From NCBI GenBank assembly GCA_019090795.1, contig JAHRVG010000113.1, positions 1-64,000 of the forward strand: DNA of 64,000 nucleotides, read 5' to 3'. Every line of letters starts with the position of its first letter. Within the stretch, counting starts at the first letter, position 1. Both the position numbers and the translations under genes were made by a program. Positions 1-64,000 of this stretch are shown one piece after another. The notes beneath the pieces are model-generated. The model saw only the letters and a program-made list of their open reading frames with translations, made no database searches and was not told the origin of the DNA. The DNA is from Paracoccaceae bacterium. Its GTDB lineage: Bacteria; Pseudomonadota; Alphaproteobacteria; Rhodobacterales; Rhodobacteraceae.

Positions 1-489
1 AGGAACACGTACAAAAGCACGCACCTTGGCAAAATTAACGTCACCCGTTTCTGCCAACAATTCCCCCAATGCACGCAACCGTCGCCAGCCCGAAATCAAG
101 CCAAAGCCCTCCTCAAGCCTCATCACTTCGATCGGAGTACGCTGCCCATGGCTGCGCAACGAGGCTTTCAACTCGTCCATCTCTGGCCCGCTCAATGTCA
201 CCCTGTCACGGTTCAGGTGGTCGGCTGCGATTTCAGCCAAGGGGATCTCAACCGCTAGCAGCCCTGCCCCCTCAGCCTCTCTCAACCGCTCCGCATCTGT
301 CCGGTTGCGGGCTTGTTCTGCCCGATCTGCCGGGCCAGTGACCACCAATCCGGCCGCGGCCTCACCGGCCACCTGTGCAATCGGCGGCACCATGCTTTTG
401 GTTTCCAGCGGGGGCATGGCATCAAAGCCCTCCTCTAACTGCTTCAACTCCGCCGCATCGGGCGCTGTCAATCTTCTACGCTTCGCCAT
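1..489 (-). CDS. parB: ParB-family partition protein, N-terminal part (gene cut by window edge)
   Basis: Reading the minus strand from an ATG at 489 gives an open frame of 163 codons that runs off the left edge. The translation begins MAKRRRLTAPDAAELKQ and later shows a ParB/sulfiredoxin-type domain with IPLAEIAADHLNRDRV, a SLRSHGQRTPIEV segment and a GFGLISGWRRLRAL segment, the usual ParB N-terminal nucleotide-binding region. The start lies 14 bases inside the end of parA, so the two are translationally coupled, as in parAB operons. The DNA-binding and dimerisation parts lie outside the window. ParB would bind parS (candidate at 1974-1991) and work with ParA in replicon segregation. Confidence 0.85.
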   Translation of the reverse strand, partial: MAKRRRLTAPDAAELKQLEEGFDAMPPLETKSMVPPIAQVAGEAAAGLVVTGPADRAEQARNRTDAERLREAEGAGLLAVEIPLAEIAADHLNRDRVTLSGPEMDELKASLRSHGQRTPIEVMRLEEGFGLISGWRRLRALGELLAETGDVNFAKVRAFVRVP

Positions 490-1831
490 CATTTGCCTCC
501 ATCATCTGGACATCACGCCACCACGAACCAACTAACAATTCCTTAAACTCCGCATAAGTTCGGTCAAACGCTTCCCGGCCCCGCACATAAGTTTCTCGGT
601 TGAAATCGCGATAGTCCGCCTCGTAAATCCCGTTCACCTGTTCTCCCGCCTGGCCAACCAGTGCGGTGTAATCTTGTCGATAGGCATTCATGAAATCGCC
701 AAAATAGGCCTGAATGACATTTGCCATATCCGTCTGTTGGCTGGCATCGAAACGGGTGACAATCGCACGGACTACATCCCATTCAAAGCGCATCTCTGGA
801 AGACCCGCCTTACGCAGGGCTGCGTTTTCTCCGTCCTCAATCGAGGCAAAAGTTGTGTAAAGCATATCAAAGAAACGGCCCGTGGAATCAAATTCCAGAA
901 AGCTGGCCCCGAGCGGGACCAACAGTATATCCGCAGCGGCCAAGGCATTGATTGTCAGGTATCCAAGTGCGGGCGGAGTATCGAGCAGAATCAAATCATA
1001 TTTGTCGAGAATGCCCTCATCCTCCAGAAAATTGGTCAAGGCATCCCAGAGCGCCCAATTACGTAGACCCATACGCCAGACTGGTATCTGAAACTCGGCC
1101 CAATACAGGTTGAGCTGCGCGCCGATCAGATCAATATTGGGCCAATGGGTATTCTGGATCACATCCTCAGCGGTGGTTTCCAGCGCTTCTTGCAGTGTTT
1201 CATCCAGTGGAAGCTCTGCCTCTCCCCGTGCACTGCGCACTTGGTTTTCCATCTGCAGGTTTCGCGCATAATCCTTGGCCATAAGCGGAAAAACTGTTTT
1301 CCATTCGTCCGGCACATCACCACCCAAAATGGATGTCATGGAACCCTGACTGTCGAGGTCGACCACCAGCACTTTGTATCCATCAAGCGCTGCGGACATT
1401 GCAAGATGAGCCGCCGTTGATGTTTTACCAACACCGCCTTTGAAGTTGGCAACAGCCGCGATTTTGGCAGGGACACCTTTCGGGCGATAGGGCAGGTATT
1501 CTTTAGTACTGATTCCTTCGGTCGCAAAGTGGCTGCGTATGGTCAGGATTTCTTCAAGCGTAAACCATTTGGCGCCGCCCTGACCCTCACCCTGTGGCAG
1601 GTCAGGATTTGCCTTTAGCACACGTCGGAAATGGGCGGGCGCTACTGGGAGAAGAAATTTGGTGATTTCCCAAGTAGAGAATTTTCGCAGACGTTTTTTT
1701 CCATCCGGTGCATAGCCGCGCTTAGCCAAATCCTCTCGGCCTTTGGCGCAGAAAGACGCGGCTTTTGCGAATCGAGCTGTATTGATAGGATCGGGTAGTT
1801 TCGCTGCTGCTGCCGCTGGATCAATATTCAT
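476..1831 (-). CDS. parA: ParA/RepA-type partition ATPase
   Basis: The product is a plasmid partition ATPase of about 451 residues. A long N-terminal region (about 1-120) that looks like a helix-turn-helix domain (FSTWEITKFL...HFRRVL) precedes the deviant Walker A motif KGGVGKTS at about 131-138. Further motifs are VLVVDLDSQGS (A') and YDLILLDTPPALGY (Walker B). The N-terminal HTH type is typical of ParA proteins that also repress their own promoter. I chose ATG 1831 (MNIDPAAAAAK); an in-frame TTG at 1933 would add 34 residues, and neither start has a strong ribosome site. It overlaps parB by 14 bases and is transcribed away from the replication initiator gene. Confidence 0.9.
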   Translation of the reverse strand: MNIDPAAAAAKLPDPINTARFAKAASFCAKGREDLAKRGYAPDGKKRLRKFSTWEITKFLLPVAPAHFRRVLKANPDLPQGEGQGGAKWFTLEEILTIRSHFATEGISTKEYLPYRPKGVPAKIAAVANFKGGVGKTSTAAHLAMSAALDGYKVLVVDLDSQGSMTSILGGDVPDEWKTVFPLMAKDYARNLQMENQVRSARGEAELPLDETLQEALETTAEDVIQNTHWPNIDLIGAQLNLYWAEFQIPVWRMGLRNWALWDALTNFLEDEGILDKYDLILLDTPPALGYLTINALAAADILLVPLGASFLEFDSTGRFFDMLYTTFASIEDGENAALRKAGLPEMRFEWDVVRAIVTRFDASQQTDMANVIQAYFGDFMNAYRQDYTALVGQAGEQVNGIYEADYRDFNRETYVRGREAFDRTYAEFKELLVGSWWRDVQMMEANDGEA

Positions 1832-1973
1832 ATACGGGGGGAGGGGATGTTCGGGGGATTTTGCCACAATATGCCTGCCTAAATGATATTCGCTTGTTTG
1901 AATGATGTTAGCGCTAATTGGATACTTTATCAAAGCTGAAATATCTTTTGCGGCAGGATATTCAAATGTAGAC

Positions 1974-1991
1974 GGTTTCGCGTGCGAAACC
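1974..1991. promoter_or_regulatory. Candidate parS partition site
   Basis: The 18-mer GGTTTCGCGTGCGAAACC consists of two perfect 8-base arms around a GT centre. It lies upstream of parA, between the divergent parAB and rep genes, where centromere-like sites of alphaproteobacterial partition systems are commonly found. It resembles the repABC-type parS pattern GTT-N4-GC-N4-AAC except for the central GT. Only one full copy was seen in the window. It could instead be a parAB operator, or serve both roles. Confidence 0.6.
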
Positions 1992-2417
1992 TCTTGGAAT
2001 TACTAGAATGAGGAACACAAGAAAACGTTTTATTAGTTTATTAGTTTTAATAGGTTTAGCCCTACAAAGCAGTTTATTAACAAAGAGTTATGTATGTTTG
2101 GGTATCCAGTTACAGGATGAAGGGGTGCTAAAAGCAGGACCAAGAGTACAAGAATACAGGGGGAAAGGTACCCTAATGCGGGATAGCAGGTTCTGATTCT
2201 CGGGGGGACATTTAGAGTTCATTTTACTGCATTATTGACTCCATTATTGGGTTTTAGGAGCCTAAACAGACTCTGAAACCCGTGGAGAACGTTAAAGAAT
2301 CTACTTCAACTGACTAAAGGTACCTGTTTGCAGGAGTCAGAAAAAAGGGCGCGGGAACCCAAAGATGTTTGAAGTTGGGTACCTTTTGTGCCATGTTGCA
2401 GAAAAGCGACCGGACAA
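1992..2417. other. Intergenic region upstream of rep, candidate replication origin
   Basis: About 430 bases with no convincing gene. The part at 2010-2095 is visibly AT-rich with several TTTATTA-like runs. AAAGGTACC occurs at 2164-2172 and 2316-2324 and inverted (GGTACCTTT) at 2378-2386; CATTATTG is repeated at 2230-2237 and 2242-2249; TGACTCC at 2236-2242 is matched by inverted GGAGTCA at 2333-2339; and TTTAGG-AG-CCTAAA forms a small dyad near 2253-2266. Short repeats plus an AT-rich stretch next to a Rep_3 gene fit an origin with initiator-binding sites, but no clean set of iterons was found, so this is a suggestion. Confidence 0.4.
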
Positions 2418-3671
2418 ATGAAACAACAAACCACCCGTAAACCAGAATTAACAGGCGCTTTGCGCCGTGATTCCGTGAAAAAGCACGTGGGTGCAATCCA
2501 TGTAAGTGGCAAACTTTCTTTGCTGCAACGTAAATTGTCCAATGTTTTGCTGCTGAATGCCTATGACACGCTGACCACTTCGCAAAGCCATTCGATTGAT
2601 GCCAAAACCCTTTGTTTGATGGTGGGGTATAATTCCAATGATGTGGCAACCTTGCGGGGCGCGCTTAAGTCTTTGGCAGAGACCGTCGCTGAGTGGGATA
2701 TGCTGGATGAGGATGGAAAGCAGGAATGGGGGGTTTCTGCGCTGCTGTCCTATGCCAAACTGCGTGAAGGGGTTTGTGAATATGCCTATTCGCCTGTATT
2801 GGCACAAAAGCTGCATGATCCCAAAATGTTCGCTCTGATCAATGTGAATATCCAGCGTAATTTTTCTTCGGGCCATGGTCTTGCGCTGTATGAGAATTGC
2901 TATCGGTTTGTGCGAACCGGATCGACTGGTTGGTGGTCCCTTGATCTGTTTCGCAAATTTATGGGCGTAGAGGAAAGCGCCTATTATGCATCTTTCAAAC
3001 ACTTGAATGCCAAGATTATCAAGCCCGCTGTAACTGAGGTGAACAAGACGTCAAACATCACCATCACGCCCGAGTTTGCCAAGAAGGGCAGGGCGGTAAC
3101 AGAGGTTCGGTTTTTGATCCGCGAGAACCCGCAACTGGCAATGTTTGACATTGATGACAGCGATGGGCTGCGCAAAAGTTCTTTGTATGAACGGCTGCGC
3201 GGGCAGGGAGTTTCTGACCGACTGGCGCGCCAGTGGATCAGTGAACATGGCGAGGAATATATCGCAGAGAAGCTGGCCTATGTGGCGGGCAAGAATGGGG
3301 TTAAGTCTACGCTTGGGTATTTGTCAGCGGCGATCCGTAAAGACTATGTTAAGGAGACCCCGCCTAAGCCTTCTCCTGAGGCTGTGGCGGTTGTTGCAGA
3401 GCGGGCGCAAGCGAGCCGGGACATCGAGCAACAAGAAGACACACGCATCGCAGCGCGGTTGGCGCGGCAGGCGCGGTTTGCAGTGGTGCGAGGCCTGATC
3501 GAGGCGCGCAACCCAACGCAGCGGGATGCAGACAAGCGGTTGTTTGTCGCGACGCTAGAAGATGAGTTGGCGCGCGAGGATTTTCGCAATCGCGGCTGGG
3601 AATCAGCACTGAACGCACAGGCAATTTTCGATTTCTGGTGCGAACTGGAGCCAGAGGCGTTTGAAGGGTAG
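2418..3671 (+). CDS. repB: Rep_3-family plasmid replication initiator (RepB type)
   Basis: A 417-residue protein with the winged-helix initiator layout of Rep_3/RepB proteins. The N-terminal part (VSGKLSLLQRKLSNVLLLNAY) is the typical initiator opening, followed by a second winged-helix region with LALYENCYRFV, WWSLDLFRKFMGVEE and FKHLNAKIIKPAVTEVNKTSNI. The C-terminal third is charged and alanine/arginine-rich. I chose ATG 2418 (MKQQTTRKPEL) over an in-frame ATG at 2388 because the extra ten residues (MPCCRKATGQ) look non-coding and overlap the repeat region; the ribosome site is weak in both cases. Divergent from parAB and convergent with dctM, whose stop is 14 bases away. It marks the window as part of a RepB-type replicon. 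Confidence 0.85.
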   Translation: MKQQTTRKPELTGALRRDSVKKHVGAIHVSGKLSLLQRKLSNVLLLNAYDTLTTSQSHSIDAKTLCLMVGYNSNDVATLRGALKSLAETVAEWDMLDEDGKQEWGVSALLSYAKLREGVCEYAYSPVLAQKLHDPKMFALINVNIQRNFSSGHGLALYENCYRFVRTGSTGWWSLDLFRKFMGVEESAYYASFKHLNAKIIKPAVTEVNKTSNITITPEFAKKGRAVTEVRFLIRENPQLAMFDIDDSDGLRKSSLYERLRGQGVSDRLARQWISEHGEEYIAEKLAYVAGKNGVKSTLGYLSAAIRKDYVKETPPKPSPEAVAVVAERAQASRDIEQQEDTRIAARLARQARFAVVRGLIEARNPTQRDADKRLFVATLEDELAREDFRNRGWESALNAQAIFDFWCELEPEAFEG

Positions 3672-3685
3672 GGGGCTGGCACCGC

Positions 3686-4999
3686 CTACATCGAGTTTGG
3701 TAACACCAGCACGACCCAAGGAACCAACACAATCACGGCGAGCCGGAATAGGTCTACGATCCAGAACGGGGTGACGCCCTTGAAAATTGTGGCGGTTGAA
3801 ACGTCCCCGACCACACCCTTGAGCACAAAGACATTGAGACCCACAGGCGGTGTAATCAGCGAGATTTCGGTGACTACCACCACGACAATACCAAACCAGA
3901 CCGGATCAAAACCAAGACTGACCACCAGAGGGAAGAAAATCGGAACGGTGAGCAGCAGCATCGAGAGGCTCTCAAATACCGTGCCCAGAATGATGTAGGC
4001 GAGGATGATCATCAACATCACGGCCATTGGCCCAAGGTTCAGGCTGGTGACGAGGGCGAGCAGGCCTTCGGGCAGGCCCGCTAGGTTGACGAAGTTGGAG
4101 AAAATCCACGCGCCGATAAGTACTACGAACAGGGAAGAAGAGGTTTGGGCGGTCTCGATCAGAACCTCAAAGGTACCTTTGATCGTGAGAGTGCCACGTG
4201 ACAGGGCAATCAGGAAAGCCCCGGCAGCCCCCATGCCTGCCGCTTCGGTCGGTGAAAACGAGATGTGCAGAGGCCAGACGTTCAGCGCGCCGTACAGCCC
4301 GCCAATGACGACAAAAAACAACAGCAGAACGGCCCAGACGCCGCGCAGAGCGGTGAGGCGCTCGCCCCAGCTGGAGTGCGTGCCGGCAGGGCCTGCCTTG
4401 GGGTCGCGCATCACGGTGTAACGCACAGCAATGAGGTAGAATACAACGCCAAGCAGGCCAGGAATGATGCCTGCGATGAACAGCTTGCCAATGCTGGTTT
4501 CGGTCAGCAGTCCGTAGATCACCAGAATGACGCTTGGCGGGATCAGGATGCCAAGTGTACCGCCCGCCGCGATGGAGGCCGTAGAGAGGCGATCCGAATA
4601 GCCGTATTTACGCATTTGTGGCATGGCGACCTTGGACATGGTGGCAGCTGTGGCCAGGGATGATCCGCAGATGGCCGAGAATCCGGCGCAGGCGCAGATG
4701 GTCGCCATGGCCAACCCGCCGCGCATATGGCCCAAAAACACATAGGAAACCTGATAGAGTTCGCGCGACAACCCACCTTTGTTCACAAACAAGCCCATCA
4801 GGATGAACAGCGGCACCACCGAGAGACCGTAATCTTGGGCGGTGTCGATCACCAGACGGCTGGCCATGGAAATCGAGGCCTTGAAATTTGTGAGTTGTGA
4901 GTAGCCGGTGATACCGACAATGCCCATGGCAATGGCGATTGGCATCCGCATGAAGACGAGTAAAAGGACAGCAGCAAAGCCGATAATTGCGAGGGTCAT
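3686..4999 (-). CDS. dctM: TRAP transporter large permease (DctM/SiaM type)
   Basis: A 437-residue, highly hydrophobic protein with about a dozen membrane segments. Typical DctM signatures are present: FAAVLLLVFMRMPIAIAMGIVG at the start, CGSSLATAATMSKVAMPQM, GGTLGILIPPSVILVIYGLLTETSIGKLFIAGIIPG, and near the end TVFESLSMLLLTVPIFFP and EISLITPPVGLNVFVLKG. It is the ion-coupled membrane subunit of a tripartite solute uptake system. The start is ATG 4999, which overlaps the dctQ stop as ATGA; upstream in-frame residues lie within dctQ and look non-coding. It is the last gene of dctPQM. Confidence 0.93.
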   Translation of the reverse strand: MTLAIIGFAAVLLLVFMRMPIAIAMGIVGITGYSQLTNFKASISMASRLVIDTAQDYGLSVVPLFILMGLFVNKGGLSRELYQVSYVFLGHMRGGLAMATICACAGFSAICGSSLATAATMSKVAMPQMRKYGYSDRLSTASIAAGGTLGILIPPSVILVIYGLLTETSIGKLFIAGIIPGLLGVVFYLIAVRYTVMRDPKAGPAGTHSSWGERLTALRGVWAVLLLFFVVIGGLYGALNVWPLHISFSPTEAAGMGAAGAFLIALSRGTLTIKGTFEVLIETAQTSSSLFVVLIGAWIFSNFVNLAGLPEGLLALVTSLNLGPMAVMLMIILAYIILGTVFESLSMLLLTVPIFFPLVVSLGFDPVWFGIVVVVVTEISLITPPVGLNVFVLKGVVGDVSTATIFKGVTPFWIVDLFRLAVIVLVPWVVLVLPNSM

Positions 5000-5508
5000 A
5001 TAGCGGGAACCTTGTGAGGGGCGATAATAAGCAAGAGGCCGCGCAGGATCATAATCAGCGCAGTGACAAAAGTGGCTAGGGCGATGAACCAACCGATATA
5101 GAATTGGGGCATGTGCAAGTATTCGGTTATGTCACCGTAGGAGCGGGACCGCTCGGCCAGTTCATAAACGCGCCACGCGGGCCACAGCAGAACAACGCCG
5201 CAGATCGTATTGATCAATATGTTGCGGAGCTTGCCGAGTGTTGCTGAAAACAGGGGATCCATCAGATCCACCACGATGTGCTGGCCTTTCCATGTGACCA
5301 TGGGCAAGGAGGAAAACACGATGATTGCCATGAACAGACGGGTCAGTTCGGTGGCAGATTCGATTGGGTTGTTGGCAAGGCTGCGCAGCAATACATCAAA
5401 AAAGGTCATCGCCATCAGCAGGAACAGGGTAACAGCGGCCAGATAAGATGGCAGTTGTACCAGCTTTGCAAGCAGAGAATGCTGTGTTTGATCGGCTTGA
5501 TTTGTCAT
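4996..5508 (-). CDS. dctQ: TRAP transporter small permease (DctQ type)
   Basis: A 170-residue protein with four hydrophobic segments (about 18-38, 55-75, 95-112 and 138-162), the usual DctQ size and topology. The region EFTRL-like ESATELTRLFMAIIVFSSLPMVTWKGQHI matches the conserved central part of the family. It pairs with DctM in the inner membrane. ATG 5508 has a GGGGAA ribosome site nine bases upstream. It is separated from dctP by a strong stem-loop and overlaps dctM by four bases. Confidence 0.9.
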   Translation of the reverse strand: MTNQADQTQHSLLAKLVQLPSYLAAVTLFLLMAMTFFDVLLRSLANNPIESATELTRLFMAIIVFSSLPMVTWKGQHIVVDLMDPLFSATLGKLRNILINTICGVVLLWPAWRVYELAERSRSYGDITEYLHMPQFYIGWFIALATFVTALIMILRGLLLIIAPHKVPAI

Positions 5509-5536
5509 GAGGTTCCCCCGAATGGCATCGCAAAGA

Positions 5537-5562
5537 CTTGGGGCCTCGTGAGAGGCCCCAAG
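5537..5562 (-). promoter_or_regulatory. Stem-loop between dctP and dctQ
   Basis: CTTGGGGCCTC at 5537-5547 and GAGGCCCCAAG at 5552-5562 form a perfect 11-bp stem with a four-base loop. On the minus strand it follows the dctP stop codon and precedes dctQ. There is no T-run directly after it, so it is more likely an RNA processing or stabilising structure that keeps dctP message more abundant than dctQM, as is common in operons led by binding proteins, than a full terminator. Confidence 0.75.
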
Positions 5563-5588
5563 GAATTATAGCACAATCAGCGCGAGGC

Positions 5589-6611
5589 TTATTGGCTCTT
5601 CATGGTTTCAGTGATGAAGGCATGCGCGGCTGCGCCGTCGACACCTTTGGCAGTTACTTCAGCAATCACAGAAGTAACGATTGGTGCTGCAAGTTTGGCA
5701 TAGGCAGCGGTGTCCGCGGCTGAAGATTCGGTGTAGGAGTTGCTTGGATCATCATCCAGTGCTTTGCGGCCAATCGCATCGCTTTGATCCCAGGCATTGC
5801 CAACCATTTTTGACAAGGTTTCGCCGAATACTTTGTTCAGCGCCGCCTGATCTTCGGCTGAAAAACTGGCGAATTTGTCTTCGTTCATGATCAGCGCGAA
5901 AGAACCGCGATAGAAACCACCGGGAACGGTATAGGTGTGCTGGGCAACTTCATTTAGCTTAAAGCCCTGCTTGCCTTCCATTGGCATCATCACTCCGTCC
6001 GCCGCATGAGAGGCCAGTGTTTCATATACCTTGGGGGCAGGTACGCGGATGCCGGTTGCGCCGAGGGCTGCGCCCACGTCACCGGAAACGCCGCCGCCGA
6101 GACGCAATTTCATGCCGGAAATTTCGCTCAGCGACGAAATTTTAGTCGCTGAGTGCAGCACACCGGGGCCGTGGGTATGCAGGGCGATCAGCTTGACGCC
6201 CCGATGCTCGTTTGCAGAAGCAAAAAACTTCTCGTGGGCACGCCATGCGGTAACAGAGGCTGCCTCTGCATTGCCTTCATAGCCCGGCAGTTCGATCATT
6301 TTGGTGGCGGTGAAACGGCCCGGTGAATAACCGTGGAAAATCCAGGTAACATCGGCGGCACCATCTTGAATCAGGTCAAATTGTGCAGGCGGGCTGCCAA
6401 GCTTGTATTTTGTCTGGGTGGTAACGCGGCCCTCTGTGGCCTCTTCTACCATTTTGGTAAAGGCGGGCCACATGATGGCATTCATGCCGTGGGTTGGCGG
6501 TGCCCAAGTGGAAATTGTTATCGTTGCTTCGGCCGCAAGTGCCGACACTGAAGTGCTGGCCGCAATCGCAAGCCCCGCTGTCAGTTTCAATAGTGTTGTT
6601 TTCAGTTTCAT
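5589..6611 (-). CDS. dctP: TRAP transporter periplasmic solute-binding protein (DctP type)
   Basis: A 340-residue secreted binding protein. Residues 1-26 form a Sec signal peptide (MKLKTTLLKLTAGLAIAAS... ending at ALA-A). The mature part opens with TITISTWAPPTHGMNAIMWPAFTKMVEE and has the KLRLGGGVSGDVGAALGA segment, where DctP proteins carry the conserved ligand-binding arginine, and HAADGVMMPMEG. ATG 6611 has a good GGGAGA ribosome site; an upstream frame start at 6650 would add 13 non-signal-like residues. The ligand is unknown. The promoter-operator at 6765-6813 nearly duplicates that of the phenylacetate operon, so an aromatic or related carboxylate is my inference. Confidence 0.92.
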   Translation of the reverse strand: MKLKTTLLKLTAGLAIAASTSVSALAAEATITISTWAPPTHGMNAIMWPAFTKMVEEATEGRVTTQTKYKLGSPPAQFDLIQDGAADVTWIFHGYSPGRFTATKMIELPGYEGNAEAASVTAWRAHEKFFASANEHRGVKLIALHTHGPGVLHSATKISSLSEISGMKLRLGGGVSGDVGAALGATGIRVPAPKVYETLASHAADGVMMPMEGKQGFKLNEVAQHTYTVPGGFYRGSFALIMNEDKFASFSAEDQAALNKVFGETLSKMVGNAWDQSDAIGRKALDDDPSNSYTESSAADTAAYAKLAAPIVTSVIAEVTAKGVDGAAAHAFITETMKSQ

Positions 6612-7143
6612 TTTCTCTCCCTTGGTGTTGATGCCAGACAAGCAGGCCATTTTTGCGGTGCCCTTTGGGCGTTGCCGCAGGTGGTTACAAGGCTATTTCC
6701 GTTTTTGTTGCGTGCCGCATTGCTGTTGCAAACCCCCTCGGAAAGAGCCAAATCAGTGGCGTCAATTAGTCGACCGTGCGGTCGGTTATGTAGCGAAAAG
6801 TGATTCGTTGCAAGTGCAAGAATCATCCTTGGTCAATATGGGCGGTTCTGACTATTGTGATTTGGTACAATAATTGCTCACTCAAAAATGGCCAATTGTG
6901 CTGCGGACGTGGAGAAAACACAGCAAATTACCATGGTAAATGGTTTCCACAGGAGCCGCTTTAAGTCAACAAATTTCATTTCATACACAATATTTTATAT
7001 CTAAAGCAATAGCTGGCATAGGGTGCCGCGCCAGACCAAAATCTTGCAATGTGGCCTTACATTAGTGGGAATTGATCCTAGTTATGTACAGGATCAAAAA
7101 AGAAAGCTACTAAAGCGAAACACCGGATAGCGAGGAGTTTCCC
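6612..7143. other. Intergenic region between dctP and the patatin-like gene
   Basis: About 530 bases without a supported gene. It carries the dctP promoter-operator (6765-6813). Right of that the sequence is AT-rich (about 6840-7110) and contains the 12-base palindrome TTACCATGGTAA at 6928-6939, which could be another operator. The last bases hold the GAGGAG ribosome site (7132-7137) for the patatin-like gene. No RNA gene or mobile element remnant was recognised. Confidence 0.5.
6765..6813 (-). promoter_or_regulatory. Promoter and palindromic operator upstream of dctP
   Basis: Read on the minus strand: a -35-like TTGCAA (6808-6813), 17 bases, a -10-like CATAAC (6785-6790), and at 6771-6784 the perfect palindrome CGACCG-TG-CGGTCG. 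From the -35 to the end of the operator it matches the region in front of the thiolase-paaABCDE operon (10652-10701) at most positions with no gaps. The palindrome type is typical of TetR-family repressors; the TetR gene at 22593-23189 is the likely regulator by context. It lies about 150 bases before dctP, so a leader RNA is implied. Confidence 0.7.
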
Positions 7144-8094
7144 ATTTCCAGACTTAAACCCAAAATTGGTGTTGCCCTCGGCAGTGGCGGCGCGCGGGGC
7201 TGGATACATGTGGGGGTTTTGCAGGCCCTAAAAGAAGCAGGCATGGAGCCGGATATTGTTGCAGGTTGTTCGATGGGGGCGCTTGTTGGCGGGGCCTTTG
7301 CAGCGGGCTGGCTGGATGATCTGGAAAAATGGGCGGTTACAATAACCCGGCGTGATATCGTGCGTTTTCTAGACCTTGATATCACCACCGGCGGCCTGAT
7401 TGACGGCACGCGCATTATGGAGTTTTTGCAAGGTTTCAAGGGCGATTTTCTGATCGAGGATCTGGACAAACCGTATATTGCCATCGCCAGTGAATTGTAT
7501 ACGGGGCGGGAGTTATGGTTGCGGGAAGGTTCTATTTTTACAGCCATACGAGCATCGGTTTCTATTCCGGGATTTTTAAGACCCTACAAACGCAACGGAA
7601 AGTGGTTGCTGGATGGTGGGCTGACAAATCCGGTTCCGGTTTCAGCGTGTCGTGCGCTTGGGGCGGATATTATCATTGCGGTAAACCCGAATGCGTCCAA
7701 TTTTTCGACACTCCGCCTTCAGGGTGTGGAAAAGAAACACAGGTCGGTGCCGGGTAAAAACGGAGATAGGGATTCTTATGCCGTCGTTCTGGACCGGTTG
7801 CTGGAGACTGTTCCGACGGGCGTTAAAGCCCGGATTAGTTCCCTCACGCCTGGTTTTTTGAAACCCGACGCGCCGGATACCTTGGGGTATGGTGATGTTG
7901 TCAGTACCTCAATTGATATTATGACCGACCAGATCATGCGCAACCGCCTTGCGGGTGATCCCCCTGATATCATGCTGGCCCCCAAGGTTGGCCATATTGG
8001 CACATTGGAATTCAATCGCGCGGAAGAGGCCATCGAGGAAGGGCGGCGCATTGTGCAGCAGGCCTTGCCGGAGCTGAAAAACCTGATTGGATAG
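7144..8094 (+). CDS. Patatin-like phospholipase/esterase, apparent AUU start
   Basis: A patatin/RssA-like serine hydrolase of 316 residues. The N-terminal oxyanion loop GSGGARG is followed by the nucleophile motif GCSMG and, further on, the catalytic aspartate in DGGLTNPVPVS. No ATG, GTG or TTG exists in frame between the stop at 7111 and the GTG at 7210, and starting at 7210 would delete the oxyanion loop. An ATT at 7144 sits six bases after a perfect GAGGAG, giving MSRLKPKIGVALGSGGARGW, a normal family N-terminus. I therefore place the start there. Substrate is unknown; it may hydrolyse lipids or acyl esters. It precedes the AMACR-like gene in the same direction with a 125-base gap. Confidence 0.82.
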   Translation: MSRLKPKIGVALGSGGARGWIHVGVLQALKEAGMEPDIVAGCSMGALVGGAFAAGWLDDLEKWAVTITRRDIVRFLDLDITTGGLIDGTRIMEFLQGFKGDFLIEDLDKPYIAIASELYTGRELWLREGSIFTAIRASVSIPGFLRPYKRNGKWLLDGGLTNPVPVSACRALGADIIIAVNPNASNFSTLRLQGVEKKHRSVPGKNGDRDSYAVVLDRLLETVPTGVKARISSLTPGFLKPDAPDTLGYGDVVSTSIDIMTDQIMRNRLAGDPPDIMLAPKVGHIGTLEFNRAEEAIEEGRRIVQQALPELKNLIG

Positions 8095-8219
8095 AGGGTC
8101 GGGCGGATGTGTAATGCCGCTTGCAGGGCGAAGCTGGTTGACAATTTCAGCTATTCAACCTACCAGATTACAACCCTTAAACCACTGTTTTTAGGGAAGT
8201 TTAATCTAGGGAGACGAAA

Positions 8220-9293
8220 ATGTTAAGCGGAATTCGCATTGTTGAAGTCGAAGGATTGGGGCCAGGGCCTTTTGCCTCTATGTTGCTGGCGGATCTTGGG
8301 GCCGACGTTATCGTTGTGCACCGCAAAGGTGGTAAGGGATTTGTTGATAAGGCTCTGATTGATCGCGGGAAACGTTCGATTGCGCTGGATCTGAAAGATG
8401 CCGATGATATTGCGACCCTACGCAAACTGGTGGCTCGCGCCGATGGGCTTATTGAGGGATTTCGCCCCGGTGTGATGGAACGTTTGGGGATTGGGCCAGT
8501 GGAATGCCATGCGTTCAATCCGGCGCTGGTGTTTGGTCGTATGACAGGCTGGGGGCAAGAAGGGCCGCTGCGCAAGGCTGCGGGCCATGATATGAATTAT
8601 ATCGCTATGTCTGGTGCGCTTTGGTATGCGGCGGAACCGGGCCAGTTGCCAATGGCACCGCCAACGCTGGTGGGCGATGTGGGCGGCGGTGCGATGTATC
8701 TTGCGGTGGGAATGCTGGCGGGCCTTCTTAATGCGCGGGCTACCGGAAAGGGCACAGTGGTCGATGCCGCGATTTATGACGGGTCGGCACATATGATGAA
8801 CCTGCTGTTGACCATGCGGCAGGCGGGCGGGCTTCAATCCGAACGCGGGCAAAGCCTTTTGGACGGCCCGCATTGGAGCCACGCTTACCGCACGGCTGAT
8901 GGCGGTTTTATGTCGGTGCAATGTCTGGAACCACAGTTTTACGCGCAGTTCCTTGAGTTGTTGGGCCTGACGGGGGATGCCGGTTTTGCCGAGCAAAACA
9001 ACCCCGCATCCTGGCCGACTTTGACGGATCGTTTGCGAGGTGTTTTTGCAGGCAAGACGCGTGCTGAATGGACAGAGATTTTCGAGGGGACAGATGCCTG
9101 CGTGGCACCGGTTCTCAATCCGGAAGAGGCGATGGCGCACCCCTTGAACACGGCGCGCGACACCTGGCGTGAAGTTGGCGGTGTGTTGCAAACCGCCCCG
9201 GCACCCCGGTTTTCCGGTCAGGAGCCATGGCAGCCAGTGCCAAGCCCCGCGCGTGACCAGCACCGTCAGGAAATTCTGGACGAAATAACCTAG
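8220..9293 (+). CDS. CaiB/BaiF-fold enzyme, alpha-methylacyl-CoA racemase type
   Basis: A 357-residue type III CoA-transferase fold protein. It opens MLSGIRIVEVEGLGPGPFASMLLADLGADVI. GHDMNY (His about 123) and VGDVGGGAMY (Asp about 153) match the catalytic His/Asp pair of alpha-methylacyl-CoA racemases, which epimerise 2-methylacyl-CoA esters, rather than the single Asp of formyl-CoA transferases. ATG 8220 has a GGGAGA ribosome site. The upstream gap holds a small dyad, GGTTGA at 8136-8141 with TCAACC at 8155-8160, of unknown meaning. It would act in the cytoplasm on branched acyl-CoA. Confidence 0.85.
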   Translation: MLSGIRIVEVEGLGPGPFASMLLADLGADVIVVHRKGGKGFVDKALIDRGKRSIALDLKDADDIATLRKLVARADGLIEGFRPGVMERLGIGPVECHAFNPALVFGRMTGWGQEGPLRKAAGHDMNYIAMSGALWYAAEPGQLPMAPPTLVGDVGGGAMYLAVGMLAGLLNARATGKGTVVDAAIYDGSAHMMNLLLTMRQAGGLQSERGQSLLDGPHWSHAYRTADGGFMSVQCLEPQFYAQFLELLGLTGDAGFAEQNNPASWPTLTDRLRGVFAGKTRAEWTEIFEGTDACVAPVLNPEEAMAHPLNTARDTWREVGGVLQTAPAPRFSGQEPWQPVPSPARDQHRQEILDEIT

Positions 9294-9308
9294 TATCTGG
9301 GTGCAGCT

Positions 9309-10355
9309 TTAGACCTGCTGAAACCAGGCAACCCCGTTTGCATCAATTGTGTGGCTAATCTGGCCCAGACTTTCCAGATAATTCAGGTTTGCCACAGATT
9401 CACCGGTTGCCATGTTCAGCAGGTCGGTCCCCAGTATTTGGCGTGAAAATAGGCTGTCAAACACGTCAATCGCGCGCTTTGGTTCCCTCAGGCTTTCGAG
9501 TAGTTTTCCGAAATCCGTGTGGTGTTCCTCCAGCAGGGCGTTGACGCGGGCGTGTAAGCCATAAAAGCAGGTTTTATGCGACGGTAAAACCAACACATCG
9601 TCAGGAACTGAATCACGAACATGCGCCAGTGACGTCAGCCACCCTCGCATCGGGTTGGCGTCCGGTTCAGAGGGGTAGACCGAAATATTTGAGGAAATGC
9701 CCGGTATCACCTGATCACCGGATATAAATAGTTTGAGGTCGGGACAGTAGAAACAGGCGTGTTCTGGCGAATGGCCGGAACCGACGACGATCTTCCACTC
9801 GTGTTCGCCGATCAGTAAGGTTTCGCCTTCTCGGATTCGTTTGAAGCTGTCGGGCAAGGGGTGAACGAATTTGCCGTAACCACCAAAAATGGTGCGGTAA
9901 TCGTCGATTTCGTCTTCGTTCCACCCGGCTGCTATGCAAAAATTGATGGCGTCATCCGGGGCTTGGCGCAGGGTATCGCCGACGAGCATCCGGCAGTTTA
10001 GATATTCCAGTCGTGTCATCCACAAGCGGCAGTTAAACCGGCGGGTCAACCATCCGGCCATGCCGATGTGATCCGGGTGCATATGGGTGGCAATGACCCG
10101 CGTCACCGGCTTGCCTTGCAACGGGCCTGCCAGTAGATCACGCCACATACTGGCGGATGTGCGGGTTTCCAGCCCGGTATCGACAATCGCCCAACCCTCG
10201 CCGTCGGCAATGGCGAAAACATTGATGTGATTCAGGACGAAGGGCATCGGCATCCGGATCCAAAGTACGCCTTCGGTTATTTCCAACGCTTTACCCGGTT
10301 CGGGTGGTGCGTCGAATGGAAAGCTGATTTCCGGGTGGGTTTTCGTGTCGGTCAT
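9309..10355 (-). CDS. Metallo-beta-lactamase-fold hydrolase
   Basis: A 348-residue MBL-fold protein. The zinc-binding motif HMHPDH (HxHxDH) lies in TRVIATHMHPDHIGMAGWL; later metal ligands appear as GSGHSPEHACFY and SGDQVIPGIS. The longer C-terminal helical part (LLEEHHTDFGKLLESLREPKRAIDVFDSLF) is typical of the group annotated as MBL-fold metallohydrolases near acyl-CoA genes, possibly thioesterases. ATG 10355 has an AGGAGA ribosome site; an in-frame start nine codons upstream is less likely. It converges on the racemase gene (15-base gap) and diverges from the paa operon. Confidence 0.85.
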   Translation of the reverse strand: MTDTKTHPEISFPFDAPPEPGKALEITEGVLWIRMPMPFVLNHINVFAIADGEGWAIVDTGLETRTSASMWRDLLAGPLQGKPVTRVIATHMHPDHIGMAGWLTRRFNCRLWMTRLEYLNCRMLVGDTLRQAPDDAINFCIAAGWNEDEIDDYRTIFGGYGKFVHPLPDSFKRIREGETLLIGEHEWKIVVGSGHSPEHACFYCPDLKLFISGDQVIPGISSNISVYPSEPDANPMRGWLTSLAHVRDSVPDDVLVLPSHKTCFYGLHARVNALLEEHHTDFGKLLESLREPKRAIDVFDSLFSRQILGTDLLNMATGESVANLNYLESLGQISHTIDANGVAWFQQV

Positions 10356-10651
10356 TTTTGTCTCCTGAATTCGCTGACGCAAGCGGGATAAGTGCCTGCT
10401 CCGGTTCAGATATCCCTTTGGTTCAGGATAAGGGCAGTCTCATCTTCTAGCACGTCACTCGTCGCAACTTCAAACCTGTCTTAGCAGATATGTGTTTTTT
10501 CAATGGCTGCTTGGTCACGACTGCTAATATTTTGGAAACTTGTTCAGTTCCAAACAAAACACTGTATGTTTGTGGTAGCGCATGTTGGCGGGATAATGTT
10601 GACAAAGCGTTACACAAAATCGAGAAGCGCAAAAAAACTGTAACATAACAC
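10356..10651. other. Intergenic region, divergent MBL gene / paa operon
   Basis: Together with the promoter-operator at 10652-10701 this forms a 369-base gap between divergent genes. A 72-codon frame on the minus strand (10447-10665) has no family features, no ribosome site and overlaps the paa promoter, so I do not call it. The MBL gene's promoter must lie here, but no clear -35/-10 pair stood out. Confidence 0.4.
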
Positions 10652-10701
10652 TTGCGCCGAATCATGTATCACTACATAACCGACCAAGCGGTCGACTATT
10701 A
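10652..10701 (+). promoter_or_regulatory. Promoter and palindromic operator of the thiolase-paaABCDE operon
   Basis: A -35-like TTGCGC (10652-10657) and -10-like CATAAC (10675-10680) with 17-base spacing are followed at once by the operator ACCGACC-AAG-CGGTCGACT (about 10679-10697). The whole block matches the dctP promoter (6765-6813, minus strand) at most positions without gaps, including CGAATCA in the spacer. Placement of the operator right after the -10 fits repression. The thiolase ATG is 24 bases further on. Confidence 0.72.
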
Positions 10702-10724
10702 CACACTTACGAAAGGTCACTACT

Positions 10725-11927
10725 ATGGATGCTTTTATCTGCGATGCTACTCGGACACCGATCGGGCGTTATGGCGGGGGCCTCTCGTCAGTTCGCACTG
10801 ATGATCTTGCGGCGCTGCCAATCTCGGCATTGATGGCACGCAATCCGGATGTGGATTGGGCCTCTGTTGATGATGTGATCTATGGGTCGGCCAATCAGGC
10901 GGGCGAAGATAACCGGAATGTGGCGCGGATGGCCGCCTTGCTTGCAGGCTTGCCGGTGGATGTGGCCGGGATCACTGTGAACCGGTTGTGTGCTTCGGGT
11001 CTGGATGCGGTGGGCTTGGCTGCACGCGGGATCAAAGCAGGTGATATGGATCTGGTGATTGCGGGCGGTGTAGAAAGCATGAGCCGAGCGCCCTTTGTGG
11101 TGGGCAAGGCAACTTCGGCATTTAGCCGGGCGGCAGATATGTTTGACACCACCATTGGCTGGCGTTTTGTGAACCGCAAGATGAAACAGATGTACGGTAC
11201 GGATTCCATGCCCGAAACGGCGGATAATGTGGCAACAGAATATAATATCAACCGCGCGGATCAGGATGCCATGGCGGAACGCTCGCAGGCCCGTTGGGCG
11301 AAAGCCAAGGAAGCGGGTGTTTTCGAGGATGAGATCACACCGGTTTCTGTGCCCCAGCGACGTGGCGATCCGGTGATTGTGGATACGGACGAGCATCCGC
11401 GCCCCGGTATGCTGGCGGAAAAACTGGGCAAGATGCGCGGCATCAACGGCGCTGATCTGACGGTGACGGCGGGCAATGCTTCGGGTGTGAATGACGGCGC
11501 GGCGGCGTTGTTGATTGCCAGCGCGGCGGCGGCTGAAAAGAACGGTTTGAAACCGATGGCGCGCATTGTCGGCATGTCTAGCGCGGGTGTTGCACCCCGG
11601 GTTATGGGCATCGGGCCGGTTCCGGCAACGCGCAAGGTTTTGGCGCGTGCGGGCCTGACAATCGAGGATATGGACGTGATCGAGCTAAACGAGGCATTCG
11701 CCGCGCAGGGCATTGCCACCTTGCGGGAATTGGGTGTGCCTGATGATGCGGCGCATGTGAACCCGAATGGGGGCGCAATTGCCATCGGCCATCCGCTCGG
11801 TATGTCAGGCGCGCGGCTGGTTCTGGCTGCGGCCTATCAATTGCAACGCACTGGTGGGCGCTACGGCCTGTGTACCATGTGCGTGGGTGTGGGGCAGGGG
11901 ACTGCCCTGATCATAGAAAGGGTCTAA
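10725..11927 (+). CDS. paaJ: 3-oxoadipyl-CoA/3-oxo-5,6-didehydrosuberyl-CoA thiolase
   Basis: A 400-residue thiolase. The acylation cysteine lies in [14 protein letters not shown], and the C-terminal motifs [23 protein letters not shown] and [10 protein letters not shown] carry the other active-site residues. The sequence type is PcaF/PaaJ: it splits 3-oxoadipyl-CoA to succinyl-CoA and acetyl-CoA and, in phenylacetate breakdown, also 3-oxo-5,6-didehydrosuberyl-CoA. It leads the paaABCDE operon, with paaA starting three bases after its stop, and sits behind the repressor-type operator at 10679-10697. The context favours PaaJ over PcaF. Confidence 0.9.
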
Positions 11928-11929
11928 CG

Positions 11930-12922
11930 ATGTATGCACAGATGGTAAAAACGGCAGGTTCCGGTGTTAAAGACCGTGACGAGATGTCAGAACAGGAACA
12001 GGATTTTCAGGACCGGATCGACCGGGGTGAGAAGATTGAACCCAAAGACTGGATGCCGGATAACTATCGCATTACTCTGATCCGGCAAATTGGCCAGCAC
12101 GCCCACTCGGAAGTGGTCGGCCAATTGCCGGAAGGCAACTGGATCACTCGCGCCCCGACACTAGAGCGCAAGGCAATCTTGTTAGCGAAGGTTCAGGATG
12201 AGGCCGGGCACGGGTTGTACCTGTACGGCGCGGCTGAAACGCTGGGGGTTAGCCGTGACGAGATCACCGAGGATCTGCTGGCTGGGCGAATGAAGTATTC
12301 GTCGATCTTCAACTATCCAACCCTGAATTGGGCCGATATGGGCGCGGTTGGCTGGCTGGTGGATGGCGCTGCGATTATCAATCAGGTGGCGTTGCAGCGC
12401 ACATCCTATGGCCCATATGCCCGCGCAATGGTGCGGATTTGCAAAGAAGAAAGCTTTCACGCGCGTCAAGGCTATCACATCATGATGAAGATGGCCTCGG
12501 GCACACCAGAGCAAAAGGCAATGGCACAGGATGCGCTGAACCGTCTGTGGTATCCGGTGCTGATGATGTTTGGGCCGTCGGATAAAGAAAGCGTGCACAC
12601 AGCGCAATCCATGGCTTGGAAAATCAAGATGGATACCAATGATGAGCTGCGCCAAAAATTTGTTGATCAGACGGTTCAGCAGATTGAATATCTAGGGCTG
12701 GAATTGCCGGACCCCAATATCAAGTGGAATGATGAAACCAAGCAGTACGATTATTCCGATCCCGATTGGACCGAATTTTTTGACGTGATCAAAGGCAACG
12801 GCCCTTGCAACGTTGACCGGATGGCGGCGCGTAACAAGGCTTGGGATGATGGCAAATGGGTGCGTGACGGGTTGATGGCCCACGCTGAGAAAAAGGCAGC
12901 CGCCAAAGTGGCAGCACAATAG
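11930..12922 (+). CDS. paaA: 1,2-phenylacetyl-CoA epoxidase subunit A (catalytic)
   Basis: A 330-residue diiron monooxygenase subunit. Iron-binding ExxH-type segments are visible: [13 protein letters not shown] and [12 protein letters not shown]. It is the active-site subunit of PaaABCE, which converts phenylacetyl-CoA, oxygen and NADPH to ring-1,2-epoxyphenylacetyl-CoA. ATG 11930 comes two bases after the thiolase stop with a GAAAGGG ribosome site inside the thiolase end; a longer frame from 11870 only reads through thiolase. Length matches the family. Confidence 0.96.
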
Positions 12923-12932
12923 GAGAATGAGC

Positions 12933-13217
12933 ATGAAACACGAATGGCCCTTGTGGGAAATCTTTATTCGCGGTCAACATGGCATGAGCCACCGGCATGT
13001 GGGTTCGCTGCACGCGCCCGACGCGGAAATGGCAATCAAGAACGCGCGCGATGTGTACACGCGGCGCAATGAGGGCGTTAGCATATGGGTGGTAGAGGCC
13101 GTGAATGTTTCGGCGTCCTCGCCCGAAGATAAAGGCGCGTTTTACGAGCCGTCCAATTCCAAGGTCTACCGTCACCCGACGTTCTTTGACATCCCCGATG
13201 AAGTGGGGTCCATGTGA
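12933..13217 (+). CDS. paaB: 1,2-phenylacetyl-CoA epoxidase subunit B
   Basis: A 94-residue protein beginning MKHEWPLWEIFIRGQHGMSHRHVGSLHA, the classical PaaB signature. PaaB bridges the A/C dimers of the epoxidase. Two ATGs are in frame; AGGAG at 12921-12925 is seven bases before ATG 12933 but only one before ATG 12927, so I choose 12933. It shares one base with paaC. Confidence 0.95.
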   Translation: MKHEWPLWEIFIRGQHGMSHRHVGSLHAPDAEMAIKNARDVYTRRNEGVSIWVVEAVNVSASSPEDKGAFYEPSNSKVYRHPTFFDIPDEVGSM

Positions 13218-13972
13218 TGGACGCAAGCCTGTTTCAATATCTGTTGCGCCTTGGCGACAACACGCTGGTGCTGGGGCACCGGGGTTCTGAGTGGTGCGGC
13301 CATGCGCCGGTGCTGGAGGAAGACATTGCCCTAGCCAACACTGCGCTTGATCTGATCGGGCAAACCCAGTTGTGGCTGGGTCTGGCCGCAGAGGTCGAGG
13401 GCAAGGGCCGCGATGCGGATCAACTGGCAATGCAGCGCGATATCTGGGATTTCCGTAACCTGTTGCTGGTAGAATTGCCCAACGGTGATTTTGGCCGAAC
13501 TTTGATGCGCCAGTTCCTGTTTGATGCCTGGCAGGTGATTAATCTGGGACGGTTGATGAATTCATCCAACCCGCGCGTAGCCGAGATTGCGGCCAAGGCC
13601 AGCAAGGAAGCGGCCTATCATGTGGAACGTTCAGCTGACACGGTTGTGGGCCTTGGCGATGGCACCGAGGAAAGCCATGTGCGGATGCAGGCGGCGCTGG
13701 AATATCTGTGGCCTTATGTGGGCGAAATGTTTCTGGGTGACGAAGTGGACGCCGCCATGGTCGCGGCTGGCATTGCACCCGATCCGGCCAGCCTGCGCGC
13801 CGAATATGATGCGCTGATCGGGCGGGTTATAAAGACCGCAACGCTGGAAATTCCGGACAGTAGTTTTGCCCATAAAGGGGGTAAAACCGGCGCGTTTCAC
13901 ACAGAGCATCTGGGGCATATGCTGTGCTCGATGCAGTGGTTGCAACGGGCTTATCCGGGGGCGAGCTGGTAG
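13217..13972 (+). CDS. paaC: 1,2-phenylacetyl-CoA epoxidase subunit C (structural)
   Basis: A 251-residue ferritin-like subunit. It opens MDASLFQYLLRLGDNTLVLGHRGSEWCGHAPVLEEDIALAN and shows the AYHVERSADTVVGLGDGTEESH segment usual for PaaC. It forms the structural partner of PaaA in the epoxidase core. ATG 13217 overlaps the paaB stop as TGATG; an in-frame GTG lies one codon earlier. Length fits the family. Confidence 0.95.
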   Translation: MDASLFQYLLRLGDNTLVLGHRGSEWCGHAPVLEEDIALANTALDLIGQTQLWLGLAAEVEGKGRDADQLAMQRDIWDFRNLLLVELPNGDFGRTLMRQFLFDAWQVINLGRLMNSSNPRVAEIAAKASKEAAYHVERSADTVVGLGDGTEESHVRMQAALEYLWPYVGEMFLGDEVDAAMVAAGIAPDPASLRAEYDALIGRVIKTATLEIPDSSFAHKGGKTGAFHTEHLGHMLCSMQWLQRAYPGASW

Positions 13973-13975
13973 CTT

Positions 13976-14434
13976 ATGCAGCCCTCGGTAGAACAGGTTT
14001 GGGAGTGGCTGGACGCAGTGCCGGACCCTGAAATCCCGGTGATCTCGCTGGTTGATCTGGGGATCATCCGTGAGGTAGCGTGGCGGAATGATACGCTAAC
14101 GGTTGCGGTGACGCCGACCTATTCCGGTTGTCCTGCCACCTCGATCATCAATCTGGACATTGAAACGGCATTGCGCGGCCATGGCATTGAAAAGCTGGAA
14201 CTAAAACGCCAACTATCGCCACCGTGGACCACTAATTGGTTGAGTGAAAAAGGCCGCGAAAAGCTGGAAAAGTACGGCATTGCCCCGCCAACAGCGGCGG
14301 GGGGGCCTGAACGTTGCCCGCAATGTGGAAGCGTTGATCTGAAAAAAGTGAGCCAGTTTGGCTCAACACCCTGCAAGGCGGCTTGGCGGTGTAACGACTG
14401 CTTGGAACCTTTCGACTATTTTAAATGTATCTAA
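13976..14434 (+). CDS. paaD: PaaD, MIP18/DUF59-family Fe-S maturation factor of the epoxidase
   Basis: A 152-residue protein. Residues about 1-100 are the DUF59/MIP18 domain (VPDPEIPVISLVDLGIIREV, TPTYSGCPA). The C-terminus carries a zinc-ribbon pattern, CPQCGS and CNDC, around GSTPCKA. PaaD is needed for cluster or metal maturation of the phenylacetyl-CoA epoxidase. ATG 13976 follows paaC by three bases. The order paaABCDE is canonical. Confidence 0.95.
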   Translation: MQPSVEQVWEWLDAVPDPEIPVISLVDLGIIREVAWRNDTLTVAVTPTYSGCPATSIINLDIETALRGHGIEKLELKRQLSPPWTTNWLSEKGREKLEKYGIAPPTAAGGPERCPQCGSVDLKKVSQFGSTPCKAAWRCNDCLEPFDYFKCI

Positions 14435-14444
14435 GGAGCGCGCC

Positions 14445-15506
14445 ATGGCCCGTTTTCACGACCTGACAGTGACTGACATCCACAAAACCATCCGCGACGC
14501 GGTGGTGGTGACACTGGCCCCGGACACGCCAGAGGATTTTGATTTTATTCCCGGTCAATACTTGACCTTCAAGCGCGATTTCGACGGTGCGGAGCTGCGC
14601 CGCAACTACTCGATTTGTGCTGGCAAAGATGATGGCATTTTACAGATCGGCATCAAGCGGGTTGATGGCGGCACGTTTTCCACTTGGGCCAACGAGGGCT
14701 TGAAAGTTGGCGACACATTGCAGGCGATGGAACCGACGGGAAAGTTTCACACACCAATTAATGAAGGGGCGGCCAAGAACTATCTGGGTTTTGCCGGTGG
14801 TTCGGGAATAACACCAGTTCTGTCGATCCTGAAAACCGTGCTGATGCGCGAACCGGCTAGCAGTTTCACGCTGGTGTATGCCAATCGGGGTGTCAATTCG
14901 ATCATGTTCCGCGAGGAGTTGGAGGATCTGAAAAACACCCACATGGGGCGTTTCAACGTGATCCATATTCTGGAAAGTGACGCACAAGAAATCGACTTGT
15001 TTACGGGTCGGATTGATGGTGAAAAATGCAAAGTTTTGTTTTCCAAATGGATAGATATCGAGAGCGTGGATACGGCATATATCTGCGGGCCGGAACCGAT
15101 GATGCTGGCCATTTCTGCGGCATTGAAGGACCACGGTTTAAGCGACGAACAAATCAAGTTTGAATTGTTCGGTGCAGCACAACCGGGACTGGCGGCCCAT
15201 AAAGCAGAGTCGGTGGCGAATGCGCGCGCGGTGGGGGCTGAGGCCTCGGTGATCATCGACGGAACCGCGCGGGCTGTAACTATTGAAAAGGGCCAGAGCA
15301 TACTGGATGCAGCGTTGGCCCATGATCTGGATGCGCCTTTTGCCTGTCGCGCTGGCGTGTGTTCCACCTGTAAATGCAAGGTGCTAGAGGGCGAGGTCGA
15401 TATGCGTACCAATCACGCGCTGGAGGATTACGAGGTGGAGCAAGGCTATGTGCTCAGCTGCCAAAGCGTGCCGGTTTCAAAGCGGATTGTGGTCGAATAC
15501 GAGTAA
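14445..15506 (+). CDS. paaE: Phenylacetyl-CoA epoxidase reductase subunit
   Basis: A 353-residue flavin reductase. The FAD domain has RRNYSIC, the NAD(P)H domain has GFAGGSGITPVLSI and YICGPEPMM, and a C-terminal plant-type ferredoxin domain carries CRAGVCSTCKCKVLEG and a final LSCQ. It passes electrons from NADPH to PaaABC. ATG 14445 has an AAGGAG ribosome site eight bases upstream; the longer frame from 14358 reads through paaD. It is the last gene of the operon and converges on the alpha/beta hydrolase gene. Confidence 0.95.
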   Translation: MARFHDLTVTDIHKTIRDAVVVTLAPDTPEDFDFIPGQYLTFKRDFDGAELRRNYSICAGKDDGILQIGIKRVDGGTFSTWANEGLKVGDTLQAMEPTGKFHTPINEGAAKNYLGFAGGSGITPVLSILKTVLMREPASSFTLVYANRGVNSIMFREELEDLKNTHMGRFNVIHILESDAQEIDLFTGRIDGEKCKVLFSKWIDIESVDTAYICGPEPMMLAISAALKDHGLSDEQIKFELFGAAQPGLAAHKAESVANARAVGAEASVIIDGTARAVTIEKGQSILDAALAHDLDAPFACRAGVCSTCKCKVLEGEVDMRTNHALEDYEVEQGYVLSCQSVPVSKRIVVEYE

Positions 15507-15526
15507 CCGCCTGATATCGGACCGCT

Positions 15527-16318
15527 TTACGACGTGGGCGGCCCAATGAAATCAACAATAGCGGCCAGAACCCGCGCTGGTTTTTCGATATGTGGCGCGT
15601 GTTTGCAATTTTCCAGAATCAGCCTCTCGAACGGTGATTCCAGATTGGTCTCAAGCGTATCTATCTGTGCCAGCGTGCCATATTGATCGTCCTGTCCCTG
15701 AATGGCCAATACAGGAACGCGGATGTAGGGGATCGCGTCCTCGATGTTCCATGCCTTGAAACCAGGGTCTAGCCAAGCATCGTTCCAGCCGCGAAACGTT
15801 GCTTCGGGATCACGATGATGTTTGGCGAGGCGGGTGCGCAGATCGCTGGTTGCAAAGGTGTTTTTGGCCGCAGTAATGGCGTTCAATCCCATTGGTTCGG
15901 TGAAGAAATGCGGCGCGATCAGGCACAGGCGGTTGACGCGAAAATCTTGCAGGCTACCCATGTAGACCGCTGCAATCGAGGCCCCGTCACTGTGACCGAG
16001 CAGGCTGCCCTTGCGAAAGCCGATGGCGTCCAGAACTTTTGGCAGCACATCCAGTGCCTCCCGGGTAATGAAATCCAGCGGTAGCGGCAGCGATGCCGGA
16101 TCAGACGCGCCATACCCTGCGCGGGAGTAGGCGAAAACGCCGTGACCGGTTTTATCGGCCAACTGCTGTGGGAAATCTCTCCACTGATTGCACGAACCCA
16201 GCCCCTCGTGCAGCAAAACGATCGTCGGAGCCTTGTCGGGGGACGGGCCCCAGACGCGATATTCCAGACGGGTGTTGTTGATACTCAGATGGGCGGTTGT
16301 GTCTGCGAGCCATTTCAT
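15527..16318 (-). CDS. Alpha/beta-fold hydrolase
   Basis: A 263-residue alpha/beta hydrolase. TIVLLHEGLGSCNQW gives the oxyanion region, LLGHSDGASIAAVY the GxSxG-type nucleophile elbow (GHSDG), and NCKHAPHIEKP the catalytic histidine; the aspartate is probably in IQGQDDQYG. Similar proteins act on esters or C-C bonds, sometimes in aromatic catabolism; the substrate is not predictable. It is transcribed in the same direction as, but 77 bases after, the paaK copy at 16396-17712, so it may be the last gene of that operon. Confidence 0.85.
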   Translation of the reverse strand: MKWLADTTAHLSINNTRLEYRVWGPSPDKAPTIVLLHEGLGSCNQWRDFPQQLADKTGHGVFAYSRAGYGASDPASLPLPLDFITREALDVLPKVLDAIGFRKGSLLGHSDGASIAAVYMGSLQDFRVNRLCLIAPHFFTEPMGLNAITAAKNTFATSDLRTRLAKHHRDPEATFRGWNDAWLDPGFKAWNIEDAIPYIRVPVLAIQGQDDQYGTLAQIDTLETNLESPFERLILENCKHAPHIEKPARVLAAIVDFIGPPTS

Positions 16319-16395
16319 TGCAAGTGGCCTTTCTGGATCGGATCATTTTGTCAGTTTAACATACCATAGCCGGTTTAGCGCCACATCTCACTATT

Positions 16396-17712
16396 CTACC
16401 CCCGCTTATCTATCACCCGCACAGCTTTGCCCTCGGAGCGCGGTAATTCCCCTTGGCGTTTAGCGATTACATCACAGGAAATCCCGATGATTGATTTGAT
16501 CTGGTGACGCACCTGCTCTGCTTTGGCGCTCAGGTTTGCTTCGGTTGGCGGCACCTTTGGATCTAACTCCACCTCAACCGCTATCGCGTCCATTGCGCCC
16601 TTGCGGTTCCGGATAATCTGGTAGTGTGGTGCGATGCCGTCAACGCTGACTAATACCGCTTCGATCTGGCTGGGGTAAACATTGACGCCGCGAATGATCA
16701 TCATGTCGTCGTCGCGGCCCGTTACGCGCAGGATACGTACATGGGTGCGGCCACAGGCACAGGGTTCGTCGGTCAGACGGGTGATGTCACGGGTGCGATA
16801 GCGGATCATTGGCATGGCTTCTTTGGTCAGGGTCGTTACGACCAGCTCGCCGGATTCTCCCATCGGCAGGGGGTCCAGTGTTTCCGGGTCAATCACCTCA
16901 AACAGGAAATGATCCTCCCAGCCGTGCAGGCCCGTGCGGGCGGTGTCGCATTCACAGGCTACCCCCGGCCCCATGATTTCAGACAGGCCGTAAACGTCAA
17001 CCGAGGTGATCCCCAACTGTTGGTCCAGTGCCGCGCGCATTTCTTCGCTCCAAGGCTCCGCGCCAAAGATGCCGCGTCGCACTGGCAGGGCCGCAATATC
17101 CACTCCCATTTCTTGGGCAACCTCGGCAATACTAAGGGCATAAGATGGTGTGGAACACAGAATATCCGCGCCAAAATCCTTGAGCAACATCACTTGCCGT
17201 TCGGTGCCGCCGCCTGAAACCGGCACCACCACCGCGCCAAGCCGCTCTGCCCCTTGATGGGCCCCCAGCCCGCCGGTGAACAAGCCGTAGCCATAGGCGT
17301 TATGGATCACATCACCGGGGCGCGCGCCTGCTGCGGCCATGGAGCGGGCCATCAAGTCAGACCAACGATCCAGATCACCCTTGGTATAACCCACAACGGT
17401 GGGCTTGCCAGTTGTGCCGGAGGATGCATGCAGGCGGCGCAATTTGATGTGGGGCATGGTGAACATGGCGAAAGGGTAATTGTCGCGCAGATCGGTTTTC
17501 ACGGTAAATGGGAAATTCTTCAGATCGGCCAGCGTTTTGAGGTCTTGTGGCTTGAGGCCAACCGCGTCGAATTTCTTGCGATAATGCGGCACGTTCTCAT
17601 AGACTTGGTCCAGTGACCAGCGCAGCCGTTCCAGTTGGATATCCGCAAGGCTTTTGCGGGAGAGGGTCTCGACCTCATGGTCGAACATGAAATCGGCGGG
17701 GGGCTTAGTCAT
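16396..17712 (-). CDS. paaK: Phenylacetate-CoA ligase, copy 1 (in the PadBC-like operon)
   Basis: A 438-residue adenylate-forming enzyme of the PaaK family. Signatures are LHASSGTTGKPTVVGYT (phosphate loop), NAYGYGLFTGGLGAH, VYGLSEIMGPGVACEC and GRDDDMMIIRGVNVYPSQIE, with the C-terminal PRSEGKAVRVIDKR. It activates phenylacetate with ATP and CoA. ATG 17712 has a CGGAGA ribosome site. It ends an operon led by the thioesterase and PadB-like genes rather than sitting with paaABCDE, and a second PaaK lies at 23193-24503. It may serve the PadBC-like enzyme or prefer another arylacetate. Confidence 0.93.
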   Translation of the reverse strand: MTKPPADFMFDHEVETLSRKSLADIQLERLRWSLDQVYENVPHYRKKFDAVGLKPQDLKTLADLKNFPFTVKTDLRDNYPFAMFTMPHIKLRRLHASSGTTGKPTVVGYTKGDLDRWSDLMARSMAAAGARPGDVIHNAYGYGLFTGGLGAHQGAERLGAVVVPVSGGGTERQVMLLKDFGADILCSTPSYALSIAEVAQEMGVDIAALPVRRGIFGAEPWSEEMRAALDQQLGITSVDVYGLSEIMGPGVACECDTARTGLHGWEDHFLFEVIDPETLDPLPMGESGELVVTTLTKEAMPMIRYRTRDITRLTDEPCACGRTHVRILRVTGRDDDMMIIRGVNVYPSQIEAVLVSVDGIAPHYQIIRNRKGAMDAIAVEVELDPKVPPTEANLSAKAEQVRHQIKSIIGISCDVIAKRQGELPRSEGKAVRVIDKRG

Positions 17713-17736
17713 TTTTTCTCCGTTTCAAGGATGTCG

Positions 17737-19311
17737 TCAGGATGTCATCCATCCCGGTTTGATTCCGCGCGCGGGCTCCCCTGCACCGCGTCTGGGTATA
17801 TGGTTGATGGCGTAGCCCTGATTAAAGGCGGCCTTGGTGATGAGCGTGTATTTGAACAGCCAGCCGCTGGTCAGGGCCAGAAAGGCGGCGAACCCCAGCA
17901 GGAATGGCATGAGTGGCCCTGCGAACAAGGCGATGATTGCAAGAAGTGCGGGGGCGGCCTGGTGGGGGGCAGAGAGGTTGAACTCTAGCCTATCAAGCGT
18001 TTTGAAGGTAGCAGTGGGGGCGGCCTCTGCGCCAAGGGCTTTGCGATAGCGACGCCAAGCAAGCAAGCGCAAACAGATGAGCAGTGTCAGGGCCAAGGCC
18101 ATACCTTGCAGGTTTGCAGGAGTGGCGGCGATGAAAAGGATCAGCAGGGACAGGCCTTCGGTCAGGCCGGTGAGCAGGATCAACGGCACGATTTCCGGTT
18201 GTCGCCAAGCGGGGATACCCTTCGAGGCTTTCAGGATTTGTCCCTGACAATAGAGAAAGCCAAAGGCGAAAACAGCGCCGACAAGCCCAAGCACCAGAGA
18301 TTTCAGCCCCAGTGCCAACAGGCCAGTGGCCGCGAAGGGCATCATGATCATCGCCTCGCGGGTCATCCATGAGGTTTGCGCATTGCGGTAGACATTAAGA
18401 AAGCGCCACGGGCGGCCAATTTCCAGCCAGACGCAAAACAGCCCCAACCCGACAAGAATGAGCGCCAACAGCATCGGGAGCATCACATTGAGGCCCCCAA
18501 ATGCAGCGAAGGCAGAGGCGATAAACAGGCCGGTGCCAGCCCCGCCAAAGATGAAATTTGCGGATGCACGCCAATCCCAGCTCTGTTGCAGTTGCGGCGA
18601 AATAGCTGCTGCGGCAATGGGTTCGGCGATCATTTCTGGCTCGGTTATATCGGGCTGGTGGTTGACCTTGTCCCAAAGATAGAAAATCCCCGGACCCGTG
18701 TTGAGGTCTTGGTGCATTACAAAATGACTATTTTCCTTCAGCAATTGCGACACGTTGCTGTTCGCTTCCTCGATATCGCCAAACGTCAGCGCCCCCGCGA
18801 TACAAGAGTTCACACAAGCGGGGGTGGCATCGGCATCTACACCGGGCGTTAGGCCTGCGGCCAGCCCGGTATCAATCCGGTCCACGCAAAAATTGCATTT
18901 CTGCGCCACATTCAAACGGGCCGGGTCTTCGCGCAGTTTTTCATGGCGCATCCGCCGACCCTTGCCATAGGCGGCGCTTTGCGTGCTCACTTTGGAGCGC
19001 GCCTGATAGGGGCAGGCCACAACGCAATAGGCGCAGCCGATACACAGATCGTAATCAATCGTCACAATGCCATCATCACGCTTTTGGGTCGCTTGCGTCG
19101 GGCAAACCGACAGGCAAGGCGCATCGTCGCAGTGCATACAACCCACTGGCATAAAGGAGCGGCGCACATCAGGGAAGGTGCCGGTTTCAATGTCGATGAC
19201 TTTGCGCCACTGAATGCCCGGCGCGGTGGCATTGGCGTGTTTACAGGCGGCGGTGCAGGTTTGACAGCCAACACAACGGTTCAGATCGGCGGTGATGGCC
19301 CAGCGGGTCAT
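17737..19311 (-). CDS. Fused four-cluster ferredoxin / NrfD-DmsC-like membrane subunit of a Mo oxidoreductase
   Basis: A 524-residue fusion. Residues 1-200 form a DmsB/NrfC-type iron-sulphur subunit with 16 cysteines in four groups (13/16/19/23, 58/61/66/70, 90/93/96/100, 139/142/166/170), enough for four [4Fe-4S] clusters. Residues about 250-515 form a DmsC/NrfD-like quinone-linked membrane part with eight or so hydrophobic segments. No signal peptide is seen, so the FeS domain faces the cytoplasm. It overlaps the catalytic subunit gene as ATGA. In known phenylacetyl-CoA:acceptor oxidoreductases these are separate PadC and PadD subunits; fusion is unusual. It would move electrons from the Mo subunit to quinone. 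Confidence 0.85.
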   Translation of the reverse strand: MTRWAITADLNRCVGCQTCTAACKHANATAPGIQWRKVIDIETGTFPDVRRSFMPVGCMHCDDAPCLSVCPTQATQKRDDGIVTIDYDLCIGCAYCVVACPYQARSKVSTQSAAYGKGRRMRHEKLREDPARLNVAQKCNFCVDRIDTGLAAGLTPGVDADATPACVNSCIAGALTFGDIEEANSNVSQLLKENSHFVMHQDLNTGPGIFYLWDKVNHQPDITEPEMIAEPIAAAAISPQLQQSWDWRASANFIFGGAGTGLFIASAFAAFGGLNVMLPMLLALILVGLGLFCVWLEIGRPWRFLNVYRNAQTSWMTREAMIMMPFAATGLLALGLKSLVLGLVGAVFAFGFLYCQGQILKASKGIPAWRQPEIVPLILLTGLTEGLSLLILFIAATPANLQGMALALTLLICLRLLAWRRYRKALGAEAAPTATFKTLDRLEFNLSAPHQAAPALLAIIALFAGPLMPFLLGFAAFLALTSGWLFKYTLITKAAFNQGYAINHIPRRGAGEPARGIKPGWMTS

Positions 19312-22043
19312 GCGCCGCCCCCGATCAGTTTTAGCGATACCTTGACCAGATCCGCCCCTGATCCAGTGGAATCGGTCAGCGCCAGTGACATGGGCGTCAG
19401 GCGGTTCATGCTGGGGGTTTTCAGATCTTTGGCATAGGGTGTTATCCAGTGATCGAACTGCCCCACCATCAACAGGCAATCGGGGCGGATGCCTTGGCGC
19501 AGGATCACCGCGCCGCTGGTTTTGCCCACGGGGGAGGTCACCTCGACGTGGTCGCCCTCGGTCAGCCCCAGCTTGGCGGCGGCGGCGGGGTTCATGATAA
19601 TACCGCCATGGCCCGCGATATTCTTGGCAACCTCGTGGATCATTTGTAGGCTGGCATTGCCGCCCCAAGAATATTGCATCGAGCGCGAGGTGAGCAGCCA
19701 GAACGGGTAATCACCTATCTTGATGTCAAAATCCGTGCTCAGCGCGTCTTCCCATTGCTGTTGCAGATCATGCCAGCCGGGCAAGGCCTCGTATTCTTGC
19801 AACTGGCGGTCCCACCAATGGATGCCTTGTTCGTGCAAGCGCTCCCCCAGTTCCTGACCGATGCGCAGCAGGCGTTCCTGATAAGGCAGCTCGAAGCGCA
19901 GGCCGCTGTCTTCCATTGCGGGATAAAGATACCATTGGGTTTTATCGAACGGTTTGGTGCGAAAGCCGTGTTCGCGGTAATATTCCAGTCCCTGGGATTC
20001 CTCCCCGTCGGTAATTTCGGCACTGGCAGCACGGCAGGTGGCATCCCAGATTTCCTCGACGCTGTGTTGCTGGTCGTGGGGCAGCGAAAAATCATAGCCC
20101 TCTCCCTTTAGCGGTATTCCCGCAGCGCCTATGTTGATTGCTGCGTTGTATTTGCCCAAAACCCCAGCCTGATCTGCAAGCTGGGTCGCGATCCAGGTGA
20201 AATCCCGCGCTTCGCCTTGCGGCGCGCTGGCTGGATCCCGCAGGGCAAAACCCGTGTGCTCCCAAAACTGTTCAATATATTTCGAGCCGCCAATGCGGAT
20301 CAGTTGCAGCCCCTCCAGATCAGTACATTCGGGCAGCAGGATGTCGGCCATATAGTTTGTTTCATCCATGGTATAGGCAAAACAAACGGTGAAAGGGAAA
20401 TTGGCCATCACATCGGAAATTGCGTCCGTATCCCAGAAAGAAATCGCCGGATTGGTGCGATAGACAAACCACACATCGGGCGGGGTCGGTTTTGGCAGGT
20501 GATCAAAACCCTCTTTTTGCATCATCCACGCCAGATGTGTCGGGCCAAGCGCTTGTGACCATGCCGAATTCGCCGCCAAGGGCACCAGCGTTTGATGGGC
20601 ATGGCGGCTGGTGGGACGGGAAATCCATTCGTCTTTCTTGGTCGGGTTCATTGGATAGTTCATGAACCCGTCCGGTCCGCGCACCACGGAGGCCCAGCGA
20701 TTGCCCGCTGGCCGATTCAGGCGAACTGTGGTGCCTACCGTGCCGCCGGGAACCTCCAAGGCGCCAACAAGACAAGCCAGCATGGTGCGCGCCCAGCAAC
20801 ATTCATAGCCGCCCCAGCCGTTATTCACGGTTTTACCCAGTGAAATCGCTACCGGCCGGAACGGCAGTTTGCGCCCGTTGATGGTCACGGTTTCACCGAT
20901 ATGGGCGTGGTCTACGTATTGCTGTGCCGTAAGCCGCACAGTCGCCGCACCAACATCGCAGATTTTGGCAGCCCATTCGGGGGTGAAACTGAGGGTATGA
21001 TCCCTGAGCGCCTCGTAAGCCGTTTTGCAGGCGGTGTTTGTGTGGGCCCATTTTTCATCATCAGGGCCGACCTCCACCCCGGACAGGGTGAATACTCCGC
21101 GTAAGGCAGGGTTGATTTCCGGCGTGTCATGGGGAACGGCGCTATCGGTGTTCTTGTCCCAGACCAGCGGCTTTCCGGTGGTGGGATCACGCATGTAAAA
21201 TCCGTTTGGCGCAATCAGATAAGACGAGGCTGTTTTGTGACGCAGGAAGGGCAGGTCGAGGTTTTCGTGCGGTATTTCATGCACCAGAACATGCACCAGA
21301 GCGAACATGAAGGCGGGATCAGTTTTGGGCTTGATCGGCACCCACTGTGCCGAACAAGCTCCGGTAATGGATAGATGTGGTTCGATCTGGATGCGTTTCA
21401 CCCCGCGATCCCGTGCATCCGCATGGCGCTTGACGCCGCAAACCCCGCCTGATGCCTCGACATTGGCCCCAAAGGAGAGGATCAGCTCGGCCATGGGCGT
21501 GTCTGGCGAGACAATGAACGCGCGGTGCCACAGCTCGCCGTACAGGTGTTCCGAATGATAACATTTCACACCCTGACCGCTGCCAAAGCTCATGTCTACC
21601 GGCCCCCATGCAGCCAGAAATGCGGGGAAAGTGCCCATGTAGGCAGTGGGAGTGCCTCCGCCGCCAAAGCTGGCAGCAACACGAGGAAATCCGCTTGCGT
21701 CTTTGAGGCCCGTTTCGCGAATGCCGCGCAATTTTGCCCCGATGGTATCGAGCGCTTCTTCCCATGAACAAGGCTCAAAACCCGGATCCTGATCCCGGCC
21801 CTTTTCGGGGTTGGTGCGTTTCATCGGGGTTAGAATGCGGTGGGGGTTGTGGGTTTTCTGGATCAGCCCAAAGGCCTTGACGCAGACCTTACCCCCCGCC
21901 GGATGGATCTCTGCTGCTGCACAGTTGGGGCCAATTTGTGTGGGCACGCCGTCCTGTAGCGTAACCGTTAACAGATCAGGGCCAGCGACACACTGATAAC
22001 AATAGGAAGAGACTTTGGACGTTGGCGTGAGCGGCTTGTTCAT
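19308..22043 (-). CDS. Molybdopterin oxidoreductase, PadB-like (phenylacetyl-CoA:acceptor oxidoreductase type)
   Basis: A 911-residue DMSO-reductase-family catalytic subunit. The N-terminus has Cys15-x2-Cys18, Cys41 and Cys54 (KVCVKA), a variant [4Fe-4S] site: the usual third cysteine four residues after Cys18 is absent. Later blocks are SWEEALDTIGAKL, a KCYHSEHLYG segment near Cys161 that may carry the Mo ligand, VWFVYRTNPAISF, and the C-terminal dinucleotide-binding domain (WLLTSRSMQYSWGGNASLQ, EGDHVEVTSPVG). There is no twin-arginine signal, so it acts in the cytoplasm, as expected for a CoA-ester substrate. With paaK and a thioesterase in the same operon, oxidation of phenylacetyl-CoA or a related arylacetyl-CoA is my best guess. 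Confidence 0.83.
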   Translation of the reverse strand: MNKPLTPTSKVSSYCYQCVAGPDLLTVTLQDGVPTQIGPNCAAAEIHPAGGKVCVKAFGLIQKTHNPHRILTPMKRTNPEKGRDQDPGFEPCSWEEALDTIGAKLRGIRETGLKDASGFPRVAASFGGGGTPTAYMGTFPAFLAAWGPVDMSFGSGQGVKCYHSEHLYGELWHRAFIVSPDTPMAELILSFGANVEASGGVCGVKRHADARDRGVKRIQIEPHLSITGACSAQWVPIKPKTDPAFMFALVHVLVHEIPHENLDLPFLRHKTASSYLIAPNGFYMRDPTTGKPLVWDKNTDSAVPHDTPEINPALRGVFTLSGVEVGPDDEKWAHTNTACKTAYEALRDHTLSFTPEWAAKICDVGAATVRLTAQQYVDHAHIGETVTINGRKLPFRPVAISLGKTVNNGWGGYECCWARTMLACLVGALEVPGGTVGTTVRLNRPAGNRWASVVRGPDGFMNYPMNPTKKDEWISRPTSRHAHQTLVPLAANSAWSQALGPTHLAWMMQKEGFDHLPKPTPPDVWFVYRTNPAISFWDTDAISDVMANFPFTVCFAYTMDETNYMADILLPECTDLEGLQLIRIGGSKYIEQFWEHTGFALRDPASAPQGEARDFTWIATQLADQAGVLGKYNAAINIGAAGIPLKGEGYDFSLPHDQQHSVEEIWDATCRAASAEITDGEESQGLEYYREHGFRTKPFDKTQWYLYPAMEDSGLRFELPYQERLLRIGQELGERLHEQGIHWWDRQLQEYEALPGWHDLQQQWEDALSTDFDIKIGDYPFWLLTSRSMQYSWGGNASLQMIHEVAKNIAGHGGIIMNPAAAAKLGLTEGDHVEVTSPVGKTSGAVILRQGIRPDCLLMVGQFDHWITPYAKDLKTPSMNRLTPMSLALTDSTGSGADLVKVSLKLIGGGA

Positions 22044-22064
22044 GTTGGCCTCTGGAGGGTTGGA

Positions 22065-22466
22065 TTAACTGGCTTGGGCGGCTTTTAAGAGAAGCTTTTT
22101 GCGAGTCTTGTCCACATCCACAACGAAACGTTCATGGCTGCCTTTGCAGATGGTATCAAACGGGTCGGCGGCAGTGATGGCCAATACGATCCGGCTGCGA
22201 TCTACCTCAGTTACAGTGACGGTGATCGTTACATCCATGCCCAGTAGGGTGGGGGCGATATGGGCAATGTCCACTTTGAAGCCTACTGAATCCTCACCCG
22301 TATCGCCATGTTCGAGAATCAGGTCACGGCAAGCATTTTCAAGGTCTCGCACCAGCGAAGGGGTCGCGTAAACGCGGGCATCTTCACCCATAAAACCAAT
22401 GGTTCTTTCGGCATCCACTGTGATTGTAACAGTTTTGGAGGCACCCGTTTTGAGGCTGTTTTTCAT
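22065..22466 (-). CDS. FlK-like hotdog-fold acyl-CoA thioesterase
   Basis: A 133-residue single-hotdog protein. The region LILEHGDTGEDSVGFKVDIAHIAPTLLGMDVTI matches the fluoroacetyl-CoA thioesterase (FlK)-like family, in which the Glu and the His of the H-x-A-P-T-x2-G motif belong to the active site. It is the first gene of the operon with the PadB-like subunit, 21 bases ahead of it, and lies directly behind the 54-bp dyad. It could release CoA from a 2-oxo- or arylacetyl-CoA product or clear a toxic thioester. ATG 22466 has an AAAAGG ribosome site. Confidence 0.8.
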   Translation of the reverse strand: MKNSLKTGASKTVTITVDAERTIGFMGEDARVYATPSLVRDLENACRDLILEHGDTGEDSVGFKVDIAHIAPTLLGMDVTITVTVTEVDRSRIVLAITAADPFDTICKGSHERFVVDVDKTRKKLLLKAAQAS

Positions 22467-22487
22467 GTATCGGACCTTTTCGTGAGC

Positions 22488-22541
22488 GTGTTGATTTTAA
22501 TTACGTATAACCGTACCATTATACATATTTAAAATCAACAC
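22488..22541. promoter_or_regulatory. 54-bp inverted repeat upstream of the thioesterase/PadB-like operon
   Basis: Arms at 22488-22510 and 22519-22541 (23 bases each) match at 21 positions around an eight-base centre. The outer half GTGTTGATTTTAA is perfect. The site begins 22 bases before the ATG at 22466 and ends 52 bases beyond the tetR stop. There is no T-run, and the arms are AT-rich, so an operator for a dimeric or tetrameric regulator is more likely than a terminator. TGATT...AATCA halves recall PaaX boxes, and a PaaX-family gene lies at 29096, but the spacing differs from the Escherichia coli site. Confidence 0.65.
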
Positions 22542-22592
22542 GGCTTCTAAGAAGAGAGGAGCATGGTGCCCGGAAAGGTGAAAATCCAGCGC

Positions 22593-23189
22593 TTACAGGC
22601 TGCTTATACCTTCCAGAACCAAGCTGCTAACCAAGGCGGCATAGCGCTCGCGGTCCGCAATGCCCGCGTCGCCGTTCCACATGTAATACCAGTTTAGCAT
22701 GCCAAAAACCGACATGGTTGTGGCGTGGAGTTTGGCGGTCTCGTCTTCAAACACTGCGGGTGCAGCGGCACGGATGATATCGGAAACAAAGCGGACCAGA
22801 TCCCGTTGGTAATTGCGCAGGATGGTTTGCTGTTCAGGTGGCAGAGCAGTCAGGCTGCGGGCCTGAATCTGGTGCTCGTGATCCATGCCTTGATAGGCGA
22901 TCAAGATCTCGGTGAGCACGGACTGCAGTTGTTCGGTGGGTGTTTGGCTGCCCAGATCAAGGCCACAAATGCGGTCGCGCAACTCGGCCAGATAGCTGTC
23001 GAGAATATCAAACAGCAGCGCGTCTTTGCTGTCATAATAATGGTAGATTGTGGCCTTGGACACACCGCATTCCAGTGCCAACTGGCGCATGGAGGCGCGA
23101 TCGAAACCCTCGTTTGCAAAGGTTTTGGCCGCGCCTTTCAGAATATGCGCGCGCTTTTTATCGTGATCCTTGGCGATGGTTCGGGCCAC
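22593..23189 (-). CDS. paaR: TetR-family regulator, probable repressor of the phenylacetate genes
   Basis: A 198-residue TetR protein. The N-terminal HTH is ILKGAAKTFANEGFDRASMRQLALECGVSKATIYHYYDSKDALL; the C-terminal domain resembles the KstR2/acyl-CoA-responsive group (QARSLTALPPEQQTILRNYQRDLVRFVSDII). It starts with GTG at 23189 behind AAGGA and follows paaK by three bases, so it belongs to paaG-paaI-paaK-tetR. By position it should bind the CGACC-N3-CGGTCG palindromes near dctP, the thiolase and paaG and respond to phenylacetyl-CoA; this is inference. Confidence 0.85.
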   Translation of the reverse strand: MARTIAKDHDKKRAHILKGAAKTFANEGFDRASMRQLALECGVSKATIYHYYDSKDALLFDILDSYLAELRDRICGLDLGSQTPTEQLQSVLTEILIAYQGMDHEHQIQARSLTALPPEQQTILRNYQRDLVRFVSDIIRAAAPAVFEDETAKLHATTMSVFGMLNWYYMWNGDAGIADRERYAALVSSLVLEGISSL

Positions 23190-23192
23190 TGG

Positions 23193-24503
23193 TTATTCCT
23201 TTGGTCGGTTGTCAATGACGCGTACGGCCTTGCCCTCTGAACGGGGGATGCCACCGGGGTCTGTAACGTTGATTTCAGCGCTGACACCTACCACATCTTT
23301 TATCCGTCTGGCCAGCATGCGCGCGGCAGCGGTTTTGCCAGCCTCGTTTGCGGCGGTTGGCGTGGATTCAACGTGGATGCGCATGGAATCCATATGGCCG
23401 GAACGATAGAGTTCGATCTGGAAATGCGGCGCCAGCCCGCCGGTTGCCATCAACTGTTCCTCGATCTGGGTCGGGAAAACATTCACGCCGCGCAGGATCA
23501 TCATGTCGTCGGAACGTCCGGTGATTTTCTCCATCCGGCGCATGGTTCGGGCGGTGCCCGGTAACAACCGCGTCAGATCACGGGTACGATAGCGGATCAT
23601 CGGCAGGCCTTCTTTGGTCAGGGTGGTGAAAACCAGCTCGCCGGTTTCGCCGTCAGCCACCGGCTCTCCGGTTTCAGGATCAATCACCTCGGGATAGAAA
23701 TGATCCTCCCAGACGTGCAGCCCGTCCTTGGTTTCCACACATTCATTTGCCACACCGGGTCCCATGATTTCGCTCAGGCCGTAAATATCGACCGCATGCA
23801 TGTCAAAGGCCTCTTCGACGTTTTTACGCATGGCGTTTGTCCATGGTTCTGCCCCGAAAACCCCCACATCGAGCGAGCAGGCGCGCGGGTCAAACCCCTG
23901 ATTGTGGAATTCGTCCAGAATGTTGAGCATATAGGAGGGCGTCACCATGATGGCATTGGGCTGAAAATCGTTGATCAGCGTAACCTGACGCCGGGTCTGG
24001 CCACCGGATACCGGAATAACTGTCGCACCCAGCCTTTCAATCGCCATATGCGCGCCCAGCCCGCCAGTGAACAACCCGTAGCCATAAGCGTTATGAACAA
24101 TGTTGCCCGGACGCACACCGGATGCCCGCAAAGAGCGCGCGCCAAGGTCGGCCCAGTTCGAGAGGTCAGTCGCGGTATAGCCCACAACCGTCGGCTTGCC
24201 GGTGGTGCCGGAGGAGGCGTGGACCCGCACAATCTGTTCCCGTGGCACCGCGAACAGGCCAAAGGGATAGTTGTCGCGTAGGTCGTTTTTATAGGTGAAG
24301 GGAAATTTGGCCAGATCTGCAAGCGTTTTCAAGTCATCAGGATGAACGCCAGCCTCGTCAAACCGCTTTGTGTACATCGGCACGTTGTCGTAGGCGTGTC
24401 TCAGCGACCATTGCAGGCGCTCCAGTTGCAGTGATTGAATTTCATCACGCGAGGCGATTTCGATCGGGTCGAGGTCGGATTTCTTGGGTGTCAGATCTTT
24501 CAT
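23193..24503 (-). CDS. paaK: Phenylacetate-CoA ligase, copy 2 (in the paaG-paaI operon)
   Basis: A 436-residue PaaK. It has VHASSGTTGKPTVVGYTATDL, NAYGYGLFTGGLGAHMAIERLG, IYGLSEIMGPGVANEC, GRSDDMMILRGVNVFPTQIE and the C-terminal PRSEGKAVRVIDNR. It is clearly paralogous to the copy at 16396-17712, with long identical blocks but many differences, so not a recent duplication. Lying between paaI and the TetR gene, it is the standard aerobic phenylacetate-CoA ligase. ATG 24503 has an AGAGGGAAA ribosome site. Confidence 0.95.
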   Translation of the reverse strand: MKDLTPKKSDLDPIEIASRDEIQSLQLERLQWSLRHAYDNVPMYTKRFDEAGVHPDDLKTLADLAKFPFTYKNDLRDNYPFGLFAVPREQIVRVHASSGTTGKPTVVGYTATDLSNWADLGARSLRASGVRPGNIVHNAYGYGLFTGGLGAHMAIERLGATVIPVSGGQTRRQVTLINDFQPNAIMVTPSYMLNILDEFHNQGFDPRACSLDVGVFGAEPWTNAMRKNVEEAFDMHAVDIYGLSEIMGPGVANECVETKDGLHVWEDHFYPEVIDPETGEPVADGETGELVFTTLTKEGLPMIRYRTRDLTRLLPGTARTMRRMEKITGRSDDMMILRGVNVFPTQIEEQLMATGGLAPHFQIELYRSGHMDSMRIHVESTPTAANEAGKTAAARMLARRIKDVVGVSAEINVTDPGGIPRSEGKAVRVIDNRPKE

Positions 24504-24524
24504 TGGGTTTCCCTCTATTGGAAA

Positions 24525-24950
24525 TCATTCGTCAAACTGGGTGCCTCTGACGGCGCGGGACATGCCGCGAAATTCCGCGATCAATATGCCTTCTTGATTT
24601 GTGACTTTCACGTCGTATATGCCGTTTTTGCCGTTCAGCGATACTTCGCTTGCGTGGGCCGTCAGGGTGTCGCCCAGTTTGCCAGGTGCCAGATAGCTGA
24701 TGACGTTGTGCATTGCCAGTGTAGATTGGTTGCGGCTGTTGCAGGCATGGGCAAATGCCGTGTCGGCCAGCGTAAAGGTGATGCCGCCATGACAAATCCC
24801 GTGACTGTTTGCGTGGTGGGGTTGGACAATCATAGAAATTGCAGCCTTGCCTTCATCCGCATCGACCATGCTCATGCCGAACCAGTCGAACACCTTGCCG
24901 TTGGAAATCATTACTTCTGCAACTTTTTCTGCGCGTTGTTTGGGGGTCAT
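24525..24950 (-). CDS. paaI: Hydroxyphenylacetyl-CoA thioesterase PaaI
   Basis: A 141-residue hotdog thioesterase with the PaaI motif NSHGICHGGITFTLADTAFAHACNS, where the HGG region and following acidic residue form the active site. In phenylacetate catabolism PaaI rescues CoA from dead-end ring-hydroxylated intermediates. ATG 24950 overlaps the paaG stop (ATGA). Confidence 0.93.
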   Translation of the reverse strand: MTPKQRAEKVAEVMISNGKVFDWFGMSMVDADEGKAAISMIVQPHHANSHGICHGGITFTLADTAFAHACNSRNQSTLAMHNVISYLAPGKLGDTLTAHASEVSLNGKNGIYDVKVTNQEGILIAEFRGMSRAVRGTQFDE

Positions 24951-25738
24951 TTGCTGGTTCCTGTAAAATTGGGTGCACGTTTTTGCAAAAAGGCAGAGAC
25001 GCCTTCGGCGTAATCAGGGGATTCGCCACAGGTTTTCTGGGCTTGAGCTTCCAGATCTACGTGCTCTTCTAGCGTGTTGGTCGCGGCCTGTTGGATCAGC
25101 ATTTTGGTCAGGCCAAGGCCGATTGTCGGACCGTTGGCGAATTCTTCGGCCATGGCGCGGGCCTCGGTCATTAGGGTTTCATCGGGAATGGCTTTCCAGA
25201 TCAGCCCCCATTCAGCTGCCTGTTCGGCCTTGAGCGGTTGGGCGGTCAGCGCCAGACCTTTGGCGCGGGCTTCGCCCAGCAGATGTGGCAAAGACCAGCT
25301 GCCAGCGGCATCAGGGATCAGGCCGACTTTGGCGAAAGACTGGATGAATTTGGCGCTGGTGGCGGCAAGGACAATGTCGCAAGCCAGCGCGATATTGGCA
25401 CCGGCGCCGGCAGCAACGCCGTTGACCGCACAGATAACCGGCAATTCCAGCGAGCGGATCAAGCGTACAAGTGGGTTGTAAAAGGTTGCAATTGTATGGC
25501 CGAGGTCTGGTGGGCCATCCATTTTTGAGGGGTCGCGCGCGCCCAGATCCTGCCCTGCACAAAACCCACGCCCGGCCCCTGTCAGCAATACGGCACGCGC
25601 ACCATTGTCGCGTGCCAACTCAAGTGTTGCACGTAGTGCGATGTGCATTTCATCGTTGAAACTGTTTAGGCGATCAGGGCGATTAAGGGTGATTTCCACC
25701 CAGTTGCCGTGAACCTGCGTTAGAATTGTATCGCTCAT
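24947..25738 (-). CDS. paaG: 1,2-epoxyphenylacetyl-CoA isomerase PaaG
   Basis: A 263-residue crotonase-fold enzyme. Oxyanion-hole segments are GRGFCAGQDL and GVAAGAGANIALACDIV; the KVGLIPDAAGSWSLPHLLG block is typical of PaaG, which turns ring-1,2-epoxyphenylacetyl-CoA into oxepin-CoA. It heads paaG-paaI-paaK-tetR and is divergent from the P450-paaZ-paaX operon. A dedicated paaF-type hydratase is not next to it. Confidence 0.92.
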   Translation of the reverse strand: MSDTILTQVHGNWVEITLNRPDRLNSFNDEMHIALRATLELARDNGARAVLLTGAGRGFCAGQDLGARDPSKMDGPPDLGHTIATFYNPLVRLIRSLELPVICAVNGVAAGAGANIALACDIVLAATSAKFIQSFAKVGLIPDAAGSWSLPHLLGEARAKGLALTAQPLKAEQAAEWGLIWKAIPDETLMTEARAMAEEFANGPTIGLGLTKMLIQQAATNTLEEHVDLEAQAQKTCGESPDYAEGVSAFLQKRAPNFTGTSK

Positions 25739-25773
25739 GTCGCCACCGTTGTCAGAAATTTCGTAACAAGACT

Positions 25774-25800
25774 TGCATAAGCCGAACGGTCGGTCAATAA
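25774..25800. promoter_or_regulatory. Operator-like site in the paaG / P450 divergent promoter
   Basis: The block CATAAGCCGA (from about 25775) followed by ACGGTCGGTCAATAAT resembles the operators at 6765-6793 and 10672-10701, sharing CATAA, CCGA and CGGTCG, but with three bases fewer between the halves. Symmetric core: CCGA-ACGG-TCGG at 25782-25793. It lies 36 bases before paaG and about 47 before the P450 gene, so it could control both directions, including the TetR gene itself. Confidence 0.55.
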
Positions 25801-25809
25801 TAAACTAAC

Positions 25810-25827
25810 CTGTCAGAATCCTGACAG
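25810..25827. promoter_or_regulatory. Small perfect dyad before the P450 gene
   Basis: CTGTCAG (25810-25816), AATC, CTGACAG (25821-25827): perfect seven-base arms, 19 bases before the P450 ATG and just ahead of its ribosome site. It may be an operator or a hairpin in the 5' leader. It is distinct from the CGGTCG-type site next to it. Confidence 0.45.
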
Positions 25828-25846
25828 AAGGGAGGGAGAGTTGAGA

Positions 25847-27031
25847 ATGTTTGAACTGACTGCGCCACCAGACGGGTTTCACGATAACCCTTATCCGACC
25901 TATCAATGGCTGCGCGAAAAAGCACCGGTTTGCCAACAGCAAGATGGGTCTTTCGTTATTTCCCGCTACGGCGATCTGGATATGATTTACCGCGATACGC
26001 GGCGGTTCCTGTCGGATAAGAAAGCGGTGTTCGGGACGAAATTCGGGATTTCTTCACCACTTTACGAACACCACACTACGTCACTGGTTTTTAACGACCC
26101 GCCGTTACACACGCGGGTGCGCAAGGTGATGGTGGGGGCGCTGAACCCCCGCGCTCTGGCGCAGATGGAGCCGGGGTTGATAACGCTTGTGGACCGTTTG
26201 CTAGATGAGATGGACAGTGAAAGCGAGTTGATAGAGAGCTTCGCTGGGGCAATTCCGATTGAGTTGATTGGCAACCTTCTGGGCATTCCCCATGAGGCCC
26301 GCGAACCACTGCGTGATTGGTCTCTGGCAATTCTGGGCGCGCTGGAACCCAAGCTAACGCAGGAACAAATGGATTGGGGCAATCGCTCGGTTGCCGATTT
26401 CATGGTGTATCTGCGCGATATAATCGAGGACCGGCGGATCAATCCCGGTAATGTGGAAACCGATGTTCTGACACGGCTTATTCAGGCCGATGATGATGGT
26501 GGATTGACCGAGGTCGAGCTGTACCAGAATTGCATTTTTATCCTCAATGCAGGGCATGAAACAACTACCAATCTGATCGGAAACACGCTGGCGCTGCTGG
26601 ATCAGGATCGGGTGGCGCGCGCGCAACTGTTGGCCAAACCCGATCTGATCACTACTGCCGTTGATGAATTCCTGCGGCTGGAAAGCCCAAACCAGTTTGG
26701 CAACCGCCTGACCACCGAGGAGATGACCCTGCATGGCGTAACCATTCCTGCAGATAGTGATCTATACTTGTGCATTGGTGCTGCGAACCGTGATCCGGCG
26801 CAGTTTGATGAACCTGAGTTGGTGCGCCTTGATCGGCGTCCGAACAAACATCTGGCCTTTGCTGGTGGCGCGCATACCTGCGTTGGCCTGACACTGGCAC
26901 GGATGGAAGGGCGCATCGCGATCGGGCGTTTTCTGGCGCGCTATCCTAACTACTCACTCACTGAGGGGGCCAAACGCGGCGGGCGTATTCGCTTTCGCGG
27001 TTTTGCCCGGCTTCCTGCTATTTTGAATTAA
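25847..27031 (+). CDS. Cytochrome P450 in the paaZ operon
   Basis: A 394-residue soluble bacterial P450. Hallmarks are the I-helix AGHETT (oxygen activation), the K-helix EFLRLE (ExxR) and the heme loop FAGGAHTCVG with the cysteine ligand at about residue 345. ATG 25847 follows GGGAGGGAGAG; an in-frame TTG two codons earlier is possible. paaZ begins ten bases after the stop, so the two are co-transcribed. P450s are not part of the standard phenylacetate route; it may prepare a substituted or alkyl aromatic for the pathway. No dedicated ferredoxin or reductase gene is adjacent; PaaE or chromosomal partners would be needed. Confidence 0.93.
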   Translation: MFELTAPPDGFHDNPYPTYQWLREKAPVCQQQDGSFVISRYGDLDMIYRDTRRFLSDKKAVFGTKFGISSPLYEHHTTSLVFNDPPLHTRVRKVMVGALNPRALAQMEPGLITLVDRLLDEMDSESELIESFAGAIPIELIGNLLGIPHEAREPLRDWSLAILGALEPKLTQEQMDWGNRSVADFMVYLRDIIEDRRINPGNVETDVLTRLIQADDDGGLTEVELYQNCIFILNAGHETTTNLIGNTLALLDQDRVARAQLLAKPDLITTAVDEFLRLESPNQFGNRLTTEEMTLHGVTIPADSDLYLCIGAANRDPAQFDEPELVRLDRRPNKHLAFAGGAHTCVGLTLARMEGRIAIGRFLARYPNYSLTEGAKRGGRIRFRGFARLPAILN

Positions 27032-27040
27032 GGACACGAT

Positions 27041-29071
27041 ATGACACTTCTGCAAGTAAACAGTTTCGCCAAAGGCCAATGGATCGCGCCGGATCAGGGA
27101 GCGCGCGCCATTGAGGACGCGGTCACGGGGCAAGTATTTGCCCAAGCGGGCAATGGTGCGCTGGATGTGCAGGGGATGCTGTCCTATGCGCGCGATGTGG
27201 GCGGGCCTGCCTTGCGGGCGATGACATTTCATGATCGGGCCCGGATGCTCAAGGCTCTGGCGCTGCATATCGGCAAGAACAAACAGGCGCTATATGATCT
27301 GTCGTTCAAAACGGGTGCAACGCAATCGGATCATATGATCGACGTTGATGGCGGCATTGGCACTATGTTCGTTTTCGCGGCCAAGGGGCGGCGTGAAATG
27401 CCGGATGGGCAGATTTATGTGGACGGAGAGGTCGAGGGTCTGTCGCGCAGCGGCACGTTTTCGGGCCAGCATATTTGCACCCCGCTGCAAGGCGTGGCCG
27501 TGCATATCAACGCCTTTAACTTTCCGGTCTGGGGCATGTTGGAAAAACTGGCACCGACACTGCTGGCAGGGGTTCCCGCGATTGTAAAACCCGCAACCGC
27601 CACCTGCTATGTCACCGAGCTGTGTGTGAAGATCATGCTGGACAGTGGCATTCTGCCGACAGGCGCTTTGCAACTGGTTTCGGGCGGTTTGAGCGATATG
27701 TTGGACCACCTGACAATGCAGGATGTGGTCAGCTTTACCGGTTCCGCCCAGACGGGCCTGATGCTGCGATCTCAGCCGCATTTGCTGCAAAACGCCATCC
27801 GCTTTACGGCGGAACAGGACAGCCTGAACGGATCTATTCTGGGGCCGGATGCCACGCCCGATACACCGGAATTCGATTTGTTCATCAAAGAGGTCAGCCG
27901 TGAGCTGACCGCCAAAGCGGGGCAGAAATGTACCGCCGTGCGCCGGATCATGGCCCCCGAGGCGCTGGTGCAGCCGGTGATCGAGGCTTTGTCGGCGCGT
28001 CTGGCCAAAACCCAGATTGGCGCACCCGATCTGAAAGAAACCCGCATGGGGGCGTTGGTGTCCAACGCGCAAAAACGTGATGTTTTGGAAAAGGTCGCGA
28101 TCATCGGCGCCGAGGCTGAGCGTGTTTTTGGCAATCCCGATGATTTCGCGGTTATAGGTGCGGATGGTGACAAAGGGGCCTTCTTGCCACCGATGTTGTT
28201 TCACTGTGCCGACCCCGACAACGCCGCACGGGTGCATGACACCGAGGCCTTTGGCCCGGTTTCCACAGTCATGGGGTACCGCGATCTGGATCACGCGATT
28301 GCGCTGGCCAACAAGGGGCAAGGCTCGCTTGTGGCTTCGGTCATTACCCGTGATGCGGATGTGGCGCGGCAAGTGGCGATTGGGGCTGGGGCCTATCATG
28401 GTCGTCTGTATTTCAACAACCGCGACAGCATGAAGGAATCAACCGGTCACGGATCGCCGATGCCCCATATGGTGCATGGTGGGCCGGGACGCGCTGGTGG
28501 CGGTGAGGAGCTTGGCGGTGTGCGCGGGGTGATGCACTACATGCAACGCACGGCCATACAGGGCGGCCCCGATATTCTGAGCGGGATTACCGACACATGG
28601 ATTCCCGGGGCCAAAGAGATTGTGTCCAAGGCGCACCCTTTTACCCAGCGGTTCAACGCATTGCAGATCGGGCAGACACTCTACACTGAACCAAGGGTGA
28701 TCAAGCTGGAAGACATCGAGCTGTTTGCCGAATTTACCGGCGACAATTTCTATGCCCACATGGATGAGGAAGCCGCGAAACGCAATCCGTTCTTTCCGGG
28801 CCGCGTGGCACATGGCTATCTGCTGTTGTCGTTTGCGGCGGGCCTGTTTGTGGAACCCAATGAGGGGCCAGTCTTGGCCAATACCGGCCTTGATAACCTG
28901 CGCTTCATGCAGCCGATTGCGGCGGGCGAGCTGATTAAAGTGCGCCTCACAGTGATGAAAAAAACCAAACGCAACGATGAATACGGAGAGGTGCGTTGGC
29001 ATGTGACTCTGACCGACAGCAAGGATGCGTTGGTTGCGCAATATGAACTGCTGACGATGGTTGCTTATTAG
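27041..29071 (+). CDS. paaZ: Bifunctional oxepin-CoA hydrolase / semialdehyde dehydrogenase PaaZ
   Basis: A 676-residue two-domain enzyme. The N-terminal aldehyde dehydrogenase (about 1-520) has FNFPVWGMLEKLAPTLLAG, SFTGSAQTG, TAEQDSLNGSIL and the catalytic-cysteine segment GQKCTAVRRI. The C-terminal MaoC/R-hydratase domain (about 540-676) has FAEFTGDNFYAHMDEEAA and FFPGRVAHGYLLLSF with the Asp/His pair. It opens the oxepin ring and oxidises the resulting semialdehyde. Full length, so the ring-cleavage step is complete in this island. Confidence 0.96.
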   Translation: MTLLQVNSFAKGQWIAPDQGARAIEDAVTGQVFAQAGNGALDVQGMLSYARDVGGPALRAMTFHDRARMLKALALHIGKNKQALYDLSFKTGATQSDHMIDVDGGIGTMFVFAAKGRREMPDGQIYVDGEVEGLSRSGTFSGQHICTPLQGVAVHINAFNFPVWGMLEKLAPTLLAGVPAIVKPATATCYVTELCVKIMLDSGILPTGALQLVSGGLSDMLDHLTMQDVVSFTGSAQTGLMLRSQPHLLQNAIRFTAEQDSLNGSILGPDATPDTPEFDLFIKEVSRELTAKAGQKCTAVRRIMAPEALVQPVIEALSARLAKTQIGAPDLKETRMGALVSNAQKRDVLEKVAIIGAEAERVFGNPDDFAVIGADGDKGAFLPPMLFHCADPDNAARVHDTEAFGPVSTVMGYRDLDHAIALANKGQGSLVASVITRDADVARQVAIGAGAYHGRLYFNNRDSMKESTGHGSPMPHMVHGGPGRAGGGEELGGVRGVMHYMQRTAIQGGPDILSGITDTWIPGAKEIVSKAHPFTQRFNALQIGQTLYTEPRVIKLEDIELFAEFTGDNFYAHMDEEAAKRNPFFPGRVAHGYLLLSFAAGLFVEPNEGPVLANTGLDNLRFMQPIAAGELIKVRLTVMKKTKRNDEYGEVRWHVTLTDSKDALVAQYELLTMVAY

Positions 29072-29095
29072 GCAGGCAATAGCCATACCAAGGCC

Positions 29096-29854
29096 ATGGT
29101 TGATAAAAAAGACATGGCCTTTGGCACCGCGGTTGCCGCGCTCAGACGTCTAGGGGACACCAGCGTTTGGTCGCTAATTGTCACTGTGATGGGCGATAGC
29201 GCGGCACGCAAGGGCGACAAGATCGCCGGGCCTGTGCTGGCGCAAATACTGGAACCTGTCGGGGTCCGACCCGAGGCTCTGCGTGTGGCTTTGCACCGCC
29301 TCCGCAAAGATGGCTGGATTGTCAGTGACAAAACCGGGCGCACGAGTGTGCATCGGTTGACAGATAAGGGGTTGGCCGAAACCCGTGTTGCCGCGAGCCG
29401 AATTTATCAGCGGCAAGTCAATTTCCCGGATCAGTGGTATTTGTTTTGGGCCGAGCCAGAGGAAACCCCCCCGCCCCCTGAAGGAATGCTGCGGCTGGGC
29501 CGCGGAATGTTTCTCGGGCAGGGAGAAGCGCCTGACTGCGCTGATTTTCTGATGATGCAGGGCCATGTGAAATCAGTACCCCAATGGCTGCAGACCCGTC
29601 TTGCCGGGCCGGATTTGATGTTGGCCTTTGACCATCTGGCGGCGGCTTTGAATGAGGTTACCGAGACACTGGTAAACACCTCTGGCCTGTCACCCCTCCA
29701 AATCGCAACCTTGCGAATGCTGATCGTGCACCACTGGCGGCGCAGTCTGCTAAAACACCCCGATCTGCCGCTTGGTTTCTTTCCCGATGGCTGGCAAGGT
29801 GGGGCTTGTCGTGGGTTGGTTATGGGCTTGCTGGATCGCTTGGGCAGGCCGTAA
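29096..29854 (+). CDS. paaX: PaaX-family transcriptional regulator
   Basis: A 252-residue PaaX-like protein. The N-terminal winged helix (TSVWSLIVTVMGDSAARKGDKIAG...RPEALRVALHRLRKDGWIVSDKTGRTSVHRLTDKG) and the long C-terminal domain with FPDQWYLFW fit the family, which represses phenylacetate genes until phenylacetyl-CoA binds. It follows paaZ by 24 bases. The island therefore encodes both a PaaX and a TetR regulator. Start ATG 29096; a second ATG at 29114 is possible. Confidence 0.87.
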   Translation: MVDKKDMAFGTAVAALRRLGDTSVWSLIVTVMGDSAARKGDKIAGPVLAQILEPVGVRPEALRVALHRLRKDGWIVSDKTGRTSVHRLTDKGLAETRVAASRIYQRQVNFPDQWYLFWAEPEETPPPPEGMLRLGRGMFLGQGEAPDCADFLMMQGHVKSVPQWLQTRLAGPDLMLAFDHLAAALNEVTETLVNTSGLSPLQIATLRMLIVHHWRRSLLKHPDLPLGFFPDGWQGGACRGLVMGLLDRLGRP

Positions 29855-29893
29855 GCGATCCCATGACCAATGATCCCCGCGCGTTCAGGCCCA

Positions 29894-30139
29894 CTACCCC
29901 CCCACCATAAACGGCATCAGCACAACTTCGCTGTCCGGGTAGACGGGGGTAAACCACGCTTCCCGATAAATCTTGCCATCAATCGCCAGCGATGCCCCTG
30001 CCGCAATCTGGGCCTGCAAGCCAGGGTAGTTCCGTTCAAGTTCGCTCATCACTTGCTTGAAGTTTTGGGCTTCCACCTCGACCTCTGCTGCGCCGTCGGT
30101 GGCGGCGCGCAGAGATCCCCAGATGGTGACTTTGACCAT
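29894..30139 (-). CDS. MoaD/ThiS-like small sulphur-carrier protein
   Basis: An 81-residue beta-grasp-type protein that opens VKVTIWGSLRAATDGAAEVEVEA and ends in Gly-Gly (FMVGG), the C-terminus that MoaD and ThiS use to carry sulphur as a thiocarboxylate. It is the last gene of the operon with the xanthine-dehydrogenase-family subunits, starting on the last base of the large-subunit stop codon. It may supply sulphur for this enzyme's molybdenum cofactor or substitute for MoaD; family assignment is from motif only. Confidence 0.75.
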   Translation of the reverse strand: MVKVTIWGSLRAATDGAAEVEVEAQNFKQVMSELERNYPGLQAQIAAGASLAIDGKIYREAWFTPVYPDSEVVLMPFMVGG

Positions 30140-32373
30140 TAGCCCTTAATCACTTTCAAGATTTTGGGCGGTGACATTGGCAGCGCGCGCATCCGCTTGC
30201 CAATGGCACGGGACACCGCATTGGACACGGCGGCCAAAGGTGGCACAATCGCGGTTTCGCCAACACCGCGCACGCCGTAGGGGTGACCGGGGTTGGGAAT
30301 TTCCAGAATTACCGCCTCAATTGGTGGCAGGTCAGAGGCCACGGGAATGCGATAGTCAAGGAAGCCGGCATTTTGCAAAAGACCGTCTTTGCCATAAATA
30401 TATTCTTCGTTCATGGCCCAGCCGATACCCTGTGCGGCCCCACCCTGCATTTGTCCTTCAACATAGGCGGGATGGATTGCCTTGCCCGCATCCTGAAAAA
30501 CAGTATAGCGCAGAACGGTGGAAAATCCGGTTTCCGGGTCCACCTCGATATCTGCCAGATGCACGCCGAAACTAACGCCTGCGCTATCGGCATTTACCTC
30601 GTAATGGCCGGCAATCGGGCCGCCGGTCTTGCTGGCAATTGCTGCGATTTCCGCCAGTGACATAGGTTCGTAATTGCCCGCGTTCTCTCCTGCTGGTCGG
30701 GCATGGCCATCCTCCCACATCACGGCATCCGGATCGATGTCCCAGATTTTTGCCACCCGCGTACACATTTTTTTAATCGCGTCTCGCGCCGCCTCGATGG
30801 TGGCTAGACCGACGGAGAAGGTCACGCGGCTACCGTGGGTGGGATCGTTAAAGCCGATAGAGTTGGTGTCCGCCACAATGGTGCGGATGTTTTCATAAGG
30901 AATGCCCAGCTCCTCGGCTGCCATCATCCCGACAGAGGCGCGCGAGCCTCCGATATCGGGGTTGCCTTCGGTCACGGCAACGGTGCCATCGTCATTCACG
31001 CTCATGGAAACAGAGGTGCTGCCGCCAAAATTGAACCAAAACCCGCAGGAAACCCCCCGCCCCTGATTGGGGCCGAGCGGGGTATTGTAATGGCGGTGCG
31101 CTTTAGCGGCCTCTAGCGTGGCTTTGAGGCCGATGGCCTCAAATGTGGGGCCATAACTGGATTTCGTGCCTTTGTCAGCGGCGTTTAGCAGGCGCACATC
31201 CAGTGGGTCGAGGCCAAGTTCGATACATAATTCGTCAATCAACGCCTCGACCGGATAAACCCCAATGGGCGCGCCGGGTGCGCGGTAAGCGGCCTCTCGT
31301 GGGCGGTTGGTCATCACGTTGAACCCTTCGGCGCGCACGGCTTCCAGATCATAGGCCGCAAAGGCGCACATGGCCCCGAGGTCAATTGTCCCGCTTGGGA
31401 AGGCCCCGCCTTGAAAGCGCAGTTTGGCATGGGCGGCGGTGATTTTACCGCCTTTTGTCATGCCGATTTTTATATCCGCCAGCGAGGAAGGCGTAGGGCC
31501 TGAAGCCTTGAACACCTCTTCGCGGGTCATGGCCATCTTGACCGGTTTGCCCGCCTTGCGCGAAAGGGCCAAGGCCACCGGCTCAATGAACACAACGGTT
31601 TTGCCGCCAAAGCCACCGCCAATTTCAGAGGCCGTCACCCGCAATTGGCTGAGGCTCATGCCAAGGAAGCTGGCGCACATGTCGCGCACTGCATAGTGGC
31701 CTTGGGTGCAGCACCAAAGGTCTGCTTTGCCATCCGGTCCCATGCTGGCCAGACAGGCGTGTGGTTCGATATAGCCTTGATGGGTTGATTCAGTTCTAAA
31801 GCTGCGCTCGATAATCAGATCCGCCTTGGCAAAGCCTGCCTCCAGATCACCATGGCCAAAATTGCTTAGGTTGGTGATGTTTGCCGGTGTGCCCTCAGGT
31901 GCACCTTTGGCGCGGCGGTCGGGGCGCAGAACCGGGGCATCGGGTTTAACCGCGTCCTCAATCTCGGTCACATGGGGCAGGACTTCATAATCCACCTTGA
32001 TTAGTTTGAGCGCCTGTTTGGCGATGGTTTCGCTGGTGGCGGCAACAGCAGCAACAGCGTGGCCGTGGTACAGGGCTTTGTCCTGCGCCATGCAGTTTTC
32101 GAGGATGTTTTGCATCAACTCGCCCTTGGCTTCGGAAAAATCCGACGCGGTGACGACTGCTTTGACCCCTTGCAAGGCCAAGGCAGCACTTGCGTCAATC
32201 GACACGATACGCGCGTGCGCATGTGGGCTGCGCAGGATCTTACCCTCGAGCATACCCGGTGCCACCATATCTGCACCATAAAGTGCGCGGCCCGTTACCT
32301 TGTCGATGCCATCGGGGCGCAAAGGCCGCGTACCGATGATTTTAAATTCGCGTTTTTCTGTGTCCAAAGCCAT
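30139..32373 (-). CDS. Xanthine-dehydrogenase-family molybdopterin large subunit
   Basis: A 744-residue Mo hydroxylase catalytic subunit (CoxL/HcrA type). Motifs include GTRPLRPDGIDKVTGRALYGADMV at the start, SEIGGGFGGKTVVF, AAYRAPGAPIGVYPVEALIDELC in the active-site-loop position, and GVGETAIVPPLAAVSNAV with the catalytic glutamate. The loop is not the AYRCSFR of true CO dehydrogenase. The substrate is therefore some heterocycle, aldehyde or aryl-CoA that cannot be named. Cytoplasmic; partners are the FeS and FAD subunits upstream. Confidence 0.9.
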   Translation of the reverse strand: MALDTEKREFKIIGTRPLRPDGIDKVTGRALYGADMVAPGMLEGKILRSPHAHARIVSIDASAALALQGVKAVVTASDFSEAKGELMQNILENCMAQDKALYHGHAVAAVAATSETIAKQALKLIKVDYEVLPHVTEIEDAVKPDAPVLRPDRRAKGAPEGTPANITNLSNFGHGDLEAGFAKADLIIERSFRTESTHQGYIEPHACLASMGPDGKADLWCCTQGHYAVRDMCASFLGMSLSQLRVTASEIGGGFGGKTVVFIEPVALALSRKAGKPVKMAMTREEVFKASGPTPSSLADIKIGMTKGGKITAAHAKLRFQGGAFPSGTIDLGAMCAFAAYDLEAVRAEGFNVMTNRPREAAYRAPGAPIGVYPVEALIDELCIELGLDPLDVRLLNAADKGTKSSYGPTFEAIGLKATLEAAKAHRHYNTPLGPNQGRGVSCGFWFNFGGSTSVSMSVNDDGTVAVTEGNPDIGGSRASVGMMAAEELGIPYENIRTIVADTNSIGFNDPTHGSRVTFSVGLATIEAARDAIKKMCTRVAKIWDIDPDAVMWEDGHARPAGENAGNYEPMSLAEIAAIASKTGGPIAGHYEVNADSAGVSFGVHLADIEVDPETGFSTVLRYTVFQDAGKAIHPAYVEGQMQGGAAQGIGWAMNEEYIYGKDGLLQNAGFLDYRIPVASDLPPIEAVILEIPNPGHPYGVRGVGETAIVPPLAAVSNAVSRAIGKRMRALPMSPPKILKVIKG

Positions 32374-32375
32374 AA

Positions 32376-32852
32376 TTACGCCCCCCGCATTTCAGCCGCG
32401 GCATCCATTACCGCCGTGATAATTTTGTCGTATCCGGTACAGCGGCACAGGTTTCCTGCCAGCCAGTAGCGGGCCTCGACCTCGGTCGGGTCGGGGTGTT
32501 TTTCCAGCAGTGCCTTGGCGGCAACCAGAATGCCCGGTGTGCAAACGCCACATTGTAGCGCTGCATGTTCAAGAATTTTCTTTTGCAGGATGTGCAGATT
32601 GTCTCCATCCGCGATGCCCTCCACCGTGGCTACCTCCTGACCCCCGGCCTCGGCTGCCAGCACGAGACAGGAACAAACCAACCGCCCGTTCAGGGTAACG
32701 CTGCAAGCACCGCAATCGCCAGTGCCGCAGCCCTCTTTGGCACCGGTCAGGCGCAGTTGGTTGCGCAGCACATCCAGCAAGGTTTCTTGTGGCTCGCATA
32801 GGTATTCCACGGGATCGCCGTTTACAGTTGTGGTAACGTGTATCTTGTTCAT
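32376..32852 (-). CDS. [2Fe-2S] small subunit of the Mo hydroxylase
   Basis: A 158-residue CoxS/HcrC-type protein. The plant-type cluster is in GCGTGDCGACSVTLNGRLVCSC and the second, C-terminal cluster in CGVCTPGILVAAKALL and LCRCTGYDKI. It transfers electrons from the Mo site to FAD. It overlaps the FAD subunit gene by four bases (ATGA) and is two bases from the large subunit. Confidence 0.95.
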   Translation of the reverse strand: MNKIHVTTTVNGDPVEYLCEPQETLLDVLRNQLRLTGAKEGCGTGDCGACSVTLNGRLVCSCLVLAAEAGGQEVATVEGIADGDNLHILQKKILEHAALQCGVCTPGILVAAKALLEKHPDPTEVEARYWLAGNLCRCTGYDKIITAVMDAAAEMRGA

Positions 32853-33706
32853 GATGTTACTCCTGCGCGGGTTTGGGCGATTTTTGCGGCGCGTTTGGCC
32901 AATACGCCAACCACGTCTTTGCGAAATTCAGCTGTGCCGCGTTTATCATCAATCGGGATGGCGGTGGCGGAACAGGCGGCGGCAAGCGCTTCAAGGGCTG
33001 CGTCGTCAAGTGTGGTGCCCAGCAGACAATCCGCGTTTACGTTCAGGATCGTTGGTCCGACTGCGCCCAGTATAACCGTTGCGGCGCTACATTTTCCCTC
33101 GGTATCAAATTCCAGCGACACGGCTGCCGACGCGACGGCGATATCCATTTCGGTGCGCGGGATGAACCGCAAATAAGCGTCTGACGCATTTTCAGGACGT
33201 GCGGGCAAAAAGATCGAGGTAATGAATTCGCCGTTGCCCAGCGAAGTGCGCCCCGGAGCAGTTGGAATATCCGCTACCAGACAATCGCGGGTGCCATCTG
33301 GCCCGGCAATCCGTGCAACGGCGCCCGCTGCGGCCATTGCTGGTACGCTGTCGCCTGCTGGCGAAGCGTTGCACAGGTTGCCGGCCATCGTGGCGCGGCC
33401 CTGTACTTGTGTCGAGCCGATCAGTTCTACCGCCTCAACTACTCCCGGCCACAGGGTGCCAACGCCTGCGTGTTCGCCCAGCTCGGCTCCGCTTACAGCG
33501 GCCCCAATGCGAAAGCCGCCAGCCTCGGCGGTAATATCTTTCAGGCGGGTGATATGCTTGATATCGACCAGCAGGTCTGGCTCAACCATGCCCATTTTCA
33601 TCTGGACCAAAACATCGGTACCACCGGCAAGTACATGGGCCACGCCCGCCTCGCCAGCCAAAAGTTCGACCGCGTCCTGCACGGATTTTGGGGCTGCATA
33701 TTGCAT
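32849..33706 (-). CDS. FAD-binding medium subunit of the Mo hydroxylase
   Basis: A 285-residue CoxM-type protein with the FAD motifs AGGTDVLVQMKMG and TMAGNLCNASPAGDSVPAM. First gene of the operon FAD-FeS-Mo-MoaD. Start ATG 33706 has an AAAGGAAA ribosome site. The promoter should lie in the 246 bases up to the divergent otnK gene; no operator was recognised there. Confidence 0.93.
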   Translation of the reverse strand: MQYAAPKSVQDAVELLAGEAGVAHVLAGGTDVLVQMKMGMVEPDLLVDIKHITRLKDITAEAGGFRIGAAVSGAELGEHAGVGTLWPGVVEAVELIGSTQVQGRATMAGNLCNASPAGDSVPAMAAAGAVARIAGPDGTRDCLVADIPTAPGRTSLGNGEFITSIFLPARPENASDAYLRFIPRTEMDIAVASAAVSLEFDTEGKCSAATVILGAVGPTILNVNADCLLGTTLDDAALEALAAACSATAIPIDDKRGTAEFRKDVVGVLAKRAAKIAQTRAGVTS

Positions 33707-33952
33707 GGGTGCTTTCCTTTTGCAGAATCCTTACTCTCGACGGGGATCTGGAATAGCGGGTGAATTACGAAAGAACGGTACGCAAGATTCGGGCCAGCTT
33801 TGCCAGATTTAGCCAGTCGTAGCCTAAGCCATAGCACCGTTTTTCCCGCTGCGGCAAGTCTATCGGTAAAACGCCTGACAAGTATTTCACCATTGCAAGA
33901 TTTACAGCTTTGGTGGAACGTGTTTGAAAACCTTCAAATAGAAAGCTGTGCC

Positions 33953-35248
33953 TTGAACCAAACAGAACCACCGCGCCAGACAGTCCTTGGATGCATTGCC
34001 GATGATCACACCGGAGCGACCGATATTGCTGGTCTGTTGGCCCGCAGCGGCATTCGGGTTTCCTTGCGTTTGGGGGTGCCAGCTATCCCACCGGAACAGG
34101 CTGATCTTGCGGCATTTGAGGTGATTGCGCTGAAGTGTCGAACATCGCCTGTGGACGCGGCAACCGGGGAAACGCTGGCGGCGCTGGATTGGCTGCAGCG
34201 GGCCGGAGCCCGGCGGTTCTTTTGGAAATACTGCTCGACCTTTGACAGTACCGATGCGGGAAATATTGGACCAGTAGCACAGGCGTTGATGGCGGCGCTG
34301 GATTGCACGCAAACGATTTATTGCCCCGCCTTTCCGGAAAATGGCCGCAGTGTTTTTATGGGAAACCTATTTGTCGGCGAGCAGCCGATCTCAGAAAGCC
34401 CGATGAAAGACCACCCGCTGACGCCAATGCGCGACAGCAACCTGATGCGGGTTCTGGCCCCGCAAGTTTCCGGCAAAACAGGCTTGGTTAACCGTCTTTG
34501 TGTAGACAGGGGCAGCGCCGCGATTCAGGAACGTTTGGCACAGCTGTCCGCTGAGGGTGTTGCCCATGTCATTACCGACGCAGTTTCTGAGCATGACCTG
34601 CAAACCATCGCCAAGGCATGCCATAAAATGCCCTTGCTTACGGGGGGTAGTGCCTTGGCCATGGCATTGCCAGCGCTCTACCAAAAGGAAGGATTGCTGC
34701 CCGCAAAGACCCTACCTGCGCTCTGGCCCCAGTTTGGCGACAGCTCCATTGTGTTGTCGGGCAGTTGCTCTGACATGACCCGGCAACAGGTTGCGCAGTA
34801 CCTGAAAACCGCAAAGGGCTATCGCCTTGATCCTTTGGTGATTGCCAAGCAAGGACCGGCGGCAGCACGTGACTGGCTGGCGCAGCAAAACCTTGCGGCC
34901 CCCAAAATCATTTATGCAACGGCTGATCCGGAATCCGTGCGCCAAACCCAGCAGGTACTGGGAACCCAAACCGCCAGCACCTTGATTGAGACCACATTGG
35001 CCCAACTGGCCGTCGATTCCCGTACCCTTGGAATTCGACGTATGGTTATTGCAGGGGGTGAAACCTCCGGTGCGATCACCAAGGCCCTTGGCGTTGATCA
35101 GATGACCATCGGACCTGAAATTGCGCCGGGGGTGCCTTGGACCAGTTGTAGCAGCGAGGGCACCGGGATTGCTTTGGCGCTCAAATCCGGTAACTTTGGC
35201 GATGTTGATTTTTTTGACAAAGCCTTTAGGAGACTGGACCGAATATGA
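33953..35248 (+). CDS. otnK: 3-oxo-tetronate kinase OtnK (DUF1537 family)
   Basis: A four-carbon acid sugar kinase of about 431 residues. The N-terminal motif CIADDHTGATDIAGLLARSG and the C-terminal VIAGGETSGAITKALG are the family signatures. It phosphorylates 3-oxo-tetronate at O4. The start is uncertain: TTG 33953 puts the motif at the usual distance, while GTG 33920 and ATG 33800 are also in frame but add residues that do not look like the family. It overlaps otnC as ATGA. Confidence 0.88.
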   Translation: MNQTEPPRQTVLGCIADDHTGATDIAGLLARSGIRVSLRLGVPAIPPEQADLAAFEVIALKCRTSPVDAATGETLAALDWLQRAGARRFFWKYCSTFDSTDAGNIGPVAQALMAALDCTQTIYCPAFPENGRSVFMGNLFVGEQPISESPMKDHPLTPMRDSNLMRVLAPQVSGKTGLVNRLCVDRGSAAIQERLAQLSAEGVAHVITDAVSEHDLQTIAKACHKMPLLTGGSALAMALPALYQKEGLLPAKTLPALWPQFGDSSIVLSGSCSDMTRQQVAQYLKTAKGYRLDPLVIAKQGPAAARDWLAQQNLAAPKIIYATADPESVRQTQQVLGTQTASTLIETTLAQLAVDSRTLGIRRMVIAGGETSGAITKALGVDQMTIGPEIAPGVPWTSCSSEGTGIALALKSGNFGDVDFFDKAFRRLDRI

Positions 35249-35895
35249 GTGAAGAAGCCCTTCAGCGCGAACAGATTTGCCTGCTCGCCAAGTCAATGTA
35301 TGATCGTGGACTGACCTCGGGGGCCAGTGGCAACATCTCGGTGCGCCTGTCCGATGGCCGCTTTTTGATCACTCCGACCGGTGGTTGTTTTGGCCGTCTG
35401 GATCCGGCGCGCCTGTCCCTGTGTGATGCTGATATGACCCTGCTGGCGGGGGATGCACCGACCAAGGAAATCCCGCTGCACCGCGCATTTTATGAGACCC
35501 GCAGCGTTGCCGGCGCAGTGGTTCACCTGCATTCCAGCCACTCTGTCGCCCTGTCGGTGTTGCCGGATACTGACCCTGATAATATGCTCCCTGCCCTGAC
35601 CGCCTATGGCATCATGCGGCTGGGTAAGGTTAAACTGTTGCCCTATTTTATGCCCGGCGATGTGGCCATGGGGGCGGCAATTCACGGGCTGGCGGGCAAG
35701 CGCAGCGCCGTGGTTTTGGCGCATCATGGGCCGGTGGTTGCGGGTAAGGATCTGGAAGCTGCAGTTTACGCGGCGGAGGAGTTGGAAGAGACCGCCAAGC
35801 TGGCCTTGCTGACACGGGGGTTGAACCCGACCCTGCTGAATATAGCGCAGATTAACGGGTTGGTAAGTAAATTCGGAGTGCAATGGGATGACTGA
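35245..35895 (+). CDS. otnC: 3-oxo-tetronate 4-phosphate decarboxylase OtnC (class II aldolase family)
   Basis: A 216-residue class II aldolase/adducin-domain protein. SGASGNISVRL, the zinc ligands VHLHSSHS and a later AHHGPVVAGKDLEAA histidine are present. OtnC decarboxylates 3-oxo-tetronate 4-phosphate to dihydroxyacetone phosphate. It sits between otnK (four-base overlap) and ltnD (eight-base overlap). Confidence 0.9.
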   Translation: MSEEALQREQICLLAKSMYDRGLTSGASGNISVRLSDGRFLITPTGGCFGRLDPARLSLCDADMTLLAGDAPTKEIPLHRAFYETRSVAGAVVHLHSSHSVALSVLPDTDPDNMLPALTAYGIMRLGKVKLLPYFMPGDVAMGAAIHGLAGKRSAVVLAHHGPVVAGKDLEAAVYAAEELEETAKLALLTRGLNPTLLNIAQINGLVSKFGVQWDD

Positions 35896-36808
35896 TTTGT
35901 TGGGTAAAGTGGCCGTAATCGGCCTTGGCTCCATGGGTCTTGGCATGGCTAAAACCCTTGTGGGTGCGGGTTGGGATGTGGCGGGTTGTGATCTGTCAGA
36001 AACAGCCAGACAACAGTTGCGGGAGGCAGGCGGTCAGGGTTTTGATACGCCTGCTCTGGCAGCTGAAAACTGCAATACCGTTATTTCGGTTGTGGTAAAT
36101 GCCCGCCAAACCGAGGCTGTTCTGTTTGGCGAAAACGGCGTGGCGAATGTTTTGCAGGCTGGGGATGTTTTTGTTTCCTGCGCCACAATGATGGCAGGTG
36201 ATGCGCAAAAGATGGCCGCACGTTTGTTGCAACAAGGGGTTCACTATCTGGATGCGCCGATTTCCGGCGGCGCTATCAAGGCGGCAAGCGGCGATTTGTC
36301 GATCATGGCCTCCGGTAGCCCCGAAGCTTTCGCGGCGGCGGATCCTGCTTTGGATGTGCTTGCTGCCAAAACCTATCGTCTTGGCGATAAGGTGGGGACG
36401 GGCGCATCGGTCAAGATGATCAATCAATTGCTGGCAGGCGTCCACATCGCCGCCGCGTCCGAGGCCATGGCATTAGCTGCAAAAATGGATCTTGATCTGG
36501 AGACGGTTTACGAAGTGATCACCGGATCAGCAGGTAATTCATGGATGTTCGAAAACCGTGTTCCCCATATTTTACAGGGCGATTATACCCCTCGCAGTTC
36601 CGTTGAAATCTTTGTCAAAGACCTCGGGATTGTCCAAGATATTGCCCGCGCCGAGCGCTTTCCCGCCCCGATCGCTGCGGCGGCATTGCAGATGTATCTG
36701 GCCTCTGCCGGTGCCGGAATGGGGGGTGATGACGATGCGTCTGTGGCGCGGCTTTATGCGCAGATTTCGGGGGCAAAATTGCCCGCGCGTACGGATAAGG
36801 CAGAATAG
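35888..36808 (+). CDS. ltnD: L-threonate dehydrogenase-like oxidoreductase (beta-hydroxyacid dehydrogenase)
   Basis: A 306-residue NAD(P)-dependent dehydrogenase. GLGSMGLGMAKTLV is the Rossmann motif, DAPISGGAIKAASGDLSIM the substrate loop and GTGASVKMINQLLAG contains the catalytic lysine. In otn clusters this member oxidises L-threonate (LtnD) or a related tetronate to the 2-oxo acid. LtnD is chosen by context; D-erythronate dehydrogenase (DenD) belongs to a different family. Confidence 0.88.
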   Translation: MTDLLGKVAVIGLGSMGLGMAKTLVGAGWDVAGCDLSETARQQLREAGGQGFDTPALAAENCNTVISVVVNARQTEAVLFGENGVANVLQAGDVFVSCATMMAGDAQKMAARLLQQGVHYLDAPISGGAIKAASGDLSIMASGSPEAFAAADPALDVLAAKTYRLGDKVGTGASVKMINQLLAGVHIAAASEAMALAAKMDLDLETVYEVITGSAGNSWMFENRVPHILQGDYTPRSSVEIFVKDLGIVQDIARAERFPAPIAAAALQMYLASAGAGMGGDDDASVARLYAQISGAKLPARTDKAE

Positions 36809-36812
36809 ACAT

Positions 36813-37586
36813 ATGCCAAAGTTTGCAGCCAATCTGACAATGATGTTCACTGAATGGGATTTTCTCGACCGTTTTCAGGCTGCCTCGGATGCGGGTTTTG
36901 CGGCTGTTGAATACCTTTTCCCCTATGACTTTTCTGCTGACGCAATCGCTGAATGTTTGCGCCAGAACAACCTGACCCAAGCCCTGTTCAACCTGCCACC
37001 GGGGGACTGGGAAGCTGGAGACCGCGGTTTGGCCGCCTTGCCCGAGCGTGCGGATGATTTCAGGCAAAGCGTCACCCGCGCGCTGGATTACGCCGGGACA
37101 ATCGGTGTGGAACGTCTGCATATGATGGCAGGCGTTGCCGATTCCGCCAGCGCAGAGGCGCTTGCCTGTTACAAGGTTTCTGCGCGCTATGCGGTGGAAA
37201 AATGCGCCGACAAAGGCCTGAACCTGTTGCTGGAACCGATCAATAATCGCAGCGTGCCGGGCTATTTCCTGAATGATTTCAATATGGCCGCGCAGGTTAT
37301 CTCTGATTTAAAGATGCCAAACCTAAAGCTGCAATTCGACATCTTCCACCGCCAGATAATTCATGGGGATGTTGTTATTGGTTTGCAGGAGTCACTGCCC
37401 ATCACAGACCACATACAAATCGCAAGCATCCCGTCGCGCCATGAACCGGATGGTGAGGAGTTGAATTATCCCTTTGTGTTCGCCGAACTCGACCGCTTGG
37501 AATTTCAAGGCTATGTTGGCTGTGAATACAACCCGCGCGGCAAGACGCTGGACGGGTTGCAATGGTTTGAATCCTTCCGCCGCTAA
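36813..37586 (+). CDS. otnI: 2-oxo-tetronate isomerase OtnI (hydroxypyruvate-isomerase-like)
   Basis: A 257-residue TIM-barrel isomerase beginning MPKFAANLTMMFTEWDFLDRFQAASDAGFAAVEYLFPY. The metal-binding glutamate is in LLLEPINNRSVPGYFL and a second acidic site in LQFDIFHRQIIHGD. It interconverts 2-oxo- and 3-oxo-tetronate and completes the route to dihydroxyacetone phosphate. ATG 36813 is the start; the longer frame reads through ltnD. Confidence 0.9.
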   Translation: MPKFAANLTMMFTEWDFLDRFQAASDAGFAAVEYLFPYDFSADAIAECLRQNNLTQALFNLPPGDWEAGDRGLAALPERADDFRQSVTRALDYAGTIGVERLHMMAGVADSASAEALACYKVSARYAVEKCADKGLNLLLEPINNRSVPGYFLNDFNMAAQVISDLKMPNLKLQFDIFHRQIIHGDVVIGLQESLPITDHIQIASIPSRHEPDGEELNYPFVFAELDRLEFQGYVGCEYNPRGKTLDGLQWFESFRR

Positions 37587-38974
37587 GCGGGTGGTGCGGG
37601 CAGTTCAACACCATATTCCGCCAAAACGTTGTTCGAGTCCTCTTGGCTAATTTTGCCCGGATTCATCAGGCTATGGGGGTCAGCCAGCGTTTTGAAATCG
37701 ACCTGAACCTGATCCACCACTTTCATGCCACCTTCGGCAATTGTATAGACATGGGCGTCGAAAATTCCGCAACCCAGTTCCTCGAAACGGTTGGCGATTT
37801 CATACAGGCGTTCCGTGGTGGTGAACTTGAACAGGGGCAGCGAAAACAGTTGATAATCACCGCGTTCCTTAGCGAATTCATGGTGCATAATCACATCCTT
37901 GAATTCCTCCATGAATATGCGGTCGATTTCTGGATCATAGGGCTGTGGATAGGCAACCTGTAGATTGGTATAGGTGCGATCCGATTTCAACGCCTGCAAG
38001 GTGGTGTGGTTCCAGCCGCATTCATAAGCTGGGGGCAGTTTCGCTGCTGCCAGTTCTGCGTCGTTCATCATCAATGAGACAGAACCGCCGTTGGCCTTTG
38101 CATCTGCGGTAAAGGCAGCAATAGTTTTTGGTCCGACCATCGAAAAGACAGCGTATTTATCCTTGGGGAAATATGCTCCGAACTTGCTGTAAAACGGGGC
38201 ATAACGCTTGTCGATCACCGAGATCAGATAGATGTCGTAATCCTCTCGGCACAAGGCTTCACCGAATTTGATTCCTTCGGAGTAACTGTCAAACAGGGCG
38301 ATTGCATGGTGCCAGTCAACGGCGGGTTGCAGGGCCAAATCCAGCTCTGTGATAATCCCGTTTGTGCCATAGGCATGGTGGGCCTTCTGAATATCAGTGC
38401 CGTGCAGGGTGATGATCTGTGGCTTTTCTTCTAAGGTCACAATTCGCAAGGAACGCACATTGCCATCATCGCGCAGCACCCCGTGGCGCACCGAACCGAT
38501 GCCCCCGGACCCCCCGGCGACAAAGCCGCCAATGGTGGCTTGCGAGCGGGTGGAAGGCCACATCAGCAGCTCTTGCCCCTGCGCATGAACCGCATCATCC
38601 AGATCGGAAATCATCATCCCCGCCTGCACCCGCACAAAGCCGCTGCCGACCTCTAGAACATTATCGAGCTTGGTGGTTTCCAGAATGATCCCGCCCACCA
38701 GCGGCACGGCCTGACCATAATTCCCCGTACCCCCACCGCGCAGGGTTACCGGTACTTTCCACTTTGCACAGGCCGAGGCAACGCGCATCACTTCAGCCTC
38801 ATCGCGGGGTAAAACGACCAGATGCGCCCAGCATTTTTTTAGCTGTGCATTCAAGATCGGTGAATACCAGAAATAATCCCGTGATTTCAGTCGCACAGAA
38901 TTGGGTTTGTCGATAACCTCAATTCCTTCGATATCCGACAGAAAACCGTCCCAGTTGATGTTTTTTTCTACCAC
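37583..38974 (-). CDS. FAD-linked oxidase (PCMH-type, GlcD/VAO-like)
   Basis: A 463-residue flavoprotein. The FAD domain shows PRDEAEVMRVASACAKWKVPVTLRGGGTGNYGQAVPLVGGIIL and SQATIGGFVAGGSGGIGSVRHGVLRD, and the end has the typical DPHSLMNPGKI. Such enzymes oxidise hydroxy acids or aldoses. It starts at GTG 38974 behind AGGAGC and converges on otnI with overlapping stops. It could feed an acid into the tetronate pathway or belong with the amidohydrolase cluster upstream on its strand; its start is 15 bases after the amidohydrolase stop. Confidence 0.87.
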   Translation of the reverse strand: MVEKNINWDGFLSDIEGIEVIDKPNSVRLKSRDYFWYSPILNAQLKKCWAHLVVLPRDEAEVMRVASACAKWKVPVTLRGGGTGNYGQAVPLVGGIILETTKLDNVLEVGSGFVRVQAGMMISDLDDAVHAQGQELLMWPSTRSQATIGGFVAGGSGGIGSVRHGVLRDDGNVRSLRIVTLEEKPQIITLHGTDIQKAHHAYGTNGIITELDLALQPAVDWHHAIALFDSYSEGIKFGEALCREDYDIYLISVIDKRYAPFYSKFGAYFPKDKYAVFSMVGPKTIAAFTADAKANGGSVSLMMNDAELAAAKLPPAYECGWNHTTLQALKSDRTYTNLQVAYPQPYDPEIDRIFMEEFKDVIMHHEFAKERGDYQLFSLPLFKFTTTERLYEIANRFEELGCGIFDAHVYTIAEGGMKVVDQVQVDFKTLADPHSLMNPGKISQEDSNNVLAEYGVELPAPPA

Positions 38975-38989
38975 CCTGATGCTCCTTTG

Positions 38990-40276
38990 CTAAAGTTCCC
39001 TAAAATCCGGTGCCTTAAGCACCAACCAGTTTCCCTCTCGAATAACAATGCGTTCCGGTGTGATCCGACTGCTTAACTCGCCGCTTGTTCGCGCGGCAAA
39101 CAGCACAAGATCTGCGGGGGCACCGTCGCGGATTACGCCATCCCATTCCAGGCCCATTGTGCGTGCCGGATTACAAGTAATCAGGGCGGCCCAATCGCGT
39201 GCCGGATTGTCCAGATGCCCCACTTGCGCACCGATATTCAGGACCGCCATGGGATCAAAATCACCAAAAGCGCAAAATCCGTCCTGCACGTTATCTGCCC
39301 CCATGGAGACCATCGCACCGGCCTCTTTCAGGGCGCGAACAGGCATCATGCCGCGGGTTTGCGGTACGCCATTTGAATTGCGCCCCTGAAGGTAAAGATT
39401 TGTCACAGGCAGTGAGACGAAATCCAGCCCGGCCTTGCGCGCATGGGCGATCACCCGTTCGCGGCGCACCGCATCGTAAGAATTCAGTGCCACACAATGA
39501 CTGCAAAGAACGGTTCCCGTGAAGCCGGTTGCCAGCGTTACCCGCGCTACCGTATCCAGCCCGTCAAGTGTGGGGTCCAGCCCCTCGTCAACATGCAAAT
39601 CAATGTCCCAACCTTGCGTTTTGGCGTGTTGAAACACCGGCGTTAGCAAGGCTTCCATATCTGGTTGATCATAGAGGAACAGGCCCAAGCGCCCATAATG
39701 CTGTGCGCGCTGATAATAGGCGCGACGGTCTTGGGGTTCTGCCAGCGCGCTGATGTTGACCAGCGGTAACAGTTGCAGCGCAATGCGGTCTCGCCACCGC
39801 AGTGCTGCATCATCAAGAACTTGCCAGACGAATTCCGGTGCATTATCGTAATCTACATGGCTGCGCAGTGCCCGTAGGCCAAAAGCATAGGCGGACCTGA
39901 GGGAAAATTCGACCCGCCGTGTCAACGTTTCCTGCGTCCATGTCTTTTTCTGCGCTGCCATCGCATCAATTGCGCCCAGTAAATCACCGGCAGGAAAATC
40001 CTGAAACGCCGCCACATGCGCCTTGTCCAGATGGGTATGGCAATCAACAGGGGCCGAGATCAGAATGCTGTTGTCGGCATCAATGCAGGCGGTGTTCTCC
40101 GCAGTAATTTCGCCTGCCTGCGACACGGTTTCGATATGGCGACCATTAATCAGGACATCCGCCTGGCACCAGCCGTTTGCCGCTGGTTTCAGCCCACATA
40201 AATCTGGTGGAATTCGCAGGTTTCGTAACAGGTAACGGGGAGAGCCGGGCGCGGTGGGAGGCCAGAAACCATTCAT
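38990..40276 (-). CDS. Cytosine-deaminase-like amidohydrolase
   Basis: A 428-residue metal-dependent hydrolase. Metal-binding motifs are VDCHTHLDKAH near residue 78, LHVDEGLDPTLDGL, SHCVALNS and SMGADNVQDGF, matching the cytosine deaminase/CodA-like branch. The substrate is likely a cyclic amidine or pyrimidine-like ring, but this branch is broad. It follows the creatininase-family gene by three bases in the same operon. Confidence 0.85.
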   Translation of the reverse strand: MNGFWPPTAPGSPRYLLRNLRIPPDLCGLKPAANGWCQADVLINGRHIETVSQAGEITAENTACIDADNSILISAPVDCHTHLDKAHVAAFQDFPAGDLLGAIDAMAAQKKTWTQETLTRRVEFSLRSAYAFGLRALRSHVDYDNAPEFVWQVLDDAALRWRDRIALQLLPLVNISALAEPQDRRAYYQRAQHYGRLGLFLYDQPDMEALLTPVFQHAKTQGWDIDLHVDEGLDPTLDGLDTVARVTLATGFTGTVLCSHCVALNSYDAVRRERVIAHARKAGLDFVSLPVTNLYLQGRNSNGVPQTRGMMPVRALKEAGAMVSMGADNVQDGFCAFGDFDPMAVLNIGAQVGHLDNPARDWAALITCNPARTMGLEWDGVIRDGAPADLVLFAARTSGELSSRITPERIVIREGNWLVLKAPDFREL

Positions 40277-40279
40277 TTT

Positions 40280-41074
40280 CTAGCGTCCACCCATGTCAAA
40301 GTTGTGCACCTCTTGCAGCATTTCCACAAATCGTTCCGCCACAAAATCAATCGCTTTCAAACCGGTTTTCGCTGATGCCTTGCTGGCGTCACCACAGGCA
40401 CCATGCGGGTTTAAATCCCCCGCCTTCCAGCCGATCTTACCGCCCATCCCAAGGCCCAGATGTCTGGTTTCCTTGTTCAGCTCCTTAATTCGCGAGGTGA
40501 AATTCTGCGCCTTGTCCATCTGGCATTTATCGCCGTGCAAGGCCAGCATCATCGAGGTTTCCAGCTCTCCTGCATGAATTCCATAGGTATTTTCGTGATC
40601 CGAAATCAACCCCTCCGGCAGCCCCAGCCCGAACCAGTTGCACGAAAACGTCGCCAATCCGTGTTTGATCCGCAAATCCCGCGCTACGATATCCATCGGT
40701 GCGACCTGCCCGCCGTGGCTGTTGAAGAATACCAACCGGCGCACGCCACTTGCAGCCACGCAATCACCGATCTCCATCCACATTGAAATCAGCGTTTGGC
40801 TGGAAAATGATAGCGAGCCGGGGAAATCGAGGTGTTCAGAGCTTTTGCCGATCGGCATTGTTGGCAGGAAAACCACCGGCAAATCAGTATTGGCCAGCAG
40901 TTTGGTCGTGGCTGTTACCAGCCCGCGATTGATGTCGGTATCAACGGACAGAGGCAAATGCGGACCATGTTGTTCCGTGGCCCCGATTGGCAGCACCGCA
41001 ACCGGGTCTTTGGCGGTCAGTGTTGCCAAATCCTGACTGCTGTAATTTGCCCAATAAAAACGGCTCAGATCCAT
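40280..41074 (-). CDS. Creatininase-family hydrolase
   Basis: A 264-residue protein with the creatininase signatures VLPIGATEQHGPHLPLSVDTDINRG and FFNSHGGQ, both metal-binding. The family includes creatinine amidohydrolase and deformylases of pterin/flavin intermediates such as ArfB and MftE-type peptidases. The exact reaction is not clear. ATG 41074 overlaps the stop of the phosphatase gene upstream (TGATG); GGAG lies eight bases before it. Confidence 0.85.
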   Translation of the reverse strand: MDLSRFYWANYSSQDLATLTAKDPVAVLPIGATEQHGPHLPLSVDTDINRGLVTATTKLLANTDLPVVFLPTMPIGKSSEHLDFPGSLSFSSQTLISMWMEIGDCVAASGVRRLVFFNSHGGQVAPMDIVARDLRIKHGLATFSCNWFGLGLPEGLISDHENTYGIHAGELETSMMLALHGDKCQMDKAQNFTSRIKELNKETRHLGLGMGGKIGWKAGDLNPHGACGDASKASAKTGLKAIDFVAERFVEMLQEVHNFDMGGR

Positions 41075-42912
41075 CAAGAATTCTCCAACTCTGTTCTGTT
41101 CACCACCAGCCGTCCGTCGCAAAATCCACCACTTGGCGTTTTGATTTTCCCCAAGCTGCGGATATGCGCAGCTATTACATCGCGATAAACGAGCGAGGTG
41201 TTTTTCATCGGCAGTTGGCGTAAATCAAAGCCGACAATGTTGCCGGCAACCCCGCCACTAATGGCCCTTCCGTTCCAGTTTTCGCCAAAGGCCCCCAATG
41301 CCAGATAGGTCGGCATCGCAACGCGGAAGATTTTGTCCGTCGGGGTATCAAGGGGAGTTCCACTAAAGGAACCCATGCTTGAAAAGGCCTGCTGTGCCGT
41401 ATTCCCGAGTGTGATTTCATAGCGGATTTGGCGGGAAAAATGCACAAAACCTCGCGGTAAGAAACCGGTATAATCAGTGTGCGGAATCTCTTCGGGGCGC
41501 AATATCCGCTTGGCGTTATTTTGCAGAATTTGCTGTAATTCCTGTCCGGTAATATCAAGAATAAAAACCTGATCGGCATAGGGCACCACATTGAACCAGT
41601 CGCCCATGCTCAGGGGGCCGGGAACGACCCCCGCCTGCGCAGTGGCCCCGTTCATCATCACCAGATCAGGGCCATAACCCGCATCATTAAGGCGTGTGAA
41701 AACCGCGTCGCACATGAAATTCAGCAAGGCAGACTCGCCTGTATAGCGATTCAGAACCGCTGTATCAAAAATCAGTTGTTCGCTCTCGACCGTTGCGATC
41801 TGGCGGGTCAGAATGTCTTGCACCTGCGCAATGATTGGGCTGATGTGATTGGCCTCAAAATCGGTGTCATAATCCTGTGGTTTCTGCTCGGGTGTGGATG
41901 TAATCGGGTGCAGGCAAACTTTATTGAGGTCATACCCTTTTGGCGTTACCTCCAGATCAATCTCACCCAGATAACGCCCGTTGCATTCGGCCTGAAAGAT
42001 CGGGACGCCCTCGAAAATGCTGCTGTCTTCCAGACCATCCCTGTTCAACAATGTATGCGTATGTGCCCCCAGTACCAGTAGCGGTTTATCGGTCAGGGCA
42101 GTCGCAGTCTTGGCGATGGAGAAATCGGCCTCGCCAATATCTCGCAGGGCTGCTGCTTTGCCGCTTTTGTGTGTGCCATCACCGTATCCGCAATGGGACA
42201 GGATCAGAACGATATCAACCAAAGGGGCCAGGGCGGGTAGGATGTTTTTAACCACGGTCATCGGGCTGGCAACGGCAAAATTCGGGTCAGTAGGCTGGCC
42301 AACGCGGGTTTCGATATGGGTGGTCAGGCCGATCATTCCGATGCGCAGCCCGCCCGCAATCGCAATGGCACCGGGGTGGTAATGCTTGCCCGATTTCACA
42401 AAACCCGAGGAATGGGCGTTGGCGCTGAGGATCGGAAACTTGGCATCCTGTTCAATTCCCATGGCCAGCAGTTCCGCACCACGATCGAATTCGTGGTTGC
42501 CAAAAACCGTCAGGTCCACGCCCGCCTTGGAAAACGCGCGATAGCTTGCGTCGAGCACGAACTGATCCGGCGCCCAGCCCATCAGTTCATCAAACACCGA
42601 TCCGGTATGATCATCGCCCACACCCAGAAACAGAACGGCCCCGTCCTGTCCCTCGGCCCGGGCAGTGCGCACCCGTTTCACCATCTGAGATAACCGGTGC
42701 GTGCCTTTGAATTCGCCGGACAAGTCGGTCAGATTGTTGTGCATGTCATTGAAATGAAACAGCCGCAAACGTCCGGTGCCCGCTGTTTGGGGGATCAAAC
42801 CAGCCTGCTCAATTCGGGCAACCGGTGCAGAAATACCTTCACCTTCGAGCAGAAACAACCGCTCAAATCCCCCTGCATTGGGTGCAACTTCGCTTAAGCG
42901 CAGGTTTCCCAT
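41074..42912 (-). CDS. 5'-nucleotidase / metallophosphoesterase family protein, no signal peptide
   Basis: A 612-residue UshA-like protein. The metallophosphoesterase domain has LFHFNDMHNNLTD, GVGDDHTG, FGNHEFDRGAELL, LSHCGYGDG and LGAHTHTLLNRDG; the C-terminal nucleotidase domain is at about 360-600 (MMNGATAQAGVVPGPLSMGDWFNVVPY). Most relatives are periplasmic, but this one has about 45 extra N-terminal residues without a signal peptide, so it appears cytoplasmic. Two of the usual motif glycines are changed (DMHNN for D-x-HG). ATG 42912 is chosen, three bases before the permease stop. Confidence 0.85.
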   Translation of the reverse strand: MGNLRLSEVAPNAGGFERLFLLEGEGISAPVARIEQAGLIPQTAGTGRLRLFHFNDMHNNLTDLSGEFKGTHRLSQMVKRVRTARAEGQDGAVLFLGVGDDHTGSVFDELMGWAPDQFVLDASYRAFSKAGVDLTVFGNHEFDRGAELLAMGIEQDAKFPILSANAHSSGFVKSGKHYHPGAIAIAGGLRIGMIGLTTHIETRVGQPTDPNFAVASPMTVVKNILPALAPLVDIVLILSHCGYGDGTHKSGKAAALRDIGEADFSIAKTATALTDKPLLVLGAHTHTLLNRDGLEDSSIFEGVPIFQAECNGRYLGEIDLEVTPKGYDLNKVCLHPITSTPEQKPQDYDTDFEANHISPIIAQVQDILTRQIATVESEQLIFDTAVLNRYTGESALLNFMCDAVFTRLNDAGYGPDLVMMNGATAQAGVVPGPLSMGDWFNVVPYADQVFILDITGQELQQILQNNAKRILRPEEIPHTDYTGFLPRGFVHFSRQIRYEITLGNTAQQAFSSMGSFSGTPLDTPTDKIFRVAMPTYLALGAFGENWNGRAISGGVAGNIVGFDLRQLPMKNTSLVYRDVIAAHIRSLGKIKTPSGGFCDGRLVVNRTELENS

Positions 42913-42914
42913 GA

Positions 42915-43769
42915 TTAGGATTCCCGCTTGATAGCACTTTCGTGCCATTTGTGCAGGAACAGCCATGACAGGAAGGTCATGAACATAAAGATCAATACGC
43001 CCGTCAGCGAAATCAGGATAATCGCAGCGAACATGCGCGGGATATTCAGGCGGTAACTGGCCTCAAGTATGCGAAAAGCAAGGCCGGAACCGATACCGCC
43101 CGTTCCCGCCACGAACTCTGCCACAATCGCCCCGATCAGCGATAGACCACCGGCAATTTTCAGGCCACCAAGGAAGAATGGCAGCGCAGCAGGCAGGCGC
43201 AGAAAACGCAGGGTTTGCCAGCGGCTGGCCCCGTAGAGTTTCATCATGTCGCGCAGGTTGTGATCGGCGGAATTCAGGCCAAGTGTGGTGTTCGACAGGA
43301 TCGGGAAGAAGGCCACGATCCAAGCGCAGATAAGCAATCCGGCAAATTTGGAATCGACATAGATGAAAATGAGTGGTGCGATCACGATGATCGGTGTCAC
43401 TTGCAAGATTACTGCGTAGGGAAAAAACGACATCTCGATCCATTTGGATTGCGCGAATAACACGGCGATACCGACCCCGCCGATGATCGCGATTGCCAGC
43501 GCCGAAAAGGTGATGGTCAGCGTGGTGCCGAGCGAACCGATCAGTAATGACCAATCCTCGATCAGTGCTTGCAGAACACGGCCGGGGCGCGGGATGATGT
43601 AGTGCGGGATCTCGTTGATCACCACCATGCGATCCCAGCCGACAATGGTTAGCACTACTACGATCAAGGGCAATAACCAGCGGCCAATTTTTTCACGTTT
43701 AATGGCGCGGGCTTTGCGCATTTCCACCGGATCGACGGGCATGGCCTCGAATGTTTCTGGGCTGCTCAT
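42915..43769 (-). CDS. ABC transporter permease (SsuC/ThiX type)
   Basis: A 284-residue BPD-type permease with six or so membrane segments. The EAA loop is seen as DMMKLYGASRWQTLRFLRLPAALPFFLGGLKIAGGLSLIGAIVAEFV. This subfamily imports sulphonates, nitrate or pyrimidines and thiamine precursors with NMT1-type binding proteins. It overlaps the ATPase gene by one base (TAATG). Confidence 0.92.
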   Translation of the reverse strand: MSSPETFEAMPVDPVEMRKARAIKREKIGRWLLPLIVVVLTIVGWDRMVVINEIPHYIIPRPGRVLQALIEDWSLLIGSLGTTLTITFSALAIAIIGGVGIAVLFAQSKWIEMSFFPYAVILQVTPIIVIAPLIFIYVDSKFAGLLICAWIVAFFPILSNTTLGLNSADHNLRDMMKLYGASRWQTLRFLRLPAALPFFLGGLKIAGGLSLIGAIVAEFVAGTGGIGSGLAFRILEASYRLNIPRMFAAIILISLTGVLIFMFMTFLSWLFLHKWHESAIKRES

Positions 43770-44554
43770 TACAGGTGATCTCCTGCTTGCATGGCTGAAT
43801 GCAGGGCGTCAGAGGCCTCGCGGCAATAGCGGTTATAATCATTTGAGGTACGGAAATCTTCGCCCCTTGGATAGGGTGCGGGTACGTCGATATCGGCTAC
43901 AACACGGCCCGGCCGTGCGGCCATGACGACGATGCGGCTTGACAGATAGGCGCTTTCGAACACCGAGTGGGTTACGAAAATTACCGTCCAGTTGAACTTC
44001 TCCCACAGGTGCAGCAGATCGTTGTTCAGCTTGAAACGGGTGATTTCATCCAGCGCGGCAAAGGGTTCGTCCATCAATAACAGCTTAGGCCGTGTCACCA
44101 GCGCGCGGGCAATTGACACCCGCATTTTCATACCCCCAGACAGTTCACGCGGATAAGAGGTGGCGAAATCTTTCAGGCCGACCATATCGAGCGCTTCTTC
44201 TACCTGATCCTTGGCATTGCGGCGTGATGCGCCTTTGAGGCGCAACGGCAGCCAGACGTTTTCGAAAACGGTGGCCCATTGCATTAGGGTTGGTTCCTGA
44301 AACACGAATGAAATCTCGTGATCAGGACGCCCCAGATGATCCACCTGCGCGGTTGGCCATTCGACCCGTCCCGTAGTCAGGTTGCCCAGCCCGGCAATGA
44401 TTTTCAGCACCGTGGATTTGCCGCAGCCCGAAGGCCCCAGCAGGCTGACAAAAGACCCCTGTTCGATGTCCATAGACATCCCTTGCAGCGCAACGGTACC
44501 GTTAGAAAACGTCTTGCCAATCTGCTGTATCGACAGCAAAGCCTTATCGCCCAT
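43769..44554 (-). CDS. ABC transporter ATP-binding protein (SsuB/ThiZ type)
   Basis: A 261-residue ATPase with Walker A GPSGCGKST, Q-loop FVFQEPTLMQW, signature LSGGMKMRVSIARAL, Walker B LLLMDEPFAALD and switch histidine VTHSVFES. It energises the permease at 42915-43769. ATG 44554 has a GGGGAAA ribosome site. Confidence 0.95.
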   Translation of the reverse strand: MGDKALLSIQQIGKTFSNGTVALQGMSMDIEQGSFVSLLGPSGCGKSTVLKIIAGLGNLTTGRVEWPTAQVDHLGRPDHEISFVFQEPTLMQWATVFENVWLPLRLKGASRRNAKDQVEEALDMVGLKDFATSYPRELSGGMKMRVSIARALVTRPKLLLMDEPFAALDEITRFKLNNDLLHLWEKFNWTVIFVTHSVFESAYLSSRIVVMAARPGRVVADIDVPAPYPRGEDFRTSNDYNRYCREASDALHSAMQAGDHL

Positions 44555-44625
44555 GTTTCCCCATTTATTTTGTAGTGTATGTCAGGCGGGGGCCGGGGCC
44601 CCTCGCCCATTCTCAGAATGACGGA

Positions 44626-45636
44626 CTAGTTGCCCATCAGTTTCTTTTTCAGATCCACACCCAGACCTTTGTTCACATACTCCAGCGTGTAGGATTGCTT
44701 GTAATCCAGATCTGCATCAATCACGCCGGCCGTAACCATCTTGTCGTAAAAGCTCTTGATCCGCTCATCCGTCATTGTGCCGATGCCCATGGTCAGGCTG
44801 TCGCCAGAATCAACGATGCCGTATTTGTTCAGCTGCGAAATAGCAAAGTCGATCTTGTCTTGCGACATGTCAGGATTGTCTTTCTGGATCAACGCATTTG
44901 CCGCTGTACGGTCACCGTACATGTAGTTTGTCCAGCCAAGGATTGACCCGTCAACAAAACATTTCACTGCTTCTGGCCGGTTTTCAAGCGTGGTGCGCAT
45001 GGTGTTGATCAAGGTAGAGTAGGTGTCAAACCCGTAGTCCGCCAGCAGGAATACATTGGGGGAAAATCCGCCTTCAACTTCGATCACATGCGGCTCGGAG
45101 GTCACGTAACCTTGCTGGCCGCTTTTCTTGTTGGCCAAGAAAGGGGCAGAGCTATAGGTATAGGGTTTGCGCTGCTCGTCTTTGAAACCGGTGCTGACCA
45201 TCCAGCGGTAAAACGACTGATAACCGCCATTGCCGATCAACAGGGTATCGGCTGTTTTCAGGCTCTCCCAAGTGTCCAGCCCTTGATTTGGGTGGGTCAT
45301 AATCACTTGCGGTTCTTTTTGGAACATGCTGGCCAGAACAACCATCGGAACGCCCTGTTTCACAGCATTAAAAGGTTGCAGCAGGTTGCCGTCCATCAGG
45401 AAATCAATCTTGCCTGCCAGTAGCAGCGCACGGTTGTTCACATTCGGGCCACCGGGTACAATTGTTACATCCAGCCCGCAAGCTGAATAGGTGCCATCTG
45501 CGACCGCCTGATAAAACCCACCGTGTTCTGGTTGGGCCACCCAGTTGGTGCCAAAGGTGACGGCTTCGCCCGCTAATGCGGTGCTGCTTGCGGCCAGTGT
45601 GGCGGCAAATGTCATGTTTGCTAGTGTCATTTTCAT
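44626..45636 (-). CDS. NMT1/THI5-like ABC transporter substrate-binding protein
   Basis: A 336-residue periplasmic binding protein. Residues 1-22 are a signal peptide ending ALA-G. The mature protein has VTFGTNWVAQPEHGGFYQAVADGTYSACGLDVTIVPGGPNVN, the NMT1/THI5 domain opening seen in binding proteins for pyrimidines, thiamine precursors and flavins. First gene of the operon; ATG 45636 has AAGGGGAA. The ligand probably matches the downstream amidohydrolase and creatininase enzymes. Confidence 0.92.
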   Translation of the reverse strand: MKMTLANMTFAATLAASSTALAGEAVTFGTNWVAQPEHGGFYQAVADGTYSACGLDVTIVPGGPNVNNRALLLAGKIDFLMDGNLLQPFNAVKQGVPMVVLASMFQKEPQVIMTHPNQGLDTWESLKTADTLLIGNGGYQSFYRWMVSTGFKDEQRKPYTYSSAPFLANKKSGQQGYVTSEPHVIEVEGGFSPNVFLLADYGFDTYSTLINTMRTTLENRPEAVKCFVDGSILGWTNYMYGDRTAANALIQKDNPDMSQDKIDFAISQLNKYGIVDSGDSLTMGIGTMTDERIKSFYDKMVTAGVIDADLDYKQSYTLEYVNKGLGVDLKKKLMGN

Positions 45637-45851
45637 GTTTGTATTCCCCTTGGGTCCTAGATTGATAGTGATCCGTAAGCGCGGCTTTTGCCCCCTTATT
45701 TGCGGCAATTTTATCGCGCTATTGATCCTCGTGGTGTTATTGCTCGTTTGCCTCTGTACGTAAATCTGTGGAAATCCGGGCGTGCCCGTGCTACCCGAAA
45801 TTGAGGATATGTTGCTATATTAACAGAATGATAACATAGGTTAGCCTTGAT

Positions 45852-46241
45852 ATGTTGAAACACAAGACCCCTGATACAATTCGCCGCCCTTTCGCCAATT
45901 ACAGTCACGGGGTCGAGGTGCCGCCGAATGCCCGGTTGGTTTTTACCTCTGGTCAGTTGGCGGTAACGCTGGACGATGAAATCCCGCAAACCACTCGCGC
46001 GCAGGCGGATTTGTGTTTTGACAATATCGAACATATCTTGCACGCTAGCGGTATGGAAATGGCTGACGTGGTGCGCATTAATGCTTATGTGACGGGACGC
46101 GAGCATATGGCCGAGTACATGGCCGCGCGTGATGCCCGTTTTGGGGACACTCCGCCTGCCTCGACTTTGATGATCGTCACCGGTTTTACCCGCGAGGAAT
46201 TCACGGTTGAGGTCGAGGCCATCGCCGCCAAATGTGATTAA
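45852..46241 (+). CDS. RidA-family protein
   Basis: A 129-residue RidA/YjgF/Rut-type protein with FTSGQLAVTLDDEIPQTTRAQADLCFDNIEHILHASGMEMADVVRINAYVTG and a conserved arginine before the C-terminal IVTGFTREEFTVEVEAIA. RidA proteins hydrolyse reactive enamines/imines; some members act in pyrimidine catabolism (RutC). It is divergent from the NMT1-type transporter operon, which supports a nitrogen-compound pathway. An imperfect dyad TATGTT (45808-45813) and AACATA (45833-45838) lies in the shared upstream region. Confidence 0.9.
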   Translation: MLKHKTPDTIRRPFANYSHGVEVPPNARLVFTSGQLAVTLDDEIPQTTRAQADLCFDNIEHILHASGMEMADVVRINAYVTGREHMAEYMAARDARFGDTPPASTLMIVTGFTREEFTVEVEAIAAKCD

Positions 46242-46246
46242 CCCGC

Positions 46247-46840
46247 TCATAAAAGTAGCATCTTGCGTTCAACCTTGGCTAAAAACGCCTTGCGCTTTTT
46301 GTCGTCGATCACGTTCATATCATAAAGTTGCAACCAAGTCGTTTTACATTTTGTGTTAAATAGTGCCCGCAACCCGCGTGTGAATAATCGTTTGCAGGGA
46401 TTGCTCATCACCACCATCCACCACCATGGCGAACCGGAACTGGTGACAACTGCTAACCGTTTCACATGGCGAATACAGGATGATGTGGTTTGGCCCAGCT
46501 TTTCCGCCGGTTGAAAGGTTACACCGGGTAACCAAACCCGGTCCAGCCAACCCTTGAGAATAGCGGGAGGGCCGAAATACCATGTTGGAAACACAAACAC
46601 CAACCCCTCGGCCCATTTCAGGTTTTCCACATGTTCCGAGACGTTTGAGATCACCAGATCCGTATTCTCAATATAGGCCTCTCGCTCCTCGCGAGATAAC
46701 ACAGGTTGAAAATTTTCGGCATAGAGATCAACCACACGCAGGTTATGCCCAGCTTTGCTCAGGGCATCCTTCACGACCGCAAAAATGGCGGCGTTAAAAC
46801 TTGTGGGAACTGGATGTGCGTAAACAATGAGAATATTCAT
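46247..46840 (-). CDS. NAD(P)H:quinone oxidoreductase, flavodoxin-like fold
   Basis: A 197-residue flavodoxin-2 family protein, MNILIVYAHPVPTSFNAAIF at the start, then VFVFPTWYFGPPAILKGWLDRVWLPGVTF, the FMN/FAD and quinone-site block of KefF/NQO-type reductases. It may detoxify quinones. It converges with ridA (five-base gap) and stands alone. Confidence 0.88.
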   Translation of the reverse strand: MNILIVYAHPVPTSFNAAIFAVVKDALSKAGHNLRVVDLYAENFQPVLSREEREAYIENTDLVISNVSEHVENLKWAEGLVFVFPTWYFGPPAILKGWLDRVWLPGVTFQPAEKLGQTTSSCIRHVKRLAVVTSSGSPWWWMVVMSNPCKRLFTRGLRALFNTKCKTTWLQLYDMNVIDDKKRKAFLAKVERKMLLL

Positions 46841-46995
46841 GCAAAGACCTTTGGTAATAAACCATCAATCCCCGCAGTTTCTGGCTCATTCCAGACGCGT
46901 GGCGTCACCTGTGAAAACTTAAACCCAAGGCCGGTGAACACTGCAAAGTAAATATTACCCTTGGGAAGCTGTCAATCTTTAACTGCGGAGCATTT

Positions 46996-47397
46996 TCAAA
47001 CAAGCAGGAAATGGAACAAGGCTTTCGCCACCGGCTTTGCCTCATCTTCCAGCCATGCTTCGGTTTCAACGCTGGCCATTCGGCGGCCCTTTTTTGTGAT
47101 TGTGGCGCGTGTGGTTAAAGTTCCTGCAAATCCAGGTCTTAGGTAATCCACGTTCAGGTTGATCGGTTTGGCGGGTGCCGCGTTTATATCGTCCAGCACG
47201 CAGATGGAGGCAATTGCCTCCATAAAGCTGGCAATAATGCCCCCATGATAGGTCTCCAGTATCGGATTGCCGATGTGGCGTTGTGCGAATGGCATTTGGG
47301 CTACAAGATGGGTTTCATCAGCTTGTGTGATCGTAAAATCAAGAAACCGGAAGAAAGGCACGCGGTCGCACCGCGCCTGAATATCACTGATGTTCAT
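46996..47397 (-). CDS. PaaI-like hotdog thioesterase, short copy
   Basis: A 133-residue hotdog protein with the motif GNPILETYHGGIIASFMEAIASI, in which HGG and the following glutamate are active-site positions. Last gene of a six-gene acyl-CoA operon; it overlaps the preceding thioesterase by four bases (ATGA). Substrate unknown. Confidence 0.85.
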   Translation of the reverse strand: MNISDIQARCDRVPFFRFLDFTITQADETHLVAQMPFAQRHIGNPILETYHGGIIASFMEAIASICVLDDINAAPAKPINLNVDYLRPGFAGTLTTRATITKKGRRMASVETEAWLEDEAKPVAKALFHFLLV

Positions 47398-47894
47398 TTG
47401 TCTGGTCCCGTTGCGTTTAACTTGTCCAGAAAACCGCCGCTGGTTCCGCGTGTGATGGCAAAGGCGGCTGTCCCGCGTGCAACCTCTTCCTTGTCGCCGG
47501 TATCGAACCAGATTTTTCCGCTGCCAAAGGCGATATGACGGGTCTGGCGATAGCAGTCAGCAAAAACCAGCACATCCGCGCGAGATTTTGCCGGACGCAG
47601 ATAGTCCACCCTCAAATCAAGCGTTGCCATAGATTCGATGCTATCAATCGCTACAAAGTTTGCCAGCCCAAAGGCGCTATCAAGAAGGGCGGTCAAAACG
47701 CCACCATGCAGCATTGTGCCCTCTTCATCGAGACAGAAATCCGGATTGAAAGGCATGCGAATTTGCACGCCTTTCAGATCTGCCTTTTCGATTTCCAGCT
47801 TCATTTCGCGGATAAGACCCTTGGCACGCGAATTCCACATTGCGGCAATTGCCGCAAAGCGTTCTGCACTCTTTTTGTCTTTTTTAGCAGACAA
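47394..47894 (-). CDS. PaaI-like hotdog thioesterase, long copy
   Basis: A 166-residue hotdog protein with EGTMLHGGVLTALLDSAFGLAN as active-site region. It begins at TTG 47894, three bases after the enoyl-CoA hydratase stop and behind GGGAAA; the next ATG is 18 codons later. Two adjacent hotdog genes suggest a heterodimer or two substrate ranges. Confidence 0.83.
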   Translation of the reverse strand: MSAKKDKKSAERFAAIAAMWNSRAKGLIREMKLEIEKADLKGVQIRMPFNPDFCLDEEGTMLHGGVLTALLDSAFGLANFVAIDSIESMATLDLRVDYLRPAKSRADVLVFADCYRQTRHIAFGSGKIWFDTGDKEEVARGTAAFAITRGTSGGFLDKLNATGPDK

Positions 47895-47897
47895 TTT

Positions 47898-48701
47898 CTA
47901 GTTTCCCGAATAGGAAGCAGGGCGTTTTTCTAGTAGGGCACTCATTGCTTCTTGGTGATCATTTGTCTGGTGCATGAGGGCTTGATAGGCAGCGGCAGTG
48001 TTCAGGAAGTCAGGTAAATCCATACGTTCCGCATTGCGCAGCAGGCGCTTGGCGGTGCGCACAGTGCGGGGCGGTTTTGCGGCGATGACGGCGGCCTTTT
48101 CGTGGGCGCGTTTCATCAGGTCGTCATGGGGCACTACTTCCAGCACCATTTCCATTTTAAGCGCTTCAGCCGCATCAATCATCCGCGCCGAGAACGTCAT
48201 TTCGGCGGCCTTTTGATAGCCAAGGCGGCGAATCAGGAACCAGCTGCCCGCATCACCGGGAATGATCCCGAGATTCAGGAACACTTCGCCAAATTTGGCA
48301 CGTTCCGACGCGATTCGCATGTCACACATCATGGTCAGATCACAACCCGCACCCACAGCTGCGCCATTGACGGCTGCAATTGTTGGCACGTCCATATTGT
48401 ACAGCGCCATCGGGATGCGCTGGATACCGTTGATATAGCTCTCGGCCACATCCAGAGGTGGCATACCGAACTGGTCGGTTTTATCGCGCATTGCCTTGAT
48501 GTCACCGCCTGCACAAAAGGCAGAACCGGCTCCCGTCAGGATCATTACACTGACTTCGGGATTGTGCTGGACCTTGTCAAAGGCATCCAGCAACCCTGCG
48601 ATCATGTCGTTTCCAGTTACCGGATTACGGCGTTCGGGATCATTCAGAGTAACAGTTGCAACGCGGTCTTTTACATCGAGCAATACGATTGGGTCAGACA
48701 T
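47898..48701 (-). CDS. Enoyl-CoA hydratase/isomerase family protein
   Basis: A 267-residue crotonase. Oxyanion segments are GSAFCAGGDIKAM and NGAAVGAGCDLTMMCDMRIAS; the second catalytic region reads FLNLGIIPGDAGSWFLIRRLG, with GD in place of the usual glutamate-containing EVxLG-IxPGxGG pattern partly kept. Acts on an enoyl-CoA from the acyl-CoA dehydrogenases of the same operon. ATG 48701 has AAGGAAA. Confidence 0.88.
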   Translation of the reverse strand: MSDPIVLLDVKDRVATVTLNDPERRNPVTGNDMIAGLLDAFDKVQHNPEVSVMILTGAGSAFCAGGDIKAMRDKTDQFGMPPLDVAESYINGIQRIPMALYNMDVPTIAAVNGAAVGAGCDLTMMCDMRIASERAKFGEVFLNLGIIPGDAGSWFLIRRLGYQKAAEMTFSARMIDAAEALKMEMVLEVVPHDDLMKRAHEKAAVIAAKPPRTVRTAKRLLRNAERMDLPDFLNTAAAYQALMHQTNDHQEAMSALLEKRPASYSGN

Positions 48702-48737
48702 TTGTGGTTTCCTTATCAAGAATTTTTTAGAGGGCGG

Positions 48738-49604
48738 TTAGCTTTTACCGTCGCCCCGTTTTCGGTTTTCAAACAGTTCAGGATTAATCATATCGCGCGC
48801 ATCATGACCCATGTGCAGGGTTTCACCGCCATCGACGTATACATCCTCGCCTGTGATGAAACCACCTAGTTTTGAAGCCAAATAGATGATCATGCCGGAT
48901 ATATCTTCGGCTGCACCCATGCGGTTCAGAACCGAGCGGTTCAGCATTTGCCATTGTTCCGGCGTGATCGGATAGCGGCCCAAGGCTTCGGTTTTGATGG
49001 TGCCCGGCGCGACGCAGTTCAGGCGGATGCCGTATTCACCCCATTCGGCGGCTAGTGTTCTCATCATCCCTGTGACACCTGCGCGGGCGGCAACTGTATG
49101 GGTAAATCCGGTTAGGGCAGAACGACCCGAAATCGCGGTGACAAACACCACAGAACCCCCGTTTTCATACATGAAATGATCTGCTGCTGCGCGGGTCATT
49201 TGCCATGATCCAATCAGGTTATTGCGAATCACCGCCTCGAACCCTTTGTTGGTGATGTCGCGCGCGGCAGCAATATATTGCCCGCCCGCGTTATTCACCA
49301 GAACATCCAGCTGACCGTAATGTTCCTTGATCTTGATCATCGCCACTTCGATACTGTCCTCGTCACGGGTGTCACCCGTCACGACAAAGGCTTCGCCGCC
49401 CATGGCGCGAATCATTTCGGCGGTTTCCTGCAGCGGCTCCTCGCGGCGGGCAAACAATGCCAGCCGTGCTCCGCAGCCAGCCATTTCCAGCGCGGTCGCC
49501 CGCCCCATACCAGAGCCGGAACCGGTGACAAGTGCCACCTGTCCCGCCATCAAATCAGCGGCATAGCGTGGTTTGTTTTCTTGGGTCATTTTTTCGTCCG
49601 TCAT
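48738..49604 (-). CDS. SDR, peroxisomal trans-2-enoyl-CoA-reductase-like
   Basis: A 288-residue short-chain dehydrogenase. The cofactor motif TGSGSGMG is at 27-34 and NNAGGQY at 104-110. The usual YxxxK is replaced by T170-x3-R174 within HTVAARAG. As I recall, the same AARAG form and NN-x-GGQ are found in human PECR, a trans-2-enoyl-CoA reductase, so I place it in that family. Overlaps the acyl-CoA dehydrogenase gene by four bases. The paralogue at 60563-61426 shares all three traits. Confidence 0.83.
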   Translation of the reverse strand: MTDEKMTQENKPRYAADLMAGQVALVTGSGSGMGRATALEMAGCGARLALFARREEPLQETAEMIRAMGGEAFVVTGDTRDEDSIEVAMIKIKEHYGQLDVLVNNAGGQYIAAARDITNKGFEAVIRNNLIGSWQMTRAAADHFMYENGGSVVFVTAISGRSALTGFTHTVAARAGVTGMMRTLAAEWGEYGIRLNCVAPGTIKTEALGRYPITPEQWQMLNRSVLNRMGAAEDISGMIIYLASKLGGFITGEDVYVDGGETLHMGHDARDMINPELFENRKRGDGKS

Positions 49605-50788
49605 TTTTTCAAAAGTTCGCCAGCGATAATCAGTTTGCGCACTTCTTGTGTACCTGCGCCAACCTCCAGCACGCGGCCCGTGCGATATAGGCGGTTCACC
49701 TCGGTGTCGCGCATATAGCCCGAGCCACCATGGATTTGCACCGCTTTATCCAGCACAAAAGATGTTGCCTTTGCAGCCTGGAAGATCGCCGCTGCGGTTA
49801 GTTTGTGGATTTCGCCACGTCCGCCCTCGCCCTCTTTCAGTCCTTCGCACATGGCGGCGGTTCTAAAGGATAAGGTGCGGGCCACCTCGATTTCGGTGTA
49901 CATGTCGGCCAGCATTGCCTGCACCATCTGGAAACTGGCGATTGGTTTGCCGAATTGTTGGCGGGTCTTGGCGTAATCAATGGAAATATCCAGCGCACGG
50001 CGGGCTATTCCCATGGCGTTGAAACAGACAATCGCGCGTTCCAGATCAAGGCCGCTCATGGTGACGGCAACACCGCCGTCCAGTTTTCCAACGATATTCT
50101 TGGCGGGCACACGACATTCGTCAAACACCAACTCGCCGGTGGGAGAGCCGCGAAAGCCCATCTTGTTCAGCTTTTGCGCCACTTTGAAACCGGGTGTTGA
50201 TGTCTCAACAATAAAGGCAGTGATGCCCTTGGCCCCTTTTTCCGGCGAAGTCTTGGCGTAGACCAGCACAATATCGGCAATCGGGCCGTTGGTGATGAAA
50301 ATCTTGCTGCCGTTCAGCACATAGTCGTCACCATCCTTGCGCGCAGTAGTTTTCATCGAGCCAAGCGCGTCAGAACCAGCGCCCGGTTCCGTCAGTCCGA
50401 GCGCCCCAATCAGGGTTCCGTTGCACAGGCCGGGCAGATATTTCTGCCGCATTTCCTCGCTGGCATTGCGGTAGATGTTGTTCACACACAGATTGTCATG
50501 CGCCACATGGGTCAGGCCGATGGCGGCGGAAACCCGTGATAGCTCCTCGGTAATCACGCATGCCGAGGTATAATCCAGCCCGGCACCGCCGTATTGTGGC
50601 GGCACGTTCAGGCCGAGATAACCCATCTTGCCGAGCGTGGGAAAAACGCTGGCGGGCAGATCGTCGGTATCATCCATTTCCGCGTTCATTTCAAAAAACT
50701 CGGAATAGAAGAATTTATAAGCCTGATCAGCCAGCGCCTCTTGTTCCGGCATTACAAAATGGCTTGGGTTGTTGTTTGAAACTGTCAT
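49601..50788 (-). CDS. Acyl-CoA dehydrogenase, isovaleryl-CoA type (1)
   Basis: A 395-residue acyl-CoA dehydrogenase. GALGLTEPGAGSDALGSMKTTA is the FAD/substrate motif. The catalytic glutamate is probably in SGLDLERAIVC, as in isovaleryl-CoA dehydrogenase, since the C-terminal position that holds it in medium-chain enzymes reads LEVGAGTQEVRK. This suggests branched short acyl-CoA substrates. Five bases separate it from the next homologue upstream. Confidence 0.9.
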   Translation of the reverse strand: MTVSNNNPSHFVMPEQEALADQAYKFFYSEFFEMNAEMDDTDDLPASVFPTLGKMGYLGLNVPPQYGGAGLDYTSACVITEELSRVSAAIGLTHVAHDNLCVNNIYRNASEEMRQKYLPGLCNGTLIGALGLTEPGAGSDALGSMKTTARKDGDDYVLNGSKIFITNGPIADIVLVYAKTSPEKGAKGITAFIVETSTPGFKVAQKLNKMGFRGSPTGELVFDECRVPAKNIVGKLDGGVAVTMSGLDLERAIVCFNAMGIARRALDISIDYAKTRQQFGKPIASFQMVQAMLADMYTEIEVARTLSFRTAAMCEGLKEGEGGRGEIHKLTAAAIFQAAKATSFVLDKAVQIHGGSGYMRDTEVNRLYRTGRVLEVGAGTQEVRKLIIAGELLKK

Positions 50789-50793
50789 GTTCC

Positions 50794-52008
50794 TTAACCT
50801 CTCAGCAATTCTTCGGCGATGATGATTTTACGCACCTCGCTGGTGCCTGCGCCGATTTCCAACAGCTTGTTGGCACGGTAAAGGCGATTGATTTCAGTGT
50901 CCTGCATATAACCCGAGCCGCCGTGGATATGGCAAGCCGAGGTCACGGCGCGGTTAAACGCTTCGCCTGCATAAAGGCAGGCAGCCGCTGTCAGTTTGTG
51001 GATTTCGCCGCGTCCTCCACCCCCTTTGGGCAGTCCTGCACAGGCGGCCAAGGCGCGGTGACTTATGGCGCGGGCGCTTTCGACATCTACATAAATTTCG
51101 GCCAGTTTTGATTGCATCATCTGAAAGCGGGCAATCGGTTTGCCGAACTGTTCGCGCAGCTGGGCATATTCCAGCGCCAGTTCCAGCGCGCGTTCGGCCA
51201 TTCCAACGCAAATCGAGGCTACCATGGCGCGTTCCAGATCAAGCCCGCTCATTACCACCGCAACACCAGTGTTTTCTTCACCAATGATGTTTTCGGCGGG
51301 GATGCGGCAATCATCGAACACCAGCTCGCCAGTGGGAGAGCCGCGAAAGCCCATTTTGTCGAGCTTTTGCGCAACCTTGAAACCGGGATTGTCAGTTTCG
51401 ACCAGAAAGGCGGAAATACCCTTGGCTCCCTTGGACTTATCCGTCTTGGCATAGACCAGAATAAGATCGGCAATCGGGCCGTTAGTGATGAATATCTTGG
51501 TGCCATTGAGCACATACTCGTCGCCTTCCCGTACCGCTGTTGTTGCCATTGACCCCAGCGCATCAGAACCGGCACCCGGTTCTGTCAGCCCCAGAGCACC
51601 GACAATTTTACCGGAACATAACCCCGGCAAGTATTTGTTTTTCTGCGCGTCAGAACCGTTGCGCAGCAAGTTGTTCATGCACAGATTGTCATGGGCACCA
51701 TGCGACAGGCCGACGGCGGGGTTCCATTTGGAAATTACTTCGGAGACCAGCGCTTGAGTGAATTCGTCCTGCCCGCTGCCGCCCAGTTCAACCGGTACCG
51801 TAATGCCCAACAGGCCCAACTCGCCCATCTTCGGGAACAAATCCTCAGGCCAATATTCCTCAGCATCCATTTTTTCCTGCAACGGGTGCAGCACCTCGCG
51901 GGCAACCCTTTCAACGTGGTCAAGAATCGCTCGCTGGTCGTCGGTCAGTGTATAATTTGCCTTGATTGCGGCAATGTCGGCGGCCGATGGGCCGGTCTGG
52001 TCGCTCAT
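50794..52008 (-). CDS. Acyl-CoA dehydrogenase, isovaleryl-CoA type (2)
   Basis: A 404-residue paralogue of the neighbouring enzyme, with GALGLTEPGAGSDALGSMATTA, SGLDLERAMVA (likely catalytic glutamate) and LLEIGAGTSEVRKIIIAEELL. First gene of the six-gene operon; ATG 52008 has AAGGAAAA, and the operator-like palindrome at 52055-52070 lies 46 bases upstream. The pair may form a hetero-oligomer, or each may act on a different acyl chain. Confidence 0.9.
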   Translation of the reverse strand: MSDQTGPSAADIAAIKANYTLTDDQRAILDHVERVAREVLHPLQEKMDAEEYWPEDLFPKMGELGLLGITVPVELGGSGQDEFTQALVSEVISKWNPAVGLSHGAHDNLCMNNLLRNGSDAQKNKYLPGLCSGKIVGALGLTEPGAGSDALGSMATTAVREGDEYVLNGTKIFITNGPIADLILVYAKTDKSKGAKGISAFLVETDNPGFKVAQKLDKMGFRGSPTGELVFDDCRIPAENIIGEENTGVAVVMSGLDLERAMVASICVGMAERALELALEYAQLREQFGKPIARFQMMQSKLAEIYVDVESARAISHRALAACAGLPKGGGGRGEIHKLTAAACLYAGEAFNRAVTSACHIHGGSGYMQDTEINRLYRANKLLEIGAGTSEVRKIIIAEELLRG

Positions 52009-52054
52009 TTGGTTTTCCTTTGGCAAAATCATCTGACAGCGCTATTTACTAAAA

Positions 52055-52070
52055 TCAAACATATGTTAGA
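52055..52070. promoter_or_regulatory. TCTAAC-type operator before the acyl-CoA dehydrogenase operon
   Basis: TCAAAC-ATAT-GTTAGA: one mismatch from the palindrome TCTAAC-N4-GTTAGA seen perfectly at 55490-55505 and with one mismatch at 60506-60521. It lies in the divergent region between the acyl-CoA dehydrogenase operon and panB, nearer the former. It is followed by a run of eight A residues. Confidence 0.6.
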
Positions 52071-52188
52071 AAAAAAATCAAGTGATTACCGATACCGTCG
52101 CAAACACGAGGAAAGTTAACAATGCTGGCATTTTCATTGGCATCCGTTTATGGCAATGCTGCAGCGCAGCAAATTTTAGGGTGATACT

Positions 52189-53031
52189 ATGAGTGCAACT
52201 GCCAACAAAAAAGCCCCCTTGCCGGATGACATCCGCGCCGCCAAGGGTGGGATACCTTTGGTCAGCTTGACGGCCTATACCACACCAATGGCACAGATGA
52301 TGGACGCCCAGTGCGATTTCGTTCTGGTCGGTGACAGCGTTGGTATGGTGCTGCATGGTTTGCCCTCTACGCTGGGGGTGACCATGGAGATGATGATACT
52401 GCACGGCAAGGCTGTGGCGCGTGGTCTGTCGTCGGCGATGATGGTGATCGATATGCCCTTTGGATCCTACGAGGAAAGCTCGCAACAGGCATTCCGCAAT
52501 GCGGCCCGCCTAATGGCGGAGACATCGGCAGGTGCTGTCAAGCTTGAGGGTGGTGTTCATATGGCCGACACTATTGCCTTTCTTGTAGCACGCGGTATTC
52601 CGGTGATGGCCCATATTGGCCTGACTCCGCAATCGGTCAACACGTTGGGTGGCTATAAGGTGCAGGGTCGCGATGCGGCAGCAAACGCTGTTCTAGCAGA
52701 CGCACAGGCCGTTAGTGATGCCGGTGCTTTTGCGGTTGTTTTGGAGAAAATCCCGCAAGCCCTAGCCGACCAGATTACCAGCACCGTTGCCATTCCCACC
52801 ATTGGCATAGGCGCATCTGCGGGATGCGACGGCCAAATCCTTGTGGTGGATGATATGCTTGGGCTGTTCACGGCCTTCAAGGCCAAGTTTGTAAAACGGT
52901 ATGCGCATCTTGGTGACGATGGCTCGGCGGCGATTGCGGCTTATGCCAAAGAGGTGCGCGCGCGTGCCTTTCCTGCCCCCGAACATATCTTTTCCGATCA
53001 AACACCCACCCCTGCCAAAGGGGGTAAATAA
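52189..53031 (+). CDS. panB: 3-methyl-2-oxobutanoate hydroxymethyltransferase
   Basis: A 280-residue PanB. Motifs: [34 protein letters not shown] with the Mg-binding aspartate, [22 protein letters not shown] and [25 protein letters not shown]. It makes ketopantoate from 2-oxoisovalerate for pantothenate and CoA. panC follows three bases after its stop. A core vitamin pathway on an apparent extrachromosomal replicon is notable. Confidence 0.97.
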
Positions 53032-53034
53032 CCC

Positions 53035-53892
53035 ATGACCAACCCCGCTTCCCCTGCCCCGATTATCCGCTCCCTTGACGCATTGCGCGAAATGACCCGT
53101 AGCTGGAAAGCAAAGGGTGAAACCATCGGTGTTGTGCCAACCATGGGCGCATTGCATGATGGGCATCTGTCGCTTGCGCGCGCTGCGCGCAGCGCCACGG
53201 ACCGGGTGATCGTAACGATTTTTATCAACCCAAAACAGTTCAATAATCCCGATGATCTGAAAAACTACCCTCGCACTGAACATGAGGACGCCCGCAAACT
53301 GGCCCCTATCGGTGTGGATGCAATTTATGTGCCTGATGGGGCGCAGATGTATCCTGACGGGTTTTCAACTAAGGTTTCGCTGGACGCCTTGACCGATGTT
53401 TTGTGCGGTGCCCATCGTCCCGGTCATTTTGATGGGGTCGCCACTGTTGTCGCCAAGCTGCTGCTGCAAACCAGTGCGGATCAGGCGTTTTTCGGCGAAA
53501 AGGACTATCAACAATTGCTGATCGTGCGCCGCATGGCGCTTGATCTGGATATTTGTACCACCATAGTCGGCTGCCCGACCGTTCGCGAAATTGACGGCCT
53601 TGCACTTTCGTCGCGCAATCTTTTGTTGTCAGATCGTGCGCGTACCACCGCACCGGCCTTGTCCGAGGTTATGGAGGCCATCACCGAGGGGCTTGCCGCA
53701 GGTGAAACCATGCACAATCTGGTTCCTTTGGTGTTGGAACGGCTGGAGCGCGCGGGTTTTGGGGAAGTGGATTACCTTGAATTGCGCGCGGCCTCTGATT
53801 TGTCACTGCTGGATACCCCGACAGAACCGGCCCGCCTTTTTGGGGCGGCATGGCTTGCCGGGGTTCGCCTGATTGACAACGTTCCCGTGTGA
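53035..53892 (+). CDS. panC: Pantothenate synthetase
   Basis: A 285-residue PanC with the nucleotidyl-transferase motifs VVPTMGALHDGHLSLARAA (HIGH-like HDGH), INPKQFNNPDDLKNYPRT, FFGEKDYQQLLIVRRM and the KMSKS-like LSSRNLLLS. It joins pantoate and beta-alanine. The panBC pair is complete; panD and panE are not in the window. Confidence 0.97.
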   Translation: MTNPASPAPIIRSLDALREMTRSWKAKGETIGVVPTMGALHDGHLSLARAARSATDRVIVTIFINPKQFNNPDDLKNYPRTEHEDARKLAPIGVDAIYVPDGAQMYPDGFSTKVSLDALTDVLCGAHRPGHFDGVATVVAKLLLQTSADQAFFGEKDYQQLLIVRRMALDLDICTTIVGCPTVREIDGLALSSRNLLLSDRARTTAPALSEVMEAITEGLAAGETMHNLVPLVLERLERAGFGEVDYLELRAASDLSLLDTPTEPARLFGAAWLAGVRLIDNVPV

Positions 53893-53918
53893 TGTGCCCC
53901 ATTGTTCAAGCGGGAAAG

Positions 53919-55463
53919 TTAGCTTTTTTCTGCGCGCAATCCTGCTTCCAGAACATGGCGCTGGATTTTACCGCTGGTTGATCTGGGGAAATCCTCAAAC
54001 GCGATGATATGGATATCGCGGGGCTGTTTGTAACGGGCAAGGGCTGCGCCACAGGCGGCAAGCAGGCTGTCCTCGGTCACGGCATCATCGTCGCGCGACA
54101 CGAAGGCCACCGGCACTTCACCCCACCGGTCATCCGATACACGTACCACGGCGGCGTCGGTGACATGCGGGTCGGCCATCAGCACGCGCTCGATTTCAGC
54201 GGGGTATACATTCTCTCCGCCGGTTTTAATCAGGTATTTCGCCCGATCTGCAAAATCAAAAGTTCCGTCCGCGTTGCGACGGAACACATCACCCATGTGG
54301 AACCAACCGCCGCGAAAGGCCTCTGCATTGGCGGCTTCGGCGTTCCAATAGCCCGAAAACAGGGTCGGACCGCGCATTGCCAACTCGCCGGGGGTGCCTG
54401 TTGGCACATCGTTGCCTTCCTCATCCACAAGGCGCAGTGCGCAAAAGGCGCTGGTTTGTTTAGACAGGGATTCCGGTGTGACGCCGATGGGAATGAGCGA
54501 ACGTGTTGCGGGGGGCAATCCGGTTTCGGTTGAGCCAAAACTGTTTAGATAGGGCGCGTCCAACAGTTTGGTGATTTCGCCAATTTGATGCGGCGGCACC
54601 AGGTCGGCCATAGCCCCACAAATATGGATGCCTTTGGGGGTGATACCCCTTTCTTTGATATGGGCTGTAAGGGGTTCAATCATGCCTGGTATCAGCACCA
54701 TCCAGCCAATGCGTTGGGTTTCAATCGCATGGCAAATCAATTCGGCATCATAGCCATCGATCATCACTACAGCACCACCACGTAACAATGTGGACAAGGC
54801 GTGGTCGGTTGAGGCCATGTGGAACATGGGGGCCCAGGCAACGAAACCATCATCGGGTGCAAGGCCCAGCTCGGAAGCAAAAACCGCAGAACGTGCGATC
54901 ATCGCGCGGTGGCTGATCACGGCACCTTTGGGCAGGCCGGTGGTGCCACTGGTGTACAGAATAACCAAGCCGCCTTCGGGGTCTTGTGGTTTTGCTGTGA
55001 AATCGGGGGCTTGCGCCAGCGCGTCTTCATAGGGGGTGCCAAAACACAGTTGCGGGATGTCAGGCACTTGTTCCAGTAGCGGGCACAGGTCCGGTTCGGA
55101 TACGATCAGACGCGGGGAAACCAGTGTGATGCAATGGTGCAACTCAGCGGGCAAAAGCCGCCAGTTCAGACAGGCGGTAATCAGGCCGGTGGCGGCGGCT
55201 GCCAGTTCTACCTCGATATATTCTTGCCGGTTTCGAGACAGAATTGCGATGCGATCCCCTGCGTTCAGGCCAAGCCGGACAAAATGACCGGCAAGTTGAT
55301 CTACCCGTTGCAGCAGTTGTGTATAGCTTAGCTGTTTGCCCCGTTCGATTAGCGCAATAGCATTCGGCATTCCCGCTGCGCGGCTGCGAAACAGCTGGTA
55401 AATATCGGTTTGTGCCGCTTGCTGCAGTGTCGCGTCAGTTTGCGTTAGATCAGTTTTGCCCAT
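53919..55463 (-). CDS. AMP-dependent acyl-CoA ligase
   Basis: A 514-residue adenylate-forming enzyme with LYTSGTTGLPKGAVISH, FGSTETGLPP, GELAMRGPTLFSGYWN, GWFHMGD and DRAKYLIKTGGENVYPAEIE; the C-terminal lysine lies in PRSTSGKIQRHVL. Substrate is probably a medium or branched carboxylic acid degraded by the neighbouring acyl-CoA operons. ATG 55463 has TAGGAGA. It is divergent from the thiolase operon with the perfect TCTAAC-type palindrome between them. Confidence 0.92.
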   Translation of the reverse strand: MGKTDLTQTDATLQQAAQTDIYQLFRSRAAGMPNAIALIERGKQLSYTQLLQRVDQLAGHFVRLGLNAGDRIAILSRNRQEYIEVELAAAATGLITACLNWRLLPAELHHCITLVSPRLIVSEPDLCPLLEQVPDIPQLCFGTPYEDALAQAPDFTAKPQDPEGGLVILYTSGTTGLPKGAVISHRAMIARSAVFASELGLAPDDGFVAWAPMFHMASTDHALSTLLRGGAVVMIDGYDAELICHAIETQRIGWMVLIPGMIEPLTAHIKERGITPKGIHICGAMADLVPPHQIGEITKLLDAPYLNSFGSTETGLPPATRSLIPIGVTPESLSKQTSAFCALRLVDEEGNDVPTGTPGELAMRGPTLFSGYWNAEAANAEAFRGGWFHMGDVFRRNADGTFDFADRAKYLIKTGGENVYPAEIERVLMADPHVTDAAVVRVSDDRWGEVPVAFVSRDDDAVTEDSLLAACGAALARYKQPRDIHIIAFEDFPRSTSGKIQRHVLEAGLRAEKS

Positions 55464-55489
55464 TGATTTTCTCCTACACTCCCGATAAA

Positions 55490-55505
55490 TCTAACGGATG
55501 TTAGA
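55490..55505. promoter_or_regulatory. TCTAAC-GGAT-GTTAGA operator, divergent ligase / thiolase promoters
   Basis: A perfect palindrome with six-base arms and four-base centre. It is 26 bases before the ligase start (minus strand) and 63 before the thiolase start (plus strand), so one regulator could control both. It is the best copy of the motif also found near 52055 and 60506. Confidence 0.68.
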
Positions 55506-55568
55506 TAATTTCCAAGGCCGTTTCCGCACCCTTTGGTCGATTCGGCATTTGACCCAGAGGAGAATGTA

Positions 55569-56753
55569 ATGTCCAGAAAAGCTTATGTCACCGGAGTGGG
55601 GATGGTTCCTTTTCAGAAGCCCGGCGCATCCGAGAGCTATGATATCATGGCAGCCACTGCCACCCGCAACGCGCTGCAAGATGCAGGGCTGGGATACGAC
55701 CAGATCCAGCAAGCCTATGTAGGTTATGTTTACGGAGACAGCACCTGTGGACAGCGTGCGCTGTATCATGTGGGTATGACCGGCATTCCAATTGTGAACG
55801 TGAACAACAACTGTTCCACGGGTTCCTCGGCATTGTTTCTTGCGCGTCAAGCGGTGGAAAGCGGCGCGGTAGAATGTGCGTTGGCGTTGGGATTTGAGCA
55901 AATGAAGCCGGGCGCGATTGGCTCGGTGTTTGAAGACCGGGTCAGCCCGTTCAAATCTTTTGACGATGCCACTGATGATATTGTTGGTGACAACGGCTTG
56001 CCGCTGGCGTTGCGTTATTTCGGCGGGGCAGGCAAAGCACATATGGATGAATTTGGCACCTCAATGGAGGCATTTGCCAAGATTCGCGCAAAATCCAGCC
56101 GTCACGCGTCGAAAAATCCGGTGGCTTTGTTTCGTAAAGAGGTAACCGCCGAAGAAGTGATGGCGGATAAAGTTATCTGGCCCGGCGTGATGACCCGTCT
56201 GATGGCTTGCCCTCCAACTTGTGGTGCCGCCGCCGCTATTATTTGTTCCAAGGAATTTGCGGATAAACACGGGCTGGACTCGTCTGTGCGGATTTCTGCC
56301 CAGGCAATGACGACGGATAACCCCATTACATTTGACGCCCATGATATGCGTGAAGTGGTGGGGTCATCTATGGCCAAAAACGCCGCTGATCAGGTTTATG
56401 AGGCCGCAGGTATCGGGCCACAAGACGTTGACGTGGTCGAGCTGCACGACTGTTTTGCCCATAACGAGCTGCTCACCTATGAGGCCCTTGGCCTGTGTGG
56501 TCGTGGGGAAGCGGGCAAGTTTGTCGATGATGGTGACAACACCTATGGCGGCAAATTCGTAACCAACCCGTCGGGCGGCTTGCTGTCCAAGGGGCATCCC
56601 TTGGGTGCGACAGGTTTGGCACAGTGCACGGAGCTGGTTCAACAACTGCGCGGTACTGCGGATGCACGGCAAGTGGATGGGGCGCGGCTGGCGCTGCAAC
56701 ACAACCTTGGTCTAGGTGGTGCCTGTGTGGTGACGCTGTATGAAAAAGCATAA
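55569..56753 (+). CDS. SCP2-type thiolase / lipid-transfer-protein-like thiolase
   Basis: A 394-residue thiolase-fold protein of the SCP-x group. The active cysteine is in NNNCSTGSSALFLARQAV; VELHDCFAHNELLTYEALGLC and GGLLSKGHPLGATGLAQ carry the conserved His residues. Such thiolases cleave branched or cyclic 3-oxoacyl-CoA. ATG 55569 has GAGGAG eight bases before; a longer frame from 55533 is not supported. First of five plus-strand genes. Confidence 0.9.
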   Translation: MSRKAYVTGVGMVPFQKPGASESYDIMAATATRNALQDAGLGYDQIQQAYVGYVYGDSTCGQRALYHVGMTGIPIVNVNNNCSTGSSALFLARQAVESGAVECALALGFEQMKPGAIGSVFEDRVSPFKSFDDATDDIVGDNGLPLALRYFGGAGKAHMDEFGTSMEAFAKIRAKSSRHASKNPVALFRKEVTAEEVMADKVIWPGVMTRLMACPPTCGAAAAIICSKEFADKHGLDSSVRISAQAMTTDNPITFDAHDMREVVGSSMAKNAADQVYEAAGIGPQDVDVVELHDCFAHNELLTYEALGLCGRGEAGKFVDDGDNTYGGKFVTNPSGGLLSKGHPLGATGLAQCTELVQQLRGTADARQVDGARLALQHNLGLGGACVVTLYEKA

Positions 56754-56767
56754 TGGGAGAAAATGAA

Positions 56768-57598
56768 ATGACAGGTATTCTTGACGGGCGCTCGGCGCTT
56801 ATTTCGGGGTCGGGTCGCGGTATTGGGCGCGAAATCGCGTTGAAACTGGCCTCCCAAGGCGCGCGGATTGTGGTGAATGATTTGGATGCCGATCCAGCCA
56901 ACGAAACCGCGGAACTGATCCGCAAACTGGGCGGTGAGGCCGTTGTTTGCGCCGGTAGTGTAACCGAGGATGGATTTGCTACCCGTTTTGTCAAAACCGC
57001 TGTGGATAGCTTTGGTGGCGTGGACATCCTTGTGAACAATGCGGGCTATACTTGGGATACGGTTGTGCAAAAAATGACGGACGATCAATGGCATGCCATT
57101 ATCGACGTGCATCTGACCGCACCATTCCAGATTATCCGCGCGGCGCAGCCAGTGATTTCTACTGCTGCCAAGGCTGAAGCAGCCGAAGGGCGTGAGGTGT
57201 TTCGCAAGGTGGTGAATATCTCGTCGATCGCCGGGACAGGCGGGAATGCTGGGCAGATCAATTATTCTGCTGCCAAGGCTGGCATTATTGGCCTGACTAA
57301 GGCCATGGCCAAGGAGTGGGGCCGCTATAAAGTGAACGTGAACGCGGTGGCCTTTGGCCCGATCCGCACACGCCTGACTGAAGCCTCGGCTGATGGCGAC
57401 AGCAAAATCAACGTTGAAGGTAACAAGATCCAGGTGGGTCTGAACCCTGATCTGGTCAGCCAAATGGAAACCATGATCCCGCTTGGTCGGGTTGGCACAC
57501 CAGCCGAGGCAGCGGGTGCGGTCTATCTGTTCTGCATTCCTGAATCGAATTACATCACCGGCCAACATGTTATTTGTGGCGGGGGTTTTGTACTTTGA
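56768..57598 (+). CDS. SDR 3-hydroxyacyl-CoA dehydrogenase/reductase-like
   Basis: A 276-residue classical SDR with SGSGRGIGREIALKL, NNAGYTWD, SSIAGTGGNAGQINYSAAKAG (complete Ser-Tyr-Lys) and NAVAFGPIRTRL. By position between a thiolase and an acyl-CoA dehydrogenase it probably oxidises a 3-hydroxyacyl-CoA. ATG 56768 is seven bases after GGGAGA; ATG 56753, inside the previous stop, is an alternative. Confidence 0.88.
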   Translation: MTGILDGRSALISGSGRGIGREIALKLASQGARIVVNDLDADPANETAELIRKLGGEAVVCAGSVTEDGFATRFVKTAVDSFGGVDILVNNAGYTWDTVVQKMTDDQWHAIIDVHLTAPFQIIRAAQPVISTAAKAEAAEGREVFRKVVNISSIAGTGGNAGQINYSAAKAGIIGLTKAMAKEWGRYKVNVNAVAFGPIRTRLTEASADGDSKINVEGNKIQVGLNPDLVSQMETMIPLGRVGTPAEAAGAVYLFCIPESNYITGQHVICGGGFVL

Positions 57599-58818
57599 TG
57601 AAACGGCAAGGCCCGCTTGAGGATATCCGTATTGTCGAGCTGGGCCATGTCATTGCTGGCCCTCTTTCGGCGGCATTGATGGCGGATTTTGGCGCGGATG
57701 TGATCAAGATCGAGCACCCGCGCGGTGGTGATATGATGCGCGAACTTGGCCCCAAGGCCGAGCAGGACGGGGTTGGGATTTGGTGGAAAACCATCGCCCG
57801 AAACAAACGCATTCTGTCGCTGAACTGGAAGGCCGACAAGGGGCGCGCGATTTTGCGCCAACTGGTCGAACAGGCTGATGTGTTGGTGGAAAACTTCCGC
57901 GCTGGCGTGCTGGAGCGCGCTGGCGTTGGGCCGGATGTGCTGCATGAATGGAACCCAGATCTGATCATTCTGCGCATTTCCGGCTATGGTCAGAGTGGCC
58001 CGATGGTGAAAAAACCCGCCTTTGGCCGCGCGGCCGAGGCAATGGCCGGAATACCCCACCTTACCGGATTTGAGGATGGCCCGCCAATACATCCGGGTTT
58101 TCCGGCTGCGGATTCGACTACCGGCCTAATGGGGGCGCTTGGCGTGATGATGGCGCTGCATACGCGCGGGCAAAATGGTACCCGCGGTCAGGTGGTTGAT
58201 TTAGCGGTATTCGAGGCCCTGATGCGGTTGATAGATTACCATGTTCCGGCGCTGACCGGGGCTAAGATATCGCCCATGCGCAACGGGTTGCGCCAGCCGA
58301 TGGATTTTGCCCCCGGTGGCATGTTTCGTACCCGTGACGGAACGTGGGTGACAGTTTCAGCCGCCAACCCCCAAACCGCCCAACGTTTGCTGCGTGCTGT
58401 GGCGGGGGACGCCTTCGCCGATGATCCGCGCTTTGCCGATATGGCCTCGATCACTGCGAATATGAGCGCCTTTTTTGACGCGCTTAATACCTATATAACC
58501 GAGCGCGATCTGGCCGAGGTTGAAGCTGCCTTTGAAGCCGCTGATGCGGTGGCTGCGCCTGTTTTGTCTGTCGAGGATATCCTCGCGCACCCTCAAATTA
58601 ACCATCGTGGCGCCATTGCTTCGGTTGAAGGTGAAGAAACCCGCGTGATCGGTCCCGTGCCGCAACTTGGCGAAACCCCCGGCGCGCTGCGTTGGTTAGG
58701 GCGGGCCATGAGCGCTGATAGCCGCACAATTTTGCAAGAACTAGGCCACACCGAGGCCGCGATTGAAACACTTTACTCGGAGGGCATTATCGGCCTTCCG
58801 CAAGAGGACAATACATGA
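57598..58818 (+). CDS. Type III CoA-transferase (CaiB/BaiF family)
   Basis: A 406-residue family III CoA-transferase: LGHVIAGPLSAALMADFGADVIKIEHPRGGD, RNKRILSLNWKADKGR and the catalytic aspartate in AADSTTGLMGALG (about residue 172). Unlike the protein at 8220 it lacks the racemase GHD. It may activate the pathway acid by CoA transfer, in parallel to the ligases. It shares one base with the SDR stop and four with the next gene. Confidence 0.9.
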   Translation: MKRQGPLEDIRIVELGHVIAGPLSAALMADFGADVIKIEHPRGGDMMRELGPKAEQDGVGIWWKTIARNKRILSLNWKADKGRAILRQLVEQADVLVENFRAGVLERAGVGPDVLHEWNPDLIILRISGYGQSGPMVKKPAFGRAAEAMAGIPHLTGFEDGPPIHPGFPAADSTTGLMGALGVMMALHTRGQNGTRGQVVDLAVFEALMRLIDYHVPALTGAKISPMRNGLRQPMDFAPGGMFRTRDGTWVTVSAANPQTAQRLLRAVAGDAFADDPRFADMASITANMSAFFDALNTYITERDLAEVEAAFEAADAVAAPVLSVEDILAHPQINHRGAIASVEGEETRVIGPVPQLGETPGALRWLGRAMSADSRTILQELGHTEAAIETLYSEGIIGLPQEDNT

Positions 58819-59981
58819 CCTATCGTTATACCGAAGAACAGCAGGAAATCCGTGATACCATTCTACGGATTTGCGCCGAGTTCGACGATGATTATTGGCT
58901 GGACCGAGACAAAAACGGTCCCTTCCCCCATGAATTGCATAAAACGATGGCTGATGGTGGCTGGCTGGGAATTGCCATGCCCGAGGAATATGGCGGCGCG
59001 GGTCTCGGCATCACCGAGGCGGCGATTATGATGCAGGCGATTGCCGAAAGTGGTGCGGGGGCCAGTGGGGCCTCGGCCATCCACCTGAATATTTTCGGAC
59101 TGACGCCCGTGGTGGTCTACGGCACTGAAGATCAAAAAAATCGGATGCTGACGCCGCTGATCAAGGGCCGCGAAAAGGCCAGCTTCGGGGTGACGGAACC
59201 GACGACGGGCCTTGATACCACCAAGCTGAAAACCCGTGCGGTGAAACAAGGCGACAAATATATCGTCAACGGGCAAAAGGTTTGGATTTCAACGGCGCAG
59301 GTGGCCGATAAAATCCTGCTGCTGGCCCGCACGACCCCGATTGAAGAGGTCAAGAAGCCGACCGAAGGGTTAAGTCTTTTCTATACCGATCTGAATCGCG
59401 ATCATATTGATGTGCGCGAGATCGACAAGATGGGCCGCAAGGCAGTGGATTCAAACGAGATGTTCATCGACAATCTGCCGATTCCACAGGAAGACTTGAT
59501 TGGACAGGAAGGTCAGGGTTTCCGCCAAATTCTGCACGGTTTGAACCCTGAACGTATTCTAATATCGGCTGAATGCGTCGGTATCGCGCGCAATGCGATT
59601 CAGCGAGCGGCGAAATACGCCAATGAACGCATTGTTTTTGGCCGCCCCATCGGTATGAACCAAGGCGTTCAGCACCCACTGGCCAAAGCATGGGCCAAGG
59701 TTGAAGCTGCCAATCTGATGGTAATGCACGCTGCTGCATTGTATGACGCGGGCGAGGAGTGCGGAATCGAGGCCAACTCGGCCAAACTATTGGCGGCAGA
59801 AGCAGCAGTGGAGGCTACCCAAACCGCGCAATTGACATTTGGTGGTTTTGGGTATGCCAAAGAATATCATGTTGAACGGTTGGTGCGAGAGGCATTGTTG
59901 TTCCACATCGTACCGGTAACGCCGCAAATGCTGATGTCGTTTATCGCTGAAAAGGCACTTGGATTGCCGAAATCATATTAA
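58815..59981 (+). CDS. Acyl-CoA dehydrogenase
   Basis: A 388-residue acyl-CoA dehydrogenase: MPEEYGGAGLGITEAAIM, FGVTEPTTGLDTTKLKT, QKVWISTAQVADKILLLART and HGLNPERILISAECVGIARNAIQRAAKYANER. The position used in isovaleryl-CoA-type enzymes holds glutamate (NPER), the likely base. It differs clearly from the two enzymes at 49601-52008. ATG overlaps the CoA-transferase stop (ATGA). Confidence 0.9.
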   Translation: MTYRYTEEQQEIRDTILRICAEFDDDYWLDRDKNGPFPHELHKTMADGGWLGIAMPEEYGGAGLGITEAAIMMQAIAESGAGASGASAIHLNIFGLTPVVVYGTEDQKNRMLTPLIKGREKASFGVTEPTTGLDTTKLKTRAVKQGDKYIVNGQKVWISTAQVADKILLLARTTPIEEVKKPTEGLSLFYTDLNRDHIDVREIDKMGRKAVDSNEMFIDNLPIPQEDLIGQEGQGFRQILHGLNPERILISAECVGIARNAIQRAAKYANERIVFGRPIGMNQGVQHPLAKAWAKVEAANLMVMHAAALYDAGEECGIEANSAKLLAAEAAVEATQTAQLTFGGFGYAKEYHVERLVREALLFHIVPVTPQMLMSFIAEKALGLPKSY

Positions 59982-59991
59982 GGGGAATGCT

Positions 59992-60456
59992 ATGCAAGAC
60001 GTACTAAGAACCACAGGATTTTATTTCGAGGAAATCGAAGTAGGGGCTAAATTTACCACGCGTACCCGCACCGTAACCGAGGCTGATCTGGTCGGGTTTT
60101 GCAATTTGACATGGATGACCGAATCCCTGTTTACTGATCGTGAACATATCGAAGAGGGAGCTGGCGCAGATGGACGGGTGATCCCCGGAGTTATGGTTTA
60201 CGCCATGGCCGAGGGTCTGTTGACTTATACCATGGAGCGCACCGGCATGGCTTTTTTGCATGCGGACTTTACCGTCAAGGGACCAACCTATGTGGGTGAT
60301 TCCATCTCTGTCGAAGTTGAAATCATCGAGGCGCGGCCAACTTCAAAACCGGGGCGGGGTCTGGTGCGTAGCAGGAATCGGGTGCTTAAGGCAGATGGAA
60401 CTGAATGTATAGTTTATGAACCCCTCAGAATGTTGCGCGCCAAAAGTGGAAATTAA
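59992..60456 (+). CDS. MaoC-like enoyl-CoA hydratase
   Basis: A 154-residue MaoC/R-hydratase-fold protein with FYFEEIEVGAKFTTRTRTVTEADLVGFCNLTWMTESLFTD and VIPGVMVYAMAEGLL. The usual D-x4-H dyad (as GDxNPxHxD) is degenerate here, so activity is less certain. It ends the five-gene operon and would hydrate the enoyl-CoA. ATG 59992 follows AAGGGGAA. Confidence 0.83.
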   Translation: MQDVLRTTGFYFEEIEVGAKFTTRTRTVTEADLVGFCNLTWMTESLFTDREHIEEGAGADGRVIPGVMVYAMAEGLLTYTMERTGMAFLHADFTVKGPTYVGDSISVEVEIIEARPTSKPGRGLVRSRNRVLKADGTECIVYEPLRMLRAKSGN

Positions 60457-60505
60457 GGCGCTATTTCAAGGCGCTAGAGGGGAAAAGAAATAGGTTGCCA
60501 TGAAA

Positions 60506-60521
60506 TCTAACGCGTGTTAGG
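60506..60521. promoter_or_regulatory. TCTAAC-type operator before the SDR-livG-ligase genes
   Basis: TCTAAC-GCGT-GTTAGG, one mismatch from a perfect palindrome. A -35-like TTGCCA at 60495-60500 and a position 17 bases on (about 60518) put the site over the spacer and -10 region, consistent with repression. It lies 42 bases before the SDR start. Confidence 0.62.
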
Positions 60522-60562
60522 TTTTTTCAGGGGCCAGTGGATATACTGGCAAGGGAGGGTTA

Positions 60563-61426
60563 ATGTCTGATACAACAGCACCAGTTTTTGGTTTCGATGA
60601 GGCCGCTTTACGCGATCAACCTACGGTTTATGCACCAGATCTTTTCAAGGGTCAGGTGGTTGTCGTGACGGGCGGCGGCGGAGGGCTTGGCCGCGCTATC
60701 GCTGCCCTGTTTGCGCGTTTGGGCGCAACACTTGCGATCTGTGGGCGCAACGAGGAAAAACTGGAAGCCGGTGCCGAGTTTTTGCGCTCTTTTGGTGGCG
60801 AAGTTATGACCAGCCAAATGACGATCCGCGATCCGGAACAAGCCGCCGCTTTTGTGGAAGAGGTTTTCGAACGTTTCGGGCGTTTGGATGTTCTGGTTAA
60901 CAATGCAGGCGGGCAATACCCGCAAGCGGCGATAGATTTTTCCGTCAAGGGCTGGAACGCGGTGATCGACACCAACCTGAATGGTACTTGGTGGATGATG
61001 CAATCCGCGGCCAAGAAATGGATCGAGACCGAAACCAAGGGCAATATCGTCAGTATTGTTGCCGATGTCTGGCGCGGCATGCCCGGCATCGCCCATACTT
61101 GTGCCGCACGCGCAGGGGTGATCTACTTGTCCAAGACTGTGGCAGTGGAATGGGCACCACACGGCATTCGGGTTAACTGTCTTGCGCCTGGGTGCTGCGA
61201 AAGCACTGGCTTTTCAAATTACCCGCCTGAGGGTTCGGCCACCTTCAAGGAATCAAACCCCATGTGCCGCGCAGGCGATGAATGGGACGTCGCCGAGGGT
61301 GTTGTCTACTTGGCCGCACCTTCTGGAAAATTCGTAACCGGAGAAATTCTGAATGTCGATGGTGGGCAGCAGATGTGGGGAGACCCATGGCCAACAGGGC
61401 GTCCGGACTATTTCAAGATAGACTAA
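60563..61426 (+). CDS. SDR, trans-2-enoyl-CoA-reductase-like (paralogue of 48738-49604)
   Basis: A 287-residue SDR. Cofactor motif TGGGGGLG at about 36-43, NNAGGQYPQAA and VDGGQQMWG. The catalytic Tyr-Lys are replaced by T179-x3-R183 in HTCAARAG, as in the paralogue, and no serine is present in the usual upstream position (IVADVW). It resembles PECR-type enoyl-CoA reductases. ATG 60563 follows GGGAGGG. It may sit at the head of a transport and ligase operon. Confidence 0.82.
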   Translation: MSDTTAPVFGFDEAALRDQPTVYAPDLFKGQVVVVTGGGGGLGRAIAALFARLGATLAICGRNEEKLEAGAEFLRSFGGEVMTSQMTIRDPEQAAAFVEEVFERFGRLDVLVNNAGGQYPQAAIDFSVKGWNAVIDTNLNGTWWMMQSAAKKWIETETKGNIVSIVADVWRGMPGIAHTCAARAGVIYLSKTVAVEWAPHGIRVNCLAPGCCESTGFSNYPPEGSATFKESNPMCRAGDEWDVAEGVVYLAAPSGKFVTGEILNVDGGQQMWGDPWPTGRPDYFKID

Positions 61427-61440
61427 GGGAGAACAGCTAG

Positions 61441-61479
61441 ATGCGGAAAATCGGTGTTCTGGGGAGGACTAGGGAATGA
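61441..61479 (+). CDS. Possible 12-residue upstream ORF coupled to livG
   Basis: ATG 61441 behind GGGAG opens a 12-codon frame (MRKIGVLGRTRE) whose TGA overlaps the livG ATG as ATGA. The arrangement could couple livG translation to that of the leader, or be chance. No family is recognised. Confidence 0.3.
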   Translation: MRKIGVLGRTRE

Positions 61480-62279
61480 CGAAAGTAAAGCCGACTGGCG
61501 GGGCCGAGGCACCTGTACTGGAATGTATCGGCGTCGAGCGACGTTTCGGTGGATTGGTCGCGGTTACCGGTGTTGATCTGGCCATCCAAAGGGGCGAGAT
61601 TTTTGGCCTCGTTGGTCCCAATGGGAGTGGCAAAACCACACTAACCAATGCCATCACCGGTTTTTACCCCCCGAACGTGGGCCGGATCAAGCTGGACGGT
61701 AAAGATATTACCGGAACTGCCCCGCATAAGGTGGCGGGCATGGGTGTGGCGCGGACTTTTCAGAATTTGGCGCTGTTCAACGGGATGAGCGTGCTGGATA
61801 ATATCTTGCTCGGTCGCCACATTCACATGAATCCGGGTATTGTCCGCACCGCACTTTACTGGTGGCTGGCCCGCCCGCAAGAAATTGCGAACCGTGAGGT
61901 TGTCGAAGAGGTGATTGATTTTCTGCAGCTGGAAAGCATTCGCCATGAACTGGTTGACGGCATTCCGATCGGTTTGAAAAAGCGCGTAGAGTTAGCCCGC
62001 GCGCTGGTGGCAGAGCCGCATCTTCTTATTCTGGATGAACCGATGGCGGGGATGAACCAGGAAGAGAAAGAATACATGGCGCGTTTCATCCTTGATGCTC
62101 GCGCTGAACGTGGTGTTAGCGTCTTGCTGATCGAACACCACATGGATGTGATCACCGGCATTTGTGACAAGGTGCTGGCCTTGAACTACGGCGAGATGAT
62201 CGCGACGGGGAATCCGCAGGATGTTATCAAGGATCCGCGCGTGATCGAAGCCTATATCGGAGGCTCTCATGGGGAATGA
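61476..62279 (+). CDS. livG: Branched-chain-amino-acid-type ABC transporter ATPase (LivG)
   Basis: A 267-residue ATPase with Walker A GPNGSGKTTL, VARTFQNLALFNGMSVLDNILLG (LivG-type Q-loop), Walker B LLILDEPMAGMNQEE and LIEHHMDVI. The signature region reads IPIGLKKRVELARAL rather than LSGGQ, a change seen in LivG-type proteins of acyl-CoA clusters. Other Liv subunits are not in the window and may follow the ligase. It overlaps the ligase gene by 11 bases. Confidence 0.88.
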   Translation: MTKVKPTGGAEAPVLECIGVERRFGGLVAVTGVDLAIQRGEIFGLVGPNGSGKTTLTNAITGFYPPNVGRIKLDGKDITGTAPHKVAGMGVARTFQNLALFNGMSVLDNILLGRHIHMNPGIVRTALYWWLARPQEIANREVVEEVIDFLQLESIRHELVDGIPIGLKKRVELARALVAEPHLLILDEPMAGMNQEEKEYMARFILDARAERGVSVLLIEHHMDVITGICDKVLALNYGEMIATGNPQDVIKDPRVIEAYIGGSHGE

Positions 62280-64000
62280 ATACAACACAATGGCCCGTCT
62301 GCTGATGCGCAATGCCTCAGAGCACGGGCAAGATATTGCCATGCGCGAAAAAGACCGTGGCATCTGGATGGAAATCACTTGGGCAGACTATGCCGAGCAG
62401 GTAATCAATTGTGCCGCCGGTTTTGCAGCGATTGGTGTTAGCCCCGGCGATGCGGTCATGATCCTCGGGGATAACCGGGTGCGCCTTTATGCGGGTATGC
62501 TTTCGCTGACAATGCTGCGCGCCTATGCCATGCCGGCCTATTCGGGCGCTTCCCTTCAGGAATTGCAGCATTTTCTTGCCGAGGCAAAAGTTGTCGCAGC
62601 TTTGGTCGAGGATCAGGAACAAGTTGATAATGTGATCGAGCTGCGAGAAACTGGGTCCGATATCGCGTCGATTATCTACGACGAACCACGGGGCCTGAAT
62701 GAATACGAAACGTCAGGGTTGATGTCTTGGGACGCTTTGCTGGAAAAAGGCAGAGAAAACCTTGCGGCGAATCCGGAGTTGCGAACCCAGCTTATCGAAG
62801 GTTCCGGCCCAGAGGATCCTGGAGTATTCCTGCATTCCTCTGGTACAACCGGCAAGCCCAAGGGTATTGTCCTTAGCCAGAAAAACGCAATCGAGGGTGC
62901 CCATAACGGCTATGCGGGCGGCGCTTTTGACTATGGCGATGAGATGATGGCCTATCTGCCGATGGCTTGGGCGGGGGATTATGCCCTGACCGTGGGTGCT
63001 GCGATTACCTATCGTATTACCGTTAACGTGCCCGAGCGTCAGGATACGGTTCTGCGTGATATGCGCGAGATTGCCCCAAGTATTTACCTTGCAGCGCCAA
63101 GGTCGTGGGATAATTTGCTGACTACAATTCAGGTCGGAATTGAAAACTCTACCCCCTTGAAAAAGTGGCTGTATCATTTCTTTATGGACCGTTCGATTGC
63201 TAGCCAGCGTCGCAAGTTGAATGGCGAAAGTGACGGCGCGTTTGACGGGTTGGGGCGGATGATTGGCGAATGGCTGATTTTTGGTCCGATCAAGGATCAA
63301 TTCGGCCTGACACGGGTGAAGCACGCCTTTACTGGCGGCGAGGCTATCGGCGAGGACACATTCGTGTTTTATCGTGGGCTGGGTATCCAGCTACGCCAAC
63401 TGTACGGCCAAACCGAAACTTGCGCCTTTACCGCAATCCAGACAGCGGACGAGGTGCAACTGCACACGGTTGGCAAACCCCTTCCCGGTGTTGAAGTGGA
63501 GATTGCCGATGACGGTGAAATCCTAGTGCGTTCACAGAGTGTGTTTGCGGGATATTACAATAACCCCGAAGCCTCGGCTGAGGCGCTTGAGGATGGCTGG
63601 CTGCGCACAGGTGATGCGGGCTATGTCGAGGACGATGGGCATCTTGTGGTTTTGGGGCGGTTGTCCGAGGTGGTTTATACCGCCAACGGCGAACGTTACG
63701 TGCCGAACTATGTGGAAAATCGCCTGAAATTCAGCCCCTATATCAAAGATGCAGCGGTTGTTGGCTCTGGACGCGATCAATTGACGGCGATGGTCTGTGT
63801 GGACTCTGAAGCAGTGGGGCATTGGGCTGAGGTCAACGGTGTCCCATACGTTTCTTACGCGGATCTGTCACAACGTCCAGAGGTTGCCGAATTGCTGAAT
63901 GAAGCCTTCAAAAGGGTCAACAAGGCCCTGACTGACGGGCTGCAATTGCACCGGTATGTGTCTTTGCACAAGGAATTCGATCCGGATGACGGCGAAATCA
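62269..64000 (+). CDS. Long-chain-type AMP-dependent acyl-CoA ligase (cut by window edge)
   Basis: An open frame of 577 codons from ATG 62269 (MGNEYNTMARLLMRNASEHG) runs off the right edge. Motifs are FLHSSGTTGKPKGIVLS, AYLPMAWAGDYAL, HAFTGGEAIG, LYGQTETCAFTA, GWLRTGDAGYVEDDGHLVVLGR. The long helical insert (PLKKWLYHFFMDRSIASQRRKLNGES) marks the long-chain/FadD15-like group. Ligases of this type often stand next to Liv-type transporters and may activate the imported acid. The start lies within the end of livG. Confidence 0.9.
   Translation, partial: MGNEYNTMARLLMRNASEHGQDIAMREKDRGIWMEITWADYAEQVINCAAGFAAIGVSPGDAVMILGDNRVRLYAGMLSLTMLRAYAMPAYSGASLQELQHFLAEAKVVAALVEDQEQVDNVIELRETGSDIASIIYDEPRGLNEYETSGLMSWDALLEKGRENLAANPELRTQLIEGSGPEDPGVFLHSSGTTGKPKGIVLSQKNAIEGAHNGYAGGAFDYGDEMMAYLPMAWAGDYALTVGAAITYRITVNVPERQDTVLRDMREIAPSIYLAAPRSWDNLLTTIQVGIENSTPLKKWLYHFFMDRSIASQRRKLNGESDGAFDGLGRMIGEWLIFGPIKDQFGLTRVKHAFTGGEAIGEDTFVFYRGLGIQLRQLYGQTETCAFTAIQTADEVQLHTVGKPLPGVEVEIADDGEILVRSQSVFAGYYNNPEASAEALEDGWLRTGDAGYVEDDGHLVVLGRLSEVVYTANGERYVPNYVENRLKFSPYIKDAAVVGSGRDQLTAMVCVDSEAVGHWAEVNGVPYVSYADLSQRPEVAELLNEAFKRVNKALTDGLQLHRYVSLHKEFDPDDGEI

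Follow-up and report, generated by a model that had tools for sequence, protein, structure and literature searches.

Phenylacetate is a central aromatic intermediate, and to our knowledge the systems by which marine alphaproteobacteria take it up are poorly assigned. The locus analyzed here, a window of 64,000 nucleotides from contig JAHRVG010000113.1 of a Paracoccaceae bacterium, raises the question of whether a TRAP transporter operon (dctPQM), the promoter of which resembles that of a nearby phenylacetate (paa) operon, belongs to the same regulon, and what it imports. Operators held in common with a catabolic pathway allow the substrate of a TRAP system to be predicted in a testable way where databases give the system only a generic name. 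The reading favored here, to which we assign a probability of roughly 70%, is that dctPQM would be a member of the PaaR regulon and a phenylacetyl-CoA-induced importer of phenylacetate or a close aromatic acid, which most likely acquired a paaJ core promoter.

Gene content and the promoter block of dctP and paaJ

Domain analysis revealed that the minus strand of the window carries the genes of a DctPQM-type TRAP transporter in one operon, namely dctP for the solute-binding protein (5589-6650; PF03480), dctQ for the small permease (4996-5508; PF04290), and dctM for the large permease (3686-5092; PF06808, with TIGR00786 above its cut-off). As read from the sequence, dctP likely starts at an internal ATG at about 6611, after GGGAGA, rather than at the first ATG of the open reading frame at 6650. 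On the plus strand, paaJ/pcaF, encoding 3-oxoadipyl-CoA thiolase (10725-11927; TIGR02430 above cut-off), is followed by the epoxidase genes paaA, (paaB), paaC, paaD, and paaE (11870-15506; TIGR02156, TIGR02158, and TIGR02159 above cut-off, and PaaE-type domains), the profile evidence covering paaA, C, D, and E, with paaB outside the scan. Farther along, the minus strand encodes a paaG-like enoyl-CoA isomerase (24947-25738; PF00378; 85% to its counterpart in the paa cluster of G215, another genome of the genus), the phenylacetate-CoA ligase PaaK (23193-24503; TIGR02155 at 702.6 bits, cut-off 646.3), and, directly downstream of paaK, a TetR-family regulator (22593-23189; PF00440 and PF17932 TetR_C_24), which is the PaaR candidate. 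Divergent from these, on the plus strand, lie a cytochrome P450 gene of the paa cluster (25841-27031; PF00067), paaZ (27041-29071; Aldedh and MaoC domains; 63-87% to the paaZ of relatives' paa clusters), and the gene of a PaaX-like regulator (29096-29854). The P450 of this P450-paaZ-paaX unit recurs in the paa clusters of relatives (71-81% in 7 loci).

Directly beside dctM, positions 476-3671 encode ParA-type and Rep3-type replication proteins, which suggests that the paa and TRAP genes lie on a plasmid-like replicon. Between paaE and paaR, the minus strand (15527-22043) encodes an alpha/beta hydrolase and a second ligase of the PaaK type, which at 606.8 bits falls short of the 646.3 required by TIGR02155, together with a 4Fe-4S/NrfD-like protein and a molybdopterin oxidoreductase of 911 aa; these genes presumably resemble those of anaerobic phenylacetyl-CoA oxidation (PadBCD). 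A three-subunit molybdenum hydroxylase (30139-33706; MoCoBD, 2Fe-2S, and FAD subunits) adjoins the paa cluster, and this region has about 79% DNA similarity to the same region in G215.

The original prediction held that the dctP and paaJ promoters agree without gaps, and this was confirmed: between the dctP block (6764-6815, minus strand; CTTGC-CGAATCA-CTACATA-operator-CTA) and the paaJ core promoter block (10650-10701, plus strand), 39 of 50 bases are identical in ungapped alignment (6813-6764 on the minus strand against 10652-10701 on the plus strand), and CTTGC, CGAATCA, CTACATAACCGACC, and CGGTCGACTA are identical in register. The top ungapped score between the two intergenic regions was 32, beyond all of 200 dinucleotide-preserving shuffled pairs (maximum 15, mean 10.3). 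The whole-genome motif scan by which the prediction was to be checked (3,626,690 bases in 141 contigs) found the core ACCGACCNNNCGGTCGACTA exactly twice, at the dctP and paaJ promoters, and no further place under 3 mismatches, the next best match having 3. The promoter of the phenylacetate operon was indeed present at 10652-10701; the first gene behind it, starting at 10725, is paaJ/pcaF, and paaA is the second. A sigma-70 consensus scan listed neither of the two core promoters, so the -35 and -10 elements named here are assigned from conservation. Coincidence, considered as the main explanation of the match, was rejected on the basis of the shuffles, the uniqueness in the genome, and the conservation described below.

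The match might also stem from a recent duplication of promoter DNA without regulatory function, dctPQM being in effect constitutive or otherwise controlled. Rearrangement is plausible on a replicon where plasmid-type Rep and ParA genes adjoin dctM; however, the differences between the two blocks are concentrated in the three bases at the operator center and in parts of the spacer, and a young copy would be uniformly similar and reach beyond about 50 bases. We therefore regard such a duplication as highly improbable.

Candidate PaaR boxes and a long-spaced repeat at paa promoters

Within the common block, a candidate PaaR box was recognized at dctP (ACCGACCGCACGGTCGA; 6770-6786, minus strand, intergenic), without mismatch to the consensus ACCGAMCGNNYGGTCRA, and at paaJ (ACCGACCAAGCGGTCGA; 10679-10695, plus strand), with 1 mismatch. 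A third candidate box, GCCGAACGGTCGGTCAA (25781-25797, plus strand, 1 mismatch), lies between the divergent units paaG(-paaK-paaR) and P450-paaZ-paaX. The asymmetric consensus was derived from sites in the window and in relatives, so box counts are not independent of it in those loci from which it was built. It replaced an earlier scan with a symmetric PaaR palindrome (up to 5 mismatches), which had given many chance matches. Within 1 mismatch, ACCGAMCGNNYGGTCRA occurs at nine places in the genome, three of which are the dctP, paaJ, and paaG/P450 promoters of the window, while the other six are all internal to ORFs from mechanical calling, of which four measure 323-496 aa and two just 96 and 84 aa. 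At 2 mismatches the box was not enriched genome-wide (41+48 matches against 54+51 for the reversed control), so it is the placing of the closest matches that is informative. The segment between paaE and paaR (15527-22043) holds no box within 2 mismatches.

The box was conserved at the paa promoters of relatives. Upstream regions of paaJ were compared for the window, 16 family genomes, and Dinoroseobacter shibae. Of these 18 regions, 13 carry the box within 2 mismatches, whereas none of 360 shuffles did; two more have it at 3 mismatches and three are without it (L119, L122, and L123). The motif CTTGCNNCGAATC is exact in 10 of the 18 regions and has one mismatch in another. A like box was found in 13 other loci; it precedes paaG in 11 of them and the paaK-paaR unit in the other two, L058 and L088. 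In L058 and Dinoroseobacter the box precedes the paaK-paaR unit with no paaG seen beside it.

For Burkholderia, the available text of a review (PMC9493321) gives ACCGACCGGTCGGTT as the PaaR operator and phenylacetyl-CoA as the inducer for both the PaaR and the PaaX type of regulator. Compared with the first 14 bases of that operator, the boxes at dctP, paaJ, and paaG have 2, 3, and 2 mismatches, respectively, and the paa promoters have an inverted repeat similar to ACCGACCGGTCGGT, which is kept in relatives. As expected of a PaaR regulon, a TetR-type regulator (PF00440, PF17932) is encoded with the paa genes, adjoining paaK, and TetR proteins 60-61% identical to it adjoin paaK in Ruegeria and Dinoroseobacter as well. 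No NCBIfam TetR model reached its cut-off for this protein, and a PDB search returned mostly generic TetR names among the best 60 of 92 matches. The dctP/paaJ box thus fits the operator of a PaaR of the TetR family, and co-regulation of dctP with the paa genes by PaaR is likely. That a single regulator would act on dctP and paaJ, as the original prediction had it, is well supported by the similarity of the operators, their recurrence at the paa promoters of relatives, and the TetR gene.

A second element, the long-spaced inverted repeat GTTAC(N26)GTAAC, was found just upstream of the paaJ -35 region (10609-10644, plus strand). It recurs within 1 mismatch in 17 of the 18 paaJ regions. The spacing is 26 in 15 of them, whereas Dinoroseobacter has 25 and G208 has 27. 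Eleven of the 18 regions carry the repeat exactly at spacing 26, compared with 1 of 3600 shuffles. The 18 include the paaJ of L123, which stands behind paaG in one direction; all three elements are lacking there. The repeat is absent from the dctP promoter of the window, where TGATTC(N13)GAATCA covers the -35 region instead (6801-6825, minus strand). The half-sites of the latter are those of the E. coli PaaX box, TGATTC(N27)GAATCA (PMC9493321, in the text available); at the dctP promoter they stand at spacing 13, and the box with spacing 27 was not found there. GAATCA as a PaaX box common to both promoters was weakened as a candidate, since GTTAC(N26)GTAAC is better conserved at paaJ and missing at dctP. 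Another exact GTTAC/GTAAC pair lies at 48616 of the window, with a spacing outside 25-27.

The PaaX-like protein is the only PF07848 match of the genome and has the Pfam PaaX domain; it scores 111 bits with the equivalog model TIGR02277, below the cut-off of 264.55. A PaaX-domain protein is encoded in all six genomes tested besides the window's own. We infer that GTTAC(N26)GTAAC is the PaaX-type site of this group. TetR and PaaX-like regulators are both known kinds of paa repressor, and the genes of both lie at most about 23 kb from the site.

The repeat is less frequent than the reversed control (16 forward matches, compared with 67, in 12 relatives; 4 compared with 17 in the window's own genome at spacing 25-27), so what makes it informative is its position. 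Two of the four places in the window's own genome are outside called ORFs, one at paaJ and the other upstream of an iorA-like ORF, where the repeat (contig C11 of G000, 43528-43563; L142 and L162) ends 41 bases before the ORF. The iorA-like ORF fits the alpha subunit of indolepyruvate ferredoxin oxidoreductase, with 602.7 bits for an incomplete stretch and a cut-off of 650.9. According to PMC9765128, this enzyme turns phenylpyruvate into phenylacetyl-CoA, and the iorA-like gene is likely a further member of the phenylacetyl-CoA regulon.

In the 12 relatives, the 16 exact places of the repeat were distributed over paaJ (nine), dctP (two), an enoyl-CoA hydratase-like gene (one, upstream), and elsewhere (four, two of them inside ORFs). 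At two of the nine paaJ places (L150 and L151), the mechanical ORF caller extends an ORF across the repeat. Among these genomes, G126 and G073 have no exact copy, and G038 has one, inside an ORF. G200 and G239 each have two exact repeats, one at paaJ and one at dctP; 196 kb separate them in G200, and in G239 they lie on different contigs. Both genomes were picked because the repeat at dctP was already visible, so that the new result is the lack of a third site there. In these two genomes dctPQM is near a PaaX-like gene instead. In G208, the spacing is 27 at both paaJ and dctP, and one other place in the genome has that spacing.

DctP homologues, substrate class, and origin of the dctP promoter

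A match to DctP at E 1e-60 was present in 33 of 198 family genomes, and 11 of 33 genomes of the genus had a match (the window's own genome being counted in both); phage records gave no match at E 1e-20. In the 198 family genomes, the best DctP places beyond the window (at least 47% identity) number 22, and 11 of these lie inside paa clusters, defined as at least two of paaR, paaK, paaZ, paaA, paaC, and paaJ nearby; the arrangement is also seen in a named record, Ruegeria sp. THAF33 (L086). In the genus member G213, the order is paaG-paaJ-paaK-paaR-dctPQM, all in one direction. The earlier statement that TRAP uptake of phenylacetate is not the standard route is therefore too strong for this family, the more so as the related TarP_Rhp was solved with 4-hydroxyphenylacetate, according to the structure title.

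Upstream regions of dctP (450 bases) were compared at 46 loci, comprising 34 ingroup (at least 47% identity) and 12 outgroup loci (at most 40%). Eight of the 34 ingroup regions carry the PaaR box within 1 mismatch and three others the long-spaced repeat, 11 in all, whereas neither element was found in the 12 outgroup regions; in shuffles, the box within 2 mismatches occurred in 4 of 1150 and the repeat in 0 of 1150. Three of the eight box loci (L057, L058, and L066) are not independent, as their intergenic region is shared with a divergent paaG or paaK. The locus L018 (= L125, L140) was left out because its contig ends inside dctP, L020 (= L126 = L139) was counted once, and L106, which repeats the L065 promoter, was likewise counted once. 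Neither element was found in 23 of the 34 ingroup regions, among them eight of the 11 family loci inside paa clusters; four of these eight have another palindrome at dctP. The palindrome ATGGTTACAAnnnnAACCAT is present at the dctP promoter of seven in-cluster loci (L056, L057, L060, L061, L065, L066, and L086), the scan allowing 1 mismatch to the pattern; in the window nothing matched it at up to 4 mismatches.

Five dctP homologues of the genus that lie away from paa genes carry the PaaR box or GTTAC(N26/27)GTAAC. The box is upstream of dctP in L134 (G211) and L135 (G242), on stretches where no protein of the window's paa set besides dctPQM was matched; the upstream neighbors scanned were TerC in both and an FAD oxidoreductase in L134. 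The paa cluster of G211 encodes a PaaR orthologue (74%). These sites, the linkage to paa genes, and the structural class of DctP lend indirect support to the predicted import of phenylacetate or another substrate of the pathway.

The AlphaFold2 model of DctP (pLDDT 89.8, from 23 sequences) had its best fold match in 4p56 (Z 44.0, 36% identity), which is also the best sequence match among solved structures (E 2.3e-66). The next fold matches, at Z 37-41, are mostly marine TRAP proteins titled aromatic-acid-specific and the TarP set, the titles of which name coumarate, cinnamate, caffeate, ferulate, and 4-hydroxyphenylacetate as ligands. Eleven of the first 14 fold matches have an aromatic-acid label or belong to the TarP set, and the titles listed for 4p56, 5im2, and 4nap stop short of the ligand. 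The first titles with other ligands appear at Z 31, the ligand not being visible for 5im2 (40.7), 4nap (39.6), and 4n6d (34.4). By fold and by sequence, DctP is thus closest to solved aromatic-acid TRAP proteins. The model supports an aromatic acid as the ligand, without a choice of phenylacetate among the aromatic acids, and with the linkage and operators taken together dctPQM likely imports phenylacetate or a near relative.

PaaR might nevertheless control dctPQM while the cargo is mandelate, phenylglyoxylate, phenylpyruvate, 4-hydroxyphenylacetate, or a cinnamate. The closest structure, 4p56, is 36% identical to DctP and has a ligand that we take to be mandelate; the window encodes a second PaaK-like ligase and a molybdopterin oxidoreductase pair; and the homologue in L018 is followed by a TPP-dependent enzyme. 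That enzyme, however, best fits PRK08199, with no benzoylformate decarboxylase model among the best 25 of 55 matches, and DctP homologues stand among paa genes in 11 family loci. Such a different cargo is rather unlikely, and phenylacetate, or an acid close to it, is the substrate preferred here.

Phylogenetic analysis of DctP grouped the window with L018 (support 100/100) and L019 (98/91), while the DctP proteins inside paa clusters formed a separate group of 18 rows (99/99), in which the window DctP is not nested. L018 is a contig end of G215, and the dctP promoter lies beyond it. In that genome, which also has a paa cluster (PaaA 94%, at 30879-31829), the DctP homologue (85%; 63086-63922) is about 32-33 kb from paaJ/paaA, beside the TPP enzyme of PRK08199 type and a LigB-type dioxygenase. 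Over 58 bases, the window dctP promoter is identical to the window paaJ promoter at 45 positions and to the G211 paaJ promoter at 45 also, compared with 39 between the paaJ promoters of the window and G211 and 36 between those of the window and G215. The dctP promoter therefore resembles one more paaJ promoter of the genus, which fits capture of a core promoter together with its PaaR box. Most likely, the TRAP operon of a sister subclade took the paaJ core promoter and PaaR box without the upstream GTTAC(N26)GTAAC. In L134 (= L129) and L135 (= L127), a perfect palindrome, GTTGCAAATGCAAC, lies near the dctP promoter. Because it resembles TTGCACTTGCAA of the window dctP, part of the -35 match may descend from dctP and not from paaJ, and the -35 part of the dctP promoter may have been inherited from an element like GTTGCAAATGCAAC that already belonged to dctP.

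Boxes of this kind could also serve many of the TetR regulators that control CoA-ester pathways, and like boxes occur upstream of dctP in L052 and L071, where fewer than two paa genes lie on the 20-kb stretch. The two promoters could accordingly be under different TetR proteins with a common TetR-type box, matching by coincidence or convergence. This is quite unlikely, given that the match spans the -35 region, the spacer element, the -10 region, the flank CTA, and the spacing between them, and that dctP and paaJ agree at 45 of 58 positions, more closely than the window paaJ promoter agrees with two paaJ promoters of its own genus (36-39).

Proposed regulation of uptake and relation to known systems

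Under control of both promoters by PaaR, the TetR repressor encoded at 22593-23189 would, without aromatic substrate, occupy the box just downstream of the -10 region at paaJ and dctP and the third box between paaG(-paaK-paaR) and P450-paaZ-paaX, and transcription would be blocked. DctPQM would import phenylacetate, or a closely related aromatic acid convertible to phenylacetyl-CoA by the pathway; PaaK would make phenylacetyl-CoA, and PaaR would be released. Ring-cleavage enzymes, activating ligase, repressor, and importer would then rise together, forming a feed-forward loop on uptake. The importer is probably switched on together with the phenylacetate pathway.

A wider reading, which we put forward tentatively, is that aromatic-acid TRAP importers of one family were recruited to the phenylacetyl-CoA regulon of Rhodobacteraceae several times, independently and through different cis-routes. 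Taken jointly and with the same reserve, these could comprise capture of the paaJ core promoter (window), a separate PaaR box (G211, G242), the repeat with co-varying spacing at paaJ and dctP (G200, G239, G208), and joining in one direction (G213 and the paa-cluster subclade). If repeated recruitment were true, TRAP transport would be the usual phenylacetate uptake route in the family. The PaaR box and GTTAC(N26)GTAAC also provide a site set for mapping the phenylacetyl-CoA regulon, including the iorA-like gene, across Rhodobacteraceae. The parts of the system are of known kinds, and what is new is their combination, the proposed promoter capture, and the conserved long-spaced repeat.

Among the matches listed from open-licence papers, no title or abstract start assigned a TRAP operon to the regulon of PaaR or PaaX. 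PaaR and PaaX are described together in one gene context in several groups by PMC13186573, the main text of which, as available, does not contain the words TRAP and transporter. In Ruegeria pomeroyi a phenylacetate transporter has been inferred (PMC8027193, available text). The closest regulatory parallel is the PaaR regulon of Burkholderia cenocepacia (BCAL0210; PMC2770484, PMC9493321), where a TetR-type repressor acts with ACCGACCGGTCGGTT in several paa promoters; the boxes at dctP, paaJ, and paaG share 12, 11, and 12 of 14 bases with it, respectively. In the excerpts of these papers, the Burkholderia repeat is found between the -35 and -10 elements, and transporters are not mentioned, whereas here the box is just after -10 and covers a TRAP operon. 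As in the E. coli PaaX regulon (PMC9493321, available text), paa promoters have a long-spaced inverted repeat and a PaaX-domain gene is present (7 of 7 genomes tested); unlike there, the conserved repeat at paaJ is GTTAC(N26)GTAAC, the TGATTC/GAATCA spacing at dctP is 13, and the window PaaX-like protein is below the TIGR02277 cut-off.

Regarding the transporter, DctP is like the TarP-type proteins (7nr2, 7nra, 7nsw, 7nrr, 7ntd, and 7nqg) and 4p56, 5i7i, and 5iga (Z 37-44 over about 310 residues, 23-36% identity), although it is at best 36% identical to this set and the likeness is one of predicted fold and sequence. The 4-hydroxybenzoate TRAP system of Roseovarius nubinhibens (PMC12442348) likewise has its genes beside an aromatic cluster (pca) and is up with its substrate; substrate and pathway differ from those proposed here, and the excerpted text names no shared operator. 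In gene content, the window resembles Roseobacteraceae paa clusters such as that on the plasmid of Ruegeria sp. THAF33, where TetR, PaaK, PaaG, DctPQM, P450, and PaaZ occur together; there dctPQM lies between paaG and the P450 gene, whereas in the window it precedes paaJ by about 4 kb, lies on the other strand, and encodes a DctP of another subclade.
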